Positions 1 through 64,000 of a stretch of 64,000 nucleotides of DNA are shown here, piece after piece (position 1 is the stretch's first letter; each line of letters starts with the position of its first letter). The notes below the pieces were generated by a model, which saw nothing but the letters and a program-made list of their open reading frames with translations, had not been told where the DNA came from and did not search any database. Source of the stretch: Caballeronia pedi (lineage in GTDB: Bacteria; Pseudomonadota; Gammaproteobacteria; Burkholderiales; Burkholderiaceae); assembly GCF_001544915.2 (NCBI RefSeq), contig NZ_FCOE02000002.1, forward strand, positions 1 through 64,000. Direction: 5' to 3'. Position numbers and translations under genes: made by a program.

Positions 1-159
<159 letters not shown>

Positions 160-283
160 CGAAAGCAATACACCGGCGCAGCGCGCCCGACGCGACATCA
201 AATCACTATAAGCGTCGAGCCGACAGCGCAGCGCCGGTGCCATTCCGAGCATCATTAACCTGAGAGAATTGAGGAGTATCAGC

Positions 284-1027
284 ATGACTAAGCGAATCGC
301 ACTGGTGACGGGCGGCATGGGCGGACTCGGCGAGGCAGTCGCCATCAAGCTGCACGACGCGGGCTACGCGGTTGTCGTGACGCATTCGCCGGGCAACGCG
401 AAGGCCGGCGAATGGCTCGCGAGCATGGATCGCCAGGGCCGCAACTTCCGCGCGTACGCGGTCGATGTCGCCGATTACGATTCCGCGCAGCACTGCGTGG
501 CGAAGATCCAGGCCGAAGTCGGCCCGATCGACATCCTCGTGAACAACGCCGGCATCACGCAGGACACGACCTTCAAGAAGATGACCAAGGTGAACTGGGA
601 CGCCGTGCTGCGCACCAATCTCGATTCGGTCTTCAACATGACCAAGCCCGTTTGCGAAGAGATGGTGTCGCGCGGCTGGGGCCGCATCATCAACATTTCG
701 TCGGTGAATGGCTCGAAAGGCCAGATCGGTCAGACGAACTATTCGGCTGCGAAGGCGGGCATGCACGGTTTCACGAAGTCGCTCGCGCTCGAAGTCGCGA
801 AGAAGGGCGTGACCGTGAACACGATCTCGCCGGGCTATCTCGCGACCAAGATGGTGACCGCGATTCCGCAGGAGATTCTCGACACGAAGATTCTTCCGCA
901 GATTCCGGCGGGACGTCTCGGCAAGCCCGAGGAAGTCGCGGCGCTCGTCGCGTTCCTGTGCTCCGACGATGCGGGTTTCGTCACCGGTTCGAACATCGCG
1001 ATCAACGGCGGCCAGCACATGAGCTGA
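284..1027 (+). CDS. phaB: acetoacetyl-CoA reductase (NADPH)
   Basis: A 247-residue short-chain dehydrogenase, the usual PhaB length. It reduces acetoacetyl-CoA to (R)-3-hydroxybutyryl-CoA for PHB synthase. Visible motifs are the Rossmann glycine motif TGGMGGLG (residues 9-16), NNAG (87-90) and the catalytic set S140, Y153, K157 with YSAAK. The region around residues 139-157 (ISSVNGSKGQIGQTNYSAAK) is characteristic of PhaB. The ATG at 284 is chosen because GAGGAG at 271-276 gives a good ribosome site; an in-frame TTG at 269 lies upstream of that site. It sits 124 bp after phaA, probably in the same operon. No phaR repressor follows. Confidence 0.95.
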   Translation: MTKRIALVTGGMGGLGEAVAIKLHDAGYAVVVTHSPGNAKAGEWLASMDRQGRNFRAYAVDVADYDSAQHCVAKIQAEVGPIDILVNNAGITQDTTFKKMTKVNWDAVLRTNLDSVFNMTKPVCEEMVSRGWGRIINISSVNGSKGQIGQTNYSAAKAGMHGFTKSLALEVAKKGVTVNTISPGYLATKMVTAIPQEILDTKILPQIPAGRLGKPEEVAALVAFLCSDDAGFVTGSNIAINGGQHMS

Positions 1028-1033
1028 TGCGTT

Positions 1034-1064
1034 CAGGCGGCGCGCGGGATTCGTGCGCTGCCTG
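1034..1064 (+). terminator. hairpin after phaB, possible terminator
   Basis: CAGGCGGCGC (1034-1043) pairs with GCGCTGCCTG (1055-1064) with one mismatch across an 11-nt loop, seven bases after the phaB stop. The following sequence (acattt) has only a short T-run, so it is at best a weak intrinsic terminator. Confidence 0.4.
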
Positions 1065-1184
1065 ACATTTGCGCGTCTCACCTTCGTCACGCGCCCGCGC
1101 GACGATATCCACGCGCGAGACGACACGTTCTCGCGCGTCGATTCAATCTTCATCCGTAACCTTCGCTCTCCGACGGACCGTGCC

Positions 1185-1403
1185 ATGAACAATCTCGGCG
1201 CAGGCACACATTCCTATAGCGTCGGTCATCTCGACTCGGCGATCGAACACCTCGAGCAGGTACTCAGCCTCGAAGGGGCGAATTCGCTCTTCTCCAAGAC
1301 CTACTGGCGCGGACGCGTCGTGCAGGCGCTTTCTATGCCGGGGCTCGCGCCGTGTCAGCATTCGCGCCTACAGCGCTTGCTGGAGCGCATCGCGCAGGCT
1401 TGA
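1185..1403 (+). CDS. hypothetical protein, 72 residues
   Basis: A small soluble protein without signal peptide or membrane segment. Residues 12-30 (SVGHLDSAIEHLEQVLSLE) look like one amphipathic helix of TPR character, and the C-terminus is basic and helical (QRLLERIAQA). I recognise no family. The ATG at 1185 is preceded only by a weak purine stretch. A reading frame continues upstream, but the residues encoded before 1185 are Arg/Thr-rich and look non-coding. It follows phaB after 157 bp and precedes a lipoprotein gene on the same strand; no functional link is evident. Confidence 0.5.
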   Translation: MNNLGAGTHSYSVGHLDSAIEHLEQVLSLEGANSLFSKTYWRGRVVQALSMPGLAPCQHSRLQRLLERIAQA

Positions 1404-1501
1404 GCGGCCGCGACGGACTGCCGGCTTTCCTCTGATCCGTGAAGAAATTTGCGGGCGCTTGTACCATTCGGGCCGTGTCTCAAAATTCACGGTCCTCGAA
1501 T

Positions 1502-1831
1502 ATGTTTTCTTCCATCAGATCAATGTTCTCGACGCGGCGCGCGTTCGGGACGATCGCACTCATTTGCCTGCTTACTGCATGTGGCACGACGAACGGCGTC
1601 ACCGCCGGCGCGAAGCCCGATACGTACACGGTCACCGGCAAGGCGACGGGCACGCGCATGTCGTGGGTGACCGCGCGCAATGCCGCGATGGACGCCGCCA
1701 GCGACTACTGCAAGCAGCGCTCGCAGCGCGTGGTGGTTCGGTCGGAGGCGACCAGCGGTATTCGTTCGCTCGAAGAGCAGACTGCTACCGTTTCATTCAG
1801 TTGCGTGGCGGAGAGTGCCGCGCGGGGGTGA
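1502..1831 (+). CDS. small lipoprotein, 109 residues
   Basis: The N-terminus has basic residues, a hydrophobic stretch (FGTIALICLL) and a lipobox LTAC, so it is probably exported and acylated. The mature part (about 85 residues) contains YTVTGKATGTRMSWVTARN, a Cys-containing helix (AASDYCKQRSQRVVVRSE) and a terminal strand ending in FSCVAES; the two mature cysteines could form a disulfide. This pattern resembles short envelope lipoproteins common in Burkholderiales, but I cannot name a function. An in-frame GTG at 1439 would add 21 residues before the signal sequence and is less likely. Confidence 0.65.
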   Translation: MFSSIRSMFSTRRAFGTIALICLLTACGTTNGVTAGAKPDTYTVTGKATGTRMSWVTARNAAMDAASDYCKQRSQRVVVRSEATSGIRSLEEQTATVSFSCVAESAARG

Positions 1832-1835
1832 CACC

Positions 1836-1887
1836 GTCAGAACGTAAAAATAGACATTGACAAATTCTGACTTTGCAGTAAATTTAC
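1836..1887 (+). promoter_or_regulatory. marR promoter with operator-like repeats
   Basis: TTGACA (1857-1862) and TAAATT (1879-1884) are spaced 16 bp and form a good sigma-70 promoter 35-65 bp before marR. A perfect inverted pair GTCAGAA (1836-1842) / TTCTGAC (1865-1871) brackets the -35 box. A perfect 10-bp palindrome GTAAATTTAC (1878-1887) covers the -10 box. The CTGAC/GTCAG half-sites are the same as those in the two palindromes inside the downstream efflux operon, which suggests autoregulation by the linked MarR protein. Confidence 0.6.
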
Positions 1888-1921
1888 GGTCCATGGACGT
1901 TCGCAGCACCGGAGAACCAAC

Positions 1922-2359
1922 ATGGATCACTACACCCCTGAAACTTTTTCCCTGACCAAGAGCGTCGGCTTCGCCGTCAACAAGGCGCGCAACGTCCTGG
2001 TCGGCGAGTTGGACGCGGCCTTGAAGGATCTCGGCATCACCACCCAGCAGACGGGCATTCTCATGTCCATGCGCGGCGGCGTGACGCAAACGCCGTTCGA
2101 ACTGTCGAAACTGCTCGGCATCGATACCGGCCTCATGACGCGCATGCTCGACAAGCTCGAAACCAGGGGCTTGCTGCAACGCACGCGCAGTCTGGAAGAT
2201 CGCCGCGTGGTCAATCTCACGCTGACGCGCGAAGGCGAAAAAGTCGCCGACACCTTGCCGCATATCGTGCCGGTGGTGCTGAACAGGCGTCTCAGAAAGT
2301 TCAGCAAGAGCGAGTTTCAGGAGTTGCGCCGCCTGCTCGACAAATTTCTCGAAGACTGA
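1922..2359 (+). CDS. MarR-family transcriptional regulator of the efflux operon
   Basis: A 145-residue protein of normal MarR length. The winged helix-turn-helix spans about residues 55-105 (TPFELSKLLGIDTGLMTRML recognition region, then the wing RSLEDRRVVNLTLT). N- and C-terminal helices would form the dimer interface. MarR proteins usually repress adjacent efflux genes and release DNA on binding phenolic or other ligands. It is the first gene of a + strand cluster with an outer-membrane factor, an EmrA-like adaptor and an EmrB-like pump, the standard EmrRAB-like arrangement. Repeats in its own promoter and in the operon gaps share CTGAC half-sites. Confidence 0.9.
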   Translation: MDHYTPETFSLTKSVGFAVNKARNVLVGELDAALKDLGITTQQTGILMSMRGGVTQTPFELSKLLGIDTGLMTRMLDKLETRGLLQRTRSLEDRRVVNLTLTREGEKVADTLPHIVPVVLNRRLRKFSKSEFQELRRLLDKFLED

Positions 2360-2415
2360 GCGCGCGCCGCATGTCGCCCGCGCATTTTTTTTCGTCCATT
2401 TATCTGACAGGTCAG
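2360..2415 (+). promoter_or_regulatory. marR-OMF gap: T-run with weak hairpin, then CTGACAGGTCAG palindrome
   Basis: After the marR stop a short GC stem (GCGCG at 2360-2364 with CGCGC at 2379-2383) is followed by eight T (2385-2392), resembling a weak intrinsic terminator. Then comes the palindrome CTGACAGGTCAG (2404-2415), only 3 nt before the next start codon and overlapping its ribosome site. The same T-run, CG-N2-CA-N2-TA and palindrome layout recurs at 5136-5164. A MarR operator is the simplest reading; an effect on translation is also possible because of its position. Confidence 0.5.
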
Positions 2416-2418
2416 AAA

Positions 2419-3888
2419 ATGAAAAAGCAATCAAATCGTCGTACGTTCGTATCGCGCGTAACGAAAACAGGCGTCACGCTGATGTTCGCCGCCGTGCTCT
2501 CGGCCTGCGCGAATTACGCCGGCATCCACAGCGACAAGGAAATAGCCCAGCCGCAAACATACGCCACGCAACAGAGCCTGCCCGCCGACGAAGGCCGCTG
2601 GCCCGCGCCCGACTGGGCCGATCAGTTTGGCGATGCCCAACTGCGCGCGCTGCTCGACGAAGCCCTCACCGGCAACCCGACGCTCGACCAGGCGCGCGCC
2701 CGCATCGCGGCGGCGTCGGCGTATAGCGAAACCGCGCGGGCGAACACGATGCCGCAAGTCGGCGCGTCATATTCGTACACGCGTCAACGCTTTTCCGAGA
2801 ATGCGCTCGTGCCGCCGCCGTACGCCGGCTCGTGGCAGTCCGAGAACAAGGGGCTGCTGTCGGCTTCCTATGAGCTCGATCTGTGGGGCAAGAACCGCGC
2901 GGCGCTCGACGCCGCCGTTTCGCAAGTCCAGGCGAGCACGGCGGATGCGCAAGCCGTGCGCCTCGCGCTCGATGCGTCCATTGCCCGGTCGTACAACCAG
3001 CTCGCGCGGCTCTATGCGCTGCGCGACATCGCGCAGAACGAGGTCGGCGAGCGCGAGCGGATCGTGCGCATCACCGCGAGCCGCATCGCCAACGGGCTCG
3101 ACACCGAAGTAGAACGCAAGACCGCCGAGGCCGATCTCGCATCGAGCCGCGCGACGCTCGGCGCGCTGGATGGCCGCATCGTCGCGACGCGCTATCAGCT
3201 CGCGGCGCTCGTCGGCAAGGGTCCGGATCGCGGGCTGTCGATCGCGCGTCCGCAACTCGGCATCGGCGATGACGTGCGCCTGCCCGCCAATCTCCCCGCC
3301 GATCTCGTGAGCCGCCGCCCGGACATCGTCGCGGCGCGCTGGCGCGTCGACGCGATGACGCACGACATCAAGGAAGCCAAGGCGGAGTTCTATCCCGACA
3401 TCAATCTGAGCGCGTCGCTCGGGCTCGACGCGTTCGGTTTCGGCCGGCTGCTGACGGCGGCGAGCCGCACGATGTCGGCGGGCCCGGCGATCCATCTGCC
3501 GATCTTCGACGGCGGTGCGCTGCGCGCCCAGTTGAAAGGCCGCTATGCCGATTTCGATTACGCCGTCGCGACCTACAACCAGACGCTCGTCACCGCGCTC
3601 AGCGACGTCGCCACGCAACTCTCGCAAATCCGTTCGACCGACGCGCAACTCGTCGATGCGAACGCCGCGCAGGACGCCGCCCACAGCGCGCAACAACTCG
3701 CGCTCACGCAATATCGCGCGGGGCTCGCGAATCAGCTCACCGTGCTCAACGCCGAGACCAACGCACTCGCGGCCGAACGCGCGGTCGCGAATCTGAAGAT
3801 GGACCGGCGCGACCAGCAGATCGCGCTTGCAGCCGCGTTGGGCGGCGGCTACATCGACACATCCGCCAATGCGCTGGCCGCACGCTGA
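2419..3888 (+). CDS. outer-membrane efflux lipoprotein (NodT/OprM family)
   Basis: A 489-residue TolC-like outer-membrane factor. A signal sequence ends in lipobox LSAC, with the lipidated Cys at residue 30. The mature protein has the two tandem OEP repeats of the NodT family: the first includes ASYELDLWGKNRAALDAA, the second LPADLVSRRPDIVAARWRVD followed by EFYPDINLSASLGL. These are near-invariant motifs of the group. It would form the trimeric exit duct for the adaptor and MFS pump encoded next. ATG at 2419 is chosen over an upstream frame extension because the signal peptide begins there and AGG at 2409-2411 gives a ribosome site. Confidence 0.93.
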   Translation: MKKQSNRRTFVSRVTKTGVTLMFAAVLSACANYAGIHSDKEIAQPQTYATQQSLPADEGRWPAPDWADQFGDAQLRALLDEALTGNPTLDQARARIAAASAYSETARANTMPQVGASYSYTRQRFSENALVPPPYAGSWQSENKGLLSASYELDLWGKNRAALDAAVSQVQASTADAQAVRLALDASIARSYNQLARLYALRDIAQNEVGERERIVRITASRIANGLDTEVERKTAEADLASSRATLGALDGRIVATRYQLAALVGKGPDRGLSIARPQLGIGDDVRLPANLPADLVSRRPDIVAARWRVDAMTHDIKEAKAEFYPDINLSASLGLDAFGFGRLLTAASRTMSAGPAIHLPIFDGGALRAQLKGRYADFDYAVATYNQTLVTALSDVATQLSQIRSTDAQLVDANAAQDAAHSAQQLALTQYRAGLANQLTVLNAETNALAAERAVANLKMDRRDQQIALAAALGGGYIDTSANALAAR

Positions 3889-3915
3889 TCGACCCTATTG
3901 AACCGGAGCACCGAC

Positions 3916-5127
3916 ATGAGCGACACCTTCACCACCGAACGCAGCATCACGGATCAACCCCAACCGGCCGCCGACCTCAAACCGCGCAAGACGCGCAAGC
4001 TGCTGCTCTCATTGCTCGCGGCGGCGATCGTGGCGGCGGGCGCGGGCTGGACCGGCTACTACTACACCACAGGCCGCTATTTCGAATCGACCGACGATGC
4101 GTACGTCAGCGGCAATCTCGTGCAACTGACGCCGGAAGTGAGCGGCACCGTGATCGCAGTGAACGCCGACGACACGCAGATCGTGCGTCAGGGCGCGCCG
4201 CTCGTCACGCTCGACGCCGCCGACGCACAAGTCGCGCTCGCCAACGCCGAAGCGAATCTCGCGCAGACGGTCCGGCAAGTGAGCAGCCTGTACGTCAACA
4301 ATGCGTACTACGCCGCCACCGTCGCGCAACGTCAAGCCGATCTGACGCGCGCGCAGTCCGACCTGAAACGCCGCCTGACGATCGCCGAATCGGGCGCGGT
4401 GTCCGGCGAAGACATCGCACACGCGCGCGATGCCGTGAGCGCCGCGCAGGCGGCCCTCGACGCGGTGCGTCAGCAATCCGAAGCGAATCACGCACTCACG
4501 GACCGCACGTCGATCGAACGGCATCCGAACGTGCAGGCCGCCGCGACGAAGGTGCGCGACGCGTGGCTCGATCACGCGCGCAACACGCTGCCCGCGCCGG
4601 TGACCGGCTATGTCGCGCGCCGCTCCGTGCAGGTCGGCCAGCGCGTCGCGCCCGGCACGCCGCTCATGGCGATCGTGCCGCTCGACGGCGTCTGGGTCGA
4701 TGCCAATTTCAAGGAAGTGCAGCTCGCGCACATGCGCATCGGGCAGCCGGTCACGCTGAGCGCCGATGCGTACGGTTCGAAGGTGAAGTATCACGGTCAC
4801 GTCGAGGGTTTCTCGGCGGGCACGGGCGCGGCCTTCGCCGTGCTGCCCGCGCAGAACGCGACGGGCAACTGGATCAAGGTCGTGCAACGCCTGCCGGTGC
4901 GCATCCGGCTCGATCAGCGCGAATTGGACGCGCATCCATTGCGCATCGGACTTTCGATGGATGTGGAAGTGGCAACGCGCGATGAATCGGGCACGCAGCT
5001 GGGCGCGGCATCGACCACGTCGTATCGGACCGACGTCTTCAGCCGTTACGGCGAAGAGGCGAACGCGGAGATCGAAAGGATCATCGCGGAGAACGCGATG
5101 CCGCAGGGTTCGCGTGCGGCCCGCTGA
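3916..5127 (+). CDS. emrA: EmrA-type membrane fusion protein (HlyD family)
   Basis: A 403-residue periplasmic adaptor. A short cytoplasmic tail is followed by one membrane anchor (about residues 30-52, LLLSLLAAAIVAAGAGWTGY) and the FESTDDAYVSGN motif diagnostic of EmrA/HlyD adaptors. Lipoyl-like halves flank an alpha-helical hairpin (about 100-220), and a beta-barrel holds VWVDANFKEVQLAHMRIGQP. It links the inner-membrane MFS pump to the outer-membrane factor. Start ATG 3916 is preceded by CGGAG. It follows the OMF gene by 27 bp, and its stop codon lies in the loop of a terminator-like hairpin. Confidence 0.94.
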   Translation: MSDTFTTERSITDQPQPAADLKPRKTRKLLLSLLAAAIVAAGAGWTGYYYTTGRYFESTDDAYVSGNLVQLTPEVSGTVIAVNADDTQIVRQGAPLVTLDAADAQVALANAEANLAQTVRQVSSLYVNNAYYAATVAQRQADLTRAQSDLKRRLTIAESGAVSGEDIAHARDAVSAAQAALDAVRQQSEANHALTDRTSIERHPNVQAAATKVRDAWLDHARNTLPAPVTGYVARRSVQVGQRVAPGTPLMAIVPLDGVWVDANFKEVQLAHMRIGQPVTLSADAYGSKVKYHGHVEGFSAGTGAAFAVLPAQNATGNWIKVVQRLPVRIRLDQRELDAHPLRIGLSMDVEVATRDESGTQLGAASTTSYRTDVFSRYGEEANAEIERIIAENAMPQGSRAAR

Positions 5128-5164
5128 CACGCGAATTTTTTCGATCAAATAACTGACAGGTCAG
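5109..5164 (+). promoter_or_regulatory. emrA-emrB gap: attenuator-like hairpin and CTGACAGGTCAG palindrome
   Basis: TTCGCGTG (5109-5116) pairs perfectly with CACGCGAA (5128-5135), with the emrA stop TGA (5125-5127) in the loop, and is followed by six T (5136-5141). This is a convincing intrinsic terminator or attenuator inside the operon. Twelve bases later the palindrome ACTGACAGGTCAGT (5152-5165) repeats the element found before the OMF gene. Together they suggest separate control of emrB. Confidence 0.6.
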
Positions 5165-5187
5165 TCATAGACAATTCAGGTGATGCA

Positions 5188-6741
5188 ATGAACCCGACGA
5201 CTCAACCCGCGCCGCTGCAAGGCGGAAAACTCGTGCTGGCGACGCTCGCCGTCGCGCTCGCGACCTTCATGAACGTGCTCGATTCATCGATCGCCAATGT
5301 CGCGATTCCGACCATCGCGGGCAATCTCGGCGTATCCGTCGACGAAGGCACGTGGGTCATCACGCTCTTCGCCGCCGCCAACGCGATCTCGATTCCGCTG
5401 ACCGGGTGGCTCACGCAGCGCGTCGGACAGATCAAGCTGTTCGTGTGGGCAATCCTGTTGTTCGTCGTGTCGTCGTGGCTGTGCGGCATCGCACCGAATC
5501 TGCCGACGCTGCTGGCCGCGCGCATACTGCAAGGCGCGGTGGCCGGCCCGCTGATTCCGCTGTCGCAGGCCATTCTGCTCGGTTCCTATCCGAAAGAGAA
5601 AAGCTCGACCGCGCTCGCTCTCTGGGCGATGACCGCGACTGTCGGCCCCATCGCCGGACCCGCGCTCGGCGGCTGGATCACCGATAGCTATTCGTGGTCG
5701 TGGATCTTCTACATCAACATTCCGGTCGGGCTGTTCGCGGCGGGCGTGACGTGGGCGATCTATCGCGAACGCGAAACGCCGGTGAAGCGCGTGCCGATCG
5801 ACAAGATCGGGCTGATTTCGCTGATCGCCTGGGTCGCGTCGTTGCAGATCATGCTCGACAAGGGCAAGGATCTCGACTGGTTCGATTCGCCGGTGATCGT
5901 CGCGCTGGGCGTGTTCGCGCTCGTCAGCTTCGTCTTCTTTCTGATCTGGGAATTGACGGAAAAGAACCCCGTCATCGACATCAAACTCTTCACGGGGCGC
6001 AATTTTCTGGGCGGGACGGTGGCGATTTCCGTCGCCTATGCGGTGTTCTTCTCGAACCTCGTGCTGCTGCCGCAATGGATGCAGGGCTATCTCGGCTACC
6101 GTTCCGTCGATGCCGGTCTCGTCACCGCGCCGCTCGGCATTTTCGCCGTGATCCTCGCGCCCGTGATGGGCAAGCTGATGCCCCGCTCCGATGCCCGCGT
6201 GCTCGCCACGCTCGCGTTCTTCGGCTTTGCGGCCGTGTTCTTCATGCGCTCGCACTACACCACTGGTGTCGATACGTACACGCTCGTCGTGCCGACGCTC
6301 CTGCAAGGCATTCCGACCGCGCTGTTCTTCGTGCCGCTCACGGCGATCATTCTGTCCGGCCTGCCGCCCGCGAAGATTCCTGCAGCGGCGGGGCTCTCGA
6401 ACTTCGTGCGCGTGTTCGCGGGCGCAGTGGGCACCTCGCTCGCGACGACGGGCTGGAATGACCGGACCATCCTGCATCACGCGCAGCTTGTCGAGCAGGC
6501 GAGCGTGCATAACCCCGCGTTCGTCGGCGCGATCGATTCGATGCAGAGCGCGCTCGGCGGCAGTCCGTCGCAGGCGCTGGCGTTCTTCGAACGTTCGCTG
6601 ACGACGCAAGCCGCGATGCTCGGTCTCAACGACATCTTCTGGCTGTCCGCCGTGATCTTCATCGCGATCGTGCCGTTGATCTGGCTGACGAAGCCTGGCA
6701 AGGGCGCGGGTGCAGGCGCGGCGGGGGCGGGCGGGCATTAG
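5188..6741 (+). CDS. emrB: EmrB-type MFS drug exporter (DHA2, 14 TM)
   Basis: A 517-residue major facilitator of the 14-helix DHA2 group. The first helix carries TFMNVLDSSIANVAIPTIAG, the conserved DHA2 motif with a membrane Asp. WVITLFAAANAISIPLTGWL, then QRVGQIKLF, is motif A. ALWAMTATVGPIAGPALGGW is antiporter motif C. It would export hydrophobic drugs in exchange for protons through the adaptor and OMF encoded upstream. AGGTGA at 5178-5183 is the ribosome site. The C-terminus ends in a Gly/Ala-rich tail. It is the last gene of the marR operon. Confidence 0.94.
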   Translation: MNPTTQPAPLQGGKLVLATLAVALATFMNVLDSSIANVAIPTIAGNLGVSVDEGTWVITLFAAANAISIPLTGWLTQRVGQIKLFVWAILLFVVSSWLCGIAPNLPTLLAARILQGAVAGPLIPLSQAILLGSYPKEKSSTALALWAMTATVGPIAGPALGGWITDSYSWSWIFYINIPVGLFAAGVTWAIYRERETPVKRVPIDKIGLISLIAWVASLQIMLDKGKDLDWFDSPVIVALGVFALVSFVFFLIWELTEKNPVIDIKLFTGRNFLGGTVAISVAYAVFFSNLVLLPQWMQGYLGYRSVDAGLVTAPLGIFAVILAPVMGKLMPRSDARVLATLAFFGFAAVFFMRSHYTTGVDTYTLVVPTLLQGIPTALFFVPLTAIILSGLPPAKIPAAAGLSNFVRVFAGAVGTSLATTGWNDRTILHHAQLVEQASVHNPAFVGAIDSMQSALGGSPSQALAFFERSLTTQAAMLGLNDIFWLSAVIFIAIVPLIWLTKPGKGAGAGAAGAGGH

Positions 6742-6856
6742 CCAGTGATCCTGAATTTGTACGCGCGACGCAAGACTGTTGGTCCGCGACGGGTGTGCAA
6801 ATACGTGAACAAAGCGCCTAGATTGAATTGTTACCTTCACTACTGGAGCCATGCAA

Positions 6857-7057
6857 ATGAAATTCTCAGTCAAGCAGCACATTCATTCCGACGATATCGC
6901 AACGCTCGAACACGCGATGCGTACCGTCGACGCCGATGCGAAAGTGCAAGTCGACATCGATACGAAGACGGTCAGCGTCGACTCGTGGCTGATGCCTGAA
7001 GAGTTCATCGTCGCGTTCGTCGATGAAGAGTACGACGTGCGGATAGTCGAGGCGTAG
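6857..7057 (+). CDS. small acidic protein, HMA-like fold without CxxC
   Basis: A 66-residue acidic protein with a predicted beta-alpha-beta-beta-alpha-beta order: MKFSVKQHI, a helix through LEHAMRTVD, VQVDIDTKTVSV, a helix PEEFIVAFVDEEYD, and VRIVEA. That is the layout of heavy-metal-associated domains, but the metal-binding CxxC is absent, so metal transport is not supported. ATG 6857 is preferred to the ATG at 6851 because GGAG at 6845-6848 is 8 nt upstream. It lies between the two convergent efflux operons and ends just before a strong terminator. Confidence 0.6.
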   Translation: MKFSVKQHIHSDDIATLEHAMRTVDADAKVQVDIDTKTVSVDSWLMPEEFIVAFVDEEYDVRIVEA

Positions 7058-7075
7058 TCGGAAGGCGCCCAACGA

Positions 7076-7105
7076 AAAGGCCGGAGCCATCACGCTCCGG
7101 CCTTC
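7076..7105. terminator. bidirectional intrinsic terminator
   Basis: AAGGCCGGAGC (7077-7087) pairs perfectly with GCTCCGGCCTT (7094-7104) across a 6-nt loop, flanked by A residues on the left and T/C on the right. It sits between the convergent genes ending at 7057 (+) and 7120 (-) and can serve both. Confidence 0.85.
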
Positions 7106-7119
7106 TGCTATCTCACCGC

Positions 7120-8637
7120 TCAATAAGTCGTCTCCCAACCACCCCCAAGCGACTTGCACAACGTGATGAGATTCTCCGCAGCCTTGGCCTTGCTCTGTTC
7201 GAGACTGCTCTGCGCTTCCAGCAACTGCTTCTGCACGTTGAGCACATCGAGATAGTCGAGCGCGCCGGCCTTGTATCGCTGTTGCGCGACGGCGAGCGCG
7301 CGCTGGTTGAGGCTCACCGCCGAGGCGAGCCGGTCGCGCCGGCGCTGTTCGGCATCGTAGACGAGCAACGCGTCGTCCACTTCGCGCCAGGCATCCAGCA
7401 CGGTGCGCTTATACAGAATCGCCGCTTCCTGCTGTTGCGCCTCGCGCAACTGCAACGTGCCCTTGAGACGTCCGCCCTCGAAAATCGGAAACGTGATCGA
7501 CGGCCCGACGACGAATTGCCCCGACGCCCAGTTGGCCAGACTGGAGAGTTGCAGACTCTGAAACCCCGCGCTCCCGTTCAGCGAAATACGCGGATAGAAA
7601 TCGGCCTTCGCCATGCCGATCGAAGCCGTCGCCGCGTGCAACGTCGCCTCGGCCTTCTTGATGTCGGGCCGACGTTGCGCGAGCTCCGACGGAAAGCCGA
7701 CAGGCACCTGATCCGGCAGCTTCGGCACCTCGCGCGTTTCGCTGAGCATGTCGCGCAGCGCGCCCGGCTGCTCGCCGAGCAACACGCCGATTGCATTGAT
7801 GGTGGTATCGCGATGCGATTCGAGCGTCGGAATCAGACTTTCGATGGTCTCCATCTGCGCCGAAGCATTGGCGACGTCCAGGTCCGTCGTGACGCCTTCG
7901 CGCACGCGGATCTTCGTGAGCCTCACGGCATCGCGGGCGATATCGAGGTTCTGTTTCGTGATCTCCAGCAGCGACTGCGTATCGCGCAATTCGACGTAAT
8001 CGCGCGCGATTTCCGCGCGCGCCGAAAGCAGGATCGCGTTGCGGTCTTCATAGGAAGCGTCGGCCAGCGCGCCCGCCGCTTCGACGCCGCGTCGCACGCG
8101 GCCCCAGATATCGATTTCCCATGACGCATCGAAGCCGGCCTGATACAGGTTGTAGGCCGGCGATCCCTTGGAGCCAGGCATGCCCGACACACCGAGGGGC
8201 GCGTCGCCGGACGCCGATTGCGGCTGACTCTGCGACGGCGTCACGCCCAGCAACGACAGCACGCCGTTCTCGCTGCCGCGTTCGCGATAGTACGACGCCG
8301 CGCCATCGAGCGTGGGAAGCTGCGCCGCGCCGGCCACGCGCTGTTCGGCACGGCTTTGACGCAGCCGGGCGGAGGCCGCGGCCACGTCGAGATTGGCGTC
8401 GGCGAGGCGCTTTTCGAGCGCGTTCAGCACGGGATCGTCGAACAGCGTCCACCAGTCCGGGTTGAAGTCGGCCTGCACGGCCTTGCTCGATGCCTGCGCC
8501 GTCTGGGTTCTTTCGAGGACGTCCGGCGTCGCGGACTTCGGCGGTTCGAAGTCCGGCCCGACCGTGCATCCCACCATCGCGAGACTTGCCAGAACGGCGA
8601 GAAGGATCGGGCGAAGCGAAGTATCGAGCGCTCTCAT
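7120..8637 (-). CDS. outer-membrane efflux lipoprotein (NodT family), second system
   Basis: A 505-residue outer-membrane factor. The signal sequence ends at lipobox MVGC with Cys24, followed by TVGPDFEPP, the hallmark start of mature NodT/OprM proteins. Two OEP repeats are visible: ASWEIDIWGRVRRGVEAAGA in the first and SELAQRRPDIKKAEATLHAA with DFYPRISLNGSAGFQ in the second. It is the last gene of a three-gene - strand operon and overlaps the adaptor stop by 4 bp. It differs clearly from the OMF at 2419, so this is a separate pump and not a recent duplicate. Confidence 0.93.
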   Translation of the reverse strand: MRALDTSLRPILLAVLASLAMVGCTVGPDFEPPKSATPDVLERTQTAQASSKAVQADFNPDWWTLFDDPVLNALEKRLADANLDVAAASARLRQSRAEQRVAGAAQLPTLDGAASYYRERGSENGVLSLLGVTPSQSQPQSASGDAPLGVSGMPGSKGSPAYNLYQAGFDASWEIDIWGRVRRGVEAAGALADASYEDRNAILLSARAEIARDYVELRDTQSLLEITKQNLDIARDAVRLTKIRVREGVTTDLDVANASAQMETIESLIPTLESHRDTTINAIGVLLGEQPGALRDMLSETREVPKLPDQVPVGFPSELAQRRPDIKKAEATLHAATASIGMAKADFYPRISLNGSAGFQSLQLSSLANWASGQFVVGPSITFPIFEGGRLKGTLQLREAQQQEAAILYKRTVLDAWREVDDALLVYDAEQRRRDRLASAVSLNQRALAVAQQRYKAGALDYLDVLNVQKQLLEAQSSLEQSKAKAAENLITLCKSLGGGWETTY

Positions 8638-9710
8638 TTTGCGTCGCCTCCTTTCGCGAGTGTTTCGCCGTGCCGGCCCACAGCCACTTCCGCTTCGACC
8701 GAAAGCCCCACGCTCAGCGCCGATGCTGCGTCCTGCCCGCGATCGATCGTGATCTTGACCGGCACGCGCTGCACGATCTTCGTGAAGTTGCCGGTCGCGT
8801 TGTCGGGCGCGATGGGTGCGAAGCTCACGCCGGTCGCGGGCGCGAGGCTGTCGACATGGCCGTTGATAACCACGCCCGGAAAGCTGTCGACCTTGATGCG
8901 CACGCGTTCGCCGGGCCGCATCCGCGTGATCTGATTCTCCTGAAAGTTGGCGACGACATAGGCATCCGACAGCGGCACGATGGCCAGCACCGGCGCGCCC
9001 GGCGTCACGAACGCGCCGACGCGTGCCGAGCGCCGTCCGACCTTGCCGTCGACGGGCGCGCGAATCTCCGTGTACGACAGGTTCAGCTTCGCCTGCTCCA
9101 GCGCCGCTTCGGCGCGCGCTCGCGCGCCCGCGGCCTTGTCGCGTTGCGTGCGCAACACATCGAGGTTCTGCTCGGTCGTCGTCAATGCGGCGCGGTCGTG
9201 CGCCTGCTGCGCGAGCTGTTGCGCAAGCGTGCTCGTCGCGCGTTGCTGCTCCTGCGCCGTGCCGGCGCCCGTCTCCGAGAGGTTCTGATAGCGCGACGCG
9301 TTCGCACGCGCGAAGCCGATCGCCGCTTCATCGGAACGCAGGGTCGCGCGCGCCTGCTCGACCAGCGAGGGATGCCGCGCGATTTCGGCATCGAAGTTCG
9401 CGACCGCCGCGCGCGCCGCGTCGAGGTCGGCCTGCGCGCTCATCAGCGCGGCGTGATAGTCACGGTCATCGATACGCACGAGCAGTTGCCCCGCCTTGAC
9501 CGACTGATTGTCTTCGACGGGCACTTCCGAAATCTGGCCGGGCACGCGCGGCGCAACGAGCGTGAAATCGGCATGGACGTAGGCGTCGTTGGTGGATTCG
9601 GTGCTCGAATCGGAGAGCAGTCTGACGCATACCCATGCGAAGACGGCGAGCGCGAGCACCGGCGCGGCGATACGAATGAGTCTGGAGTGGGAACGGATGA
9701 AGGATGACAT
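8634..9710 (-). CDS. HlyD/EmrA-type membrane fusion protein, second system
   Basis: A 358-residue adaptor with an N-terminal anchor (about 12-32, IRIAAPVLALAVFAWVCVRL) followed by STNDAYVHADFTLVAPRVPG, the EmrA/HlyD signature. A coiled-coil hairpin (about 90-200, rich in Ala, Gln and Arg) and the beta-barrel motif YVVANFQENQITRMRPGERV follow. It should connect the MFS protein encoded upstream to the OMF encoded downstream. The start overlaps nothing upstream; the 3' end overlaps the OMF start by 4 bp (ATGA), so the two are translationally coupled. Confidence 0.93.
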   Translation of the reverse strand: MSSFIRSHSRLIRIAAPVLALAVFAWVCVRLLSDSSTESTNDAYVHADFTLVAPRVPGQISEVPVEDNQSVKAGQLLVRIDDRDYHAALMSAQADLDAARAAVANFDAEIARHPSLVEQARATLRSDEAAIGFARANASRYQNLSETGAGTAQEQQRATSTLAQQLAQQAHDRAALTTTEQNLDVLRTQRDKAAGARARAEAALEQAKLNLSYTEIRAPVDGKVGRRSARVGAFVTPGAPVLAIVPLSDAYVVANFQENQITRMRPGERVRIKVDSFPGVVINGHVDSLAPATGVSFAPIAPDNATGNFTKIVQRVPVKITIDRGQDAASALSVGLSVEAEVAVGRHGETLAKGGDAK

Positions 9711-9722
9711 GGCAAGCGTCCC

Positions 9723-11351
9723 TTAACGGGCGGAAGGCGGGGAAGAAGGCGGCGTGGTGGTCCACGGCGGATAGATGCGCACGGGCAACACAGGCACGAG
9801 ACAAAGCAGCGCGATAGCGACGCATGCCATCACACGATAGAGATCCGCGGACATCAGCACGAGCGCCTGCTCGTGCACCCGATGCGCGAGTTCGCCGATG
9901 CCGTGGGTCGCGTCGATGCTCTGATCGGTGATGAGCGCGCGATTGCCGAGTTGATCGACGAGCACGTTCGAATGAAAGCGCTCGCGCGCCGTGCCGAGGC
10001 CTTCGATGAGACCCGTCGCAACTGCGGCCGAGAAGGTCTTGAGCGAATTGAACATCGCCGAGGCGAACGGGCCTTCCGTGGGAGGCAGACCCGTCGTGAC
10101 GCCCATCAGGATCGCGACGATCACCATCGGTTGCGCGGCGATCTGCAAGGACTGCAACACGTAGAAGTTGTCGCGGATCCATTCGGATGTCATGAAACTG
10201 CCCATCGCGCAGGTCGCGATCATCAGACACAGTCCGAGCGCCATCACCCAGCGCGAATCGACGCGCTTCAGATTCAGCACGGCGGCGGTCAGCGGCAGCG
10301 TGATCAACAGCGGCAGCGCGACGAGCAGCGACAGCGGCGTGGTCTGCAACGCACGGTACGCGTGAATCCGCGCGAGATGCTGGCCGGGAATGGCGGCAAC
10401 GCCGACCAGAAGAATCACGGCGCCCGCGAGCGTCGTGAGCCCGTGCGAGAAGTTTCGTCGCGACAGCAACTGGAGCTTGAAGAACGGCAGCGGATGAAAC
10501 CATTCGTTGATGAGAAACGCCACCAGCAGCACCGCTCCGCCGATGAACATCACACGGATGAGATCCGAGTTCAGCCAGTCGAGGCGGTCGCCTTGCAGAA
10601 AGCCGATCACGAGCATCGCGACGGCCGGGAAACCGATCAGGAATCCGGACCAGTTGAACGAACGAAGGCGTTCGAGCTTGAGCGGATCGTCGGGCAGGCC
10701 TTGCTGGATCGCCACGCACGTCGCGATGCCGAGCGGCACGATCTGCCAGAACGCCATCTTCCAGCTGAAGTACTCGGTCCAGAGCGCGGCGAGCGGCGTG
10801 CCGAGCGCAGGTCCGAAGGTCGCGGTCAGTGCATAGCCAGCGAGCCCATACAGTTTGATTCTGGGCGGGAGATAGCGCAGCGCGACGATGATCAGCATCG
10901 GCGGCAGGCAACCGCCCGCGATCCCCTGCAACACGCGCAACGCATAGAGCGACGGAAGATTCGGCGCGAACGGGCACAGGATACCGAACAGCATCGTGGC
11001 GACGACCGCGCCGATAGTGAAGCGCTTGAGCGTGAAGGTGATGCCGAACCACGGCGCGAAGACCATCGTCGCGACGTTGGCCGCTTCGAACAGGGTGGTC
11101 AGCCAGGTGCCGTCGTCGTGCCCGATCGACAGCGCGCCTTGAATGTCGGACATCGCGAACGCGGTGACTTGCTCGTTCAGTATTGCGAGCAAGGACGCGA
11201 GCAGCATCCCGATCAGTCCGACCGCAAGCCGAAGCGAAAGCATGGCCTCAGGCGGCGCGGGCCGCGCGGCTTCCTTCACGGGAAGCTCAGCCGACGTCTG
11301 CTCGACTATCGCGTCTTGCGGGCCGCTTTCTATGGAATTGGCGTGTGTCAT
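9723..11351 (-). CDS. MFS transporter (DHA2-like, 14 TM), second system
   Basis: A 542-residue MFS protein with about 14 hydrophobic helices. The first helix reads LLASLLAILNEQVTAFAMSD, so the LDxTIVNVALP motif of EmrB is replaced by LNEQVTAFAMSDIQGAL; this places it in a distinct DHA2 branch. LTTLFEAANVATMVFAPWFG and the following TLKRFTIG form motif A. It heads the - strand operon MFS-adaptor-OMF, 12 bp before the adaptor gene. ATG 11351 is taken as start; an in-frame TTG at 11378 is the alternative, and neither has a strong ribosome site. Confidence 0.9.
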   Translation of the reverse strand: MTHANSIESGPQDAIVEQTSAELPVKEAARPAPPEAMLSLRLAVGLIGMLLASLLAILNEQVTAFAMSDIQGALSIGHDDGTWLTTLFEAANVATMVFAPWFGITFTLKRFTIGAVVATMLFGILCPFAPNLPSLYALRVLQGIAGGCLPPMLIIVALRYLPPRIKLYGLAGYALTATFGPALGTPLAALWTEYFSWKMAFWQIVPLGIATCVAIQQGLPDDPLKLERLRSFNWSGFLIGFPAVAMLVIGFLQGDRLDWLNSDLIRVMFIGGAVLLVAFLINEWFHPLPFFKLQLLSRRNFSHGLTTLAGAVILLVGVAAIPGQHLARIHAYRALQTTPLSLLVALPLLITLPLTAAVLNLKRVDSRWVMALGLCLMIATCAMGSFMTSEWIRDNFYVLQSLQIAAQPMVIVAILMGVTTGLPPTEGPFASAMFNSLKTFSAAVATGLIEGLGTARERFHSNVLVDQLGNRALITDQSIDATHGIGELAHRVHEQALVLMSADLYRVMACVAIALLCLVPVLPVRIYPPWTTTPPSSPPSAR

Positions 11352-11656
11352 GAGAGTTCGGTGTCGAAACGTGTTCAACCAGGCTTTGCATCCGGGATCG
11401 ACGATTGCTGCGCCGCAACCGGAATCGGCTTACTGGAATTCTAGAAAGGGAGTGGCGCGAGATGAAGCGAAGAGAGGCCGACTATTGGGCCATTTCGTGT
11501 GCGTTTCTTGCCAGCGTCGAGCACGCAGTTATTCGGGAATGCTATTGAGTATAGGCGCGCTGCGTCCATGCGGGCGGATTCGCACTCGCCGTTCGAATGA
11601 AGCGGCGAGTACGTCCGGTCGTTCTCTTCTGGCAGGCGCGTAGGGAGATGAAACGA
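11352..11656. other. 305-bp intergenic region upstream of the second efflux operon
   Basis: No gene is supported here. On the - strand a TATACT box is present (11553-11548), but I find no matching -35. A near-palindrome CTGGAATTCTAG lies at 11433-11444. The region must hold the promoter of the MFS operon, since the next - strand gene upstream ends at 11657. I see no terminator for that gene. Confidence 0.4.
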
Positions 11657-12331
11657 TCACGCCGTGCGTTGCGCTTCTTCGAAGTATTGCGGTGCTTCGC
11701 GTCGATCGAACATGCCGTATTCACGGATCACGCGAATGTGACGCAAGCGCACATCGCTCGGCCGCGCGGCGTCGCGTTCGAACGATTCGGCCGCCGCCTG
11801 ATCGCGCCACGTCGCCACGGCGATCACGTCGCCGGGCGTCAGCAGCGCGTGGAAAACGTCCCACGCGACGAGACCGGGCGCTGCTTCGTCGATGCCGAGC
11901 GACCGCGCCACGACATGCGGCCCGGCCTGCGCGATCCAGTCCGGCAAGCGCCGCGCGTCGAGCAGCGTCACCGCTTTGCCCGCGCCCGCTTCAGTGACAT
12001 CGAGCCGTTGCTCGACCAGCGCGTGTCCTTCGGGTACGTGCGTATCCGTCACGATCTGCCCGATGCGCAGCCGATAGTCCGCGAACACGCGATCGCGCGC
12101 GGCCTGCTGAATCTTGTGATGTTTGGTCGTGGTACGCCAGCGCACGAGCGACTTCTCATCGCGCCAGCTCGACAAGGAAAGAAGCCATCCCTCGCGTGTC
12201 AGGCTCGCGTAGCGGGTGTTGTCGATGAAACCATCGATCGCTTCGAGTTCGGGCCGCAGCATCTTCGCCATGCTGAGATAGGCATCGAACTGATCGGGAA
12301 TCGGATTGACTTCGAGCATTGCAGAGAACAT
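11657..12331 (-). CDS. antibiotic biosynthesis monooxygenase (ABM)-like protein
   Basis: A 224-residue protein with two halves of dimeric alpha-beta barrel type. The first half (residues 1-100: MFSAMLEVNPIPDQFDAYLS, then GFIDNTRYASLTREGWLLSL and SSWRDEKSLVRWR) matches the ABM family, whose members act on small aromatic compounds or haem. The second half repeats the layout (DVFHALLTPGDVIAVATWRD, then HIRVIREYGMFDRREAPQYF). ATG 12331 has GAAGAG about 6 nt upstream; an in-frame extension to 12385 lacks a ribosome site and is Arg-rich. It is divergent from a LysR gene, the probable regulator. The substrate is unknown. Confidence 0.75.
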   Translation of the reverse strand: MFSAMLEVNPIPDQFDAYLSMAKMLRPELEAIDGFIDNTRYASLTREGWLLSLSSWRDEKSLVRWRTTTKHHKIQQAARDRVFADYRLRIGQIVTDTHVPEGHALVEQRLDVTEAGAGKAVTLLDARRLPDWIAQAGPHVVARSLGIDEAAPGLVAWDVFHALLTPGDVIAVATWRDQAAAESFERDAARPSDVRLRHIRVIREYGMFDRREAPQYFEEAQRTA

Positions 12332-12433
12332 GACAGACTCTTCGTTTGGGTTGCACAAAAGGCGCTCACGTCGCCGTTGATTCATTGTCGGAGACGATGC
12401 GCGTTTGTCGAAGGCCGGTCGATACGCAAATCA

Positions 12434-12500
12434 GGCCAATGAATGCGCAGTTCGGGACATGGCCTCAGGAATGGCCAATCAGTGTCCGATGCGGGCCAAT
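12434..12500. repeat. three GGCCAAT direct repeats in a divergent promoter
   Basis: GGCCAAT occurs at 12434-12440, 12473-12479 and 12494-12500 in the 234-bp gap between the ABM-like gene (-) and the LysR gene (+). The last two are 21 bp apart, two helical turns. LysR proteins bind such spaced sites, but the classical T-N11-A dyad is not clear here. Confidence 0.4.
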
Positions 12501-12565
12501 ACGGCGCATATTGCGAAGATGCCGCTTACACTCGCACCGGAAACGAGTCGTGGCGGGAAATCGGA

Positions 12566-13522
12566 ATGGACAGATTGCGTGAGATGGAAGTGTTCGTGGC
12601 GATCGTCGATAGCGGGAGCTTTACGAGTGCATCGGAGAAGCTCGGCTTGTCGACCGCAGCGGTATCGAGGGCGCTCAATTCGCTCGAAGCGCGCACCGGC
12701 GCGCAACTACTCGCGCGTACCACGCGATCGGTGCGGCCCACGGATGCGGGCGTGGCCTATCTCGATGCCTGCCGACACGTTCTCGATGCCGTCGCGGATG
12801 CCGAAGCGAACATCGGTGCTTTCCATATCAAACCGGTAGGAACGCTAACGATATCCGCGCCCGTGCTGTTCGGCCAGCGCTTCGTCGCGCCGCTCGTCAA
12901 CGCTTTTGCGCTGCGCTATCCGGACGTCAGCATCCACGCGGTGTACGTGGATCGCACCACGCGGCTGCTGGATGAAGGCGTGGACGTCGCGATACGCATC
13001 GGTCATCTGGGCGACCCGACGACCTTCGCGGTGCCGCTGGGTTTCGTGCGCCGCCGGACCTATGCGGCGCCTGCCTATCTTCAGACGCGTGGTGAGCCGG
13101 TCCATCCAAGAGAATTGACGCGCCACGATTGCGTGTCCTTCACGGGCGTGACGAATCCGCTTGAATGGGTCTTCAGGGATCGCGGCGCGAGACTGCCGGT
13201 GCGGCTTCAGCCGCGCATGATCGTCGATCTCGCGCCCGCTGCCATCGCGGCGGCCAGCGACGGCGTCGGCATCACGCAGTTGCTTTCATATCAGGCGACG
13301 CCCGAAGTATTGGGGCGCAGGCTTCGCCCCATTCTGAAAGCGTTCGAGCCCGAGCCGGTTCCGGTGAACATGCTGCATGTCGAGCGAAGAGGCGCGAGTG
13401 GGAAGATTCGCGCGTTTCTCGAATTCGTCACCGAGGCGTTACGCACGAACCCGCATCTGCGTAGTGAGGACAGGCTGCGATCCGCAGTTCGCGGTAAGCG
13501 TCCACCAGCGCATCGAGACTGA
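12566..13522 (+). CDS. LysR-family transcriptional regulator
   Basis: A 318-residue LysR protein. The N-terminal winged helix (residues 1-60: MDRLREMEVFVAIVDSGSFT, then LGLSTAAVSRALNSLEARTG and LLARTTRSVRPTDAG) is textbook. The effector domain starts at about 90 (GTLTISAPVLFGQRFVAPLV). Among the subfamilies it resembles the CrgA/DsdC-like group seen beside many redox enzymes. It is divergent from the ABM-like gene and probably controls it. The ATG at 12566 follows a GGGAAATCGGA stretch. The final residues (NPHLRSEDRLRSAVRGKRPP) extend beyond the usual LysR end, and their DNA overlaps the 3' end of mug by 95 bp. Confidence 0.92.
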   Translation: MDRLREMEVFVAIVDSGSFTSASEKLGLSTAAVSRALNSLEARTGAQLLARTTRSVRPTDAGVAYLDACRHVLDAVADAEANIGAFHIKPVGTLTISAPVLFGQRFVAPLVNAFALRYPDVSIHAVYVDRTTRLLDEGVDVAIRIGHLGDPTTFAVPLGFVRRRTYAAPAYLQTRGEPVHPRELTRHDCVSFTGVTNPLEWVFRDRGARLPVRLQPRMIVDLAPAAIAAASDGVGITQLLSYQATPEVLGRRLRPILKAFEPEPVPVNMLHVERRGASGKIRAFLEFVTEALRTNPHLRSEDRLRSAVRGKRPPAHRD

Positions 13523-13988
13523 ACGCGCGGTTCAGGCCACTCGGGTTCGGCAGCACCCACGCCGTGGCCCCGCCGAAGGTTTGCGCTTGCAGTCCCCACG
13601 CGATCTCGCGCTGGCCGGTCATCGCGGACAAGGCCATCTTCCCGAGGAACGCGATGTAGCGCGGCGCATGCTGCTCGATCTTGCGCTCGAACGCCGACGC
13701 TGCCGCTTCGATCTCGACGCGCGAAAGATGGTCCGCTCGCGCGGTCGCGCGCGCGACGGCGGTCGTGAGGCCGCATCCGTATCGAAGCAATGCGCGGTCG
13801 TCTTCGGGACGAAGCAGTTCCGGCGTAAAGCCGGCCAGATGAACGACGCGCCAGAAGCGATTGCCTCTGCCCGCGAAATGGTGTCCCGTTGCGGCGGCGA
13901 GCATGCCCGGATTGATCCCGCAGAACACGACCGATAAAGACGGCGCGAGGATGTCCGCGAGCGTGCCCGATGAATCCGTTGCGATCAC
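13428..13988 (-). CDS. mug: mismatch-specific uracil/thymine DNA glycosylase (Mug)
   Basis: A 186-residue member of the uracil-DNA glycosylase superfamily, Mug/TDG type, which removes U or T from G mismatches and ethenocytosine. Motif 1 is GINPG (residues 24-28), and the C-terminal NPSGLNRAF stretch matches the Mug NPSGLS loop that inserts into DNA. GHHFAGRGNRFWRVVHLAGF is the conserved Mug segment after motif 1. The start is GTG at 13988: AAGGA is 5 nt upstream and lies at the stop of the preceding gene, so translation is coupled. Reading further upstream in frame gives Cys/Arg-rich junk. Confidence 0.88.
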   Translation of the reverse strand: MIATDSSGTLADILAPSLSVVFCGINPGMLAAATGHHFAGRGNRFWRVVHLAGFTPELLRPEDDRALLRYGCGLTTAVARATARADHLSRVEIEAAASAFERKIEQHAPRYIAFLGKMALSAMTGQREIAWGLQAQTFGGATAWVLPNPSGLNRAFSLDALVDAYRELRIAACPHYADAGSCVTPR

Positions 13989-13996
13989 GAGTGTCC

Positions 13997-15043
13997 TTAC
14001 GCAGCTTCCGCCAGTTCCACCAGCTCGATGTGCCCGACGAGATCGACATCGACATCGACATGCACACGAGCCGCAGGCTGGATTCCCACCGTACCGCGAA
14101 ACCGCTCGCGATACTGCCTCGGCGTGACGTTCAGCCGTCGGGCAAACGTCGTGCGCATATGGGTGGCGTTGTGAAAGCCGCATTTGTACGCGACCGTCTT
14201 GAGCGGCGCATCGCTTTCTTCGAGCAGCTTCCTCGCGGAGTCGACGCGAACCTGTTCGACGAATGCCGACGGCGTCACCTTCGCATACTTGGCGAACACG
14301 CGCGAGAAGGTGCGGCGGCTCACGGAAACGGCGCTCGCGAGTTGCTCGATCGACAGCGCGTCCGCGATGTGATCCGTCACGTACCGATGCACCTTGCCGA
14401 TGAGCGGCGCTTCTTCCTTGTCCGCGCCGATGTACGGGCTGTACTGCGATTGCCCGCCTTCACGCTGAATATAGACGACGAGCCGCTTGGCGACGCGCAC
14501 GGCGTGTTCATGTCCCCAGTCCTCGGCGACGAGCGACAGACACAGATCGATGCCCGCCGATACGCCCGCCGAAGTGAACAACCGTCCATCGCGAATGAAG
14601 ATGCGCTCGGGCTGCACGCGCGCCTGCGGGAACGCATCGGCGAGATGGCCCGCGTCGGACCAGTGCGTGGTGACTTGCTTGCCGTCGAGCAGACCCGCAT
14701 GTCCGAGCACGAACGCGCCATTGCAGACCGAGCCAAAGCGCGCCGCGCCGCGCGCCTGCCTGCGCAGCCACGCGAGGAATTCGCGCGGCGGGTCCCAGTC
14801 GGGCAACTCCGGTCCGCCGGCCACGAGCAGCAGATCGTACTGGATATCGGAATCGAGATAGCCGACCGGCACGAGCACCTGCATGCCGTTCGAGCAGGTG
14901 ACGACGCCCGCCTCGCGTCCGACGAGCGAGACCTCGTAGCGCTGATGCGCGGGCAGATGCGTGTTGGCTTCGGCGAACACATCGAGCGGGCCTGCAACGT
15001 CGAGTGCCTGCACGCCGTCGAACAGAACAAGGGCGACTTTCAT
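13997..15043 (-). CDS. GlxA-type AraC regulator with DJ-1/PfpI domain
   Basis: A 348-residue two-domain regulator. Residues 1-190 form a DJ-1/PfpI glutamine-amidotransferase-like domain (MKVALVLFDGVQALDVAGPL, then the nucleophile-elbow region GSVCNGAFVLGHAGLLDGK with Cys, then TTHW). Residues about 225-325 carry two AraC helix-turn-helix motifs (SIEQLASAVSVSRRTFSRVF, then LKTVAYKCGFHNATHMRTTF). In GlxA proteins the first domain senses ligand and is not a known peptidase. AAGG precedes ATG by 8 nt. mug starts 9 bp after its stop codon on the same strand. Its target is unknown. Confidence 0.9.
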   Translation of the reverse strand: MKVALVLFDGVQALDVAGPLDVFAEANTHLPAHQRYEVSLVGREAGVVTCSNGMQVLVPVGYLDSDIQYDLLLVAGGPELPDWDPPREFLAWLRRQARGAARFGSVCNGAFVLGHAGLLDGKQVTTHWSDAGHLADAFPQARVQPERIFIRDGRLFTSAGVSAGIDLCLSLVAEDWGHEHAVRVAKRLVVYIQREGGQSQYSPYIGADKEEAPLIGKVHRYVTDHIADALSIEQLASAVSVSRRTFSRVFAKYAKVTPSAFVEQVRVDSARKLLEESDAPLKTVAYKCGFHNATHMRTTFARRLNVTPRQYRERFRGTVGIQPAARVHVDVDVDLVGHIELVELAEAA

Positions 15044-15325
15044 GCTGTGACCTTCATCAGGTGGAACTGTCTACCGCAATCGATGAGCCAGTCTATCCGA
15101 AGGCATGCGCCTGAAAGACACCGTGACCGGTAAATGACTTTTGCCGCGATGTAACAAACGCGCGCTTCGCATGCGCACGATACCGTCATTTCGGCGATGG
15201 CCCAAATCGGATATCGACTGGCCCGGCATCGCGCCAGATGCATGTTCCGTGGCGTTCCAGGCTGACTAGACTTCGTACCAGAGCGGTCGAAGCACACGCC
15301 GCGCATCACGCAAAGGACACGCATC

Positions 15326-18124
15326 ATGTTGACCGAAACACGCAGAAGTTCATTTTTGTTCGGCGCCAATGCGCCGTATGTCGAGGAGCAGTACGAGCTG
15401 TATCTGACCGATCCGGCATCGGTCACCGATGAATGGCGCGGCTATTTCGATGCATTGAGCGAAGCGCCCGCCATCGACGGCAGTGATCGCGATGACGAGC
15501 CGCACGCGCCCGTGGTGTCAAGTTTCATCGAGTTCGCGAAGCGTCCGCACGGCTTGCCGATATCGCCCGATAACGGCCTCGCGCTCGCCAGAAAACAGGT
15601 GGCGGTGCAGGCGCTGATCGCCGCGTTCCGCACCATCGGCACACGCCGCGCCGACCTGGACCCGCTGCATTGGGAGCCGCAGCGTCCGCTCGCCGAACTC
15701 ACGCCCGCCTATTACGGCTTGACCGCTGCGGACATGTCGACCCGCTTCAGCACCGCCGACACTTACTTCTTCGATGACGACGCGACGCTCAGCGAGATCG
15801 TTTCGGCGCTCGAACAGACCTACACCGGCACGCTGGGCGCGGAATTCATGCATCTGACGGACGCGAACGAGCGGCGCTGGTGGCAGATGAGACTCGAATC
15901 GACTCGCGCGACGCCGTCGTTTGCGCTTGCCGAAAGGCGCCGGTTCCTCGAACGTCTGACGGCAGCCGAGGGGCTCGAAAAGTATCTTCATACGCGCTTT
16001 GTCGGGCAGAAGCGCTTTTCGCTCGAAGGCGGCGAATCGCTGATCGTGCTGCTCGACGAACTGGTGCGTTACGGCGCGTCGAAGAAAGTGCGCTCAGTGG
16101 TGATGGGCATGGCGCATCGCGGCCGCCTGAACGTGCTGGTCAACGTCGCGGGCAAGCCCTTGCATGCGCTCTTCGACGAGTTCGACGGCAAGGACGGCGA
16201 CGCGCTCCCGGAAGGCGATGTCAAGTATCACAAGGGCTACAGCACCGTCACGCAAACGGCCGTTGGACCGGTCGAAGTCGTGCTCGCGTTCAATCCTTCG
16301 CATCTGGAAATCGTCAATCCGGTCGTTCAGGGCATGGCGCGCGCGAAGGCCGACGCGCTCGCATCCGGCGACGCAGGCAGCGTGCTGGCCGTCGAGATTC
16401 ACGGCGATGCGGCGATGTCCGGGCAAGGCGTCGTGATGGAGACCTTGAGCCTGTCTTATACGCGCGGGCATGGCACGGGCGGAACGGTGCATGTAGTGGT
16501 GAACAATCAGATCGGCTTCACGACCTCGGACCCGCGCGACACGCGTTCATCGTTCTATGCGACGGACATCGTCAAGATGATCGAAGCGCCGGTGCTGCAC
16601 GTCAACGGCGACGATCCCGAAACGGTGGCCATGGCGGTGCGCCTCGCGCTCGACTATCGCACGGAGTTCGGGCGCAGCGTCGTCATCGATCTGGTCTGTT
16701 TCCGCAAGCACGGGCATCAGGAACAGGACACGCCCGCGATCACGCAACCGCTGATGTATCGCGCGATCGCGGCGCATCCCGGCGTGAGGGCGCTGTATGC
16801 GCAGAAGCTGATTCGTCAGGGTGCGTCGACATCGGAACAGGCAAGCGCGCTGGTCGATGAGCGACGCGAGATTCTCGATCAGGCCCGCGCCGATGAGACG
16901 GACACGGGCTCGACCGAATCGGAGGGAAGCGCCGCGCTGCGCTATGTTGCGCCGTCGCCGGAGCGCGTGAGTAAGCTGGCGCAACGCATCGCGAGCGTGC
17001 CCGATGGCTATGCGCTTCATCCATTGGTCGGCAAGATGATCGCGGCGCGTCGCGACATGTCGAGCGGAAAGAAGCGGGTCGACTGGGGCATGGGCGAGCA
17101 TCTCGCTTTCGCTTCGCTGCTCGATGAAGGCGTCGATGTGCGGCTGAGCGGGCAGGACAGCGCGCGCGGCACGTTCAATCATCGACATGCGGTGCTGCAT
17201 GACCAGACGCGTACGCGGCGCGACGATGGCGCGTTCATCCCGCTCGATCATGTCGGCGAAGCGCAGGGCCGCTTCACGGTGACCAATTCGATTCTCTCCG
17301 AAGCGGCCGTGCTTGCGTTCGAATACGGTTACTCGACAGTGAATCGCGATGCGCTCGTGATCTGGGAAGCGCAGTTCGGCGACTTCGCGAATGGTGCGCA
17401 GGTCGTCATCGATCAGTTCGTCGCGGCGGCCGCCGCCAAGTGGGGGCAGCGCAGCGCGTTGACGCTGTTTCTGCCGCACGGACAGGAAGGGGCCGGACCC
17501 GAGCATGCGTCGGCGCGGCTTGAGCGCTATCTGCAACTGAGCGCGCAGGACAACATGCGCGTCACGCAGCCGACGGCACCCGCGCAACTGTTCCATCTGT
17601 TGCGCATGCAGGCGCTCGCTTCGGACCGGCGGCCGCTCATCGTGATGACGCCCAAGTCGCTGCTCAGACATCCGGAAGCCGTCAGTGCGCTGGACGAACT
17701 GTCGCACGGCGCGTTCCGTGAAATCCTGCCTGATGAGCATGGCGATCCGTCGAATGACGCGAACGTGGAGCGCGTGATCGTGACGTCGGGCAAGGTCTAT
17801 TTCGAACTGCTCGAATATCGCCGCAAGCACGGCGGCGACGATACGCCGATCATCCGCGTCGAACAGTTGTACCCATTCCCGTCGCGACAACTGGCCGCCG
17901 AGTTCGCGCGCTATCCGAATCTGAAGCGCGTGATCTGGTGTCAGGAGGAGGCGCGCAATCAGGGTGCGTGGAGCTTCGTCGAGCCGCAATTGCGCGAGAT
18001 TCTGCCTGCGCATGCAAGCCTGTCGTATGCGGGGCGTGTCGCGTCCGCATCGACTGCGCCGGGGTATCACGCGGTGCACGCGGCGAGACAGGCGGAAGTC
18101 GTCGCGCATGCGTTCTCTAACTAA
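15326..18124 (+). CDS. sucA: 2-oxoglutarate dehydrogenase E1-like component (stand-alone copy)
   Basis: A 932-residue ThDP enzyme close to the normal E1o length (about 930-950). The E1o N-terminal helix is present (SSFLFGANAPYVEEQYELYL), as are MAHRGRLNV (H264), the ThDP motif from HGDAAMSGQG (D361) to VVNNQIGFTTSDP (N393-N394), and the C-terminal motif WCQEEARNQGAWSFVEP. It would decarboxylate 2-oxoglutarate. Neither sucB (E2) nor lpd (E3) is nearby; a second ThDP enzyme gene follows 19 bp later. It is therefore probably a paralogue, perhaps working alone or borrowing E2/E3 encoded elsewhere. It is transcribed with the acetolactate synthase-like gene. Confidence 0.88.
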   Translation: MLTETRRSSFLFGANAPYVEEQYELYLTDPASVTDEWRGYFDALSEAPAIDGSDRDDEPHAPVVSSFIEFAKRPHGLPISPDNGLALARKQVAVQALIAAFRTIGTRRADLDPLHWEPQRPLAELTPAYYGLTAADMSTRFSTADTYFFDDDATLSEIVSALEQTYTGTLGAEFMHLTDANERRWWQMRLESTRATPSFALAERRRFLERLTAAEGLEKYLHTRFVGQKRFSLEGGESLIVLLDELVRYGASKKVRSVVMGMAHRGRLNVLVNVAGKPLHALFDEFDGKDGDALPEGDVKYHKGYSTVTQTAVGPVEVVLAFNPSHLEIVNPVVQGMARAKADALASGDAGSVLAVEIHGDAAMSGQGVVMETLSLSYTRGHGTGGTVHVVVNNQIGFTTSDPRDTRSSFYATDIVKMIEAPVLHVNGDDPETVAMAVRLALDYRTEFGRSVVIDLVCFRKHGHQEQDTPAITQPLMYRAIAAHPGVRALYAQKLIRQGASTSEQASALVDERREILDQARADETDTGSTESEGSAALRYVAPSPERVSKLAQRIASVPDGYALHPLVGKMIAARRDMSSGKKRVDWGMGEHLAFASLLDEGVDVRLSGQDSARGTFNHRHAVLHDQTRTRRDDGAFIPLDHVGEAQGRFTVTNSILSEAAVLAFEYGYSTVNRDALVIWEAQFGDFANGAQVVIDQFVAAAAAKWGQRSALTLFLPHGQEGAGPEHASARLERYLQLSAQDNMRVTQPTAPAQLFHLLRMQALASDRRPLIVMTPKSLLRHPEAVSALDELSHGAFREILPDEHGDPSNDANVERVIVTSGKVYFELLEYRRKHGGDDTPIIRVEQLYPFPSRQLAAEFARYPNLKRVIWCQEEARNQGAWSFVEPQLREILPAHASLSYAGRVASASTAPGYHAVHAARQAEVVAHAFSN

Positions 18125-18143
18125 GCATGACGAAGGATTGAAC

Positions 18144-19967
18144 ATGGAGCACAATTCCAATCATATTGCCGACGATTCGATGTCGGGCGCCGACATCATC
18201 CTTCGCGTGCTGGCCGAACAGGGCGTCGATACCTTGTTCGGCTACAGCGGCGGCGCGATTCTGCCCACTTACGACGCCGTGTTCCGCTTCAACGAAGCGC
18301 ATGCGGATCGACCCGAGCGGCAGATCAGGCTGGTCGTCCCGGCGAACGAACAGGCGGCGGGCTTCATGGCCGCCGGCTACGCGCGGGCCAGCGGCAAGGT
18401 CGGCGTTTTCATGGTGACGTCGGGGCCGGGCGCGACGAACGCGGTGACGCCGATCGCCGATTGCAACGGCGATTCCGTGCCCGTCGTGCTGATCTGCGGA
18501 CAGGTGCCGCGCGCGGCGATAGGCAGCGATGCGTTTCAGGAGGCGCCCGTCTTCAACATCATGTCGGCGTGCGCCAAGCAGGTCTTTCTCGTGACCGATC
18601 CGGCCCGGCTCGAACAGACCGTGCGCACCGCATTCGAGATCGCGCGCACGGGCCGGCCGGGTCCCGTCGTGGTCGACGTGCCGAAGGACATCCAGAACTG
18701 GCGGGGCCCGTATCGCGGACACGGCACATTGCAGTTTCGCGGCTACTCGGATCGTCTTCGGCAGGTGGCGAAGGGCGCGCGTCTCGACGAACGCGGTTGC
18801 GCCGAATTCTTCGAGCTTCTTGCGCAAAGCCGGCGACCGCTTCTGTACGCGGGCGGCGGCGTGATCGCATCGGGCGCGGCGGCCGAGTTGCGCGCGTTCG
18901 CCGCGCGCTACCAGATTCCCGTCGTGACGACGCTGATGGGGCTCGGAGCCATGCCATCGAGACACGAACTCGCGCTCGGGATGCTCGGCATGCACGGCGC
19001 GGCGTGCGCGAACTACGCGGTGGAGGACTGCGACTTCCTGATCGCGGTGGGCGCGCGCTTCGATGACCGCGTCGCGGGCGGCCGTCCTGAAGCGTTCGCG
19101 CCGAAGGCCCGGCATGTCGCGCACATCGACATCGACGAAGCGGAAATCGGCAAGGTCAAGCGCGCGCACTGGACGCACATCGGCGATGCAAAGGACACGC
19201 TTCGTTCGATGATGACGCTCGGTCCGGCGGCGCGCGCCCCGTCGGACTGGATCGCGGAGGTGACGGCGCTGAAAAGCACGCACGGCATGAATTACGACCG
19301 GCATAGCGTCGCCATCCAGCCGCAACGCGTCATCGAGAAGCTCAGCGAAATCACCGGCGGGCGCGCGATCATCAGCACGGGCGTAGGCCAGCATCAGATG
19401 TGGGCTGCGCAGTTCTTCGATTTCGTCGAACCGCGCAGCTTCCTCACGTCGGGCAGCATGGGAACGATGGGATTCGGCCTGCCCGCGGCGATCGGCGCGC
19501 AGTTCGCGCGGCCGGACGCACTCGTGATCGATATCGATGGCGACGGCAGCATCCGGATGAACGTCGGCGAACTGGAAACGGCCAGCACGTATGGCGTTCC
19601 GGTCAAGGTGCTGCTGCTCAACAATTGCGGCGACGGGATGATCCGGCAATGGCAGCGTCTCTTTTACGACGGGCGGCTGTTCGTGAGCGACAAGGCGCTT
19701 CATCGCAAGGATTTCGTGCTGGCGGCCCGGGCCGATGGATTCGAATTCGCCGCCCGCGTGCGCACGCCGGGTGAGCTGGAGGACAAGCTCAGAGCGTTCG
19801 TGGAGTTCGACGGTCCCGCCTTTCTGGAAGTGATGATCGATCAGAACGCCGATGTGTTTCCTATGGTCGGTCCGGGACAGCGCTATTCGAGCATGATCAC
19901 GGGTCCTTTCATCCCGTCCCGGTCGGAGCACGCTTCGTCGTTCGCAGCCGGAACGGACATGTTCTGA
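18144..19967 (+). CDS. ilvB: acetolactate synthase-like large subunit (ThDP enzyme)
   Basis: A 607-residue protein with the three-domain ThDP fold of acetohydroxyacid synthases. The catalytic Glu is E69 in VPANEQAAGFMAAGYARASG. SGPGATNAVTPIADCNGDSVP follows the family pattern. The ThDP/metal motif is GDGSIRMNVGELETA (D467) to LLNNCGDGMIRQWQRLFYDG (N493-N494). The canonical loop reads NNxxLGMVRQWQ, so GDGM in place of LGM is a departure. No ilvN regulatory subunit follows. GAAGGA at 18132-18137 is the ribosome site. The gene is 19 bp after the E1 gene, and an ArsR-type gene follows. Confidence 0.85.
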   Translation: MEHNSNHIADDSMSGADIILRVLAEQGVDTLFGYSGGAILPTYDAVFRFNEAHADRPERQIRLVVPANEQAAGFMAAGYARASGKVGVFMVTSGPGATNAVTPIADCNGDSVPVVLICGQVPRAAIGSDAFQEAPVFNIMSACAKQVFLVTDPARLEQTVRTAFEIARTGRPGPVVVDVPKDIQNWRGPYRGHGTLQFRGYSDRLRQVAKGARLDERGCAEFFELLAQSRRPLLYAGGGVIASGAAAELRAFAARYQIPVVTTLMGLGAMPSRHELALGMLGMHGAACANYAVEDCDFLIAVGARFDDRVAGGRPEAFAPKARHVAHIDIDEAEIGKVKRAHWTHIGDAKDTLRSMMTLGPAARAPSDWIAEVTALKSTHGMNYDRHSVAIQPQRVIEKLSEITGGRAIISTGVGQHQMWAAQFFDFVEPRSFLTSGSMGTMGFGLPAAIGAQFARPDALVIDIDGDGSIRMNVGELETASTYGVPVKVLLLNNCGDGMIRQWQRLFYDGRLFVSDKALHRKDFVLAARADGFEFAARVRTPGELEDKLRAFVEFDGPAFLEVMIDQNADVFPMVGPGQRYSSMITGPFIPSRSEHASSFAAGTDMF

Positions 19968-19985
19968 CGCTCACGGACCAGGATC

Positions 19986-20282
19986 ATGGATGCGAATCTG
20001 ATACACAAGGCGCTCGCCAATCCGCTGCGCCGCGAGATTCTCGCGTGGCTGAAAACGCCGGATGACGTGTTCGCGCACGAGCGTGTTGCTTTTGGACAGG
20101 GCGTGCCGCTGAACCTGATTCAGGCGCGCAGCGGACTTTCGCAATCGACGGTCTCGGCCCATGTCGCCGCGCTGATCGCGGCCGGACTGCTGGTTTCGAC
20201 GCGCGTCGGTCAGTTCGTTTTCCTGTCGAGAAACGAGGCGGTCATCGAAGCGTTCATCGGACAGATTGGCCGGGGGCTGTGA
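19986..20282 (+). CDS. ArsR-family winged-helix regulator
   Basis: A 98-residue protein of normal ArsR length: ALANPLRREILAWLKTPDDV, then the recognition helix region (ARSGLSQSTVSAHVAALIAA), then the wing GLLVSTRVGQFVFLSRNEAV. No cysteine pairs for metal sensing are present, so it is not a classical metal sensor and is closer to the redox/metabolite branch. It follows the acetolactate synthase-like gene by 18 bp with AGGA before ATG, so it is probably co-transcribed and may regulate that operon. Confidence 0.85.
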   Translation: MDANLIHKALANPLRREILAWLKTPDDVFAHERVAFGQGVPLNLIQARSGLSQSTVSAHVAALIAAGLLVSTRVGQFVFLSRNEAVIEAFIGQIGRGL

Positions 20283-20352
20283 CGCAGAACACCATCGCGA
20301 CCTTCACCGCGCGTGCTATCTTTTGAGAGACACTTTCCGCTCGGGAGAGATC

Positions 20353-23300
20353 GTGGACGTCGCCGCCTGGCTGCGCAGCCTCGGGATGGAACGGTACGAG
20401 CCGGCGTTCCGCGAGAACGCCATCGATGCCGCCGTGCTGCGCCGTCTCACGGCCGACGATCTGAAGGAACTCGGCATCGCTTCAGTCGGACATCGCCGCA
20501 AACTGCTCGATGCGCTCGCCGAGCTTCGCCATCCCGCCGCGACTCCGTGCGAAGCCAAAGGAGAGCGACGGCAAGTCGCCGTGCTCTTCGCCGATCTGTG
20601 CGGCTTCACGGAGATGAGCCGTGAAGCCGATCCCGAAGACGTCGTCGCTGTGCTCGATCGATACTTCGAGCAGGTCGATCGCATCGTCGATCAGCATGGT
20701 GGACACATCGACAAGCATGTCGGCGACGCAATCATGGCGGTGTTCGGCGCGCCGGTTGCGCATGGAAACGATCTCGAACGCGCCGTGCGCGCCGCGCTCG
20801 CGATCCGGGATGCGATGCCTGGCCTGTCCCGCGCGCTCGCGCGTCCGGTCTTCGTGCATATCGGCATTGCGGGCGGCGAGGTCGTCGCCAGCGGCACCGG
20901 CAGCGCGACGCACCGCGCGTACACAGTAACCGGCGAGACGGTCAATCTCGCGTCGCGTCTCACCGGCGCGGCGGGGTCGGGGGAGATTCTGATATCGGAA
21001 GCCGTGCGACGCGCGCTGGCCGACCGCCTCGATTGCGTCGCGCGCGGCGAGCTTGCCGTCAAGGGCTTCGCAAAATCCGTCCCGGCGTGGTGCGTTGCGG
21101 GCTTGCGTCGCTCGATCCGTGAACGCGCGTTCGTCGGCCGCCGCGACGAGCTGCGGCAGTTGCGCGCCATGCTCGAAGCGTGCCGCGAAAGCGGCGGCGG
21201 GCGCACCGTCGTGCTGCGCGGCGAGGCCGGAATCGGCAAGACACGGCTCGTCGAGGAAATCGAACGCGCCGCGCGCGATGCCGGATTCGTCTGCCACGGC
21301 GGTCTCGTGCTCGATTTCGGCGCGGCGACCGGGCGTGATGCGATCCAGTCGCTCGTGCGCGGACTGCTGGATTTCGATGAAGATGCCGCTTCGAGCGCCA
21401 TCGAACGCGCGCTCGCCGATGGCCTGATCGACCCCGGCGACACGCTCTTTCTCGACGATCTGCTCGACCTGCCGATGACCTTCGCGGACCGCGCGGTCTA
21501 CGAGGCGATGGACAACGCGATGCGGGTGCGCGGCCGATTGCACGTCCTGACCCGGCTGGTCCGGCGCGCGAGCCGCAAGCGGCCCCGGCTGCTGGCCGTC
21601 GAGGATATTCACTGGTCGGACGGATCGACGCTACGGCAGCTCGCGGCGCTGTCCGCGACGGTGGCGCGCTGTCCGGCCATGCTGGTGCTGACCGCGCGCA
21701 CGCTGAGCGATGCCCTGGACGACGCCCATTACACGCTCGTCGATCTGGCTCCGCTCAGCGCCAGCGAAGCGCAGGCGATGGCCGAATCGTTTCCCGGCGC
21801 GGACGCGGATCTGGCTGGGCGCTGCATTGCTCGCGCGGCGGGCAATCCGCTCTTTCTCGAACAGTTGCTCAACGATGCGAAAGAGGGTGCGGAAACCGGC
21901 GTGCCCGGCTCGGTGCGCAGTATCGTGCAGGCGCGGCTCGACCGGCTCGATCCCGCGGACAAACGCGTCCTGCAGGCGGCCTCGGTGCTTGGCCAGCGCT
22001 TCGGGGAGGACGCAGTCGATCATCTCGTCGATGCGACCGGCGCTGGCGTCGCGATGGAGCCGCTCGTGACGAGCCTTCTGTTGCGACGTCAGGGCAGCGG
22101 ATTCATCTTCCATCACGCACTGATCCGCGACGCCATCTACGACGGGCTGCTGAAGAGCGATCGCCGCGAGCTGCATCGTCGGGCGGCGCAGTGGTACGGC
22201 GCGCGCGATCCGGTCTTGCGGGCCGAACATCTCGATCGCGCGGCGGACGACGAGGCGGCGCGCGCCTATTGCGACGCGGCGCGCGCGCAGGCGTCGGCGT
22301 ATCGCCATGAATCCGCGTTGCGGCTCGTCGAGCGAGGACTCGAAGTCGCGCAAACGGGGGGCGAGCGCGTCGCGCTCCAGTGCCTTCGCGGCGATATCCT
22401 GCACGACACGGGCGACATGACCTCCGCGCTCGACGCCTTCGAAACCGCGCTCGAAGCCGCCGCGAACGACGCGGAACGTTGCCGTGCGTGGATCGGGCGC
22501 GCGACCGTGAAGCGCGTCATCGACGATCTCGACGGCGCCTGGACCGATCTCGACTGCGCAGCCGCCGTCGCTCAGGAGCTTCCGCGCGAGGCATCGCGCA
22601 TTCACTTCCTGCGCGGCAATCTGTGCTTTCCGCGCGGCGATATCGAAGGATGCATCCGCGAACACGGCCGCAGCCTTGCGCTCGCGCGTGACGTGCAAGA
22701 CCCCGAGCGGGAAGCGGCCGCGCTCGGCGGGCTCGGCGATGGCGAATACATGCGCGGCCGCATGATCAGCGCACACGACGCATTCAGCCGCTGCATCGAA
22801 CTTTGCCGATGTCACGGGTTCGGGCGAATCGAAGTCGCCAATCTGCCGATGCGCGCCATCACCGCGTGGTTTGCCGGCGACGCGAACGCCGGACTCGACG
22901 CCGCGCTCGCCAGCGTCAGCGCGGCGGAAAAGGTCGGTCATCTTCGCGCGCTCGCGGTCGCGCATCACGCCGCGTGGCACTGTCTGCACGATCTCGGCGA
23001 ATGGGCGCGTGCCTGGGAGCATGTCGGTCCGGCGTTGCAGTGCGCGCGCGAACTGAAATCGCGGCGCTTCGAAGGCGAGGCGCTCGCGCTGCGCGCGGAG
23101 TTGCATCGCGTGGCGGGCCGTCGGCATGAAGCGCTCGACGATATCGGCGAGGCGCTGTCGATCAGTCGCGAGACCGGCATGACGTATCTCGGCGCAAGCT
23201 ATCTGGGCGTGCTTGCGCGCGCGACCGATGATGTCGATGTCTTCGAAAGCGCGCTCGCGGAAGGCGAAGCATTGCTCGCCGCCGGCGCGGTGAGTCACAA

Positions 23301-23610
23301 TCACTTTCTGTTTCGACGTGACGCAATAGACGCGTGCATCGACCTCGCACGCTGGGACTCGGCCGCGCATCACGCGACGGCGCTCGAAGATTATGCGTGC
23401 CGCGAACCGTCGCCTTTTTCCGCGTTCGTGGTGGCGCGTGCGCGCGCGCTCGTTGCGTGCGGGAAAGGGAATCGGGACGCGGCATTGTCAGACGAACTCG
23501 ATCGGCTCGGCGAAGCGGGCAGGAAGATGGGCTTTCTGTACGCGCTTCAGCGCATCGATGGGGCGCGTTCGGCCCAGGCGACTCGGGCGGATTCGGAAGA
23601 CTGCGGATGA
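20353..23610 (+). CDS. SAM-adenylate cyclase-AAA ATPase-TPR signalling protein
   Basis: A 1085-residue multidomain protein. A SAM domain (1-62: VAAWLRSLGMERYEPAFREN, then LGIASVGHRRKLL) is followed by a class III nucleotidyl cyclase (about 72-250). The cyclase has metal Asp D81 (FADLCGFT) and D125 (GDAIMAVFG), base-reading K121 and T191, and transition-state N198/R202 (VNLASRL), so it appears active, probably on ATP. An AAA/STAND-type ATPase follows (Walker A GEAGIGKT at 290-297; Walker B-like RLLAVEDIHWSD), then about 500 residues of TPR-like helical repeats. GTG 20353 is chosen because GGGAG lies 5 nt upstream and the SAM domain begins there. Confidence 0.88.
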   Translation: MDVAAWLRSLGMERYEPAFRENAIDAAVLRRLTADDLKELGIASVGHRRKLLDALAELRHPAATPCEAKGERRQVAVLFADLCGFTEMSREADPEDVVAVLDRYFEQVDRIVDQHGGHIDKHVGDAIMAVFGAPVAHGNDLERAVRAALAIRDAMPGLSRALARPVFVHIGIAGGEVVASGTGSATHRAYTVTGETVNLASRLTGAAGSGEILISEAVRRALADRLDCVARGELAVKGFAKSVPAWCVAGLRRSIRERAFVGRRDELRQLRAMLEACRESGGGRTVVLRGEAGIGKTRLVEEIERAARDAGFVCHGGLVLDFGAATGRDAIQSLVRGLLDFDEDAASSAIERALADGLIDPGDTLFLDDLLDLPMTFADRAVYEAMDNAMRVRGRLHVLTRLVRRASRKRPRLLAVEDIHWSDGSTLRQLAALSATVARCPAMLVLTARTLSDALDDAHYTLVDLAPLSASEAQAMAESFPGADADLAGRCIARAAGNPLFLEQLLNDAKEGAETGVPGSVRSIVQARLDRLDPADKRVLQAASVLGQRFGEDAVDHLVDATGAGVAMEPLVTSLLLRRQGSGFIFHHALIRDAIYDGLLKSDRRELHRRAAQWYGARDPVLRAEHLDRAADDEAARAYCDAARAQASAYRHESALRLVERGLEVAQTGGERVALQCLRGDILHDTGDMTSALDAFETALEAAANDAERCRAWIGRATVKRVIDDLDGAWTDLDCAAAVAQELPREASRIHFLRGNLCFPRGDIEGCIREHGRSLALARDVQDPEREAAALGGLGDGEYMRGRMISAHDAFSRCIELCRCHGFGRIEVANLPMRAITAWFAGDANAGLDAALASVSAAEKVGHLRALAVAHHAAWHCLHDLGEWARAWEHVGPALQCARELKSRRFEGEALALRAELHRVAGRRHEALDDIGEALSISRETGMTYLGASYLGVLARATDDVDVFESALAEGEALLAAGAVSHNHFLFRRDAIDACIDLARWDSAAHHATALEDYACREPSPFSAFVVARARALVACGKGNRDAALSDELDRLGEAGRKMGFLYALQRIDGARSAQATRADSEDCG

Positions 23611-24023
23611 GGGTATCGATCATGTCGAGCATGTGGAAGCGCCGCGTCAGAGTATTCATCCAGCGATTCTGGCAGCCGACCAGTGCGTGCATGACCTGCA
23701 TGCCTGGAAGCTGGAGCAGCATCGCCAACATGGGCCACTGGATGAACGCATTCAAAACCGGGCTTTTTACCGGGATTCTGGCGTTGCTGCTGACGTTCAC
23801 CCCGGCAGCAAGGCTCTATGAAAACCGCTACGGCAATGCGTTGATCGTAGGTTTGCTGACCATCTTCGGCGATGCGTATTCGCACGAGAGCCACTATCGC
23901 TACGCTTACCTCGAGCATTTGTCGACCGGCGTCATGTCGGGGTTGTTGGCGCTCGCCGGATCGTTTATTTTCGAGGACCGCGCGCGCCGCGTCCGCGCGC
24001 TCTGGGCGCGAGTCTTCGGATAG
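23607..24023 (+). CDS. small membrane protein of unknown function
   Basis: A 138-residue protein with two or three hydrophobic segments: about 52-67 (GLFTGILALLLTFTPA), 73-87 (GNALIVGLLTIFGDA) and 103-118 (STGVMSGLLALAGSFI). Conserved-looking polar residues follow the second (DAYSHESHYRYAYLEH). The N-terminus is basic and Trp-rich with a CxxC (ACMTCM). The ATG overlaps the cyclase stop (ATGA at 23607-23610), so it is translationally coupled to the cyclase protein and may act with it. ATG 23622 is a possible alternative start. I recognise no family. Confidence 0.65.
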   Translation: MRVSIMSSMWKRRVRVFIQRFWQPTSACMTCMPGSWSSIANMGHWMNAFKTGLFTGILALLLTFTPAARLYENRYGNALIVGLLTIFGDAYSHESHYRYAYLEHLSTGVMSGLLALAGSFIFEDRARRVRALWARVFG

Positions 24024-24058
24024 TGCGATTGCGCCACGACAATTCAACGAACCCACTC

Positions 24059-24478
24059 ATGTCATCGAACACCAAGCAGAAAGCCGAATTGCCCGACAAG
24101 CAGGATCTGGAAGCGATGTCGAACTTCCGCTACGAACTGCGCAAGTTCCTGCGCGTATCCGAGGAGATTTCCAACGCAGCCGGGATCACCACACTCCAGT
24201 ATCAGCTGCTTTTGCACGTACGCGGGTTCCCCGAGCGGAAATGGGCCACGGTCGGCGAGCTTGCGGAGCGCCTGCAGGCTGCGCCCAATGGCACCGCTGC
24301 GTTGGTCTCACGCTGCGAGGCGACGGGGCTCGTCACGCGCAAGACCGACAAGACCGATCGCCGGCAAGTGCAAGTGCATCTGACGGCGAAAGGCGAGCGA
24401 TGTCTGCTCCGGCTCGCGGCGCAACACAAGGCTCACTATGGTTCGTTCAGTTGGGTGTTCGGCGCAAGCGAGGCATGA
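24059..24478 (+). CDS. MarR-family transcriptional regulator
   Basis: A 139-residue MarR protein. The winged helix covers about residues 55-110 (WATVGELAERLQAAPNGTAA, then LVSRCEATGLVTRKTDKTDR and the wing RRQVQVHLTAKGE). It lies 35 bp after the small membrane protein and 86 bp before a ClC-type transporter gene on the same strand, so either may be its target. No clear ribosome site precedes ATG 24059. It is unlike the MarR protein at 1922. Confidence 0.85.
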   Translation: MSSNTKQKAELPDKQDLEAMSNFRYELRKFLRVSEEISNAAGITTLQYQLLLHVRGFPERKWATVGELAERLQAAPNGTAALVSRCEATGLVTRKTDKTDRRQVQVHLTAKGERCLLRLAAQHKAHYGSFSWVFGASEA

Positions 24479-24564
24479 GCCGATAGCCCCGGAGTCGGTG
24501 CGCATCGGAGGGTGATGCGAATTTATGTCACAATGTGCCTTAAATTTGAAACGGCCACTTTTCG

Positions 24565-25881
24565 ATGCGAATTCCTGGATTCATCGACCGACGTACGATT
24601 TTGCGCGGCAGGCGGCTGTGGCTGCATTACGGCGTGTTCTGGATCGGCGCAGTCGCGACCGGGCTGATCGCGGTCATGTACGCACGCCTGATCGATTTCG
24701 GGTACGACGCCTTTCTGCGCGCCAACGCGCGCTACTGGTGGCTGCCTTTGCTGCTCACGCCCGCGATCGGCGCATTGAGTGTCTGGCTCACGCGCCGCTT
24801 CTTTCCCGGCTCCGAGGGCAGCGGCATTCCTCAGGTCATCGCGACGCTGCATGACAAGCGTGACCTCGGGCCGCGCCTGCTCACCTTGCGCATTCTCGTC
24901 GGCAAGATTTTCGTGTCGTTCCTGTCGATCCTCGGGGGCTTCACGATCGGCCGCGAAGGGCCGACCATCCATGTGGGCGCGGCGCTCATGTACAGCCTGC
25001 GGCGCTTCTATCCGGCGCGTCTGCGCAGCATTCGCGGCGGTGCGCTCGAACGCAAGCTGGCGCTCGCGGGCGCGGCGGCGGGACTCTCGGCGGCGTTCAA
25101 CGCGCCGCTCGCCGGCGTGGTCTTCGCCATCGAAGAACTCACGCGCAGCTTCGAGGCGCGCACGAGCGGCGTGCTGATCACGGCGATCATCTTCGCCGGT
25201 ATCGTCTCGCTCGCGCTGCAGGGCAACTACGTCTACTTCGGCACGATCGATCTGGTGGGCAGCCATTTCCCCGATTCGCTCGCGCTCGCCGTGATTCTGG
25301 TCGGCGCGATCACGGGCGTCGCTGGCGGAATATTTTGCTGGCTGCTTCTGAACACGCAACGCTGGATGCCGGCGCGCGTCATATCCTGGCGCGAGGTGCA
25401 TCCGGTCGCGTTCGGCGCGGCGTGCGGCCTCGTCATCGCAGTGATCGGTCTGGCGTCGCGTGGTCATACATTCGGCAGCGGCTACGCGGAAGCGCGCGAG
25501 ATGCTCGAAGCCCATTCCGATGTCGGCTTGAGCTATCCGCTGCTGAAAATGGCGTCGATGGTCGGCTCCTATCTACCCGGCGCGCCGGGCGGACTCTTCG
25601 CGCCGTCGCTGGCGATCGGCGCGGGCATCGGCAATGCGCTGCATCTCATCTTCGGCGGCGCGCATTTGCCATTGCCGATGTTGATCGCGCTCGGCATGGT
25701 CGGCTATCTGGCAGCCGTCACGCAGAGCCCGATCACGGCGTTCGTGATCGTCATCGAGATGATCAACGGGCACGCGCTCGTGCTGTCGCTGATGGCCACG
25801 GCACTGATTTCGAGTCAGGTTTCGCGGCTGTTCGCGCCACCGCTCTATGAAGCGCTGGCGCGCAAGTACATGAGCAAGTGA
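24565..25881 (+). CDS. ClC-family chloride channel / H+ antiporter
   Basis: A 438-residue membrane protein with the ClC selectivity motifs: GSEGSGIPQV (residues 82-91, anion-binding Ser86), GREGPTIHVG with the gating Glu E131, and a C-terminal Tyr (Y428, PPLYEALARKY). AIEEL supplies E191 at the position of the internal proton Glu of bacterial ClC exchangers, so a Cl-/H+ antiporter is more likely than a channel. There are no CBS domains, as usual in bacterial ClC. Such proteins support acid resistance or anion export. It is convergent with the next gene, whose stop lies 1 bp away. Confidence 0.93.
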   Translation: MRIPGFIDRRTILRGRRLWLHYGVFWIGAVATGLIAVMYARLIDFGYDAFLRANARYWWLPLLLTPAIGALSVWLTRRFFPGSEGSGIPQVIATLHDKRDLGPRLLTLRILVGKIFVSFLSILGGFTIGREGPTIHVGAALMYSLRRFYPARLRSIRGGALERKLALAGAAAGLSAAFNAPLAGVVFAIEELTRSFEARTSGVLITAIIFAGIVSLALQGNYVYFGTIDLVGSHFPDSLALAVILVGAITGVAGGIFCWLLLNTQRWMPARVISWREVHPVAFGAACGLVIAVIGLASRGHTFGSGYAEAREMLEAHSDVGLSYPLLKMASMVGSYLPGAPGGLFAPSLAIGAGIGNALHLIFGGAHLPLPMLIALGMVGYLAAVTQSPITAFVIVIEMINGHALVLSLMATALISSQVSRLFAPPLYEALARKYMSK

Positions 25882-25882
25882 C

Positions 25883-26743
25883 CTACATCAGGCGTCCCCA
25901 CTCGTAGTCCACCTTGTCCGGCCGTATGCGGAACATGCCCGCGCCTGGCGTGAACGTCAGTTCACCGAAATAGATGGCGTCGTTGGCATCGTAGAGATCG
26001 ACGCGCACGAATTCGAAGTCGCTCGCCAACTGGCGCGCCACCGACAGCAGCCGGTCCAGCTTTTCCGGACGTGGCGCCGGAACCGGGCTGCGCGCGTAGT
26101 GGCCGATCGAGATGTCGAGACGGTTCCAGTTTTCGTCGTACACATCGCCGCGCGGATGTCCTCCGAAGCGGTCCGTGACGACGAGCAGAAAGATCTTCGG
26201 ATCGCCCGATTGCTTGTTGAAGACATGGAACTTGAGATCGGGCGGCACGATGCCATCCGGTCCGAGCAGCAGCGTCTCGAAGAAAATGCGCCGATCGATC
26301 GTGCGGTAATGGCGCTCGCGCGCGACCGCGTAGAAGTCCGTCGATAGCCAGCGCTGCGCGAGCGCATCGAGCTCCGCGAACGAGGTGTCGGCCTTGTTCT
26401 TCACGATCTTCACGAAGCTGCTGCCGTGATTCGCCTTCATCACGAAGGCCTGCGGAAGCGCATCGAACACGCTTTCGGTGAACGTCTCGGGCGCGGCGAC
26501 GAGTGGCACGAGATACTCACTGCCGATCTTCCCGGCCACGTAATCGCGCACTTTCAGCTTGTCGCTGAGATCGCCGTAACGCGGATCGGGATTGAGGCAG
26601 CGATGCAGGATTTTTTCGTTGAAGGTGGTCGGGTTGCGCATGCGCGGAAAACGCCCGATCCTGCGACGGTGATAAATGCTGAGGAAAAGGTTATCGGGCA
26701 ACCAGTCCCTTACGCTGTGGAACAGCGTCTTTGACAGAGTCAT
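25883..26743 (-). CDS. TupA-like ATP-grasp protein
   Basis: A 286-residue protein of the TupA-like ATP-grasp family. Conserved features are the N-terminal NPTTFNEKILHRCL, the nucleotide-binding stretch AFVMKANHGSSFVKIV, the middle FFETLLLGPDG with PPDLKFHVFN, and the C-terminal metal site VRVDLYDANDAIYFGELTFT. Family members add amino acids to cell-surface polymers such as teichuronopeptide, or occur in polysaccharide loci. Here it is isolated from any polysaccharide genes. ATG 26743 has GGGGG about 7 nt upstream; ATG 26749 is an alternative. It is divergent from the lipoprotein gene at 27268. Confidence 0.8.
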   Translation of the reverse strand: MTLSKTLFHSVRDWLPDNLFLSIYHRRRIGRFPRMRNPTTFNEKILHRCLNPDPRYGDLSDKLKVRDYVAGKIGSEYLVPLVAAPETFTESVFDALPQAFVMKANHGSSFVKIVKNKADTSFAELDALAQRWLSTDFYAVARERHYRTIDRRIFFETLLLGPDGIVPPDLKFHVFNKQSGDPKIFLLVVTDRFGGHPRGDVYDENWNRLDISIGHYARSPVPAPRPEKLDRLLSVARQLASDFEFVRVDLYDANDAIYFGELTFTPGAGMFRIRPDKVDYEWGRLM

Positions 26744-27267
26744 TCGCATGCCCCCATGGTTGTGTCTGAAGCCATTGTCGCCCAGATACGCGCTTCAGGT
26801 GGCACGAATCGGGTCAGAGGAATGCATTTGCACACCTGTGCCGAACAGGACCCGAATCCTAAGCTGAATCCCCGGTTGTGCGTATGTACGCCACCGCACA
26901 CACCAAAAAATCGCGCGGCTGCAATGCGAGCCTGACGATAGTTCTACTTGCGACGATGCAGCATCGACGATACATTGCCTCTGGCCGGCGCATGAGATTG
27001 CCGGCGCGGTTTCTCTCTTTCGATGAGTCGCTGGCTTCCATCGGCATGTGCCCGACTGGAGACGTTCGGTTGAACCGAACGTCGCAGCGACAGGCGTCAA
27101 ACCTTGCGTCAATCGTGTCGGGATCGTCTTGACGAGCATGTCTGTTCTTGCGTCGGGAACGACCCGCGATGCTTCCGGCGCATACGCCATGCATGCTTTG
27201 CGCATGCGCCCGCAGTGCAGCCCGCAACACCTTAAGCAATCCTTCAGACGAGGGGCGGAGTCGACAC
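26744..27267. other. 524-bp intergenic region between divergent genes
   Basis: This gap between the TupA-like gene (-) and the duplicated-domain lipoprotein gene (+) is lower in GC in its left half than the surrounding genes. I find no convincing gene. It contains the 23-bp palindrome listed separately and a cluster of GCATGC repeats (27190-27210). Open frames on both strands lack ribosome sites and plausible composition. Confidence 0.5.
27061..27083. promoter_or_regulatory. perfect 23-bp palindrome, likely operator
   Basis: GACGTTCGGTT (27061-27071) and AACCGAACGTC (27073-27083) are perfect 11-bp arms around a single G. No T-run follows, so it is not an intrinsic terminator. Its position, 185 bp before the lipoprotein start and 318 bp from the divergent gene, fits an operator. 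Confidence 0.55.
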
Positions 27268-28512
27268 ATGCTCAAAGAGAAACAGACACAGATTCGGTGG
27301 ATGAGCGGCGCAGTCCTCGCAGCCGCCCTTGCAACATTGGCCGCTTGCGGCGGCGGTGGCGGCGGATCGGGCAGCAATTCGAGTTCGCCGGCCGCAGGCA
27401 GCGCGCCCGCGTCGGGCGCGACGCCCGCGTCGGGTCCCGATACCGGCGCGAGCGCGCCCGCCGCGAACGCCACGCCGACGCTCGCCGCGGCGACCGCGCT
27501 CGTCGACGGCACGACGATCGGCGCGGCGCAGTGGAGCGACGGCTCGACCGCGACCGGCGGCACGGGCCAGGCGGTCAGCAACCTCAATTGCACGGTCGCG
27601 GGCGCGAAGTACAGCTACGCGCACGTGTCGGTCTACCAGAACGGCAAGCAGCTCGCATTGCCGGCGAACATCGGCACCGTCGTGCCGACCATGGCGCGGC
27701 AGACGGGCTGCGTCTATCCGGTCCACACGGTCGATGCGTCGGGCAAGATCCGCATGGACGTGACATCGAACGCGTCGTACACGCTCGGTCAGTTCTTCGC
27801 CGTCTGGGGTCAGCCGCTCAGCACGACCAACGTCGCGGGCCTGACCGGCGCGGTAACCGCATGGGTGAATACGGGCGGCACGCTCGCGCAGTACACCGGC
27901 GATCTCTCGAGCCTCGTGTTGCCGCCGCACGGCGAAGTGACGCTCGTCGTCGGAACGCCGCCGGCGCAGATCGCGACCTACACATGGACCGATCCGCCGC
28001 CGTTCACATCGACTGTCACCACGCTCAGCTTCGGCGGCGTCATTGGCAGCTCGTTCTGGCCGAACGGCAACACGGCGACGGGCGGCACTGGCGCAACGGT
28101 CGACGGCCTGATCTGCGCGGCGGGCATGGCCGAAACCTTCCACGTGCATTCGCATGTCGCGATCTTCAAGGACGGCCAGTGGCTCGCGTTCCCGGCTAAC
28201 GTCGGCATCCTGCCGCAATGCAACTACGAGACGCACACGCACGACAACACCGGCATCATCCATATCGAAACGCCGAACGTGAAGCCGTTCACGCTCGGCC
28301 AGGTCTTCGATATCTGGGGTCAGCCGCTCTCCAGCACGAACGTGGCCGGCATCACGGGCAACATCGTGGTCTATATCAACGACAACGGCGATGTCCGGCG
28401 CTACACCGGCGACCCGCGCAACATCCCGCTCACTTCGCTGCGCGATATCACGTTCCAGATCGGCACGCCGCTGACGACGCTGCCGACCTATTCGTGGTAC
28501 GAGCCGCAATGA
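27268..28512 (+). CDS. lipoprotein with duplicated His/Cys-containing domain
   Basis: A 414-residue protein. The signal sequence ends at lipobox LAAC (Cys27), followed by six Gly and a low-complexity Ala/Ser/Pro linker to about residue 78. Two homologous domains follow (about 79-240 and 253-412). Both contain a TATGGTGxxV motif, a Cys pair about 40 residues apart, FxxWGQPLSxTNVAG, and end TYxW. The second carries HVHSH (H292, H294, H296), C318, THTHD (H323, H325) and H332, which look like metal ligands; the first has mostly lost them. Start ATG 27268 has GGAG 7 nt upstream. The function is unknown; a periplasmic metal-binding role is inferred. Confidence 0.75.
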   Translation: MLKEKQTQIRWMSGAVLAAALATLAACGGGGGGSGSNSSSPAAGSAPASGATPASGPDTGASAPAANATPTLAAATALVDGTTIGAAQWSDGSTATGGTGQAVSNLNCTVAGAKYSYAHVSVYQNGKQLALPANIGTVVPTMARQTGCVYPVHTVDASGKIRMDVTSNASYTLGQFFAVWGQPLSTTNVAGLTGAVTAWVNTGGTLAQYTGDLSSLVLPPHGEVTLVVGTPPAQIATYTWTDPPPFTSTVTTLSFGGVIGSSFWPNGNTATGGTGATVDGLICAAGMAETFHVHSHVAIFKDGQWLAFPANVGILPQCNYETHTHDNTGIIHIETPNVKPFTLGQVFDIWGQPLSSTNVAGITGNIVVYINDNGDVRRYTGDPRNIPLTSLRDITFQIGTPLTTLPTYSWYEPQ

Positions 28513-28523
28513 CCGGGCAATAG

Positions 28524-29717
28524 TCAGTCAGACCGCCTCCGGCTCCGCCTGGCCTGTGCGCGCCAGGGAGCGGGCGGTCGTCTGATGCGGCGATGCGCCG
28601 CTTCGGCGAAGACGAACGCCAGCGCGATCAGCGCGGCGGCGACGAGGCTCAGATTCCGTGCGCCGATCGACGGAATCAGCGCGCCGCCGAGTAGCCCCGA
28701 GCACGCCAGTCCGATGTACGTCGCCGTGTTGTTCAACGCGAGCAGCAACGGCGCGACATTCGGTGAGATATATACGAGACGGTGTTGTTGCGGAACGAGG
28801 AGACCCCATCCGCAGATCCCCCAGACCACGAGCGCGACCGCCGCGCTGACTGCGTGCGCGGACGTCCACGGCAACGCGCAGAAATTGACGATGGCGAGCC
28901 ACAGCATCGCATCGATCAGCGTGCGGCTCTCGAAGCGGTCCACGAGACGGCCGGCCAGCAGGTTGCCGGCCGTCGCCGCCACGCCCCACAACAGAAACAG
29001 GCCTGCGAGAATACGTTCATCGCCGTGGGTCACGCGCGCGAGCACCACGCCCGCGTACGTGTAGACCATCAGGAACCCGCCGAATGCGAATAGCGACGTG
29101 AGCAGCGTGAGCGCGACGCGCGCATCGCGCACCGGCGCGAGCCGCGCCCGCAAACTGACCGATCCCGGTTGAGGGACCGCTGGCAGCAGCGTCCATACGC
29201 CGATCATCGCGACGCTGCCGAGCAGCGTGACGAACCAGAGCGTCGTTCTCCAGCTACCGAATCCGCCGATGAACGTGCCGATCGGCGAGCCGAGCGCGGT
29301 GGCCGCCGTCAGGCCCGCCGTGACGGTAGCGAGCGCGCGGCCGCGCTTTTCGGGCGCCGCCACCGCCGACGCAACGCCCAACGCGGTCGGCGAGAACAGC
29401 GCGGCGCCGAATCCGGCCAGCGCGCGGGCCGCGAGAACCCAGTGCAAGCCGGTGGCGAGCGCGCTGATCGCGTTGCCGACGACGAAAATACCCAACGCCG
29501 AAATCAGCAGACGCTTGCGCGGCCAGTTGCCCGCCACCGCCGCCATGACGGGCGCGGCGAGCGCGTAGGTCAGCGCGTAGCACGTCACCATCAGCCCGGC
29601 CAGCCCGACCGATGTATGCAGCGACGCGGCCACGCCCGGCAGGATGCCGGCGACGACGAAGTTGTCGGTGCCCATCGCGAACATGCCCGTTGCCAGTATC
29701 AGTAATCGACGATCCAT
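28524..29717 (-). CDS. MFS transporter (DHA1, 12 TM)
   Basis: A 397-residue 12-helix MFS protein of the AraJ/YdhP-like drug or sugar efflux group. LLILATGMFAMGTDNFVVAG and ILPGVAASLHTSVGLAGLMV form the typical first helix and loop; GNWPRKRLLISALGIFVVGN is motif A; FSPTALGVASAVAAPEKRGR and TALGSPIGTFIGG cover the motif B-C area. ATG 29717 is chosen because AAGGAG lies about 11 nt upstream and the first helix starts there; an upstream extension to 29837 would run into the divergent gene. It is divergent from the GlxA-type regulator at 29832 and is the likely target of that regulator. Confidence 0.9.
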   Translation of the reverse strand: MDRRLLILATGMFAMGTDNFVVAGILPGVAASLHTSVGLAGLMVTCYALTYALAAPVMAAVAGNWPRKRLLISALGIFVVGNAISALATGLHWVLAARALAGFGAALFSPTALGVASAVAAPEKRGRALATVTAGLTAATALGSPIGTFIGGFGSWRTTLWFVTLLGSVAMIGVWTLLPAVPQPGSVSLRARLAPVRDARVALTLLTSLFAFGGFLMVYTYAGVVLARVTHGDERILAGLFLLWGVAATAGNLLAGRLVDRFESRTLIDAMLWLAIVNFCALPWTSAHAVSAAVALVVWGICGWGLLVPQQHRLVYISPNVAPLLLALNNTATYIGLACSGLLGGALIPSIGARNLSLVAAALIALAFVFAEAAHRRIRRPPAPWRAQARRSRRRSD

Positions 29718-29831
29718 ACGAAAGTGCGCTCCTTGCACGCGCGAACGGTGAATGGAAGCAAGCTTAATCGTCGTTGACCGCGTCTCAAATGTCATATATA
29801 CAAACGATTTAGGACATGGACGGGGCAGGTT

Positions 29832-30773
29832 ATGCATGCGATCGGTTTCGTGGTGTTCCCGAGTTTCTATCTGCTCGGGTTTGCGGCCGTGACCGCTTTC
29901 GAACTCGCCAGTGCCGTGCTGGGCGAGCCCGCGTATGACGTGACGGTGCTGTCCGAAGAGGGCGGGCTGGTGATGTCGTCGGCGGGTGTGCGGGTCGAGA
30001 CACAGGCTTTCGGCGATGCCACGTTCGATACCGTCATGTTCGGCTCGGGCGTCGAAACGGACACCGTGTCGCCTGCGTTGACCGCGTTCGTCAGGCGCTC
30101 GCTAAGCACGTCGAGGCGGATCGCCGCGCCGTGCACGGGCGCGTTCATCCTGGCCGAAGCAGGCGTGCTCGACGGCCGCCGCGCGACGACTCACTGGCGC
30201 TTCGCCAACGAACTGCAGCGCCGCTTTCCGCAAGTCGTCGTGGAAGACGATCAGATTTTCATCGTCGATGGACCCATCTGGACCTCAGCCGGCATGACGG
30301 CCACCATCGACATGGCGCTCGCCATGATCGAGCGGGATCACGGACAGGACGTGTCGCGCGCGGTCGCGCGCAAGCTCGTCATCTATCACCGGCGCGCGGG
30401 CGGGCAGTCCCAGTTTTCGACTCTGCTCGACCTCGAACCGAAATCCGACCGCATCCAGAAAGCCATCAACTACGCGAACGGCAATCTGCGCAAGCCGCTG
30501 ACGGTCGAGGAACTGGCCGACGTCGCCGGTCTGAGTCCGCGTCAGTTCAGTCGCGCGTTCAGCGCCGAGACGGGGCAATCGCCTGCCAAGGCCGTCGAAC
30601 ATTTGCGTGTGGAGGCCGCGCGGCTACTGCTCGAAAAAGGGCGTCTGTCGCTGGACGCGATCGCGGATGAAGTCGGCTTTGCCGATCGCGAGCGGATGCG
30701 GCGCGCGTTCGTGCGCACGACAGGACAGCCGCCTCAGGCCGTTCGCCGCTTCAGCCGGCAATCCGCGCGCTGA
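29832..30773 (+). CDS. GlxA-type AraC regulator with DJ-1/PfpI domain, second copy
   Basis: A 313-residue regulator with an N-terminal DJ-1/PfpI-like domain (HAIGFVVFPSFYLLGFAAVT; elbow region APCTGAFILAEAGVLDGRRA with Cys; TTHW) and a C-terminal AraC domain with two helix-turn-helix motifs (TVEELADVAGLSPRQFSRAF, then LDAIADEVGFADRERMRRAF). It is shorter than the homologue at 13997. It is divergent from an MFS efflux gene with a 114-bp AT-richer gap (GTCATATATAC near 29795) that should hold both promoters. GGGGCAGG precedes the ATG. Confidence 0.9.
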   Translation: MHAIGFVVFPSFYLLGFAAVTAFELASAVLGEPAYDVTVLSEEGGLVMSSAGVRVETQAFGDATFDTVMFGSGVETDTVSPALTAFVRRSLSTSRRIAAPCTGAFILAEAGVLDGRRATTHWRFANELQRRFPQVVVEDDQIFIVDGPIWTSAGMTATIDMALAMIERDHGQDVSRAVARKLVIYHRRAGGQSQFSTLLDLEPKSDRIQKAINYANGNLRKPLTVEELADVAGLSPRQFSRAFSAETGQSPAKAVEHLRVEAARLLLEKGRLSLDAIADEVGFADRERMRRAFVRTTGQPPQAVRRFSRQSAR

Positions 30774-30857
30774 ACGCCGACGCCCGCGGCACGATGGTTG
30801 CTGTGCGAGTGAGCGGTAATCGACGGCGACGCGTGGTCGCAAAACAGGGAGGCAGTG

Positions 30858-31052
30858 ATGGACGATCAGAAAGAGCAGGACCGCATTCGTCGTCGTGCGT
30901 ACGAAATGTGGGAGCGCGAGGGCAGTCCGGAAGGGCGCGCCGAGGAGTTCTGGCAGAAGGCGATTTCATCGCTCGAAGCGGAGGATACGCAGGGAGCCGG
31001 CGATGCCGCGTCCAGTCAGCCAGCGCGCGAGGCCGAGGACAAGGACAAATAG
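30858..31052 (+). CDS. DUF2934 family small protein
   Basis: A 64-residue highly charged protein. RIRRRAYEMWEREGSPEGRA followed by EEFWQKA is the DUF2934 core found in many soil proteobacteria. The C-terminal half is an acidic, Ala/Ser-rich tail. ATG 30858 has GGGAGG 5 nt upstream; the GTG at 30855 directly before it is less likely. Function is unknown. It stands alone between the regulator and the NlpC/P60-like gene. Confidence 0.8.
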   Translation: MDDQKEQDRIRRRAYEMWEREGSPEGRAEEFWQKAISSLEAEDTQGAGDAASSQPAREAEDKDK

Positions 31053-31264
31053 CCCGCGCCTCATCCTTTCCCCGACCTTCCTGCGAAATTTCAGCGATGT
31101 TCCAAATCGGCTGAAAAAGCGGCGTTTTGCAAGGCTGATCGCCGAATTGGCGCTGAAGCCCATCCCTTACGCTCATGACATCGGTGCATGGCTTCGCGAA
31201 GCCGCATCCGGTCTGTCATGCGCCGCCGAATCGCGGCGTCCCGCTTTTTTTCAGCAAGGTCATC

Positions 31265-33349
31265 GTGAAGCCGATTTTTCTCACTGCCGCGGCGAGCGCG
31301 GCGTTTTCCCTGTTTCTCTCCGCGTGCGGCGGATCGTCCGCGTCCACGTCGGGCGGCGTGTACATGGGACCGGTCGCGAACGCATCGGTGGCCGCGCATG
31401 AAATCGCCGCCGACGGCACCGTGTCCGACAAGGCCGCCGCCACCGCCACGACCCACAGCGACGGCACCTTCGAACTGCGCGGCAGCCTGCGCTATCCGCT
31501 GCTCGTGCGTGTGACGGGCGGCAGCTTCGAGGAGGAATCGAACGGCGCGTCCACGAACCTGTCCGGCGAACTTGATGCGGTCTATCTGAGCGCGCCGACG
31601 CAGATCGTCGTCTCCACGTACTCGAACGCCGTCGTCGCCGATGCGCGTGCGGCGGGCGGGCTCGTCGCGGGCAATATCGCGGCGGCAATGTCGCGCGTGA
31701 ACGCGTTCGCCGGCGATATCGACGTGCAGCAGACCACGCCGGCCTTCGTCGTCACGGGCACGACATCGACAGTCACGGACGGCGCGAAGATGAGTCTCGC
31801 GCTCGGCGCGGAATCCGAGAGTCGCATCGCCGACGGCGGCAGCATCGACGCGAGCACGCGCAACATCGTCGCGCAGGCGGCCAATGGCGACACGCTCGCG
31901 TCGTGCCACGCGGGCGCGGGCGATATCGCGGCGGACGGCACGCTCGGCGCGCCGGGCGGCGTCAATTGCTCGATCACCGCCGGCGCGGCGGCCTACATGA
32001 CGAACGCGCGCAATCGCTCGGGCATCACGTCCGCCGCGCAGATCGAGCCGGTCATGCCGGGCGCGGTGCAGACCGCGAAGGGCAGCGCGAGCACATGCGG
32101 CGATCGCGTCGCGTTGCTGAACGACAATCTCGCGCTCTTCGAAGGCCGCAAAAACTACGTGCAGGCGAAGCTCACCGGCGCATTGACGAAAGCCAACTGG
32201 GCGAGCTGGCAGACCATCAGCAGCTGGGGCCCGCTCGCCGGTCAGTACGGCGCGATCCAGCCGCCCGCCGGTTGCGCGGATATCGACACGTTCCAGCGCG
32301 AACTCGTGATGGCGGTCGAGAATTTCTGGGTCGACCAGAACCTCAACTATTGCCATCACCACATTCCGGGCTGGCTGCCGCCCGACGATTCCGCGCTCGC
32401 GGACCCGAAGTACCGCAACGCATCGGCGGGCAGCACCTCGGGCGCGAAGGGCGACTCGGCCCAGAAGTACGGCATGACCTGCACGGCGCAGCGCAACGGC
32501 GTCGACGGCTCGCAGATCGTCCAGCGCAAGGGCGAAGCGAGCGCGCGGGCGCTGCCTTCCGCGCAGGTGCAATGGCACGGCGTGGACTGCTCGGACTTCA
32601 CCGCGTGGGTCTACAACTTCGCGGGACTGACCACGGACAATCGCGAAGTCGAAACCGGCATCACCACGCAGGCGTGCATGACGCCCGCCGGCGCGACGAG
32701 CACGCCGAAATGGGCCGGCCCGACGCAGACGGGCGTGCTGTTCGACATCAACCACGGCAACTTCGACGCCACGTCGAAGCATCTGATGCCGGGCGACCTG
32801 CTTTACATCACGCTCGCGCCGCCGAAGCAGAACGGCGTGACCGTCCCCGAGACGGCGACTTCGACGATCGGCCTGTCGCACGTCGTCACGTGGACCGGCA
32901 AGAAGTGGTCGGAGCTGCGCAACGGGCCGGAAGGCTGGCGTTACGACCCGGCGCACATCGGCGAGCCGGGCTCGCGTCTGGGCGGCGATCTCGCCTACAT
33001 CCTCAACGACGACGACGTGCTGGGCGCGCTCACGAAACTCGATCCTTACATGATCATCGACAGTCATTACGCCGGGCCTGCGTATCGGCCGTTCTACGGC
33101 TGGTATCGCGGCAGCGTGTCGAACGTGCGCCGCATCGTCGGTGCGGACGCGGTGCGTGCCAATCCGGAACTCGCGGATCTGATCATCGCGCAACAGCCGT
33201 CGATGAGCCGTCAGGCCGCGAAGGGCACGCTCGGGCAGATCGTGCTCGCGTCGAAGCACGGTCTTGCGAACGGCGGCTACCGCCTGCAGTACACGCAGGG
33301 CGCCAACGGCGCGCTGGCCGCCTGCGAGCGCGTGGGTATCGCCCGGTAA
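31265..33349 (+). CDS. large lipoprotein with NlpC/P60-like cysteine peptidase domain
   Basis: A 694-residue exported protein. The signal sequence ends in lipobox LSAC (Cys21) and a short Gly/Ser linker. The N-terminal half (about 30-300) is rich in small residues, with a carboxypeptidase-regulatory-like start (GPVANASVAAHEIAADGTVS). The C-terminal half resembles NlpC/P60: nucleophile region WHGVDCSDFTAWVYNFAGL (C442), MPGDLLYITL, a His in GLSHVVTWTG (H539) and a third candidate in IIDSHY (H601). Such enzymes cut peptidoglycan stem peptides. The start is GTG 31265 with AAGG upstream. It has no clear partner genes; the assignment of the domain is by motif only. Confidence 0.65.
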   Translation: MKPIFLTAAASAAFSLFLSACGGSSASTSGGVYMGPVANASVAAHEIAADGTVSDKAAATATTHSDGTFELRGSLRYPLLVRVTGGSFEEESNGASTNLSGELDAVYLSAPTQIVVSTYSNAVVADARAAGGLVAGNIAAAMSRVNAFAGDIDVQQTTPAFVVTGTTSTVTDGAKMSLALGAESESRIADGGSIDASTRNIVAQAANGDTLASCHAGAGDIAADGTLGAPGGVNCSITAGAAAYMTNARNRSGITSAAQIEPVMPGAVQTAKGSASTCGDRVALLNDNLALFEGRKNYVQAKLTGALTKANWASWQTISSWGPLAGQYGAIQPPAGCADIDTFQRELVMAVENFWVDQNLNYCHHHIPGWLPPDDSALADPKYRNASAGSTSGAKGDSAQKYGMTCTAQRNGVDGSQIVQRKGEASARALPSAQVQWHGVDCSDFTAWVYNFAGLTTDNREVETGITTQACMTPAGATSTPKWAGPTQTGVLFDINHGNFDATSKHLMPGDLLYITLAPPKQNGVTVPETATSTIGLSHVVTWTGKKWSELRNGPEGWRYDPAHIGEPGSRLGGDLAYILNDDDVLGALTKLDPYMIIDSHYAGPAYRPFYGWYRGSVSNVRRIVGADAVRANPELADLIIAQQPSMSRQAAKGTLGQIVLASKHGLANGGYRLQYTQGANGALAACERVGIAR

Positions 33350-33477
33350 GGCAAGCGGCGCGGCAAAGCCACGAATAGTCGCCTCTTTGGCGCTCTCTTC
33401 GAGGTTTTGTCCGCGCCGCGCATCGCTACACTTTCCGACGTAATTCAACCCGTTTAAAGCAAAAACAAGGAACGGCG

Positions 33478-34416
33478 ATGGCCGACGCTGTGGACCATTA
33501 CTTTGTCGGCTTGACGCAGCAGGCTTCGGCGGGCGGACTCGCGCGACTGCGCGGCCACGGCGCGCCGACGATTCCCGCTTCGCGCGTGTATCCGGTCGGC
33601 CCGCGTTTCAAGGCGTTCGTGCAGCCGCTCGTGACGCTGCTCCATGACGACGATCACGTGCGCGACATCGTGCTGCGTCCCGTGCTCGGGCGCTATGGAT
33701 CGAGTCAGGAACTCTCGGTCGGACTCGAAGTGAAGGCGGCCGTGGGCTTCGACGCCGCCGCGCTCGCCGCCCGCGTGTTCTCGCTCGCAGATGCCGCCGC
33801 GCAAACCGATGCCTTCGTGGGCCGCGTGCTGCCGCCCGGCGAATGGACCGACAACGCGCGGCCCGGCCTCACCGTGATGTTCCGCGAGCCGACGCGCATC
33901 GCCGATACGGTCGAGCTGGTGCGCAAGATCGTCGGCTTTCCGGGCGAAGGCTGGCCGATCGACGGCTTCACGATGATTCCATCGGCGCAAAGCCGCATCG
34001 GCATCGTGCAGGGGCTGCGCTACATCTTTCTTCCGGAAATCAGTATCCGCTGGGACCTCGATCTGCGCGCGCGCCTCGCCGCGAGCGACGACGAGATCGA
34101 CGTGATCCTGCTCGATCAGGCCACGCGCATCGGACGGCTGTGCAAGGCGCTCCAGCAGAACCCGACGATCGAGGCCGCGTGGCTGAGCTGGTTCGACATC
34201 ATGGTCGCGGGCATCGAGGACTATCGCGAGGTGATCGGCGTGCTGGCGGCGGAGCAGGGCGCGCGCGTCGCCGATCCGAAGTCGATGACGCGCATGGTCT
34301 TCTCCGAAATCCTTCAGTTGACGAGTTCGGGCGTGCTGCAAAAACGCCTTGAACATCTCGGCTTCGCCGGCGCGCGCGAGGAACACGCGCGCAAGGTGCC
34401 GAGCGTCGCGGCCTGA
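33478..34416 (+). CDS. unknown protein heading the partner-switching operon
   Basis: A 312-residue soluble protein without signal, membrane segments or a family I recognise. The N-terminal half (ADAVDHYFVGLTQQASAGGL, then RVYPVGPRFKAFVQPLVTLL) appears mixed alpha-beta; the middle has YIFLPEISIRWDLDLRARLA; the C-terminal third is helical (SWFDIMVAGIEDYREVIGVL). It is the first gene of a four-gene + strand run with a SpoIIE phosphatase, an RsbW-like kinase and a STAS protein, 52 bp before the phosphatase start, with AAGGAA before the ATG. Its place suggests an input or output component of that switch, which is inference. Confidence 0.7.
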   Translation: MADAVDHYFVGLTQQASAGGLARLRGHGAPTIPASRVYPVGPRFKAFVQPLVTLLHDDDHVRDIVLRPVLGRYGSSQELSVGLEVKAAVGFDAAALAARVFSLADAAAQTDAFVGRVLPPGEWTDNARPGLTVMFREPTRIADTVELVRKIVGFPGEGWPIDGFTMIPSAQSRIGIVQGLRYIFLPEISIRWDLDLRARLAASDDEIDVILLDQATRIGRLCKALQQNPTIEAAWLSWFDIMVAGIEDYREVIGVLAAEQGARVADPKSMTRMVFSEILQLTSSGVLQKRLEHLGFAGAREEHARKVPSVAA

Positions 34417-34468
34417 GCGCCTGATCCGATATGACCGCACTCCACCTCAACCTCAAACGAAGCAGCGT

Positions 34469-36472
34469 ATGTCCGATCTGACGGCGGCCTTGTTCGCCCG
34501 CTACAACCGCGTCATGCGCATGGCGTTCGCCGGCGTGCTCGTCGTCGCGTGCGCGCTTGTCTATCTGCAATACCGCATGACGCTCGAAGCGCAAACCTCC
34601 AGCGTCAGCCAGCGCATGCAGGAACAGGCGATCGCGCTCGATGCGCTCGTGCGCAGCAGCACCGACGCCGTCAACTCGATGCGTATCCAGAGTGAAACAT
34701 GGCTGCGCCTGCATCCTCAAGGCACGACGGATTCGCCCTTGCTCGCCGCGCTGCGGCCGGGGAAGCAGCCGAACAGCATCCAGCTCGACGCGCTGCCGCC
34801 GCCGTGGACCGCCGCCGATGCCGGCAATCTGACGGGCCTCGTCGGCCCGCGCACGCCGGCGCTCGATCGCGAACTGGAGATGGCGCTGAGCCTGAACGGC
34901 ACGTTCAAGACGATCATGGCCAATCTGCCGGGCGCGACCTGGGTGTATTACACGTCTGCGCGCCGCTTCATCAATATCTATCCGTGGGTCGGCTCGGGCG
35001 ATTTCTTCTACGCGGACTCGCTCAAGCAAAAGGAATTCTTCACGGGCGTGCAGACGGCCGCCGATCCCGATCACGCCGTTCTGTGGACACCCGTCTATGT
35101 CGATGAAGCGGGCAAGGGCGTCATGGTCACCGCATCGGCGGGCGTGTTCGATGCCGGTCAGTTTCGCGGCTCGGTCTCGCTCGATCTGACGCTCGGCTGG
35201 CTCAACCAGTTCGTGCGGACCTGGCCGCCGGGACTGGGCCGCATGTTCATCGTCAACGACCGGGGACAGTTGCTCGCCGACCCGACGCTCGTGCACGACG
35301 GCGCGCAGCAGGTGCTATCGGCTGAAGATGCCTTTCCGCCCGAATTGCGCCGCGACGTGCAAGGCATGCTCAAGGACGCCGATGGCCGCCTGACGACGCG
35401 CGACGGCTACTACATCGAAGCGGTCGAGATCAAACATGCGCCGTTCCGTCTCGTGCTCTTGTTGCCGCGCTGGAATCTGCAGCGCGTGGCGCTGGAGACG
35501 GGCGTGCCGAGCGTGCTGGTGCTCGTGCTGAGCCTCACGCTGATGCTCATGATCGCGAGCCGCATGACCTACAACGATGCGATCGTGCCCGCACAAAAGC
35601 TGGTGCGCTATATCCAGGACGAGGACCGCGGCTCGGTCAAATCGATCCCCGATATTCCGCAGGCATGGCGGCCGTGGTTCCTGACCATCCAGAACGTGTT
35701 CAACGCGCATACGAAGCTCGTGTCGATCCAGCAGGAACTCGATGTCGCGCGGCGCATGCAGCAGTCGATCGTGCCGACGCGCTTCCCGTCGCGACCCGAC
35801 CTGCAGATGTTCGCGCGCATGATTCCGGCGCGCGAAGTCGGCGGCGACTTCTATGATTACTTCTGGCTCTCCGATCAGAGAATCGGCATCGTGATCGCGG
35901 ATGTCTCGGGCAAGGGCGTGCCGGCCGCGCTGTTCATGGCGGTATCGCGCACGCTGTTGCGCGCGATCGCGCCGAGCGCCGCGAGTCCGGGCGCGTGTCT
36001 TGCGCTCGCCAACGATCTGCTCTCGCAAGACAATGAAGCGACGATGTTCGTGACGCTGTTCTACGGCATTCTGGATACCGCGACGGGCGAGCTCGACTAC
36101 GCCAACGGCGGGCATAATCCGCCGTATCTGATCGGTCCGGGCGGCGAGGTATCGCAGTTGCCGGGCACGGGCGGCATGGCGCTCGGCGTGATGGAAGGCA
36201 CGCCGTTCGCGGAGGGACGCACGCGTCTCGAAGCGGGCTCCACGCTGCTGCTCTATACCGATGGCGTCACCGAGGCGTTCAATGCCGCCGACGAGGAATA
36301 CGGCGAACTGCGTCTCGCGCAACATCTCGCCGGATCGACGGGCGAGAATGTCGAAGTCCTGCTCAAGCGGCTCTTCGACAGCGTCCATCAGTTCGCGGAT
36401 GGCGCGCCGCAGTCGGACGACATCACCTGCCTTGCGGTTCACTACGGGGCTTCCGGAGCGACGAAGGCATGA
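34469..36472 (+). CDS. membrane sensor serine phosphatase (SpoIIE/RsbU type)
   Basis: A 667-residue inner-membrane protein. TM1 (about 18-36), a periplasmic sensor of PDC/dCache type (about 40-345, with WVYYTSARRFINIYPWVG and MVTASAGVFDAGQFRGSVSL), TM2 (about 347-366), a HAMP-like/coiled segment (QELDVARRMQQSIVPTRFPS) and a PP2C SpoIIE domain. The metal residues are present: D460 in EVGGDFYDYF, D478 in IADVSGKGVPAA, D650/D651 in QSDDITCL, plus LYTDGVTEAF. It should dephosphorylate a STAS antagonist in response to an external signal. It overlaps the kinase gene by 4 bp. Confidence 0.92.
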   Translation: MSDLTAALFARYNRVMRMAFAGVLVVACALVYLQYRMTLEAQTSSVSQRMQEQAIALDALVRSSTDAVNSMRIQSETWLRLHPQGTTDSPLLAALRPGKQPNSIQLDALPPPWTAADAGNLTGLVGPRTPALDRELEMALSLNGTFKTIMANLPGATWVYYTSARRFINIYPWVGSGDFFYADSLKQKEFFTGVQTAADPDHAVLWTPVYVDEAGKGVMVTASAGVFDAGQFRGSVSLDLTLGWLNQFVRTWPPGLGRMFIVNDRGQLLADPTLVHDGAQQVLSAEDAFPPELRRDVQGMLKDADGRLTTRDGYYIEAVEIKHAPFRLVLLLPRWNLQRVALETGVPSVLVLVLSLTLMLMIASRMTYNDAIVPAQKLVRYIQDEDRGSVKSIPDIPQAWRPWFLTIQNVFNAHTKLVSIQQELDVARRMQQSIVPTRFPSRPDLQMFARMIPAREVGGDFYDYFWLSDQRIGIVIADVSGKGVPAALFMAVSRTLLRAIAPSAASPGACLALANDLLSQDNEATMFVTLFYGILDTATGELDYANGGHNPPYLIGPGGEVSQLPGTGGMALGVMEGTPFAEGRTRLEAGSTLLLYTDGVTEAFNAADEEYGELRLAQHLAGSTGENVEVLLKRLFDSVHQFADGAPQSDDITCLAVHYGASGATKA

Positions 36473-36897
36473 ACGTGACCGACACTCTCGACACGCAACT
36501 GGATGCGCAGGCGCCGGATATCGGCGAGCTGGTGAATCGTTTGCAGGCCCTCTTCGATGCGTGCGGCGTGCCGCCCGCGCTGTTCCAGAGCTTCGCGATG
36601 GCGTTCGACGAAGTGATCTCGAATATCGCGGCCTACGGTTCCGCGCACGATCCGATCCGCATCCACGTGACCGTCGGCGCGGACGAAGTGCGTGCCGAAG
36701 TCATCGACGACGGCGTGGCCTTCGATCCGCTCCAGTTGCCCGACCCCGATGTGACGAGCGCGCTCGACGATCGCGCGATCGGCGGTCTCGGCGTCTATCT
36801 GGTCAGAAAGATGATGGACGAAGTGGCCTATGAACGCCGCGAACAATTGAACTGCCTGAGCTTTCGCAAGCGCGTCGCCGCACAGCCGGACGCTTGA
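36469..36897 (+). CDS. RsbW-like anti-sigma factor serine kinase
   Basis: A 142-residue GHKL ATPase. N-box AFDEVISNIAAYG (E48, N52), G1 box VIDDGVAFDP (D80/D81), G2 box GGLGVYLVRKMMD (105-117). It would phosphorylate STAS proteins on Ser and bind either the STAS protein or an output target. Its start overlaps the phosphatase stop (ATGA), and the STAS gene follows 19 bp later, giving a complete switch. No sigma factor gene is in the window, so the output target is not evident. Confidence 0.92.
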   Translation: MNVTDTLDTQLDAQAPDIGELVNRLQALFDACGVPPALFQSFAMAFDEVISNIAAYGSAHDPIRIHVTVGADEVRAEVIDDGVAFDPLQLPDPDVTSALDDRAIGGLGVYLVRKMMDEVAYERREQLNCLSFRKRVAAQPDA

Positions 36898-36916
36898 AGA
36901 TCTACCGAGGAAACCG

Positions 36917-37252
36917 ATGAATATCAACGAAACGCATGAAGGCGAAGTCCTGGTCATCGCCGTGAATGGCCGCATCGACAGCACGTCGTCGAAACCGCTC
37001 GAAGATGTCTTGCCGGAACGCGTGCAGGGCGCGCCGCGCGTGCTGCTCGACATGAGCGACGTGCAGTACGTCAGCTCCGCCGGACTGCGCGTGCTGTTGA
37101 AGGCGGCGAAGGTCGCGCGCAGCACGGGGCATGATCTGGTTCTGGCCGGGCTTCTGCCTCAGGTTCACGAAGTCTTTCAGGTGATCGGCTTCGATTCGCT
37201 GTTCCGCATCCTGCCCGATCGCGCGACGGCGATGGCCGCGCTTGCCAGATGA
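36917..37252 (+). CDS. STAS anti-sigma factor antagonist
   Basis: A 111-residue STAS protein (RsbV/SpoIIAA type). The conserved strand VLLDMSDVQYVSSAGLRVLL holds the phospho-acceptor position S54, two residues before the Gly. VIAVNGRIDSTSSKPLED is the N-terminal STAS signature. It is the third member of the phosphatase-kinase-antagonist set. A ribosome site (GAGGAAA) precedes the ATG, and a strong terminator follows the stop. Confidence 0.92.
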   Translation: MNINETHEGEVLVIAVNGRIDSTSSKPLEDVLPERVQGAPRVLLDMSDVQYVSSAGLRVLLKAAKVARSTGHDLVLAGLLPQVHEVFQVIGFDSLFRILPDRATAMAALAR

Positions 37253-37258
37253 AAATGG

Positions 37259-37292
37259 AAAAGGCCGCCTCATTCGCGAGGCGGCCTTTTTG
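37259..37292. terminator. bidirectional intrinsic terminator
   Basis: AAAGGCCGCCT (37260-37270) and AGGCGGCCTTT (37279-37289) form an 11-bp stem with an 8-nt loop, with A residues to the left and T residues to the right. It separates the convergent partner-switching operon (ends 37252) and hcp1 (ends 37311). Confidence 0.88.
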
Positions 37293-37310
37293 CTTGCTTC
37301 TACAGCCTGA

Positions 37311-37799
37311 TCAGGACTTCGGCGCGAGCCACGAGTCTTCGGCTTCGATGCCGTCCGGCTCGTACGTCCACGTGATCTTCTCGTACGTGAACGACACGTC
37401 TTCCATGTGGCCCATCTGCTTGTTTTCCGGCGACAGGCAGTTCGGCGTCCACGACTGCATGTTGGTCAGGATCGCGTTCGACAGCTTCACGGTGTAGTAC
37501 TTCTCTTCCGTGCCCTTCGGCGAGATGCGATAGAACTCCAGCGTCACATCCTTCATCTGCTCGCCGGACGTCAGCGCCTGGAACAGCTTCGGCGACGATT
37601 TGTCGATTTCCTTGGTGAGCGTCATCGCCTGATGGACGCGCTTGCCGGTCGGCAGGCCCGTTTGCGGGCTCTTCGGGATTTCGATGGTGTGATCGACGGC
37701 CTGGACGAGGATCTTTCCTTCGTGACCCTGAACCTTGGTCGAGCCTTCGATCTTGCCTTGGTTCTGGCCTTCGAGTGAGAGGTAGCACGGCATCGGCAT
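37311..37799 (-). CDS. hcp: T6SS tube protein Hcp, copy 1
   Basis: A 162-residue Hcp (TssD). It starts MPMPCYLSLEGQNQGKIEGS and includes GKILVQAVDHTIEIP, LTKEIDKSSPKLFQAL and the tail GIEAEDSWLAPKS, the Hcp1 beta-barrel subfamily. Hexamer rings stack to the inner tube that is expelled by the sheath. It is 94% identical to the copy at 40786 (9 substitutions in 162) and points the other way. GGAG lies about 9 nt before ATG 37799. The composite element at 37861-37910 lies 62-111 bp upstream. The STAS gene at 38262 precedes it on the same strand. Confidence 0.96.
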   Translation of the reverse strand: MPMPCYLSLEGQNQGKIEGSTKVQGHEGKILVQAVDHTIEIPKSPQTGLPTGKRVHQAMTLTKEIDKSSPKLFQALTSGEQMKDVTLEFYRISPKGTEEKYYTVKLSNAILTNMQSWTPNCLSPENKQMGHMEDVSFTYEKITWTYEPDGIEAEDSWLAPKS

Positions 37800-37860
37800 G
37801 ATTTTTTTCTCCGGTAGTTTCGCGCAGTTCGTTCTGCGCATGGGATGAATTCTGGGTGTG

Positions 37861-37910
37861 CGCCGTTACCGCCACGTTTCAGAAAAACGGGCTCAGGTTA
37901 CGGATGAAAC
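37861..37910 (-). promoter_or_regulatory. composite T6SS element upstream of hcp1
   Basis: Read on -, GTTTCA-TCC-GTAAC (37910-37897), then TGAAAC (37881-37876), then GGCGGTAACGG (37873-37863). TGAAAC begins 29 bp and GGCGGTAAC 37 bp after the start of GTTTCA, the same spacings as at hcp2. CATGCGCAG follows 31 bp after GGCGG in both. The 15 bp between GTAAC and TGAAAC differ between the copies while the motifs are conserved. Confidence 0.65.
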
Positions 37911-37917
37911 ATGGGTT

Positions 37918-38262
37918 TCACGCGACCTGGTTGAAACGTTCGAGCGCGGACGCGCGCGTATCGGCGACGTTGAGAATGTTGAGAAATCCGCTGATCTCGA
38001 AGGCTTCGCGAATCTGGTCGTGCATGCCGCACAGGACCAGCCGTCCCGCGGATTGTTTGAGGCGCTTCGCCGCGATCAGGACGACCCGCAGTCCCGCGCT
38101 CGAGATATAGCCTAGCCCGCTCAGATCGAACAGCACCTGATTGGTGCCCTGATCGAGACGGCGCTGGATGTCGGCCTCGACCTGCGCCGAGTTCATGCTG
38201 TTCAGCGCGCCTTCGAGGCTCACGATGAGCACGTCGCCCTGGACTTCATACTGGTTTGCCAC
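37918..38262 (-). CDS. second STAS-domain protein
   Basis: A 114-residue STAS protein: VQGDVLIVSLEGALNSMNSA, then VLFDLSGLGYISSAGLRVVL with phospho-acceptor position S55. It is related to, but clearly different from, the STAS protein at 36917, and lies on the opposite strand. It precedes hcp1 by 118 bp on - and is divergent from tssB, so it lies at the junction of the signalling cassette and the T6SS operon. It could be a second substrate of the RsbW-like kinase. Confidence 0.9.
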   Translation of the reverse strand: MANQYEVQGDVLIVSLEGALNSMNSAQVEADIQRRLDQGTNQVLFDLSGLGYISSAGLRVVLIAAKRLKQSAGRLVLCGMHDQIREAFEISGFLNILNVADTRASALERFNQVA

Positions 38263-38618
38263 GATGGTCTCTCACGCAATGGCGATATCGCCTCGAAGCA
38301 TTAACGGCAAAGAAACATAAAAGCTTGAGCAATCAGCCGCCGTCAAAACAGTTTCAAGAATTCCGCGGCGCTGTCGTTAATGCCCTCAGCGACAGGAAAG
38401 TCAGCGTATCACGCGGGTTTTGCGCCTAAGGCGCGAACAGAACCCGGAACCCGGTTCTCTTTGCGGCAATGACCGGGGATACAGCATGAGATCGTTCCGT
38501 GTCGCCAGCAGCATGCAAGGAATCAGCGGCGACGGCATTCGCGCACGATCGTGCTGACGCCGTTCAAAGCGGCCTGAATTTTTCATCAACACATTTGGTT
38601 TTGGGTTAGGGGGTAGGC
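38263..38618. promoter_or_regulatory. divergent control region between STAS and tssB
   Basis: 356 bp without a gene. Visible structure: GCATTAACG (38298-38306) and its perfect inverse CGTTAATGC (38375-38383), 68 bp apart; GCGCCT-A-AGGCGC (38422-38434); AGAACC/GGTTCT arms (38439-38458); and the 12-bp palindrome GCACGATCGTGC (38543-38554). No sigma-54 type GG-N10-GC box is clear. This region should drive the main tss operon (+) and the STAS gene (-). The ribosome site GGGGGTAGG precedes tssB. Confidence 0.6.
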
Positions 38619-39113
38619 ATGGCATCTGACGGTTCAGTCGCTCCTAAGGAGCGGGTCAATATTGTGTATCGTCCGGCCACCGGAGATGCCAAGGCGGAAG
38701 TCGAGCTGCCGCTGAAATTGCTCGTACTCGGCGACTTCACCTTGCGCGACGACGATACGCCGATCGAAGACATGAAGCCGGTCAACGTCGACAAGGACAA
38801 CTTCAACGAAGTGCTCAAGGGGCAGAAGCTCTCGCTCGATCTCGCGGTGCCGAACCGCCTCGAAGCGAACGCCGATCCGGAAGCGCAGATCGCGATGAAC
38901 CTGAAGTTCGAGTCCATCGACGATTTCTCGCCCGACGCGATCGTCGAAAAGGTGCCCGAGTTGCGCCAGATGATCGCCCTGCGCGACGCGCTCAAGGCGC
39001 TCAAGGGACCGCTCGGCAACATTCCGGATTTCCGCAAGCGCGTTCAGGAACTGATCGAAGACGAAGGCGTGCGCGCGCGTCTGATGAGCGAACTCGGCAT
39101 CGAGGAAAAGTGA
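38619..39113 (+). CDS. tssB: T6SS contractile sheath small subunit
   Basis: A 164-residue TssB (VipA/ImpB). ERVNIVYRPATGDAKAEVEL, then PLKLLVLGDFTLRDDDTPIE and LPNIPDFRKRV-like C-terminal PLGNIPDFRKRVQELIEDEG are the conserved family blocks. It pairs with TssC to form the sheath around the Hcp tube. First gene of the main + strand operon; tssC starts 1 bp after its stop codon. Confidence 0.97.
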   Translation: MASDGSVAPKERVNIVYRPATGDAKAEVELPLKLLVLGDFTLRDDDTPIEDMKPVNVDKDNFNEVLKGQKLSLDLAVPNRLEANADPEAQIAMNLKFESIDDFSPDAIVEKVPELRQMIALRDALKALKGPLGNIPDFRKRVQELIEDEGVRARLMSELGIEEK

Positions 39114-39114
39114 C

Positions 39115-40602
39115 ATGAGCGACATGGATAAACAACAGGAAGCGACGGCCGCACCCGAGTCCGACGCCAGCCTTTCGCTGCTCGATTCGCTGATCGAGTC
39201 GGCGCGCATCAAGCCGGGCGACGAAGCGTATTCGATCACGCGTCAGGGCATTCAGGCCTTTATCGGGCAACTGCTGGAGCCGCAGAACGCGGTCGAGCGC
39301 ATCACGCAGGCGACGGTCGACAGCATGATCGCCGATCTCGACCAGAAGCTGTGCGCGCAGGTCGACGCGATCCTGCATCACGACGATTTCCAGAAGATGG
39401 AATCGGCATGGCGTTCGCTGAAGTTTCTCGTGGACCGCACGAATTTCCGCGAGAACGTCAAGATCCAGTTGCTGAGCGTGAGCAAGGGCAAGCTGCTCGA
39501 AGACTTCGAGGACGCGGCCGACATCACCAAGTCGGGTCTCTACAAGAATCTCTATACGGCTGAATACGGCCAGTTCGGCGGCCAGCCGTTCGGCGCGATC
39601 GTGGCGAACTACGAGTTCGGCCCGGGCACGCAGGACGTGAAGCTGCTGCAGAACGTGGCGAGCGTGTCGGCGATGAGCCACGCGCCGTTCATCGCCGCTG
39701 CCGGTCCGCATTTCTTCGGCGTCGATACCTACGACCAGTTGCCGAACCTGAAGGACCTGTCGTCGATTTTCGAAGGCCCGCAATTCGTCAAGTGGAATGC
39801 GTTCCGCGAATCGGAAGACGCGCGCTATGTCGGCCTCACGCTGCCGCACTTCCTCTTGCGCGTGCCTTACGGCGCGGATACGGTGCCGGCCAAGAAGTTC
39901 AACTACAAGGAAGACGTGTCGGGCGGCAACAGCCAGTTCCTGTGGGGCAATGCGGCCTTCGCGTTCGCATCGCGCCTGACGTCGAGCTTCGCCGACTACC
40001 GCTGGTGCGCCAACGTGATCGGACCGCAAGGCGGCGGCACGGTGGGCGATCTGCCGGTGTACACGTATGAGTCGATGGGCGAGCTGCAGAACAAGATCCC
40101 GACCGAAGTGCTCATCTCCGAGCGCCGCGAGTTCGAACTTGCCGAGCAGGGTTTCATCGCGCTGACGATGCGCAAGAACAGCGACAACGCCGCGTTCTTC
40201 TCGGCCAATTCCGCGCAGAAGCCGAAGTTCTTCGGCAACACCAAGGAAGGCAAGGAAGCCGAGCTGAACTACAAGCTCAGCACGCAACTGCCGTACATGT
40301 TCGTCGTGAGCCGCCTCGCGCACTACATCAAGGTGATCCAGCGCGAAAACATCGGTACGTGGAAAGAGCGCGTCGATCTCGAAAGCGAACTCAACACCTG
40401 GATTCGCCAGTACGTCGCGGATATGGACAACCCCGCGGAAGGCGTGCGCAGCCGTCGTCCGCTGCGTCAGGCGGAAATCGTCGTGGCCGATGTCGAAGGC
40501 GATCCGGGCTGGTATCGCGTGGACCTGAAGGTGCGTCCGCACTTCAAGTATATGGGCGCGTCGTTCACGTTGTCCCTCGTCGGCAAGCTGGACAAGAAGT
40601 AA
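39115..40602 (+). CDS. tssC: T6SS contractile sheath large subunit
   Basis: A 495-residue TssC (VipB/ImpC) of normal length. Diagnostic stretches are QKMESAWRSLKFLVDRTNFR, YGQFGGQPFGAIVANYEFGP, SHAPFIAAAGPHFFGVDTYD and the C-terminal RLAHYIKVIQRENIGTWKER, followed by RPLRQAEIVVADVEGDPGWY. It forms the outer sheath and is recycled by ClpV after contraction. A 183-bp gap with the composite element separates it from hcp2. Confidence 0.97.
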   Translation: MSDMDKQQEATAAPESDASLSLLDSLIESARIKPGDEAYSITRQGIQAFIGQLLEPQNAVERITQATVDSMIADLDQKLCAQVDAILHHDDFQKMESAWRSLKFLVDRTNFRENVKIQLLSVSKGKLLEDFEDAADITKSGLYKNLYTAEYGQFGGQPFGAIVANYEFGPGTQDVKLLQNVASVSAMSHAPFIAAAGPHFFGVDTYDQLPNLKDLSSIFEGPQFVKWNAFRESEDARYVGLTLPHFLLRVPYGADTVPAKKFNYKEDVSGGNSQFLWGNAAFAFASRLTSSFADYRWCANVIGPQGGGTVGDLPVYTYESMGELQNKIPTEVLISERREFELAEQGFIALTMRKNSDNAAFFSANSAQKPKFFGNTKEGKEAELNYKLSTQLPYMFVVSRLAHYIKVIQRENIGTWKERVDLESELNTWIRQYVADMDNPAEGVRSRRPLRQAEIVVADVEGDPGWYRVDLKVRPHFKYMGASFTLSLVGKLDKK

Positions 40603-40615
40603 GCACGCGAGCCGT

Positions 40616-40663
40616 GTTTCATCTGTAACGCAGCGCGGGAAAACTGAAACCGGGCGGTAACGG
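40616..40663 (+). promoter_or_regulatory. composite T6SS element upstream of hcp2
   Basis: GTTTCA-TCT-GTAAC (40616-40629), TGAAAC (40645-40650), GGCGGTAACGG (40653-40663), matching the hcp1 element in sequence and spacing. A CATGT-GAA-ACATG dyad (40675-40687) follows, and the hcp2 ATG lies 123 bp after the last block. The 183-bp tssC-hcp2 gap is otherwise unexplained. Confidence 0.65.
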
Positions 40664-40785
40664 GTCCCGCGCAACATGTGAAACATGCGCAGCACACACA
40701 AGAGCTGAGCGAAACGCCGGGGCCAGAAGGCCGCGGCGAAACAACCGAAACCCAACATAGTTTGCTACCCAACAGGGGACTTATC

Positions 40786-41274
40786 ATGCCGATGCCGTGC
40801 TACCTCACTCTCGAAGGCCAGAATCAAGGCAAGATCGAAGGCTCGACCAAGGTTCAGGGTCACGAAGGAAAGATCCTCGTCCAGGCCGTCGATCACACCA
40901 TCGAAATCCCGAAGAGCCCGCAAACGGGCCTGCCGACCGGCAAGCGCGTCCATCTGCCGATGACGCTCACCAAGGAAATCGACAAGTCGTCGCCGAAGCT
41001 GTTCCAGGCGCTGACCTCGGGCGAGCAGTTGAAGAACGTGACGCTGGAGTTCTACCGCATCTCGCCGAAGGGCACGGAAGAGAAGTACTACACCGTGAAG
41101 CTGTCGAACGCGATCCTGACCAACATGAAGTCGTGGACGCCGAACTGCCTCTCGCCGGAAAACAAGCAGATGGGCCACATGGAAGACATCTCGTTCACCT
41201 ACGAGAAGATCACGTGGACCTTCGATCCGGACGGCATCGAAGCGGAAGATTCGTGGCTCGCCCCGAAGTCCTGA
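40786..41274 (+). CDS. tssD: T6SS tube protein Hcp, copy 2
   Basis: A 162-residue Hcp in the canonical position between tssC and tssE. It differs from copy 1 at nine residues, including QA to LP after KRVH and YE to FD near the end. Bases 40825-40954 are identical to copy 1, including silent sites. It probably supplies most tube subunits. It has its own leader with the composite element, so it may be expressed above the level of the operon. Confidence 0.97.
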   Translation: MPMPCYLTLEGQNQGKIEGSTKVQGHEGKILVQAVDHTIEIPKSPQTGLPTGKRVHLPMTLTKEIDKSSPKLFQALTSGEQLKNVTLEFYRISPKGTEEKYYTVKLSNAILTNMKSWTPNCLSPENKQMGHMEDISFTYEKITWTFDPDGIEAEDSWLAPKS

Positions 41275-41306
41275 AAGTCCTGATTCAAGCCTGAGCGGGG
41301 GCAACG

Positions 41307-41720
41307 GTGAGAGAACGTCGGCTGCTGGAGCGAATCGCGAGTTGGGGTGCGGGTGGAGCGCGCTCCAACGAAACGCAGATCGATGTTCTCGTCGACTCGG
41401 TGATGAGTCACCTCGGCCGGCTGCTCAACACCCGGCAAGGCAGCGTGCAGATCGACCCGCAATTCGGCGTGCCCGATTTCACCAACCTTGCCGGCACCAC
41501 CGCGATGGGTTCCACACGCGAGATCGAAGAGGAAATACGCCGCATGGTTCTGCGCTACGAGCCGCGCATCAAGTCGCCGCGCGTGACGCTCAACCGCGAG
41601 GAAACCGATGTGCTGTCGATCCGCTTCGCGCTCGAAGGCACGCTCGAAGTGGACGACCGCGAGATTCCGCTGCGCATCTCGACGACCGTGGGCGCGAATG
41701 GCCGCGTAAGTGTCGGCTGA
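41307..41720 (+). CDS. tssE: T6SS baseplate protein, gp25-like
   Basis: A 137-residue TssE, homologue of phage T4 gp25. RRLLERIASWGAGG, then VDSVMSHLGRLLNTRQGSVQ and DPQFGVPDFTN are the standard N-terminal blocks, followed by EIEEEIRRMVLRYEPRIKSP. It forms the baseplate wedge with TssF, TssG and TssK. The start is GTG at 41307 after a G-rich ribosome site; the gene is 32 bp after hcp2. Confidence 0.95.
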   Translation: MRERRLLERIASWGAGGARSNETQIDVLVDSVMSHLGRLLNTRQGSVQIDPQFGVPDFTNLAGTTAMGSTREIEEEIRRMVLRYEPRIKSPRVTLNREETDVLSIRFALEGTLEVDDREIPLRISTTVGANGRVSVG

Positions 41721-41769
41721 TTTCACGCGCTCACTTTTTTCTTTTCCCGATTCAGCCGAGCCGGTCCGC

Positions 41770-43494
41770 ATGTTCAATCGATACTATCAGGATGAGCTGA
41801 ACAAGCTGAAAGGCCTGGCCGCCGAGTTCGCGCGCGCGAATCCGGCGATCGCGCCGATGCTCTCGGGCACCTCGGCCGATCCGGATGTCGAGCGCCTGCT
41901 CGAAGGCGTCGCGTTTCTCACGGGCCTCACGCGCCAGAAACTCGACGACCAGTTTCCCGAGTTCGTTCAGGAACTCACCAATCTGCTGTTTCCGCATTAT
42001 CTGCGGCCCGTGCCGGCATCCACATTGATCGGTTTTGCCGCGAAGGGTCCGCGCGCGCAGGCGGCGCGCGTGGCCGCGGGCACCGAACTCGCATCGGTGC
42101 CGGTGGATGGCACCGCGTGCCGCTTTCGCACCACCTGCGACCTCGATGTCGAGCCGTTGCGCATGGCCGAAGTCAATCTGCTGAGCCACGCAGGCGCCGC
42201 GCCCGTGCTGATGATCGACTTCGAAATGGAAGGCGGCCTGAGCATCGCGCAATGGAACGGCGACTCGATCCGCCTGTTCCTGAACGGCGGCCATGTCGAT
42301 GCATCGAAACTGCTGTTGCTGCTGATGAATCACGTCATCGACGTGCGCATTTCCAGTGGCGGCGGCGAACGGCTTTCGCTCGGTGCGAAGAACCTGCGCA
42401 CGAGCGGCTTCGACGCCGACCTGCTGACGTATCCGAGCCATGCGCCGAGCGGCTTTCGCACCATCCAGGAGTTCTTCGCGCAGCCGGAGAAGTTTCTCTT
42501 CATCGATATCGTCGGACTGCGGCGCTGGACCGCGAACGCCAAGGGTTCGAGCTTCAGCATCGTGATGACGCTCGACGCGCTGCACGACTGGATGCCCGAG
42601 ATCGACGCCGCGAGCTTCGCGCTCAACATCGTGCCGGCGATCAACGTGTTCGCGCATGTCGCGGACCCGATCACGCACGATCATCGCGCGACGGAATATC
42701 GTGTGATCCCCGAAGGGCGCGACCGTCGCCACTATCAGATCTATTCGGTCGATCAGGTGCTCGGCTATCAGCAGGGCCGCGCGCAGGAACGCGTCTATCA
42801 GCCGTTCAGCATGTTTCGTCACGATGGCCGTGGCGCGCAACTGAGCTATCGCACGACGTTGAAGAGCGCGAACGTCGAGCGCGGCAGCGACGTGTATCTG
42901 TCGCTCAACTATCCGCCGTCCGAAACGCCGTTGCCGGAGACGCTGTCGATTCGCGTCACCTGCACCAACCGCGCGTTGCCGGAAGGCCTGAAACCGGGCG
43001 ATATCAACGTGCCGACCAGCACGTCGCCCGACCAGATGAGCTTCACCAATATCCGCGCGATCACGCCCGCGCAGGACCCGCCCGCCGGCGAGGAACTGCT
43101 GTGGTGCCTGCTCTCGCATGTGTCGCTGAACCTGCTGTCGCTCGCGAACGCCGACAACCTGCGCAAGCTGCTCGGCCTCTATGTGTTCGCCGGGCGGCAG
43201 GGGCCGGAAATGTCGAATCGACGCCGTATCGAAGGCATCGTCGACGTGACGGCGACGCGCGAAACGCGCCTCGTGGGCCGTGGCGGCATGCAGCGCGGCC
43301 AGTTGATCCGTATTCGTTGCCGTGAGGACCATTACGCCGGGATCGGCGATCTGTATCTGTTCGGTTGCGTGCTCGAGCGCTTTCTCGCCGATTACGCCGG
43401 CATCAACTCCTACACGCGCGTCGAGCTCGAAGACACGCTTTCAGGGACCGTATTCAAATGGCCGCCGAGACTCGGACAACAACCGATGCTGTAA
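41770..43494 (+). CDS. tssF: T6SS baseplate wedge protein
   Basis: A 574-residue TssF (VasA/ImpG). The start MFNRYYQDELNKLKGLAAEF is the typical TssF beginning (YYxxEL), which is why ATG 41770 is preferred to an in-frame GTG at 41710 that would overlap tssE. DQFPEFVQELTNLLFPHYLR and GGRQGPEMSNRRRIEGI-like C-terminal sequence are conserved. It binds TssG in a 2:1 wedge. Its 3' end overlaps tssG by 37 bp. Confidence 0.95.
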   Translation: MFNRYYQDELNKLKGLAAEFARANPAIAPMLSGTSADPDVERLLEGVAFLTGLTRQKLDDQFPEFVQELTNLLFPHYLRPVPASTLIGFAAKGPRAQAARVAAGTELASVPVDGTACRFRTTCDLDVEPLRMAEVNLLSHAGAAPVLMIDFEMEGGLSIAQWNGDSIRLFLNGGHVDASKLLLLLMNHVIDVRISSGGGERLSLGAKNLRTSGFDADLLTYPSHAPSGFRTIQEFFAQPEKFLFIDIVGLRRWTANAKGSSFSIVMTLDALHDWMPEIDAASFALNIVPAINVFAHVADPITHDHRATEYRVIPEGRDRRHYQIYSVDQVLGYQQGRAQERVYQPFSMFRHDGRGAQLSYRTTLKSANVERGSDVYLSLNYPPSETPLPETLSIRVTCTNRALPEGLKPGDINVPTSTSPDQMSFTNIRAITPAQDPPAGEELLWCLLSHVSLNLLSLANADNLRKLLGLYVFAGRQGPEMSNRRRIEGIVDVTATRETRLVGRGGMQRGQLIRIRCREDHYAGIGDLYLFGCVLERFLADYAGINSYTRVELEDTLSGTVFKWPPRLGQQPML

Positions 43495-44441
43495 AGGCGC
43501 TGCTTCTCACCAACGGTGAGAAGTACTCCTACTTCCAGGCGATCCGGCTGCTGCGGCTGTACGACCGTCACACGGGCCTGAATCAGGAGAATCTGCGGGT
43601 GCGTCCGCGGCTCGGGCTCGGGTTTCCCGAGAACGACATCGATCGCATCGAGGCGACGCCCGAAGGCGGCTATCGGATCACCGCGAATTTCTTCGGCCTG
43701 TACGGTGTGGCCTCGCCGCTGCCGACGTACTACACCGAAGACCTGTTCGAGGAAGAGCGCGAAGGGCACCACGTCACGCGCGATTTTCTCGACATCGTGC
43801 ATCACGCGCTGTATCCGCTGCTCTTCGACGCATGGGCGAAGTATCGCGTCGAGCAGCGCATCGTCGAGGACCGGCACGAGGCGTCGCTCAATCAGTTGTA
43901 CGCGTTCGTCGGGCTGCACGATCCGGAACTGCGCGTCGATCTGCTGCCGGGCAGCGCCGAACTGCTGCGCTATGCGGGCCTCTTCAATCAGCGGCCACAT
44001 TCCGCGCTCGGCCTGAAGACGCTGCTCGCCGATGCCTTCGCGCCCGCCGATGTGAAGGTCGTATGCGGCGTGCTGCGCGCGGTGCCGATTCCCGCCGATC
44101 AGCGCTGGCAGCTCGGCCGGCAGCAAAGCTGTCTGGGCGAGGACACGTGGCTCGGCGCGGAGATCGACGACTACGAAAGCGCCATCCGCATCGAATTCGC
44201 CGACGTGCCGCAAACGCTTTTCCATCAGATGCTGCCGGGCGGAAGCGCGCATGCGCGTTTGCGCTTTTTCACGCGCTTCTATCTGACCGATCCGCTCGAC
44301 GTGGAAGTCGAGCTTCAGCTGCGCGACGACGAAGCCGGCGCGGCGCGCACCGGCCGTGGCGCGTGGTCGCGGCTCGGCTTCGATACCTGGCTCAATCCCG
44401 GCGAGGCGAAACTGCCGACCCGGGTTCATTACTCTCTCTAA
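43458..44441 (+). CDS. tssG: T6SS baseplate wedge protein
   Basis: A 327-residue TssG (VasB/ImpH). YSYFQAIRLLRLYDRHTG, then the FFGLYGVASPLPTYYTEDLF block and DFLDIVHHALYPLLFDAWAK, are family signatures; CLGEDTWLGAEIDDYESAIR follows further on. ATG 43458 lies inside the tssF end, a common arrangement that couples their translation. It joins TssF and TssE in the wedge. Confidence 0.95.
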   Translation: MAAETRTTTDAVKALLLTNGEKYSYFQAIRLLRLYDRHTGLNQENLRVRPRLGLGFPENDIDRIEATPEGGYRITANFFGLYGVASPLPTYYTEDLFEEEREGHHVTRDFLDIVHHALYPLLFDAWAKYRVEQRIVEDRHEASLNQLYAFVGLHDPELRVDLLPGSAELLRYAGLFNQRPHSALGLKTLLADAFAPADVKVVCGVLRAVPIPADQRWQLGRQQSCLGEDTWLGAEIDDYESAIRIEFADVPQTLFHQMLPGGSAHARLRFFTRFYLTDPLDVEVELQLRDDEAGAARTGRGAWSRLGFDTWLNPGEAKLPTRVHYSL

Positions 44442-44486
44442 CCCTGATTGCTGGCCGTTGCTGGAAAGACTAAGAGGAACACAAAC

Positions 44487-47135
44487 ATGCTGCTGGTCGA
44501 ACTGAAGCCCCTGGTGGGCCGCCTCAACGGCTTTTGCAAACAGGCGCTCGAAGATGGCGTCGGGGTGTGCGTATCGCGCGGACACTACGAGATTACGGTC
44601 GAGCATCTGCTCGTCAAGCTGTTCGATGATCAACAGGCCGATATCGCGCTGCTGCTGCGTCAGCAGGACGTCGAGGCGGCGCTCGTAAAGCGCGCGATCA
44701 ACTTGTCGCTCGAACAGATGAAGTCGGGCAACGCCGGACGTCCCGCGTTCTCGCCGCTCTTGCTCGAATTGCTGCAGGACGCGTGGCTGATCTCATCCGT
44801 CGATCTGCAGGAGCCGCGCATCCGTTCGGGCGCGGTGCTGCTCGCGTTCCTCGCGCGCCCGACGTACTACGCGACCGGCGACTACGCCGCGCCGCTGCGT
44901 GCGCTGAACCGCGAAACGCTGATCCGCTCGTTCGATGCGGTCTGCGGCGGCTCCGTCGAAGCCGGCACGCGCGAGGCGCTCGGCGACGGCGCGAGCGATG
45001 CGTCCGCGCCCGCCAGCGGCGACGGCAGCGCGATTGCGCGCTTCTGCGAGAACTTCACCGAGAAGGCGCGCGCCGGCAAGCTCGATCCGGTGTTCGGCCG
45101 CGACGCCGAGATTCGCCAGATGGTCGATATCCTCGCGCGCCGCCGCAAGAACAACCCGATCTGCGTCGGCGATCCGGGCGTCGGCAAGACGGCGGTCGTC
45201 GAAGGGCTGGCGCTGCGCGTGGTCGAAGGCGACGTGCCCGATTCGCTCAGGGACGTGACGATCCTCGGCCTCGACATGGGTCTGCTGCAGGCGGGCGCAA
45301 GCGTGAAGGGCGAGTTCGAGAACCGCCTGAAGGGCGTCATCACCGAAGTGAAGGCGTCGGCGAAACCGATCATCCTGTTCATCGACGAAGCGCACACGCT
45401 GATCGGCGCGGGCGGCCAGGCCGGCACCTCCGACGCGGCCAATCTGCTGAAGCCGGCGCTCGCGCGCGGCGAACTGCGCACCATCGCCGCGACGACGTGG
45501 GCCGAATACAAGAAGTACTTCGAAAAGGACGCGGCGCTCGCGCGGCGCTTCCAGCTCGTCAAGCTCGACGAGCCGGATCTCGACACCGCCGTGCTGATCC
45601 TGCGCGGCCTGAAGGAGAAGTACGAGGACGTGCACAAGGTCGTGCTGCGCGACGACGCGATCGTCGCGGCGGCCGAGCTGTCGAGCCGCTATATCACGGG
45701 CCGCCAGTTGCCGGACAAGGCCGTCGATCTGCTCGACACCGCCTGCGCGCGCGTCAAGGTGCTGCAAAGCGCGAAGCCCGACGTGCTGGAGAACACGGAG
45801 CGCCGCATTCAGGCGCTGCAACGTGAAAAGAGCGGACTCGAGCGCGATGCGGACAACCAGCAGCCCGTCGATCTCGCGCGCCTTCGCGAAATCGATGAGG
45901 AACTGCCGAAGCTCGATGCGCAAGCCGAAGCGCTGCGCGCCGTCTGGCAGCAGCAACGCGACGCCGCCCGCGCCTTGCTCGACGCACGCGCGGCGCGCCA
46001 CGAAGCGAAGGCGAACGGCGTGCCCGCCGATACGCTGGAGTCGCTGTCGCAGGAGATCGCCGCCGCTGCCGTCGCGTTCAAGACGGCGCAGGGCGATCAG
46101 CCGCTGGTTCACATCGATGTCGATCCGGACGTGGTCGCGCGCGTGATCTCGGACTGGACCGGCATTCCTGTCGGCAAGATGCTGCGCGATCAGGCGCAGA
46201 GCGTGATGCGCATGGCCGATACGCTGAAGGCGCGCATCCGTGGTCAGGACCACGCGATGGACCAGATCGCCGAGGTGCTCAAGACCGCCAAGTCTGGCCT
46301 GAAAGACCCCGATCAGCCGATGGGCGTGTTCCTGCTCGCGGGACCGTCGGGCGTGGGCAAGACGGAGACGGCGCTGTCGGTGGCGGACATCCTGTTCGGC
46401 GATGAAAAGTCGACCACCGTCATCAACATGAGCGAGTTCCAGGAGAAGCACAACGTGAGCCGCCTGATCGGTTCGCCGCCGGGATATGTCGGTTATGGCG
46501 AAGGCGGCGTGCTGACCGAAGCGGTGCGCCAGCGCCCGTACTCGGTCGTGCTGCTCGACGAAGTGGAAAAGGCGCATCTCGACGTGATGAACCTGTTCTA
46601 CCAGGTGTTCGACAAGGGCATGTTGTCGGACGGCGAAGGCAAGGAAATCGACTTCTCGAACACGGTGATCTTCCTCACGTCGAACCTCGCGACCGATGTC
46701 ATCACCGAAATGACCGCGGGCGAGGACAAGCCCGACGCGGCGACGCTGCTCTCGGCCGTGCGGCCGATTCTGTCGAATCACTTCAAGCCCGCGCTGCTTG
46801 CGCGCATGACCGTGATTCCGTACTTCGCGCTCGCCACCGACGCGCTTTCCGGCATCGTGCGCCTCAAGCTCGACAAGATCGTGAAGCGCATCGCGCACAA
46901 CAACAAGATGCGCTTCAGCTACACCGACGCCGTGGTTGCGCAGATCGCCGCGCGCTGCACGGAAGTGGAAACGGGCGCGCGCAACATCGATTTCATTTTG
47001 CGCGGCACGGTGCTGCCGTTGATGTCGCAGGAACTTCTCACGCGCATGGGCGAAGGCGTGGCGCTGCCGGAAGTGGCGCTCGACGTGAACGAGAGCGGCG
47101 ATTTCGCCGTGAGCTTTCCCGGCGCGCCGGCCTGA
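44487..47135 (+). CDS. tssH: T6SS sheath-recycling AAA+ ATPase ClpV
   Basis: An 882-residue ClpB-type ATPase. An N-domain (1-150, LEDGVGVCVSRGHYEITVEH) is followed by AAA1 with Walker A GDPGVGKTA (from residue 228), a middle coiled coil (about 440-520) and AAA2 with Walker A GPSGVGKTE (from 619). FIDEAHTLIGAGG and VLLDEVEKAH are the two Walker B boxes. It disassembles contracted TssBC sheaths. AGAGGAA precedes ATG 44487. An 84-bp gap with a variant of the composite element separates it from vgrG. Confidence 0.96.
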   Translation: MLLVELKPLVGRLNGFCKQALEDGVGVCVSRGHYEITVEHLLVKLFDDQQADIALLLRQQDVEAALVKRAINLSLEQMKSGNAGRPAFSPLLLELLQDAWLISSVDLQEPRIRSGAVLLAFLARPTYYATGDYAAPLRALNRETLIRSFDAVCGGSVEAGTREALGDGASDASAPASGDGSAIARFCENFTEKARAGKLDPVFGRDAEIRQMVDILARRRKNNPICVGDPGVGKTAVVEGLALRVVEGDVPDSLRDVTILGLDMGLLQAGASVKGEFENRLKGVITEVKASAKPIILFIDEAHTLIGAGGQAGTSDAANLLKPALARGELRTIAATTWAEYKKYFEKDAALARRFQLVKLDEPDLDTAVLILRGLKEKYEDVHKVVLRDDAIVAAAELSSRYITGRQLPDKAVDLLDTACARVKVLQSAKPDVLENTERRIQALQREKSGLERDADNQQPVDLARLREIDEELPKLDAQAEALRAVWQQQRDAARALLDARAARHEAKANGVPADTLESLSQEIAAAAVAFKTAQGDQPLVHIDVDPDVVARVISDWTGIPVGKMLRDQAQSVMRMADTLKARIRGQDHAMDQIAEVLKTAKSGLKDPDQPMGVFLLAGPSGVGKTETALSVADILFGDEKSTTVINMSEFQEKHNVSRLIGSPPGYVGYGEGGVLTEAVRQRPYSVVLLDEVEKAHLDVMNLFYQVFDKGMLSDGEGKEIDFSNTVIFLTSNLATDVITEMTAGEDKPDAATLLSAVRPILSNHFKPALLARMTVIPYFALATDALSGIVRLKLDKIVKRIAHNNKMRFSYTDAVVAQIAARCTEVETGARNIDFILRGTVLPLMSQELLTRMGEGVALPEVALDVNESGDFAVSFPGAPA

Positions 47136-47136
47136 C

Positions 47137-47174
47137 GTTTCAAACGTAACGCAGTTGAAATCACGCGGTGACCG
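47137..47174 (+). promoter_or_regulatory. composite T6SS element upstream of vgrG, shortened spacer
   Basis: GTTTCA-AAC-GTAACGCAG (47137-47154), TGAAAT (47156-47161) and GCGGTGACCG (47165-47174). TGAAAT starts 19 bp after GTTTCA instead of 29, one helical turn less, while the TGAAAY to GCGGT distance (9 bp) is unchanged. GTTTCA also forms the right part of ACGTTT-C-AAACGT (47135-47147). The vgrG ATG is 46 bp after the last block. Confidence 0.6.
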
Positions 47175-47219
47175 AGCGCCGCAAAAATAGCAGGCATATC
47201 ACCTGTACGGAGAAACAGC

Positions 47220-49871
47220 ATGAACTCACTGGCCGATCGGATGCTCGCCAACAAGCGCTTCGATTTCACGTCGGAAGCGTTTGACGCGGACAAGTTCGCG
47301 GTCGTCGAAATGGAAGGCTTCGAATCGATCTCGCAGCCGTTTCGCTTCGTCCTCACGCTGGTGTCCGCCGATGCGTCGATCGACTTTGACACGATGCTGA
47401 GCCATCGCGCCTCGTTCGTGATCTACGGCCCGGAAGGCGGCATTCGCGCACCGTATCACGGCATCCTGGCCGAGTTCGAGCAACTGCATCGCGTGGACGG
47501 CTACGTGTTCTATCGCGCGGTGCTGGTGCCGCGTCTGTGGCGCCTGTCGCTGTTTCGCGTCTCGGAGGTTTATCTCGACGAGCGGCCGATCACCGAAACC
47601 GTGCGCGGCGTGCTCGAAACCGGACGCCTGAATTCCGCCGATTACGAATTCAAGCTCACCGGCTCGTACCGGCCGCGCACCTTCGTGTGCCAGTATCAGG
47701 AGACGTATCTCGACTTCGTGTCGCGCTGGCTGGAGAAGGAGGGCATCTATTACTACTTCGATCATTCCGGCGGCGCGGACAAGCTCGTCGTGATCGATGA
47801 CAAGCTCATGCACGACGCAGACGCGCTGCCCGTCGCGTACCGTCCGGACGATTCGCTCGACACCGGCCTCGCCGCCGATTCGGTGCGCGACTTCGTGTGC
47901 CGTCAGAAGCCGCTGCCGCACGAAGTGGTGCTGCAGGACTACAACTATCGCAAGGCCGCGGTGCAACTAAAGGCGCGCGCGACGGTTGCGGATGCGGGCA
48001 TCGGCGAAGTCATGCTTTATGGCGAGAACTTCCGCGACCAGCAGGAAGGCGACCGCTACGCGAAGCTGCGCGCGCAGGAACTCATCTGCGGTGGCAAGGT
48101 GTATGCGGGCGAGGGCACGGCGCTTGGCTTGCGCAGCGGCTATTTCTGCACGCTCGCGCAGCATTATCGCGATGATTTCAATGGACGCTATCTGGTGACC
48201 GAAGTGCATCACGAAGGCTCGCAGGCGGGCGCGCTGCTCAACGGCGTATCGAGCCCGTATAGCGACGGTGCGCGCGGCGGGGAAATCGTCTATCGCAACA
48301 GCTTCCGCGCGATTGCCGCCGCGACGCAATTCCGCCCCGAGCGCGCGACAGCCAAGCCGCGCGTGGCCGGCACGATGAACGCGACCATCGACAGCGAAGG
48401 CAATGGCCAGTATGCCGAACTCGACGAGTACGGCCAGTACAAGGTGCAGTTGCCGTTCGACAAGACCGACAAGAACGCCAACAAGAGCTCGGCGCGGCTG
48501 CGCATGGCGTCGCCGTACGCGGGCACGGATCACGGCATGCATTTCCCGCTGCACAAGGATGCGGAAGTGCTGCTGTCGTTCATCGACGGCGATCCGGATC
48601 AGCCGGTGATCGTCGGCAGTCTGGCGAATTCCGAGAACAGCAACGTCGTCACGCAGGACAACGCGCAGGCGAACCGCATCGCGACGGCGGGCGGCAATCA
48701 GTTGCACATGACCGACAGCAAGGGCAAGGAAGCCGTCTGGCTGCATTCGCCGTTTCACAACAGCACGATCGGCATCGGCTCGACCGACGTGAACGGCGGC
48801 GGCAGCCTGTGGACCAGCACGGCGGGCAGCTCGGAAAGCGTGACGGTCGGCGTGAGCAACTCGCTGTTCGCGGGGACGAAGAATTCGCTCACGCTGTCGT
48901 ACGAAGGGTCGCTCTCGGCGTCGATGACCACGAAGGCGTCGTTCGGCGCGAACGTGTCGTTCGGTCTCAGCACCAACGTGAGCTGGAACAAGGGCAAGAG
49001 CATCACCGTCGACGATTCCGACACGGTTTCGCTCAAGACCTCCGGCAAGCTGCAGGGCGCCGAAACGGTGCTGATCTCGGGCGGCCAGGACCCGATCATC
49101 AAGACGACCGTCGATGGCGTGAAGGACTCGATCAAGGGAGCCGTCGCGCTGAGTCTCGCGGTGAACGCGGCCATCGCGCTGGACGCGGGTATCGCGATCA
49201 GCGCGGCCGACGACGCCGGCGGCGGCTCGGGCAAGATCGCGCCGTGGACGCCGGGCAGCTATGGCGTCACGGCGGCGCAGACCGCACTGGGCGGCGCGCT
49301 CACGTCGATCCTCGCGCACAAGGTGCTGTTCGACGGCGCCAAGGCAATCGCCGCCGCGAGCGAGGCCAAGCCGCTCTATGCCAGCAACATCGAACTCGGC
49401 ATTTCGGGCATCAAGGCCACTGTATTGCCGTTGCCGGGCATCGGCTCGACGCTGAACATGTCGCAGTTCGGCAGCGAGTTGTCGGTGGCGAGCGGGCCGG
49501 GCGTGTCATCGAGCGTGGAGGTCGACAGCCTGCAAGTGGTGCTCAAGGCCGGCGGCGCCAACACGACGTGGGTCGATGGCGACGGCGCCGGCACGCGCGC
49601 CGCGACCATCAAGCTGACGGCCGTGTCGGGACTGACGGCTACCGCCGGCGCGGACCTCGGCCTGAAGGCGACCGGCGCGCTCTCGGCGCAGGCGGCCGGC
49701 AACGTGTCGGTGAAGGGCGCGCAGGTGACCATCGACGGACTGGACAAAGTCGCGACCATCTCCACGAACGTGAACGTGGAAGCCGCCAACGCCTTCAGCG
49801 TGACGGCCTCGCAGGTGAAGTTCAACGGCTCGACGGTCAAATTCAACAGCGCGCTGATTCAGCTGGGATGA
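47220..49871 (+). CDS. vgrG: T6SS spike protein VgrG, extended
   Basis: An 883-residue VgrG (TssI). The gp27-like base (1-370: FESISQPFRFVLTLVSADAS, YQETYLDFVSRWLEKEGIYY), the gp5 OB fold (about 385-470: GQYKVQLPFDKTDKNANKSS, DKDAEVLLSFIDGDPDQPVI-like) and a beta-helical spike are all present. It is longer than simple VgrGs: between about 636 and 740 lies an Ala-rich hydrophobic segment (GAVALSLAVNAAIALDAGIA) and a Gly/Ser linker, after which spike-like repeats resume (KATGALSAQAAGNVSVKGAQ) to the end. No enzymatic domain is recognisable. The cargo gene starts 4 bp after its stop. Confidence 0.93.
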   Translation: MNSLADRMLANKRFDFTSEAFDADKFAVVEMEGFESISQPFRFVLTLVSADASIDFDTMLSHRASFVIYGPEGGIRAPYHGILAEFEQLHRVDGYVFYRAVLVPRLWRLSLFRVSEVYLDERPITETVRGVLETGRLNSADYEFKLTGSYRPRTFVCQYQETYLDFVSRWLEKEGIYYYFDHSGGADKLVVIDDKLMHDADALPVAYRPDDSLDTGLAADSVRDFVCRQKPLPHEVVLQDYNYRKAAVQLKARATVADAGIGEVMLYGENFRDQQEGDRYAKLRAQELICGGKVYAGEGTALGLRSGYFCTLAQHYRDDFNGRYLVTEVHHEGSQAGALLNGVSSPYSDGARGGEIVYRNSFRAIAAATQFRPERATAKPRVAGTMNATIDSEGNGQYAELDEYGQYKVQLPFDKTDKNANKSSARLRMASPYAGTDHGMHFPLHKDAEVLLSFIDGDPDQPVIVGSLANSENSNVVTQDNAQANRIATAGGNQLHMTDSKGKEAVWLHSPFHNSTIGIGSTDVNGGGSLWTSTAGSSESVTVGVSNSLFAGTKNSLTLSYEGSLSASMTTKASFGANVSFGLSTNVSWNKGKSITVDDSDTVSLKTSGKLQGAETVLISGGQDPIIKTTVDGVKDSIKGAVALSLAVNAAIALDAGIAISAADDAGGGSGKIAPWTPGSYGVTAAQTALGGALTSILAHKVLFDGAKAIAAASEAKPLYASNIELGISGIKATVLPLPGIGSTLNMSQFGSELSVASGPGVSSSVEVDSLQVVLKAGGANTTWVDGDGAGTRAATIKLTAVSGLTATAGADLGLKATGALSAQAAGNVSVKGAQVTIDGLDKVATISTNVNVEAANAFSVTASQVKFNGSTVKFNSALIQLG

Positions 49872-49875
49872 CGGC

Positions 49876-52527
49876 ATGAAGATCCTCAAGCCCGACAATC
49901 TGGCGCTCGTCTATCGCGGTCTGCGGCTCGCGCGGCGCGACGTGCTTTCGATCGGCATGATCGCCGGCTTTCGCTTCGATGCCGGCAGTCTCGACGCACT
50001 GTTGCCCGAACCCGATCTGTGGGCCGCTGTCGCCGAGGCGCTCGGCAAGAACGCGATCCTCGACGAAGGCTATCCGAAGCCCGTCGGCGAATATTTGATC
50101 CACGGCGCGGCGCATGCGCCGGCAGGCACGCAGGTCGCGCAGCAGCGGGTGAGCGCGCGGATCGGCGCGCTCGGCAAGTCGCTCGTGGTCAGCGGCGAGC
50201 GCCATTTCAATGCGCTCGGCCTGATCTCGGCGGCCACGCCTTACACGCAGATGCCGATTGAGCCTGCAACCGCATTCGGCGGCGTGGGCTACGCGGACAA
50301 TCCGCTTGGCAAGGGCTATGCGGAAATCGACAACGCCGACGGCACGCGCGTCTGGCCGTTGCCGAACGTCGAAAGCGAGACGCGCCGCATCGCGAGCCGT
50401 GGTGAGCGCGTGGCGCCGGCGGGCTTCTGGGGCAACGGTTGCGACGCGCCGTTGCGCCGGCAGCATCTGGGCGCGTGCGACGAGCGCTGGCTCAAGAACG
50501 AGTGGCCGCATCTGCCGTCGGATACGCGGCCCGAGTTCTTTCTGAGCGCGCCGTCCGATCAGCGTCTGCCCGGTTATTTCAGCGGCGACGAGCGCTTCGA
50601 GATCGTCAACATGCATCCGCGCGCGAGCATGCTGCAAGGCGCGTTGCCGCGCTTGCGGGCGCGCTGCTTCGTCAACGCGAACGGCACGCTGACCGAAGTG
50701 GCCGCGCGCGCGGAGACGCTCTGGCTGTTCCCGGGACTGGAATGCGGTGTGGTGCTGTACCGCGCGCTCGCCAATATCGCCGATACCGACGCGAGCCAGG
50801 TGACCCACCTGATGGCCGAATGGGAACGTCAGGGCGACACGCCGCTGCCGTTCGAGCACTACCGCGATGTGTTCCGCGAGCGGATCGCCGTGGCGGTGCC
50901 CGCGCGCGCGGCGGCTGCCGTCGAACCGGCGGAGACTGTTGAGGCTGCGGCAAAGCCCATGACAGTGGCGGCACCGCAGGCAGCGGCGGTTTCATTCGAC
51001 ACCTCTGGGCTGACCGCCGCGCAGGCGCAGACGGCTGCATTGAACAGCGAAAGCCGCGCGCTGATGGCGAAGTTCGGCAAGACCGACGCCGACATCGCGC
51101 CGTATCTGAAGGCCGCCCCGCCGGAGCGCGTGCCGACGCTGGCCGAAGTCGAGGCGAGCGTCGCCGAGCTGAACGCGGAAACCCGCGCGCTGATGCAGAA
51201 GCACGGCGTGAACGATGCCGACGCGGCGCGCTTCCTGACCCAGCCGGAAGCCGACGCGAGCGCCGCCGATCTGCCCGGCCTGCTCGCGCGGCTGCAGGCG
51301 GAAACGCAGCAGCGCATGCGCGACGCGGGATTGTCGGAAGCTGATGTGCGTCGTCAGCTGGCGAGCCGTCCCGAACTGGCCGAAGCGTTGCCGCATCTGG
51401 CGCCGCCGGGCGTCGTATCGGCAGCCGATTTTGCCGCGCTCGCCGCGTTGGCCGCGAAACCACCCGCACTGCCGGCGCCCGCCGTCGCCGCGCCCGCCAT
51501 CGACGTGCCCGTGGTCGAAGCGCCCGCGGTCATCCAATTGACGCGCGAAGAAGTGATCGCCCGCCATGCCGCGCGGGAAAGCCTCGCGAACTTCGATCTG
51601 AGCGGCCTCGATCTGTCGAAGCTCGATCTGACCGGCGCGGATTTCTCCGGCGCGATGCTCGACAAGACGTCGTTCGCGGGCAGCGTGCTCGCCGACGCCA
51701 ACTTCACGCAGGCGCTCGCGCGCGAAGCGGATTTCAGCGCAGCCGATCTCGAACGCGCGCAGTTCGCCAAAGCGAGCGCCGCCAGAAGCACGTTCGCGCG
51801 GGCCAAGCTGCGCAACGCCCAACTCGCCGCCGCCGACTTCACCGGCGCGGACTTTTCCGCATCGACGCTCGCCAATGCAGATCTGCGCGGCGCGGTGTTC
51901 GATCAGGCCAAGCTTGCCGGCGCCGATGCATCGGCGTGCCAGGCAGAGCGCGCGAGCTTCACCGACGGCGATCTGAGCGGCGCGAAGTTCAACGCCGCCG
52001 CACTCGGTGCGGCGAGCTTCAACGGCAGCCGTCTCGCGGGCAGCGACTTCTCCGGATCGATTTGCCCGCACACCGAGTTTTACGGCGTCGACGCGCCGCA
52101 GGCCAATTTCACCGATGCCGACCTGAGCCACTCACGCGCCGACGCGAAGACCTGTTTCGACGACGCCCGCTTCACACGCACGCGCCTGAATCGCGCCGCG
52201 TGGGACGGCGTGCAGATTCGTCGCGCGAGCTTCGAGCGGGCCTTCATCGATCATGCGGATTTCAGCAATGCGCAGGCGCAGGCGGCGCGCTTCGATGCGT
52301 CATCGGCGAAAGGCGCGCGTTTCGACAAGGCCGACCTGTGCGGCGCGGGCCTCGATGCCGTCAACCTGTTCACGGGTTCGCTGCGGAGCGCGAACCTCAA
52401 GGGCACGCTGCTGCGTCACGCGAATCTCTACGGCGTGAACTTCGAAGGCACGCAGCCGACCATCGCGAGCCTCGAAGGCTCGAATATCGATCGCACCATT
52501 CTTCAGTTCAGGCCGCCTGTCATATGA
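49876..52527 (+). CDS. DUF2169 protein with helical repeats and pentapeptide repeats
   Basis: An 883-residue three-part protein. Residues 1-300 are a DUF2169-type domain (FGGVGYADNPLGKGYAEIDN, FWGNGCDAPLRRQHLGACDE), known mainly next to T6SS PAAR-like genes. Residues about 388-510 contain three tandem repeats of about 42 residues (LNSESRALMAKFGKTDADIA, LNAETRALMQKHGVNDADAA, LQAETQQRMRDAGLSEADVR). Residues 568-870 are pentapeptide repeats (A(D/N)LxX) that fold as a right-handed beta-helix. It sits between vgrG and further cargo genes, so an adaptor that loads an effector or tip onto VgrG is likely; a direct effector role is possible. Confidence 0.85.
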   Translation: MKILKPDNLALVYRGLRLARRDVLSIGMIAGFRFDAGSLDALLPEPDLWAAVAEALGKNAILDEGYPKPVGEYLIHGAAHAPAGTQVAQQRVSARIGALGKSLVVSGERHFNALGLISAATPYTQMPIEPATAFGGVGYADNPLGKGYAEIDNADGTRVWPLPNVESETRRIASRGERVAPAGFWGNGCDAPLRRQHLGACDERWLKNEWPHLPSDTRPEFFLSAPSDQRLPGYFSGDERFEIVNMHPRASMLQGALPRLRARCFVNANGTLTEVAARAETLWLFPGLECGVVLYRALANIADTDASQVTHLMAEWERQGDTPLPFEHYRDVFRERIAVAVPARAAAAVEPAETVEAAAKPMTVAAPQAAAVSFDTSGLTAAQAQTAALNSESRALMAKFGKTDADIAPYLKAAPPERVPTLAEVEASVAELNAETRALMQKHGVNDADAARFLTQPEADASAADLPGLLARLQAETQQRMRDAGLSEADVRRQLASRPELAEALPHLAPPGVVSAADFAALAALAAKPPALPAPAVAAPAIDVPVVEAPAVIQLTREEVIARHAARESLANFDLSGLDLSKLDLTGADFSGAMLDKTSFAGSVLADANFTQALAREADFSAADLERAQFAKASAARSTFARAKLRNAQLAAADFTGADFSASTLANADLRGAVFDQAKLAGADASACQAERASFTDGDLSGAKFNAAALGAASFNGSRLAGSDFSGSICPHTEFYGVDAPQANFTDADLSHSRADAKTCFDDARFTRTRLNRAAWDGVQIRRASFERAFIDHADFSNAQAQAARFDASSAKGARFDKADLCGAGLDAVNLFTGSLRSANLKGTLLRHANLYGVNFEGTQPTIASLEGSNIDRTILQFRPPVI

Positions 52528-53552
52528 GCACGACGACTTCCGCACCCCGCGCGCGCATGAGCGCCGATGAAGCGCGCGCAACGCTTGCCGCGAGCCGCGT
52601 GCTCGCCGACGCTGATCTGTCCGGCGCGGACCTCTCGGGCATCGATCTGTCCGCGTGCCGCCTCTTCAACGTGACGCTCGCCGACGCCAACCTGACGCAA
52701 GCCGTTTTCGCCGACGCCGATCTGCGCGACGTGACGCTCGCGCGCGCGCGCCTCGACGGGCTGAAGGCGCACAAGACGCGCTTCGAGAACGTCGATTTCA
52801 GCGCCGCGAGCCTGCGGCAGGCGGACTGCGCATTCGCGGCGTTCGATCGGTGCGACTTCAGCGGCGCATCGTTCGCGCTCGCCGCGCTGGTGCGCGCCGA
52901 CGCGCACGATTGCCATTACGCCGCCACCGACTTCAGCGGCGCGAACCTCCAGCGCTTCACCGCGATGGACGCCGATCTGAGCACCGCACGCTTGCCCGGC
53001 GCATCGCTTGCGCAGGCCTATCTGCGCGGCTGCGATCTGAGCGGCCAGGATTTGCGCACCTGCGATCTGACGATGACGATCCTCGACGGCGCGTCGTTGC
53101 GCAAGGCCGATCTGTCCGGCGTCGCGCTCGATCGCACGAGTTTCATCGGCGCGCAGTTGCAGGATGCGTCGCTGCGCGGCGTGCGCGCCACATTCGCGGC
53201 CTTGCTGAACGCCGCGTGCGAACGCGCCGATCTGACCGACGCGGTCTGCGAAATGGTCAACGCGAGCGAAGCGAACTTCGGCGCGGCGCGCGCGGATGCG
53301 TCGCGCTGGAACCAGTCCGTGCTGACGGCGAGCGTGTGGCAGCGGGCGTCGCTGAAAGGCGCGCGCCTCACGTTCTGCGACCTGTCGCATGCCGATCTGG
53401 CCGGCGCCGATTGCACGCGCGTCGACTTCGGCGGCGCGAACCTTCATGCGCTCATCGAAGAGGGCGCGCAACTGAGCGGCGCGTCGTTCGACGGCGCGCG
53501 CCGCACCGATCCCGTCCTCGCGCGCGCCGAGAAATGGCAGCCGCGCGTCTGA
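52524..53552 (+). CDS. pentapeptide-repeat protein, T6SS cargo module
   Basis: A 342-residue protein that is almost entirely pentapeptide repeats (ADADLSGADLSGIDLSACRL onwards, to GGANLHALIEEGAQLSGASF), a continuous beta-helix of some 60 repeats. No extra enzymatic domain or signal peptide is present. ATG 52524 overlaps the stop of the DUF2169 gene (ATGA), so the two are translationally coupled and probably form one complex. DNA-mimic, scaffold or spike-extension roles are all possible. Confidence 0.88.
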   Translation: MSTTTSAPRARMSADEARATLAASRVLADADLSGADLSGIDLSACRLFNVTLADANLTQAVFADADLRDVTLARARLDGLKAHKTRFENVDFSAASLRQADCAFAAFDRCDFSGASFALAALVRADAHDCHYAATDFSGANLQRFTAMDADLSTARLPGASLAQAYLRGCDLSGQDLRTCDLTMTILDGASLRKADLSGVALDRTSFIGAQLQDASLRGVRATFAALLNAACERADLTDAVCEMVNASEANFGAARADASRWNQSVLTASVWQRASLKGARLTFCDLSHADLAGADCTRVDFGGANLHALIEEGAQLSGASFDGARRTDPVLARAEKWQPRV

Positions 53553-53580
53553 CATGAACATCATCAAAGGAAATACGGCC

Positions 53581-54246
53581 ATGAACAGCACGCTCGTCAC
53601 GATTGCCCGGCCCGGCGACGATCCGGCCATCGACCTCGTCTACGCGACGGTGACCGGCCGCGCCGACCGCTGGTTCTTGTTCGACGCCGCCGGCCGCGCG
53701 CCGCTGCGCGCGTTGCGTGCCGAAAGCTGTCTCGTCGAGCCCGAATGCGGCGATACCGTGCTCGTCGCCGCCGGCGGCGCGAACGCGATCTCGTATGTCA
53801 TCGCGGTGCTCGCGCGAGCGCAGCGCGCGGGCGCATCGCTCGTGCTGCCCGGCGACGTCGCGCTGCATACGGACGAAGGCGCGTTGCGCGTCGAAGCCGC
53901 GAGCGTCGATTTGAACGCCGCGCACAGCCTGAAGCTGCAAGCACCCGACATCACGATGACAGGCACGCGCGGCGAGCTGAAATTCCAGCGCGTCGAAGCG
54001 GCGATCCAGCAGTTGCACGCCGGATTCGGCACGATCAGCACGGTGGCGCAGCAGGTCACGAGCACGGTCGGCCGCCTGATCCAGCGCGCCCGCGACAGCG
54101 TGCGCTGGATCGACAACGACGACGAAACGCGCGCCGGGCGCGTGCGCATGCAGGTCGAGGAACGCCTGCACGTGAGCGCGCGTCACGCGACGATTCTGGC
54201 CGAAGGCCAGGTGAAGATCGACGCCGACAAGATCGACCTCGGATAG
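53581..54246 (+). CDS. DUF3540 domain protein, T6SS cargo module
   Basis: A 221-residue protein. The N-terminal part is small beta-strand rich (TVTGRADRWFLFDAAGRAPL; SCLVEPECGDTVLVAAGGAN), and the C-terminal half has a VgrG-spike-like pattern (GALRVEAASVDLNAAHSLKL, ARHATILAEGQVKIDADKID). DUF3540 proteins are typical companions of DUF2169 and DUF4150 in T6SS loci. ATG 53581 has AAAGGAAA upstream and is preferred over ATG 53554, which has no ribosome site. It starts 28 bp after the pentapeptide gene. Confidence 0.82.
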   Translation: MNSTLVTIARPGDDPAIDLVYATVTGRADRWFLFDAAGRAPLRALRAESCLVEPECGDTVLVAAGGANAISYVIAVLARAQRAGASLVLPGDVALHTDEGALRVEAASVDLNAAHSLKLQAPDITMTGTRGELKFQRVEAAIQQLHAGFGTISTVAQQVTSTVGRLIQRARDSVRWIDNDDETRAGRVRMQVEERLHVSARHATILAEGQVKIDADKIDLG

Positions 54247-54254
54247 GAGCCGAC

Positions 54255-54650
54255 ATGTTCGCAGTGACCAAGGCGGGCGGCCAGTGCATGGCGATGCCCG
54301 ATGTGTGCAAGACGCCCGCGCCCCCCGCGCCGCCGATTCCGATTCCGTACCCGAACATCGGCATGCCGCCGATGGGCAATCCCGCGACCGTGAAAGTGCT
54401 GATCGGCGGGATGCCCGCGCTCACCAAGTCATCGGAGATTCCGCTGACATCGGGCGACGAGGCCGGCCTCGCGGGCGGCGTGGTGTCGGGCAAGAACATG
54501 GGCAAGGTCCAGTTCATGATGGGCAGCCTCACCGTCAAGCTCGAAGGCGCGCCCGCCGTGCGGCTCAGCGATCCGACCCAGCACAACGAGGGCAATATGG
54601 TCGGCGCGGTGCTGGCGCCGAGCCAGGCCATCGTGATGGTGATGAGCTGA
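54255..54650 (+). CDS. PAAR-like (DUF4150) spike tip protein
   Basis: A 131-residue PAAR-like protein: PDVCKTPAPPAPPIPIPYPN, then IGMPPMGNPATVKVLIGGMP and LTKSSEIPLTSGDEAGLAGG, the DUF4150 core. Such proteins cap the VgrG spike and sharpen it. It has no C-terminal extension, so it carries no fused toxin, and the effector must come from a separate gene. GGAG lies before ATG 54255, 8 bp after the DUF3540 stop. Confidence 0.9.
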   Translation: MFAVTKAGGQCMAMPDVCKTPAPPAPPIPIPYPNIGMPPMGNPATVKVLIGGMPALTKSSEIPLTSGDEAGLAGGVVSGKNMGKVQFMMGSLTVKLEGAPAVRLSDPTQHNEGNMVGAVLAPSQAIVMVMS

Positions 54651-54667
54651 AAAGAGGAACGATCGTC

Positions 54668-55447
54668 ATGAACAAAACTGTCTGGATCACCGCGTTCGAC
54701 AAGACCCGCGACGCGGCGCGCGTCAGCGCGTTGTCGCAACTGCTCAAACGTTACGGCCTCGCGACGCAAGGCCACTTCTGGGTCGATGAACCCGCGAAAC
54801 TCGCGTGGCGCGCCGGACTCGACGCGCTGAACGCGGCGCGTGCCGATCTCTGGCTGATTCTCGCCGACGACGCCGCGCTCGCGAAAGCGTCCGTGCGCTA
54901 CGGGCTGTCGGTGTTCGCCGCGAGTCTGCGCGAGGCGCGCGGCTCGGGCTTCCCGATGGTGCTGTCGGGCGCGGCGGGCGTCGAGAGCATGCCGGCGCTG
55001 CTCGGCAATGCCACCGTGCTGGTCGAGAATCATCCGTCGTGGCCGGCGAAGATCGTCGCGCGCGCGAATCTCGCGAAGGCGGGCGAGCCGCAGGATTATC
55101 GGTTCGAAGTGGTCGGCGAGGAACAGCTCGGCCAGTGGTTCGCGATCGGACCGCGCGCGGGCGAATGGCAGGGCGTCGTGCTCGGCGTGCATGGCGGCGG
55201 CGCGAAGATCGATTTCCAGGCGGTCGGCCCGCGCGGCAAGCTGCCGGAAAAAACCGTGCTGGAGTACGCGCAGGAAGGCCTGACGTTGCAGGTCGGCGAA
55301 CGCGAATTCAACGCGTGGGCGGTGCGCAACCGGCTCGGCCCGGACGACGCCTATTACGCGCGCGTGAAGGGATCGCCGGAATCGATCCTTTTCATGCCGT
55401 ACACCGACGACAGTGAAGCCAGCGCGACGATCCTGCCGCTGGTGTGA
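54668..55447 (+). CDS. unknown T6SS cargo-module protein with TIR-like N-terminal pattern
   Basis: A 259-residue protein. Residues 1-115 alternate strands and helices (VWITAF; SALSQLLKRYG; GHFWVD; LAWRAGLDALNAA; DLWLILAD; VRYGLSVFAASLREA; FPMVLSG) in the order of a flavodoxin/TIR-type fold, but I see no catalytic Glu at the usual TIR position. Residues about 120-259 are beta-rich (FEVVGEEQLGQWFAIGPRAG; KTVLEYAQEGLTLQVGEREF). No signal peptide. It is the last gene before tssJ and follows the PAAR-like gene by 17 bp, so it could be effector, immunity or assembly protein. The fold is an inference from pattern only. Confidence 0.6.
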   Translation: MNKTVWITAFDKTRDAARVSALSQLLKRYGLATQGHFWVDEPAKLAWRAGLDALNAARADLWLILADDAALAKASVRYGLSVFAASLREARGSGFPMVLSGAAGVESMPALLGNATVLVENHPSWPAKIVARANLAKAGEPQDYRFEVVGEEQLGQWFAIGPRAGEWQGVVLGVHGGGAKIDFQAVGPRGKLPEKTVLEYAQEGLTLQVGEREFNAWAVRNRLGPDDAYYARVKGSPESILFMPYTDDSEASATILPLV

Positions 55448-55581
55448 CGCGGCGCGCCGGCGCCGCAGATTTCGAATAGGGCCGGGAAAACACCTTTTTT
55501 CGCCGTATGAGCCTGCCGCAAAGTCCGGAGAATGTGCGGCAGGGGCAAAAGACTCGACGGCAACCGAATGGGGCACCGGCA

Positions 55582-56352
55582 ATGGCAGTAACGAACTACC
55601 GCGCCGCGCAGGGCGGCGAACATCGTGCACGCGGAGTGCGGCGGCTGCCGCTCGCGTGCGGCGCCTGGGCGCTCGCGCTCGTGCTTTCCGCGTGCGGCAG
55701 CGCGCCGCCGAAAGACCCGCTCGCCGACGTGACCTGGGGCTACGCGACCGATGCCGTGATCTTCGAGATCACCGCCGATCCGGGCCTGAACCAGTATGAC
55801 GGCCAGTCGCACACGCTGCTGCTCGGCATCTACGAGACCGGCGATGCGCAAGCCTTCCGCAATCTCGCCGCCGACCCGAACGCCCTCGCCGACACGATGG
55901 CCACGGGCAAGGTGCCGCAGACCTTCGCGCAGTTCTCGCGTTATGTGGTCGCGCCCGGCCAGCACTCTTATCTGATTCTCGATCGCGCGCAGAACACGCG
56001 CTCGATCGGTATGGTCGCGGGCTACGCGCAATTCGGCGTGGCCAACGCGGCGCGCCAGTTCGACGTGCCCGTCGTCACCAAGACCTCGGGCTTCATCTTC
56101 CGTACTCACACCAAGCTGCCCGGACCGCTCGTCGTGCGCCTCAACCTCGGCGCGCAGGGCATTCTCAACGCCGAAGTGCAGCCCGGCGGCCCGGATGCCG
56201 CGACGCTGCAGCGCGCGCAGCAACTCGAAGGCGGCGGCAAGGAAATCCGTCTGAGCGACAACGCAGCGAACCCGGCTGGCTCCGGCGCCACGACAGGCGC
56301 CGTCGGCGCGGCCAGTCCGCAGGACACGCCGTTGCGCAAGCTCGCCAACTAG
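55582..56352 (+). CDS. tssJ: T6SS outer-membrane lipoprotein
   Basis: A 256-residue TssJ (VasD/Lip). A signal sequence (ACGAWALALVLSAC) with lipobox Cys38 is followed by the TssJ beta-sandwich (WGYATDAVIFEITADPGLNQ, then HTLLLGIYETGDAQAFRNLA). It anchors the TssM-TssL membrane complex to the outer membrane. The long C-terminal tail (about 50 residues, Gly/Ala/Asn-rich) is unusual. An in-frame ATG at 55507 would add 25 residues; it has no ribosome site, so ATG 55582 is preferred. Confidence 0.9.
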   Translation: MAVTNYRAAQGGEHRARGVRRLPLACGAWALALVLSACGSAPPKDPLADVTWGYATDAVIFEITADPGLNQYDGQSHTLLLGIYETGDAQAFRNLAADPNALADTMATGKVPQTFAQFSRYVVAPGQHSYLILDRAQNTRSIGMVAGYAQFGVANAARQFDVPVVTKTSGFIFRTHTKLPGPLVVRLNLGAQGILNAEVQPGGPDAATLQRAQQLEGGGKEIRLSDNAANPAGSGATTGAVGAASPQDTPLRKLAN

Positions 56353-56370
56353 CACATCGACCGCCAAGGT

Positions 56371-57759
56371 ATGGAACACAACAAGGGCATCTACTGGTAT
56401 CAGGGCATGTTCATGCAGCCCCAGCACTTTCAGCTGGCGTCGCTGCACGAGCAGTTCCGCAACAAGCCTGTCGTCGAGACGGGTTTGCCGCATTTCTGGG
56501 GCGCGGGCGCGCTGGATATCGCCACGGGCGCGATCGCGAGCCAGACCATCGAAGTGCGCTCGGCGAAGCTGATCTTTCCGGATCGCACCTATGTCGAATA
56601 TCCGGGCAACGCGGTGCTCGCGCCGCGCTCGTTCGATGCGGCGTCGATCGGCGATGGCCGCGCGCTCACCGTCTATCTCGGCGTGCGCAAGTTCGCCGCC
56701 GAGGGCAACAACGTGTCGATGTGCGCATCGGCCGATGAAGCCGCCGCCGCGCAGACCCGCTACGCGAGCCTCGAAAACCCGGCCCAGGTGCCCGACCTGC
56801 ATTCGAACGGTCCCGCCGCGCCGGTGCATACGCTGCTGCACGTGCTGAAAGTGTTCTTCGAGGGCGAGGCCGCCAATCTCGGCCAGTACGATCTGATTCC
56901 GATCGCGCAGCTCACGCGCATCGGCGATACGGTGACGCTGTCGGAGCGCTTCATCGCGCCGGGCTACGCGCTGTCCGGGTCGGACACGCTGCTGCGCATC
57001 GTGCGCGAGATTCGCGACGATGTCGTCGGCCGCGCGCATCATCTGCAGGAATTCAAGAATCCGCGCGAGTTGCAGAAAGCCGAGTTCGATCCCGGCTACA
57101 TGATGCTGCTGCTCGCGATGCGTACCCTGTCGCGCGCCGCGCCCAATCTCGTGCATCTGACGCAGACGCCGACCGTGCATCCGTGGCATCTGTACGGCGA
57201 ATTGCGCAGTCTGGTCGGCGAACTGAGCGCGTTTTCCGAGCGCTTCGACATGCTCGGCGAGGCGCAGGACGGCACGCCGGGCCTGCCCGCCTACGATCAC
57301 ACCGACCTCTACAACTGCTTCTCGCGCGCGCAGGCGCTGATCGGCTTCCTGCTCGGCGAGATCGCGATCGGGCCGGAGCATCTTGCGGTGCTCGAGTATC
57401 GCGACGGCATGTTCGCGGGCGACTTGCCGCGCGCGTTCTTCGACCGCCGCAACCGCTTCTATCTCGTGCTGCGCACGGAGCAGGCGGCGGCGCAGGTCGT
57501 CGATGGCGCGCTCTACGACGCGCGTCTCGCCAATGCCGCCGATGTCACGCGCCTCGTCGCGCACGCGCTGCCGGGGCTGGAGCTGATTCATCTGCCGAAC
57601 GCGCCGCAAGGCATGCCGCGCCGCGCGTCGTCGAATTACTTCCGCATCGAGCAGGTGAGCGAACTGTGGGACGCCGTGGAGCGCGATGAGAATATCGCGC
57701 TGCAATGGCCCGACGCGCCGCAGGATCTGCGCGCGGAAATCGTCGTGCTGCGGAGATAG
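56371..57759 (+). CDS. tssK: T6SS baseplate-membrane connector
   Basis: A 462-residue TssK (VasE/ImpJ). The start NKGIYWYQGMFMQPQHFQ and the C-terminal LPNAPQGMPRRASSNYFRIE are strongly conserved. Trimers link the TssEFG wedges to the TssJLM complex. It lies 18 bp after tssJ and 1 bp before tssL. Confidence 0.96.
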   Translation: MEHNKGIYWYQGMFMQPQHFQLASLHEQFRNKPVVETGLPHFWGAGALDIATGAIASQTIEVRSAKLIFPDRTYVEYPGNAVLAPRSFDAASIGDGRALTVYLGVRKFAAEGNNVSMCASADEAAAAQTRYASLENPAQVPDLHSNGPAAPVHTLLHVLKVFFEGEAANLGQYDLIPIAQLTRIGDTVTLSERFIAPGYALSGSDTLLRIVREIRDDVVGRAHHLQEFKNPRELQKAEFDPGYMMLLLAMRTLSRAAPNLVHLTQTPTVHPWHLYGELRSLVGELSAFSERFDMLGEAQDGTPGLPAYDHTDLYNCFSRAQALIGFLLGEIAIGPEHLAVLEYRDGMFAGDLPRAFFDRRNRFYLVLRTEQAAAQVVDGALYDARLANAADVTRLVAHALPGLELIHLPNAPQGMPRRASSNYFRIEQVSELWDAVERDENIALQWPDAPQDLRAEIVVLRR

Positions 57760-57760
57760 C

Positions 57761-58450
57761 GTGACACTCGCCGATACCCTCATTCCCCTTTTCGCGCAGG
57801 TGCGCGCGTTCGCGGCATCGCCGATGGGCGACGCGGCGAGCCTGACCGCGCAACTCGACGGCGCGATCGCGACCGCGCGGATGCGCGCGCACGACGCGGG
57901 CTTTTCGCAGACCGACATCGACGAGGCGCTGTTCGCCTTCAACGCGTGGGCCGATGAACTGCTGCTCACCACGCGCTGGGACGGCGCGGGGCAATGGCAG
58001 CGTCATCTGCTGCAGCGCCGCTACTCGAATGTGAGCAATGCGGGCGTCGTGTTCTACGAGCGCCTCGCGCAGCTCACGCCCGCGCAACTGGCGGTGCGCG
58101 AAGTGTTCTATCTGTGTCTCGCGCTCGGCTTCGGCGGGCGCTATGCGTACGACCGCAACCAGAAGACGCTCACCGACATCCGCCGCACCAATCTCGCGAT
58201 GCTGCTGCCCGACGCCGACCAGCTCGGCGCGTCGGCGCGCGCGTTCCTGTTTCCGGACGGCTATCACGTCGCGGGCGATGCAGCCGCGGCGCGCGGCCCG
58301 GGCGTGCGCGCGCGTTTCGCCACGCGGCTCACGCGCGGCAAGCTCACGGCCATCCTGTTACCGCTGTTCCTGCTGGCGGCGCTGTACGGCGTGTATCACA
58401 CCGTCGTCGCGCAGTCCGTCGATACGCTTCTCACGCAGATACATCCATGA
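57761..58450 (+). CDS. tssL: T6SS inner-membrane protein, DotU family
   Basis: A 229-residue TssL. DEALFAFNAWADELLLTTRW and YYLCLALGFGGRYAYDRNQK-like FYLCLALGFGGRYAYDRNQK are DotU signatures; the single C-terminal membrane anchor is about residues 199-222 (LTAILLPLFLLAALYGVYHT). There is no fused peptidoglycan-binding (OmpA/SPOR) domain. The start is GTG 57761 with CGGAGA upstream. It overlaps tssM by 4 bp. Confidence 0.95.
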   Translation: MTLADTLIPLFAQVRAFAASPMGDAASLTAQLDGAIATARMRAHDAGFSQTDIDEALFAFNAWADELLLTTRWDGAGQWQRHLLQRRYSNVSNAGVVFYERLAQLTPAQLAVREVFYLCLALGFGGRYAYDRNQKTLTDIRRTNLAMLLPDADQLGASARAFLFPDGYHVAGDAAAARGPGVRARFATRLTRGKLTAILLPLFLLAALYGVYHTVVAQSVDTLLTQIHP

Positions 58451-61400
58451 AAACGCTGGGCATTGCATTGCTGTGGCTGTTGACGCTGATCGTCGTCGCG
58501 CTGGTCAGCTGGGGCATCGTCCTCTATTTCGGCTGGCCGCTGTGGGTCGCGCTGGCGATCTTCGTCGGCGTGTTCGCGGCGTACTTCTTCGTGACGTTCG
58601 CGCGCCGCATGATCGTGATGATGCGCTCGCGCAGCCGCCTCGCGGCGCAGAGCGCAGCCATTCACGTCGAAGCGCCGGCGGCGTCGCCGGAAACGCTCCT
58701 GCGGCGCAAGTGGAAAGCCGCCGTCGCGACGCTGCGCCAGTCGAATCTGCGCAGTCAGGGCGATCCGCTCTACGCGCTGCCGTGGTTCATGGTCGTGGGG
58801 CAATCGGGCACCGGCAAGACCACGGCGCTCACGCGCGCGCGGCTTTCGTCGCCGATCCAGAAGATCAGTCAGCAGGCGAACATCGGGCAGACCGCCAACT
58901 GCGACTGGTGGTATTTCGACCGCGCCGTGGTGATCGATTGCGCGGGCCGCTACGTACAGGCGGAGGACGTCGAACAGGATCGTCGCGAATGGGAGCTCGG
59001 ACTCGATCTGCTCGGCCGTTATCGTCCGCGCGAGGGCCTCGACGGGCTCGTGCTCGCGGTCAGCGCGGACCGGCTCATGCATCCCGACGCCGATACCTTC
59101 GCCGATGAAGGGCGCATCGTGCGGGCGCGCATCGAGCAGTTGATCCGCATGTTCGGCAAGCGCTTTCCGGTGTATGTGCTGGTCACCAAGTGCGACCGTC
59201 TGTACGGCTTCGAGGAGTGGGCGAAGACGCTGCCCGCCGACGCGCTCAGTCAGGCGATGGGCTATCTCGCCGACGAGAGCGAAGCGGATGTTTCGGGCGA
59301 AACCGCGTTCGTCGCGCGCGCGTTCGATTCGATCGGCGCGCGCTTGCAGGCGCTGCGTCTCGCGATCGTCTCGCGCGAGGCGCAGCCCTCGCCTGCATTG
59401 CTGATGTTCCCGAACGAGCTGGAGCAGTTGCGCGCCGGCCTCGGGATGTTCCTCGGCACCTGCCTCGCCGACAGCCCGTATCTCGAACGGCCGCTGTTGC
59501 GCGGCATCTTCTTCAGCAGCGGCCAGCAGGAAGGCGGCGCGATGTCCGCGCTGATGGGTTCGGTGCTGCCCGCTTCGCCGCCGCATGCGAGCGACACGGC
59601 GGGCGTGTTCCTGCACGACTTCTTCGGCCGTATCCTGCCGCAGGACCGCAACGCCGCGAAGCCGGCCATGCTCGTGCATCACTGGAAGCGCGTCACGCAG
59701 AGCGTTGGCGTCATCGCGTGGGTGCTGCTCGTCGCGATGTTCGGCATTCTGCTGTCGGTGTCCTTCGCCGGCAACAAACAGACGCTCGCGCTGGTGCAGA
59801 GCGCGCGGCCGGACAAGGTCGCGCTGAACGGCAACCTGTTCCACGACGCCGCCGCGCTCACGTATTCCAACGACGTGCTGACGCAGGTCGCGCAGAACGA
59901 CCGGCGCTGGATGTCGGGGCTGCTCGGCAACGGCGCGGGGCTCGCGTCGCTCGAAGAGCGTCTGCATGACGTATTCGTGCAGCAATACCGGCAGGCGATC
60001 CAGCCCGCCGCGGACCAGAGCCAGCAGACGGCGCTCGCGGCGTCGGTGGGGCAGGCGGGGGCGCCGGTCGAGCAGGCGGGACAATTGCTGAATCTCGCGC
60101 GCTCGATTGCGTTGTTGCGGGCGCGCATCGGCGGCGCGGACCGCGCGACGCTCGAAGCGATGCCGCAGCCGGTCGCGACCTCGCTCTATCCGGCGCAGCT
60201 CAACGCGCAAATGAATCCGCTCACGGTTTCGTATCTCGTCTGGTCGCCGAAAGACGCCGGTTATCTGCAGGAACGCCTGAAGAACCAGCGCACGCTGCTC
60301 GATCAGGCCGTCGCCGCCGATCCGCAGTTGACCTGGCTCGTCGGCCTCGTGCCGGACGGCGGCGAACTGGCGCCGGTGCGCGCGTCCGACTTCTGGGGCG
60401 GCAACGCGCAACCCGCGAACGCAATGGCCGATGCCGGCATGCGTTCGGCCAAAGGCAGCGTGATCGGGGCGAGCGTCGCCAGCACGCCCGATGCGACGGT
60501 TCCGGCGGTCTATACCGTCGCGGGCCGGCAGGCGCTCGACGCACTCGCGAAGCAGATTCGCGCGGCCGTCAGCAACCCTGAGCAATTCGACCGGCAGCGT
60601 GCGTCCTTCGAGGACTGGTATCGCACCCGGCGCGTGCTGGCATGGCAAAACTTCGTCGAGGCTTTCACGAACGGCGCCGCGCCGTACTCCGGCGAAGCAG
60701 GCTGGCGTTCCGCGCTCGGCATCGTCAGCGGGCCGGCGAGTCCGTATTTCCGCCTGATCGCGCGGATCAACGAAGAGTTCGACGGTGAACGCGCCGATGC
60801 GCCGCTGCCCGGCTGGATCGTCCTCGCGCGGCAGTTTCAGCAGGTGCGCGAACAGGCGACGCGCGTCGGCGCGGCGAATCAGGCCGTCAAGGTGGCGGGC
60901 GCGATCAACGCGGTGGGCGCGACGGCGCTCAAGGACGTGCTCTCCGGCGCGCCGCAACGCGGCGGCCAGGCGGTGACCAACAATCTAGGCGCGGTCGATG
61001 CGCTGACGCTCTATCTCGCCGGATTGAACAAGCTCGCCATCGACAGCGGCGCGGGCAGCGGCAAGAACTATCAGCTTGCCGCGGACTTCGCGCAGTTCGC
61101 GACGAGCGCGCAGCCGCAGCCTTCGGAGATGATGAGCGCGCTGCAGCCGCTCACGCAGTTGCGCACGCTGATCGGCACCGGCGACGGCTCGGACATGCTG
61201 ACATGGCGTCTGATTCGCGGCCCGTTCGATTTCCTCGCGGCGTATATCGAGCAGCAGGCTTCGTGCGAATTGCAGCGCGGCTGGGAATCGGGTGTGGTGT
61301 ATCCGTTGCAGGGCGCGACCGACAAGAGCGCCGCGATCGATCAGCTGTTCGGCGCGAAGGGCGCGGTCTGGGCCTTCGCCGATGGCGCGGCCAAGCCGTT

Positions 61401-62307
61401 CCTCACGCGCAATGCGAGCCGCTATGAGATCGTCGAGACGCAGGGTTTCAGCGTGCCGTTCACGTCGACGTTCGTGCCCACGCTCAACGGCGCGTTCGGG
61501 CGCCAGCTCGCGCAGCAGCAATCGGCTGCGCGCAGCGCGGCGGACAAGCAGGCGCAGCAGCTTCAGGCGCAGAAGGCGCAACTGGACGCGCAGCAGGCGC
61601 TCGATCAGCTCGACCGCACGCTCGCGACGGCCAAGCAGCAGGCCGATGCGGCCCGCGCGCTGACGGTGCCGCTCACGCTCACCGCGCAGCCGACCAATGT
61701 CAATGCCGACGCGCAGGCGAAACCCTACGCGACGATTCTCACCGTACAGTGCGCGGCGGGCATGCAGACGCTGAACAACTACAACTTCCCGGTCAGCACG
61801 AGCTTTGCGTGGACGGCGGGACAGTGCGGCGATACGCGCTTGCAGATCAAGATCGGCAATCTGACCTTGAACCGCAATTACGCGGGGCCGTTGGGCGTCG
61901 CCGCGTTCCTGAAGGATTTCGCGGATGGCCAGCGCCAGTTCACGCCTGCCGATTTCCCGGCGAGCGAGAGCGCGCTGAAGGCGCTCAACGTGCAGACGCT
62001 GACGGTGAGTTTCGCGGTGACGGGCGGCGATCAGGTGACCGACGCCGCGCATCGGATCGAGGTCTACGAGACGCTGCAGAAGACCACCGCGCAACAGAAG
62101 CAGCAGATTCAGGATGCGCAGGCGCAGCGCCAGCAGATGAATATCGTCGATCAGCTCGCGGTGATGAGTCCCGGCATGCCGCCGCTGCCGGCCATCGTGC
62201 CGACGGTGGCGGGCAATCCGGTCACGCTGGCGGAGCTTGGTTTGCCGGCGACGATCGGCGCGTGCTGGCGCGGTCAGACGCCGGCGATGATGATGACGGG
62301 GCTTTGA
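58447..62307 (+). CDS. tssM: T6SS inner-membrane protein, IcmF family
   Basis: A 1286-residue TssM. Two N-terminal membrane helices (about 5-25 and 30-50), a cytoplasmic NTPase-like domain with intact Walker A GQSGTGKT (118-125), a third helix (about 418-440, VGVIAWVLLVAMFGILLSVS), then a long periplasmic part with a Gln/Ala-rich coiled coil (about 1020-1080) and a C-terminal beta domain that contacts TssJ. The ATG overlaps the tssL stop (ATGA). It is convergent with tssA, 22 bp away. Confidence 0.96.
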   Translation: MKTLGIALLWLLTLIVVALVSWGIVLYFGWPLWVALAIFVGVFAAYFFVTFARRMIVMMRSRSRLAAQSAAIHVEAPAASPETLLRRKWKAAVATLRQSNLRSQGDPLYALPWFMVVGQSGTGKTTALTRARLSSPIQKISQQANIGQTANCDWWYFDRAVVIDCAGRYVQAEDVEQDRREWELGLDLLGRYRPREGLDGLVLAVSADRLMHPDADTFADEGRIVRARIEQLIRMFGKRFPVYVLVTKCDRLYGFEEWAKTLPADALSQAMGYLADESEADVSGETAFVARAFDSIGARLQALRLAIVSREAQPSPALLMFPNELEQLRAGLGMFLGTCLADSPYLERPLLRGIFFSSGQQEGGAMSALMGSVLPASPPHASDTAGVFLHDFFGRILPQDRNAAKPAMLVHHWKRVTQSVGVIAWVLLVAMFGILLSVSFAGNKQTLALVQSARPDKVALNGNLFHDAAALTYSNDVLTQVAQNDRRWMSGLLGNGAGLASLEERLHDVFVQQYRQAIQPAADQSQQTALAASVGQAGAPVEQAGQLLNLARSIALLRARIGGADRATLEAMPQPVATSLYPAQLNAQMNPLTVSYLVWSPKDAGYLQERLKNQRTLLDQAVAADPQLTWLVGLVPDGGELAPVRASDFWGGNAQPANAMADAGMRSAKGSVIGASVASTPDATVPAVYTVAGRQALDALAKQIRAAVSNPEQFDRQRASFEDWYRTRRVLAWQNFVEAFTNGAAPYSGEAGWRSALGIVSGPASPYFRLIARINEEFDGERADAPLPGWIVLARQFQQVREQATRVGAANQAVKVAGAINAVGATALKDVLSGAPQRGGQAVTNNLGAVDALTLYLAGLNKLAIDSGAGSGKNYQLAADFAQFATSAQPQPSEMMSALQPLTQLRTLIGTGDGSDMLTWRLIRGPFDFLAAYIEQQASCELQRGWESGVVYPLQGATDKSAAIDQLFGAKGAVWAFADGAAKPFLTRNASRYEIVETQGFSVPFTSTFVPTLNGAFGRQLAQQQSAARSAADKQAQQLQAQKAQLDAQQALDQLDRTLATAKQQADAARALTVPLTLTAQPTNVNADAQAKPYATILTVQCAAGMQTLNNYNFPVSTSFAWTAGQCGDTRLQIKIGNLTLNRNYAGPLGVAAFLKDFADGQRQFTPADFPASESALKALNVQTLTVSFAVTGGDQVTDAAHRIEVYETLQKTTAQQKQQIQDAQAQRQQMNIVDQLAVMSPGMPPLPAIVPTVAGNPVTLAELGLPATIGACWRGQTPAMMMTGL

Positions 62308-62329
62308 GGGCGGCGCGCCCTCGGCCCCA

Positions 62330-63925
62330 TCACGTAATCAATCGCACCGCGATCCCCACGTCCAGCGGCGCGATGCGCGCGAGCAGCGCCGCCGTCTCCG
62401 CTTCGTTCTGGTCGTTGCGGCTCAAAATCGCGTAGGCGGCGCGCAGCGCGTCGGCGGTGAGTGCCGGGTCCCACGACGCCACGCCGTAGCGGTCGACTTC
62501 CTCCACCAGCGCGCGCGCGAAGGCATCGAGCCGCGCGCCCGGTCGATGCTCCAGCAACAAATCGCACAGCGCAGTGCGCAGCCGCAGGCGCGCGCCGACG
62601 GCGGCGGTCTTGTCGATCGCGTCCTGCAGCCATTGCGCGGCGGCGCGCAGATCGTTGTCCGCGGCAAGCGCCCGCGCCCGCGAGAGCACCGCGACGAGCG
62701 GGTCCGGCGCGGCCGCCGCGCCCGCATCGCCGCCCGAAGACGCGAGCGAGCCCAGCCATTGCACCGTATCGGCGTTCGCGAACGGCACGCCATTGGCGAA
62801 TTTGAGACGCTCGATGCCTTCCATCCGCGCAACGAACGTCGCGGTCTCGCCGCAGACTTCGCGACGCGCGGCGCCCCACGTATCGCCGAGCTGGGCGAGC
62901 GCGGTCGCGGCGGCGTAGTTCAGATCGAGCCAGAACGGATACGTCAGCACCTGCGTTTCCGCAAAGCCGACGATATCCCCATGCGCCGCGCGCGATTGCA
63001 GATTGCGCAACGCATCCTGCAACGGCGCAATCGGGCCGGGCAGTTGCGTGTCCGAGCCTTGCGCGTTCGGCGCGCGCTCGATGCCGGCCCATACGCCGAT
63101 GCGCCGCAGCCGGAAGCCGAGCGCGCTCGATGGTTCGTTCTGCGCGTACCAGGTGCCGATGGCGGCGAGCCGGTCGAGCGCTTCGTCGGTGGCGTGGCTG
63201 GCGCCGTCGGATGAATCGACGGCGAGGGGGGCGAGCGGGTCGGCTTGTATCGCGGGCGCTGCAATGGGCGCTGCGACGGGCGCGGGCCGGGGCGCTGGAG
63301 CCGGAGCCGCGGCGGGCGCAGCGACAGGCTCGTTTTCCACGACAGCTTCGGCCACAGCGACAGGCTCAGGCTCCGGTTCGGCAACCTGCACCGTGCCGAG
63401 CAGCGCGCGCAACGGCTGCATCGACGGCGCTTCGTCGTCCTTTTCCGCGAGCACGCGATCGATCCCGGCCAGCGACGCGCGCAGGCCCTCGACGAGCGCC
63501 GCATCCTGCGGCGGCCAGCTCGACCAGTCGTGCTCGTCGCCGTGCGCGCGAACGCGATCGATCAGCCATTGAATCGCGTTGCGCCGCGCCCGCAGCCGCG
63601 CGACCGGCGGATAAAGCCCTTCCCAGTGCGTCGCGAGCAGCCCTTCGAGCGCCTGCGCGCCGTCGCTCAGACCGGCGAGTCCGCGCGTGATCAAGAGCGC
63701 GCCCGTCAAATAGCTCGCGACGAGAATGTCCTTGCCCTTGCCGGCGAGCAGCGCCGACGACAGCTTCACCACCTGTTCCCAGTCCGGCGAACCGCTCGCG
63801 GCCGGATTGGTCAGCTTCGCGATTTCGTTTTGCAGCAGCTCGAAGTCGGGATCGTCGCGCACGTCGACGCCGCAAGGCTGCGCCTCGCTGATGGGTTGCG
63901 TACCAAGGCTCTTGAAATCGGTCAC
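62330..63925 (-). CDS. tssA: T6SS assembly cap protein TssA
   Basis: A 531-residue TssA with the N-terminal ImpA_N domain (VDVRDDPDFELLQNEIAKLT, ALLAGKGKDILVASYLTGAL, HWEGLYPPVARLRARRNAIQ), a Pro/Ala-rich linker (about 180-230) and a VasJ-like C-terminal part (about 245-531). It primes and caps the growing sheath. It is the only core gene on -. The start is GTG 63925, without a clear ribosome site; an unidentified - strand gene ends 37 bp upstream, so it may be read from that gene's promoter. Confidence 0.92.
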   Translation of the reverse strand: MTDFKSLGTQPISEAQPCGVDVRDDPDFELLQNEIAKLTNPAASGSPDWEQVVKLSSALLAGKGKDILVASYLTGALLITRGLAGLSDGAQALEGLLATHWEGLYPPVARLRARRNAIQWLIDRVRAHGDEHDWSSWPPQDAALVEGLRASLAGIDRVLAEKDDEAPSMQPLRALLGTVQVAEPEPEPVAVAEAVVENEPVAAPAAAPAPAPRPAPVAAPIAAPAIQADPLAPLAVDSSDGASHATDEALDRLAAIGTWYAQNEPSSALGFRLRRIGVWAGIERAPNAQGSDTQLPGPIAPLQDALRNLQSRAAHGDIVGFAETQVLTYPFWLDLNYAAATALAQLGDTWGAARREVCGETATFVARMEGIERLKFANGVPFANADTVQWLGSLASSGGDAGAAAAPDPLVAVLSRARALAADNDLRAAAQWLQDAIDKTAAVGARLRLRTALCDLLLEHRPGARLDAFARALVEEVDRYGVASWDPALTADALRAAYAILSRNDQNEAETAALLARIAPLDVGIAVRLIT

Positions 63926-63962
63926 GGGGTTCTTTGCTTGCTGTGAGAGGAAAGGGACCCGC

Positions 63963-64000
63963 TCAGGTCCACAGATGTTCGATGTCGGTGTCGAAGATAT
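63963..64000 (-). CDS. 3' end of an unidentified gene upstream of tssA
   Basis: On - the last eleven codons before a TGA (63965-63963) read IFDTDIEHLWT. The composition is protein-like, unlike the other two frames of the same strand, and the gene would be in tandem with tssA with a 37-bp gap. Too little is visible to name it. Confidence 0.4.
   Translation of the reverse strand, partial: IFDTDIEHLWT

What the first reader, a model, noticed from the sequence alone, without database searches (positions are those of the whole stretch)
37861..47174. Shared composite DNA element before hcp1, hcp2 and vgrG
Upstream of exactly the three T6SS genes encoding expelled parts (two hcp, vgrG) I find GTTTCA-N3-GTAAC, then TGAAAY, then GCGGTRAC. 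The element is at 37910-37861 (-), 40616-40663 (+) and 47137-47174 (+). At the two hcp genes the spacings are identical (29 bp and 9 bp); at vgrG the first spacing is 19 bp, exactly 10 bp shorter, and the second is unchanged. Between hcp1 and hcp2 the intervening 15 bp diverged while the motifs stayed. GTTTCA and TGAAAC are inverted copies and GTAAC is directly repeated 32 bp apart. This fits a dimeric regulator or an unusual promoter shared by the tube and spike genes.
Basis: seen in the sequence. Interest (0 to 1): 0.8.

Follow-up and report, generated by a model that had tools for sequence, protein, structure and literature searches.

The report
VirG-type switch for T6SS tube genes
Two tube genes and the spike gene of a bacterial secretion weapon carry the same DNA switch, which a profile search found in full at only four places in the whole genome and which is likely the docking site of a VirG-like signal-response protein encoded beside the weapon.

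Summary
All three sites read as described; a fourth copy precedes another hcp on contig C98, and a profile search finds no further full-length site in the 9.14 Mb genome.

Comparison resolves the element as RTTDC-N4-GHAAY, then 16-17 or 6 bp, GHAAY-N6-GHAAY, 10 bp, and a -10 box. The first part matches 12-13 of 14 positions of Agrobacterium's vir box; the rest is an 11-bp direct repeat where a -35 box would be.

A VirG-like OmpR/PhoB regulator and a VirA-like kinase lie beside the cluster, at and past the window end. Of 58 congeneric genomes, the nine with the strict element are the nine with this regulator at 89% identity or more. Nine of nine element-bearing genomes tested outside the genus carry virA-virG-tssA. 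In six genomes with a more distant VirG and no T6SS gene found beside it, 20 of 21 profile matches lie within 7.4 kb of virG.

VirAG control of this T6SS type is known in Burkholderia; I found no description of this operator. Binding and transcript starts are untested.

The parts
37840..37910 (-). Composite element before hcp1: dyad GTTTC(37910-37906)-N4-GTAAC(37901-37897), 16 bp, GAAAC(37880-37876)-N6-GTAAC(37869-37865), 10 bp, -10-like CAGAAT(37854-37849), CAT(37842-37840)
   Evidence: profile E 1.8e-15 (this site is in the training set)
40616..40686 (+). Composite element before hcp2: GTTTC(40616-40620)-N4-GTAAC(40625-40629), 16 bp, GAAAC(40646-40650)-N6-GTAAC(40657-40661), 10 bp, -10-like CAACAT(40672-40677), CAT(40684-40686)
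   Evidence: profile E 4.2e-13 (in the training set)
47137..47197 (+). Composite element before vgrG, short form: GTTTC(47137-47141)-N4-GTAAC(47146-47150), 6 bp, GAAAT(47157-47161)-N6-GTGAC(47168-47172), 10 bp, -10-like AAAAAT(47183-47188), CAT(47195-47197)
   Evidence: profile E 8.8e-9 (in the training set)
37311..37799 (-). hcp1 (T6SS tube protein), single-gene unit: terminator-like hairpin at 37290-37259 follows
   Evidence: Pfam T6SS_HCP; terminator scan
40786..41274 (+). hcp2 (T6SS tube protein), 32 bp before the tssE frame; likely one unit with tssE-F-G-H (inferred)
47220..49871 (+). vgrG (T6SS spike), first gene of a likely unit with DUF2169, pentapeptide and DUF3540 genes (inferred)
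   Evidence: Pfam Phage_GPD and following genes
63963..64000 (-). 3' end of the virG-like response-regulator gene; the gene runs to 64697 on contig C72, followed by the virA-like kinase gene (64694-66880) outside the window

Best explanation
The element is a composite operator and promoter that is likely bound by the phosphorylated VirG-like response regulator encoded beside this T6SS cluster, which would thereby switch on hcp1, the hcp2 unit and the vgrG unit. Shown by sequence: a 14-bp vir-box-like dyad (RTTDC-N4-GHAAY); 16-17 or 6 bp downstream of it an 11-bp direct repeat (GHAAY-N6-GHAAY); a -10-like box 10 bp further on; no -35 box. Inferred: one VirG dimer sits on the dyad and a second sits head-to-tail on the direct repeat, where it takes the place of the -35 box and contacts RNA polymerase, as PhoB is known to do (recalled). 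Inferred: a change of one helical turn (16 to 6 bp) is tolerated because it leaves both dimers on the same face of the DNA. Inferred: the VirA-like membrane kinase sets phosphorylation in response to a signal that is unknown here. Inferred: solo hcp genes far from the cluster join the same regulon by carrying the element.
For: Dyad matches the printed vir box at 12, 13, 13 and 13 of 14 positions in the four own sites. I searched for 'vir box' on the strength of the motif before the regulator was seen. Regulator: best NCBIfam model VirG, 232 bits against 192 for OmpR; kinase: best model VirA-like, 272 bits. Of 25 OmpR-family proteins found in the genome (24 gave an alignment) it is closest to A. 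tumefaciens VirG, 200 against 173 bits, and its recognition helix is identical at 14 of 17 positions, best paralogue 11. The nine of 58 congeneric genomes with the strict element are the nine with the regulator at 89-100% identity. Nine of nine element-bearing genomes tested outside the genus have virA-virG-tssA. In six genomes with a VirG at 54-57% and no T6SS gene found beside it, 15 perfect elements lie in 66 kb around virG, all with gap 16 or 17, and none in three control sets of 77, 46 and 759 kb; genome-wide, 20 of 21 profile matches (E up to 0.05) lie within 7.4 kb of virG. The -10 A and T are invariant in 24 of 24 aligned elements although the scan that recovers all 24 does not look at them. 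In B. mallei, hcp1 and tssA transcripts are undetectable without virG (PMC3795662, passages).
Against: No binding, footprint or transcript start was measured. The regulator and kinase score below the curated VirG and VirA cut-offs (344, 647). Two of the four central bases of the vir box vary. virG sits in the T6SS cluster, so co-occurrence within the genus is not independent of the cluster. The protein search missed two true orthologues, so absences are weak; 3 of the 27 element-negative genomes also have 43-46% relatives. B. savannae and B. cepacia LK29 have the pair but only weak sites before hcp (17/20 and 16/20; chance 2.6% and 12%). G055 has a 49% relative and no element found beside it. 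A Herbaspirillum MAG has a 19/20 element before vgrG without a clear VirG orthologue.
Confidence: 0.87

Rival explanations
1. Another OmpR-family regulator of the genome binds the element, and virG is only a neighbour inherited with the cluster.
For: The genome has 25 OmpR-family proteins, several with similar helices (10-11 of 17 positions shared with VirG); OmpR-type sites are also direct repeats.
Against: The 54-57% VirG relatives in six other genomes have the same element clustered around their own gene with no T6SS gene found beside it. No perfect element lies in 77 kb around the 24 other OmpR-family loci of this genome.
Confidence: 0.07
2. The element is a promoter of an alternative sigma factor set free by the SpoIIE-type phosphatase, RsbW-like kinase and STAS proteins encoded around hcp1.
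For: A full partner-switching set flanks hcp1, and the element has no -35 box.
Against: Seven of the nine element-bearing loci outside the genus show no such set within their 10 kb flanks (Polaromonas, Variovorax, Chitinasiproducens, Herbaspirillum; only P. sacchari does not lack it among the species), while Janthinobacterium has the set and no element found before hcp. The -10 boxes look sigma-70 type.
Confidence: 0.03
3. The likeness is a relic of hcp duplication, or a leader-RNA feature, with no regulator behind it.
For: hcp1, hcp2 and the C98 hcp are paralogues, and CATGCG continues after the element before most of the hcp genes listed.
Against: vgrG, pentapeptide, FUSC and LysR genes are not homologous to hcp yet carry it. 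Spacers have diverged while half-sites and the -10 A and T stay.
Confidence: 0.02

Closest known systems
Agrobacterium vir box, bound by VirG (RTTDCAWWTGHAAY in PMC11351099; TG(A/T)AA(C/T) in PMC10432156; passages seen)
   Same: Outer half-sites RTTDC and GHAAY at the same 4-bp spacing; upstream of promoters; a VirA/VirG-like pair is encoded nearby; recognition helix 14 of 17 identical.
   Different: Central bases differ at 1-2 positions in the four own sites; here a direct repeat GHAAY-N6-GHAAY at a fixed distance is part of the element. One Ti-plasmid site with the same layout is a weak match only (E 0.013). Targets are T6SS genes in beta-proteobacteria.
VirAG control of T6SS-5 (T6SS-1 of B. 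mallei/pseudomallei) in Burkholderia (PMC3795662, PMC6335564, PMC6394029; passages seen)
   Same: Same T6SS type and gene content with virA, virG and tssA alongside; hcp depends on virG.
   Different: The passages seen give no DNA site; two Burkholderia hcp promoters examined here keep only weak sites and their VirG helices differ. tssBC is induced by BprC there.
PHO box and ArcA-type direct-repeat operators of OmpR/PhoB regulators (PMC4415409, PMC3798270; passages seen)
   Same: 11-bp direct repeats; ArcA sites carry further repeats one or two helical turns away (11 or 22 bp).
   Different: Different half-site sequence; the upstream part here is an inverted, vir-box-like pair.

Membership tests
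vir box operator | Outer half-sites RTTDC and GHAAY 4 bp apart | tested here: met
   10 of 10 outer positions in the four own dyads
vir box operator | Central AWWT | tested here: not met
   2-3 of 4 central positions in the own sites; 14/14 boxes occur near the more distant VirG relatives. Hence filed as a variant, not as a vir box proper.
vir box operator | Bound by phosphorylated VirG | not testable with these tools
   needs footprint or gel shift
VirG (NCBIfam NF010430) | Score at or above the curated cut-off | tested here: not met
   232 bits against 344, though VirG is the best-scoring model. Called VirG-like.
VirA-like kinase (NCBIfam NF010411) | Score at or above the curated cut-off | tested here: not met
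   272 bits against 647, best-scoring model
OmpR/PhoB response regulator | Receiver plus winged-helix Trans_reg_C domain above Pfam cut-offs | tested here: met
   92.8 and 70.3 bits (cut-offs 30.2, 26.2)
OmpR/PhoB direct-repeat operator | Head-to-tail repeats 11 bp apart | tested here: met
   GAAAC-N6-GTAAC in hcp1 and hcp2, GAAAT-N6-GTGAC in vgrG
Burkholderia VirAG-controlled T6SS-5 | virA, virG and tssA beside the T6SS cluster | tested here: met
   printed gene order in PMC6335564 (passage)
Burkholderia VirAG-controlled T6SS-5 | hcp expression depends on virG | not testable with these tools
   shown in print for B. mallei only
Ordinary sigma-70 promoter | Recognisable -35 hexamer 16-18 bp before the -10 | tested here: not met
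   scan of 36800-47300 finds none at the elements
Partner-switch sigma promoter | Element occurs only with the SpoIIE/RsbW/STAS set | tested here: not met
   element without the set in the held flanks of Polaromonas, Variovorax, Chitinasiproducens and Herbaspirillum loci

The most novel reading that the evidence does not exclude
A VirG-type composite operator is a portable promoter code of beta-proteobacteria, seen from Caballeronia and Paraburkholderia to Herbaspirillum, Variovorax and Polaromonas. It slaves scattered hcp, vgrG and pentapeptide cargo genes to the kinase of one T6SS, and in sister systems it governs FUSC-type efflux, LysR and cytochrome bd genes. Its two spacings, one helical turn apart, are alternative settings of one two-dimer machine that replaces the -35 box.
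Probability: 0.6. Interest if true: 0.7.

Novelty: new variant of a known kind. Interest (0 to 1): 0.6.

Why it matters
VirAG is known to switch on this T6SS type in Burkholderia, but the listings and passages I saw give no DNA site for it. A defined operator makes that control testable base by base, lets VirAG regulons be read from genomes, solo hcp genes included, and ties T6SS control to the operator type known from Agrobacterium's DNA-transfer genes. In print, tssBC of the Burkholderia cluster is induced through another regulator, BprC (PMC6335564, passage); no element was found before tssB here, so tube and sheath may be set separately.

Tried and rejected
Sigma-54 and ECF-type promoters: set aside by eye around the elements; no scan was run. 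Partner-switching control: see rivals. A strictly tube-and-spike role: weakened by pentapeptide targets in G022 and by targets near more distant VirG relatives. An element before tssB or virA in this genome: only 9-of-10 fragments. Spacing tied to gene type: rejected by P. sacchari hcp2 and a Herbaspirillum MAG vgrG. Element in Burkholderia sensu stricto: weak only. One 19/20 match near another own hcp (L111) lies 1.3 kb downstream of it and is taken as chance. No structure was predicted; family and helix comparison seemed enough.
Full report
WHAT IS THERE. The window lies on contig C72 of a 9.14 Mb genome (G000) whose closest named relatives in the searches are Caballeronia. The genome holds one more full copy, before an hcp on contig C98. 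With the gap left free between 5 and 35 bp, the two-part pattern gave 28 matches in 10 of 398 Burkholderiaceae genomes and none for the reversed control. Recounted, the gap from GTAAC to GAAAY is 16 bp in 23, 6 bp in 4 and 17 bp in 1; 22 precede hcp, 4 precede vgrG, 1 is cut by a contig end, and 1 (G155) precedes a receiver-domain gene. In this genome 3 of 12 hcp and 1 of 7 vgrG genes have the element.

ANATOMY. Twenty-four elements from Caballeronia, Paraburkholderia, Chitinasiproducens, Herbaspirillum, Variovorax and Polaromonas were aligned. All 24 are recovered by the half-site scan, which does not look at the -10 box, so that box is a free test. The architecture is RTTDC-N4-GHAAY; 16 or 17 bp (6 bp in the short form); GHAAY-N6-GHAAY; 10 bp; then a hexamer whose second base A and sixth base T are invariant in 24 of 24 (for example CAGAAT, CAACAT, AAAAAT, TAATCT, TATCCT, TAGACT). 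A CAT follows 5 or 6 bp later in 20 of 24. The 16 and 6 bp forms differ by 10 bp, one helical turn. One search tried 43 gap lengths over 78 loci (about 1.3 Mb). Perfect (20/20) matches: 30 at gap 16 and 3 at gap 17, plus one at 27 that is a shifted reading of the Variovorax site; 31 of these 33 sites precede hcp, one is at a contig end and one is the G155 site. Matches at 19/20: six at gap 6 (five before vgrG, one before hcp) and eleven at other gaps, of which three precede hcp at gap 17, one precedes vgrG at gap 16 and one precedes hcp or vgrG at gap 27. No sigma-70 promoter with a -35 box is predicted at the elements.

THE LEAD TO VirG. The dyad resembles the Agrobacterium vir box. I searched for that term from the motif alone before any regulator had been seen. 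The printed consensus is RTTDCAWWTGHAAY (PMC11351099, passage); the own boxes match at 12 (hcp1), 13 (hcp2), 13 (vgrG) and 13 (C98 hcp) of 14 positions. Reading past the window end showed, next to tssA, an OmpR/PhoB-family response regulator whose best NCBIfam model is VirG (232 bits; OmpR 192; VirG cut-off 344) and a MASE1 membrane kinase whose best model is VirA-like (272 bits; cut-off 647). It is 45.6% identical to A. tumefaciens VirG over 97% of its length. Of 25 OmpR-family proteins found in the genome, 24 gave an alignment to that VirG; this one is closest (200 bits, next 173), and its recognition helix YDRAIDVQILRLRRKIE is identical at 14 of 17 positions, the best other paralogues at 11.

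CO-OCCURRENCE. Of 58 congeneric genomes, the nine with the strict element are the nine with this regulator at 89-100% identity. A tenth, G037 (69%), has correctly spaced elements that the strict pattern misses, before three hcp genes. An eleventh, G055 (49%), has none in the 20 kb read. Outside the genus I gave 37 of the 72 loci to a protein search; 36 genomes were held. Of the nine element-bearing ones (eight at 19/20 or better; L050 at 18/20, found by the matrix), seven gave the regulator at 63-82% identity; in the other two it was found through the kinase, at 61%, beside virA and tssA. So nine of nine carry virA-virG-tssA. Of the 27 others, four had a match: B. cepacia LK29 at 57% beside tssA, and three with relatives of 43-46% (44, 43, 46). 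Because the same search missed two true orthologues, absences are weak evidence; and since virG lies in the cluster, the genus result is not independent of the cluster.

AN INDEPENDENT TEST. Six Burkholderiaceae genomes (G155, G169, G321, G345, G309, G380) have a VirG relative at 54-57% with no T6SS gene found in the 11 kb around it. Those 66 kb hold 15 perfect elements, 8 with gap 16 and 7 with gap 17, out of 43 gaps tried. Three control sets hold no perfect element: 24 loci of other OmpR-family genes of this genome (77 kb), 13 loci of its other hcp and vgrG genes (46 kb, one 19/20 match), and 48 hcp loci L055 and L057-L103 (759 kb, three 19/20 matches; L095 and L101 among them come from species with the pair). 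At the 19 sites with 19/20 or better and gap 16 or 17, the hexamer at the -10 position has T at its sixth base in 19 and A at its second in 15. The profile model R1, trained on T6SS elements only, was then run over these whole genomes: of 21 matches with E up to 0.05, the 20 best (E up to 0.0105) lie within 7.4 kb of virG and one (E 0.023) lies elsewhere. Genes behind the elements include FUSC efflux, LysR, cytochrome bd subunit II, a TatA-like protein and receiver proteins. I regard this as the strongest evidence that the element belongs to VirG rather than to the T6SS as such.

GENOME-WIDE SPECIFICITY. In 61 relatives R1 gives 33 matches at E 2.9e-6 or better, all in eight genomes, each with the regulator; the next match is at E 0.013 (the tool says its filters lose some weak matches at that size). 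In the own genome there are four full matches (E 1.8e-15 to 8.8e-9), all four in the training set, then partial ones from E 0.08. So no fifth strong site was found. In G022 further matches precede pentapeptide-repeat genes, at 19/20.

LIMITS. Burkholderia savannae and B. cepacia LK29 have the pair but only weak sites before hcp (17/20 and 16/20; chance per random 320 bp 2.6% and 12%). Their recognition helices differ (FDRAVDVQIWRLRKKIE and FDRTIDVLIWRLRKKIE), which would fit a shifted specificity but is untested. A Herbaspirillum MAG has a 19/20 element before vgrG without a clear VirG orthologue. On one Ti plasmid the only match is weak (E 0.013), intergenic, with 13 of 14 vir-box positions and the 16-bp gap. 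Nothing here measures binding or transcription.

HOW IT LIKELY WORKS. Tandem 11-bp repeats are the usual operator of this family (PHO box, PMC4415409, passages), and ArcA sites carry extra repeats one or two turns away (PMC3798270, passages). I infer two VirG dimers, one on the dyad and one on the direct repeat, the latter in the place of the -35 box; that PhoB works so is recalled. In B. mallei hcp1 and tssA transcripts are undetectable without virG (PMC3795662, passages), and virAG overexpression is used to switch on T6SS-5 in B. thailandensis (PMC6394029, passages). The T6SS-5 review lists the same neighbouring genes and says that BprC induces tssB-5 and tssC-5 (PMC6335564, passages); no element was found before tssB here.

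NOVELTY. Searches of an open-licence library showed no description of a VirG site before T6SS genes; most subscription papers are not held, and of the papers listed I saw passages of 15. The link between VirAG and this T6SS type is known; the operator and its architecture are what is added.

Noticed in passing
window 34349-38262: A full partner-switching set surrounds hcp1: a SpoIIE-type phosphatase with a Cache-like sensor region (34349-36472 +), an RsbW-like HATPase (36469-36897 +) and two STAS proteins (36917-37252 +, 37918-38262 -). It recurs in other Caballeronia, in P. sacchari and, elsewhere in the cluster, in Janthinobacterium. Its target is unknown.
   Followed up: partly
L254-L259 (G155, G169, G321, G345, G309, G380): A second VirA/VirG-like system with no T6SS gene found beside it has the same composite elements before FUSC (fusaric or aromatic acid) efflux, LysR, cytochrome bd subunit II, TatA-like and receiver genes.
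   Followed up: partly
L155:9195-9791 (contig C98): A solo hcp outside the cluster carries the element; solo hcp genes with it also occur in other Caballeronia and in Herbaspirillum robiniae.
   Followed up: yes
window 37842 and 40684, and the hcp elements: CATGCG or a close form continues downstream of the element before most hcp genes but not before vgrG; it may mark the start of the hcp leader RNA.
   Followed up: no
L272:1255 and L274:1063 (G022): 19/20 elements with the 16-bp gap precede two 330-residue pentapeptide-repeat proteins.
   Followed up: partly
L271:342-398 (CP048550.1:75841-75897): An intergenic Ti-plasmid site, about 20 kb from virG and upstream of a hypothetical gene, has a 13/14 vir box and the same 16-bp gap to a GAAAT repeat, but scores weakly (E 0.013).
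   Followed up: partly
L200 (B. savannae) and L101 (B. cepacia LK29): In Burkholderia sensu stricto the hcp element is weak and the VirG recognition helix carries a Leu-to-Trp and an Arg-to-Lys change, a possible co-variation of protein and site.
   Followed up: partly
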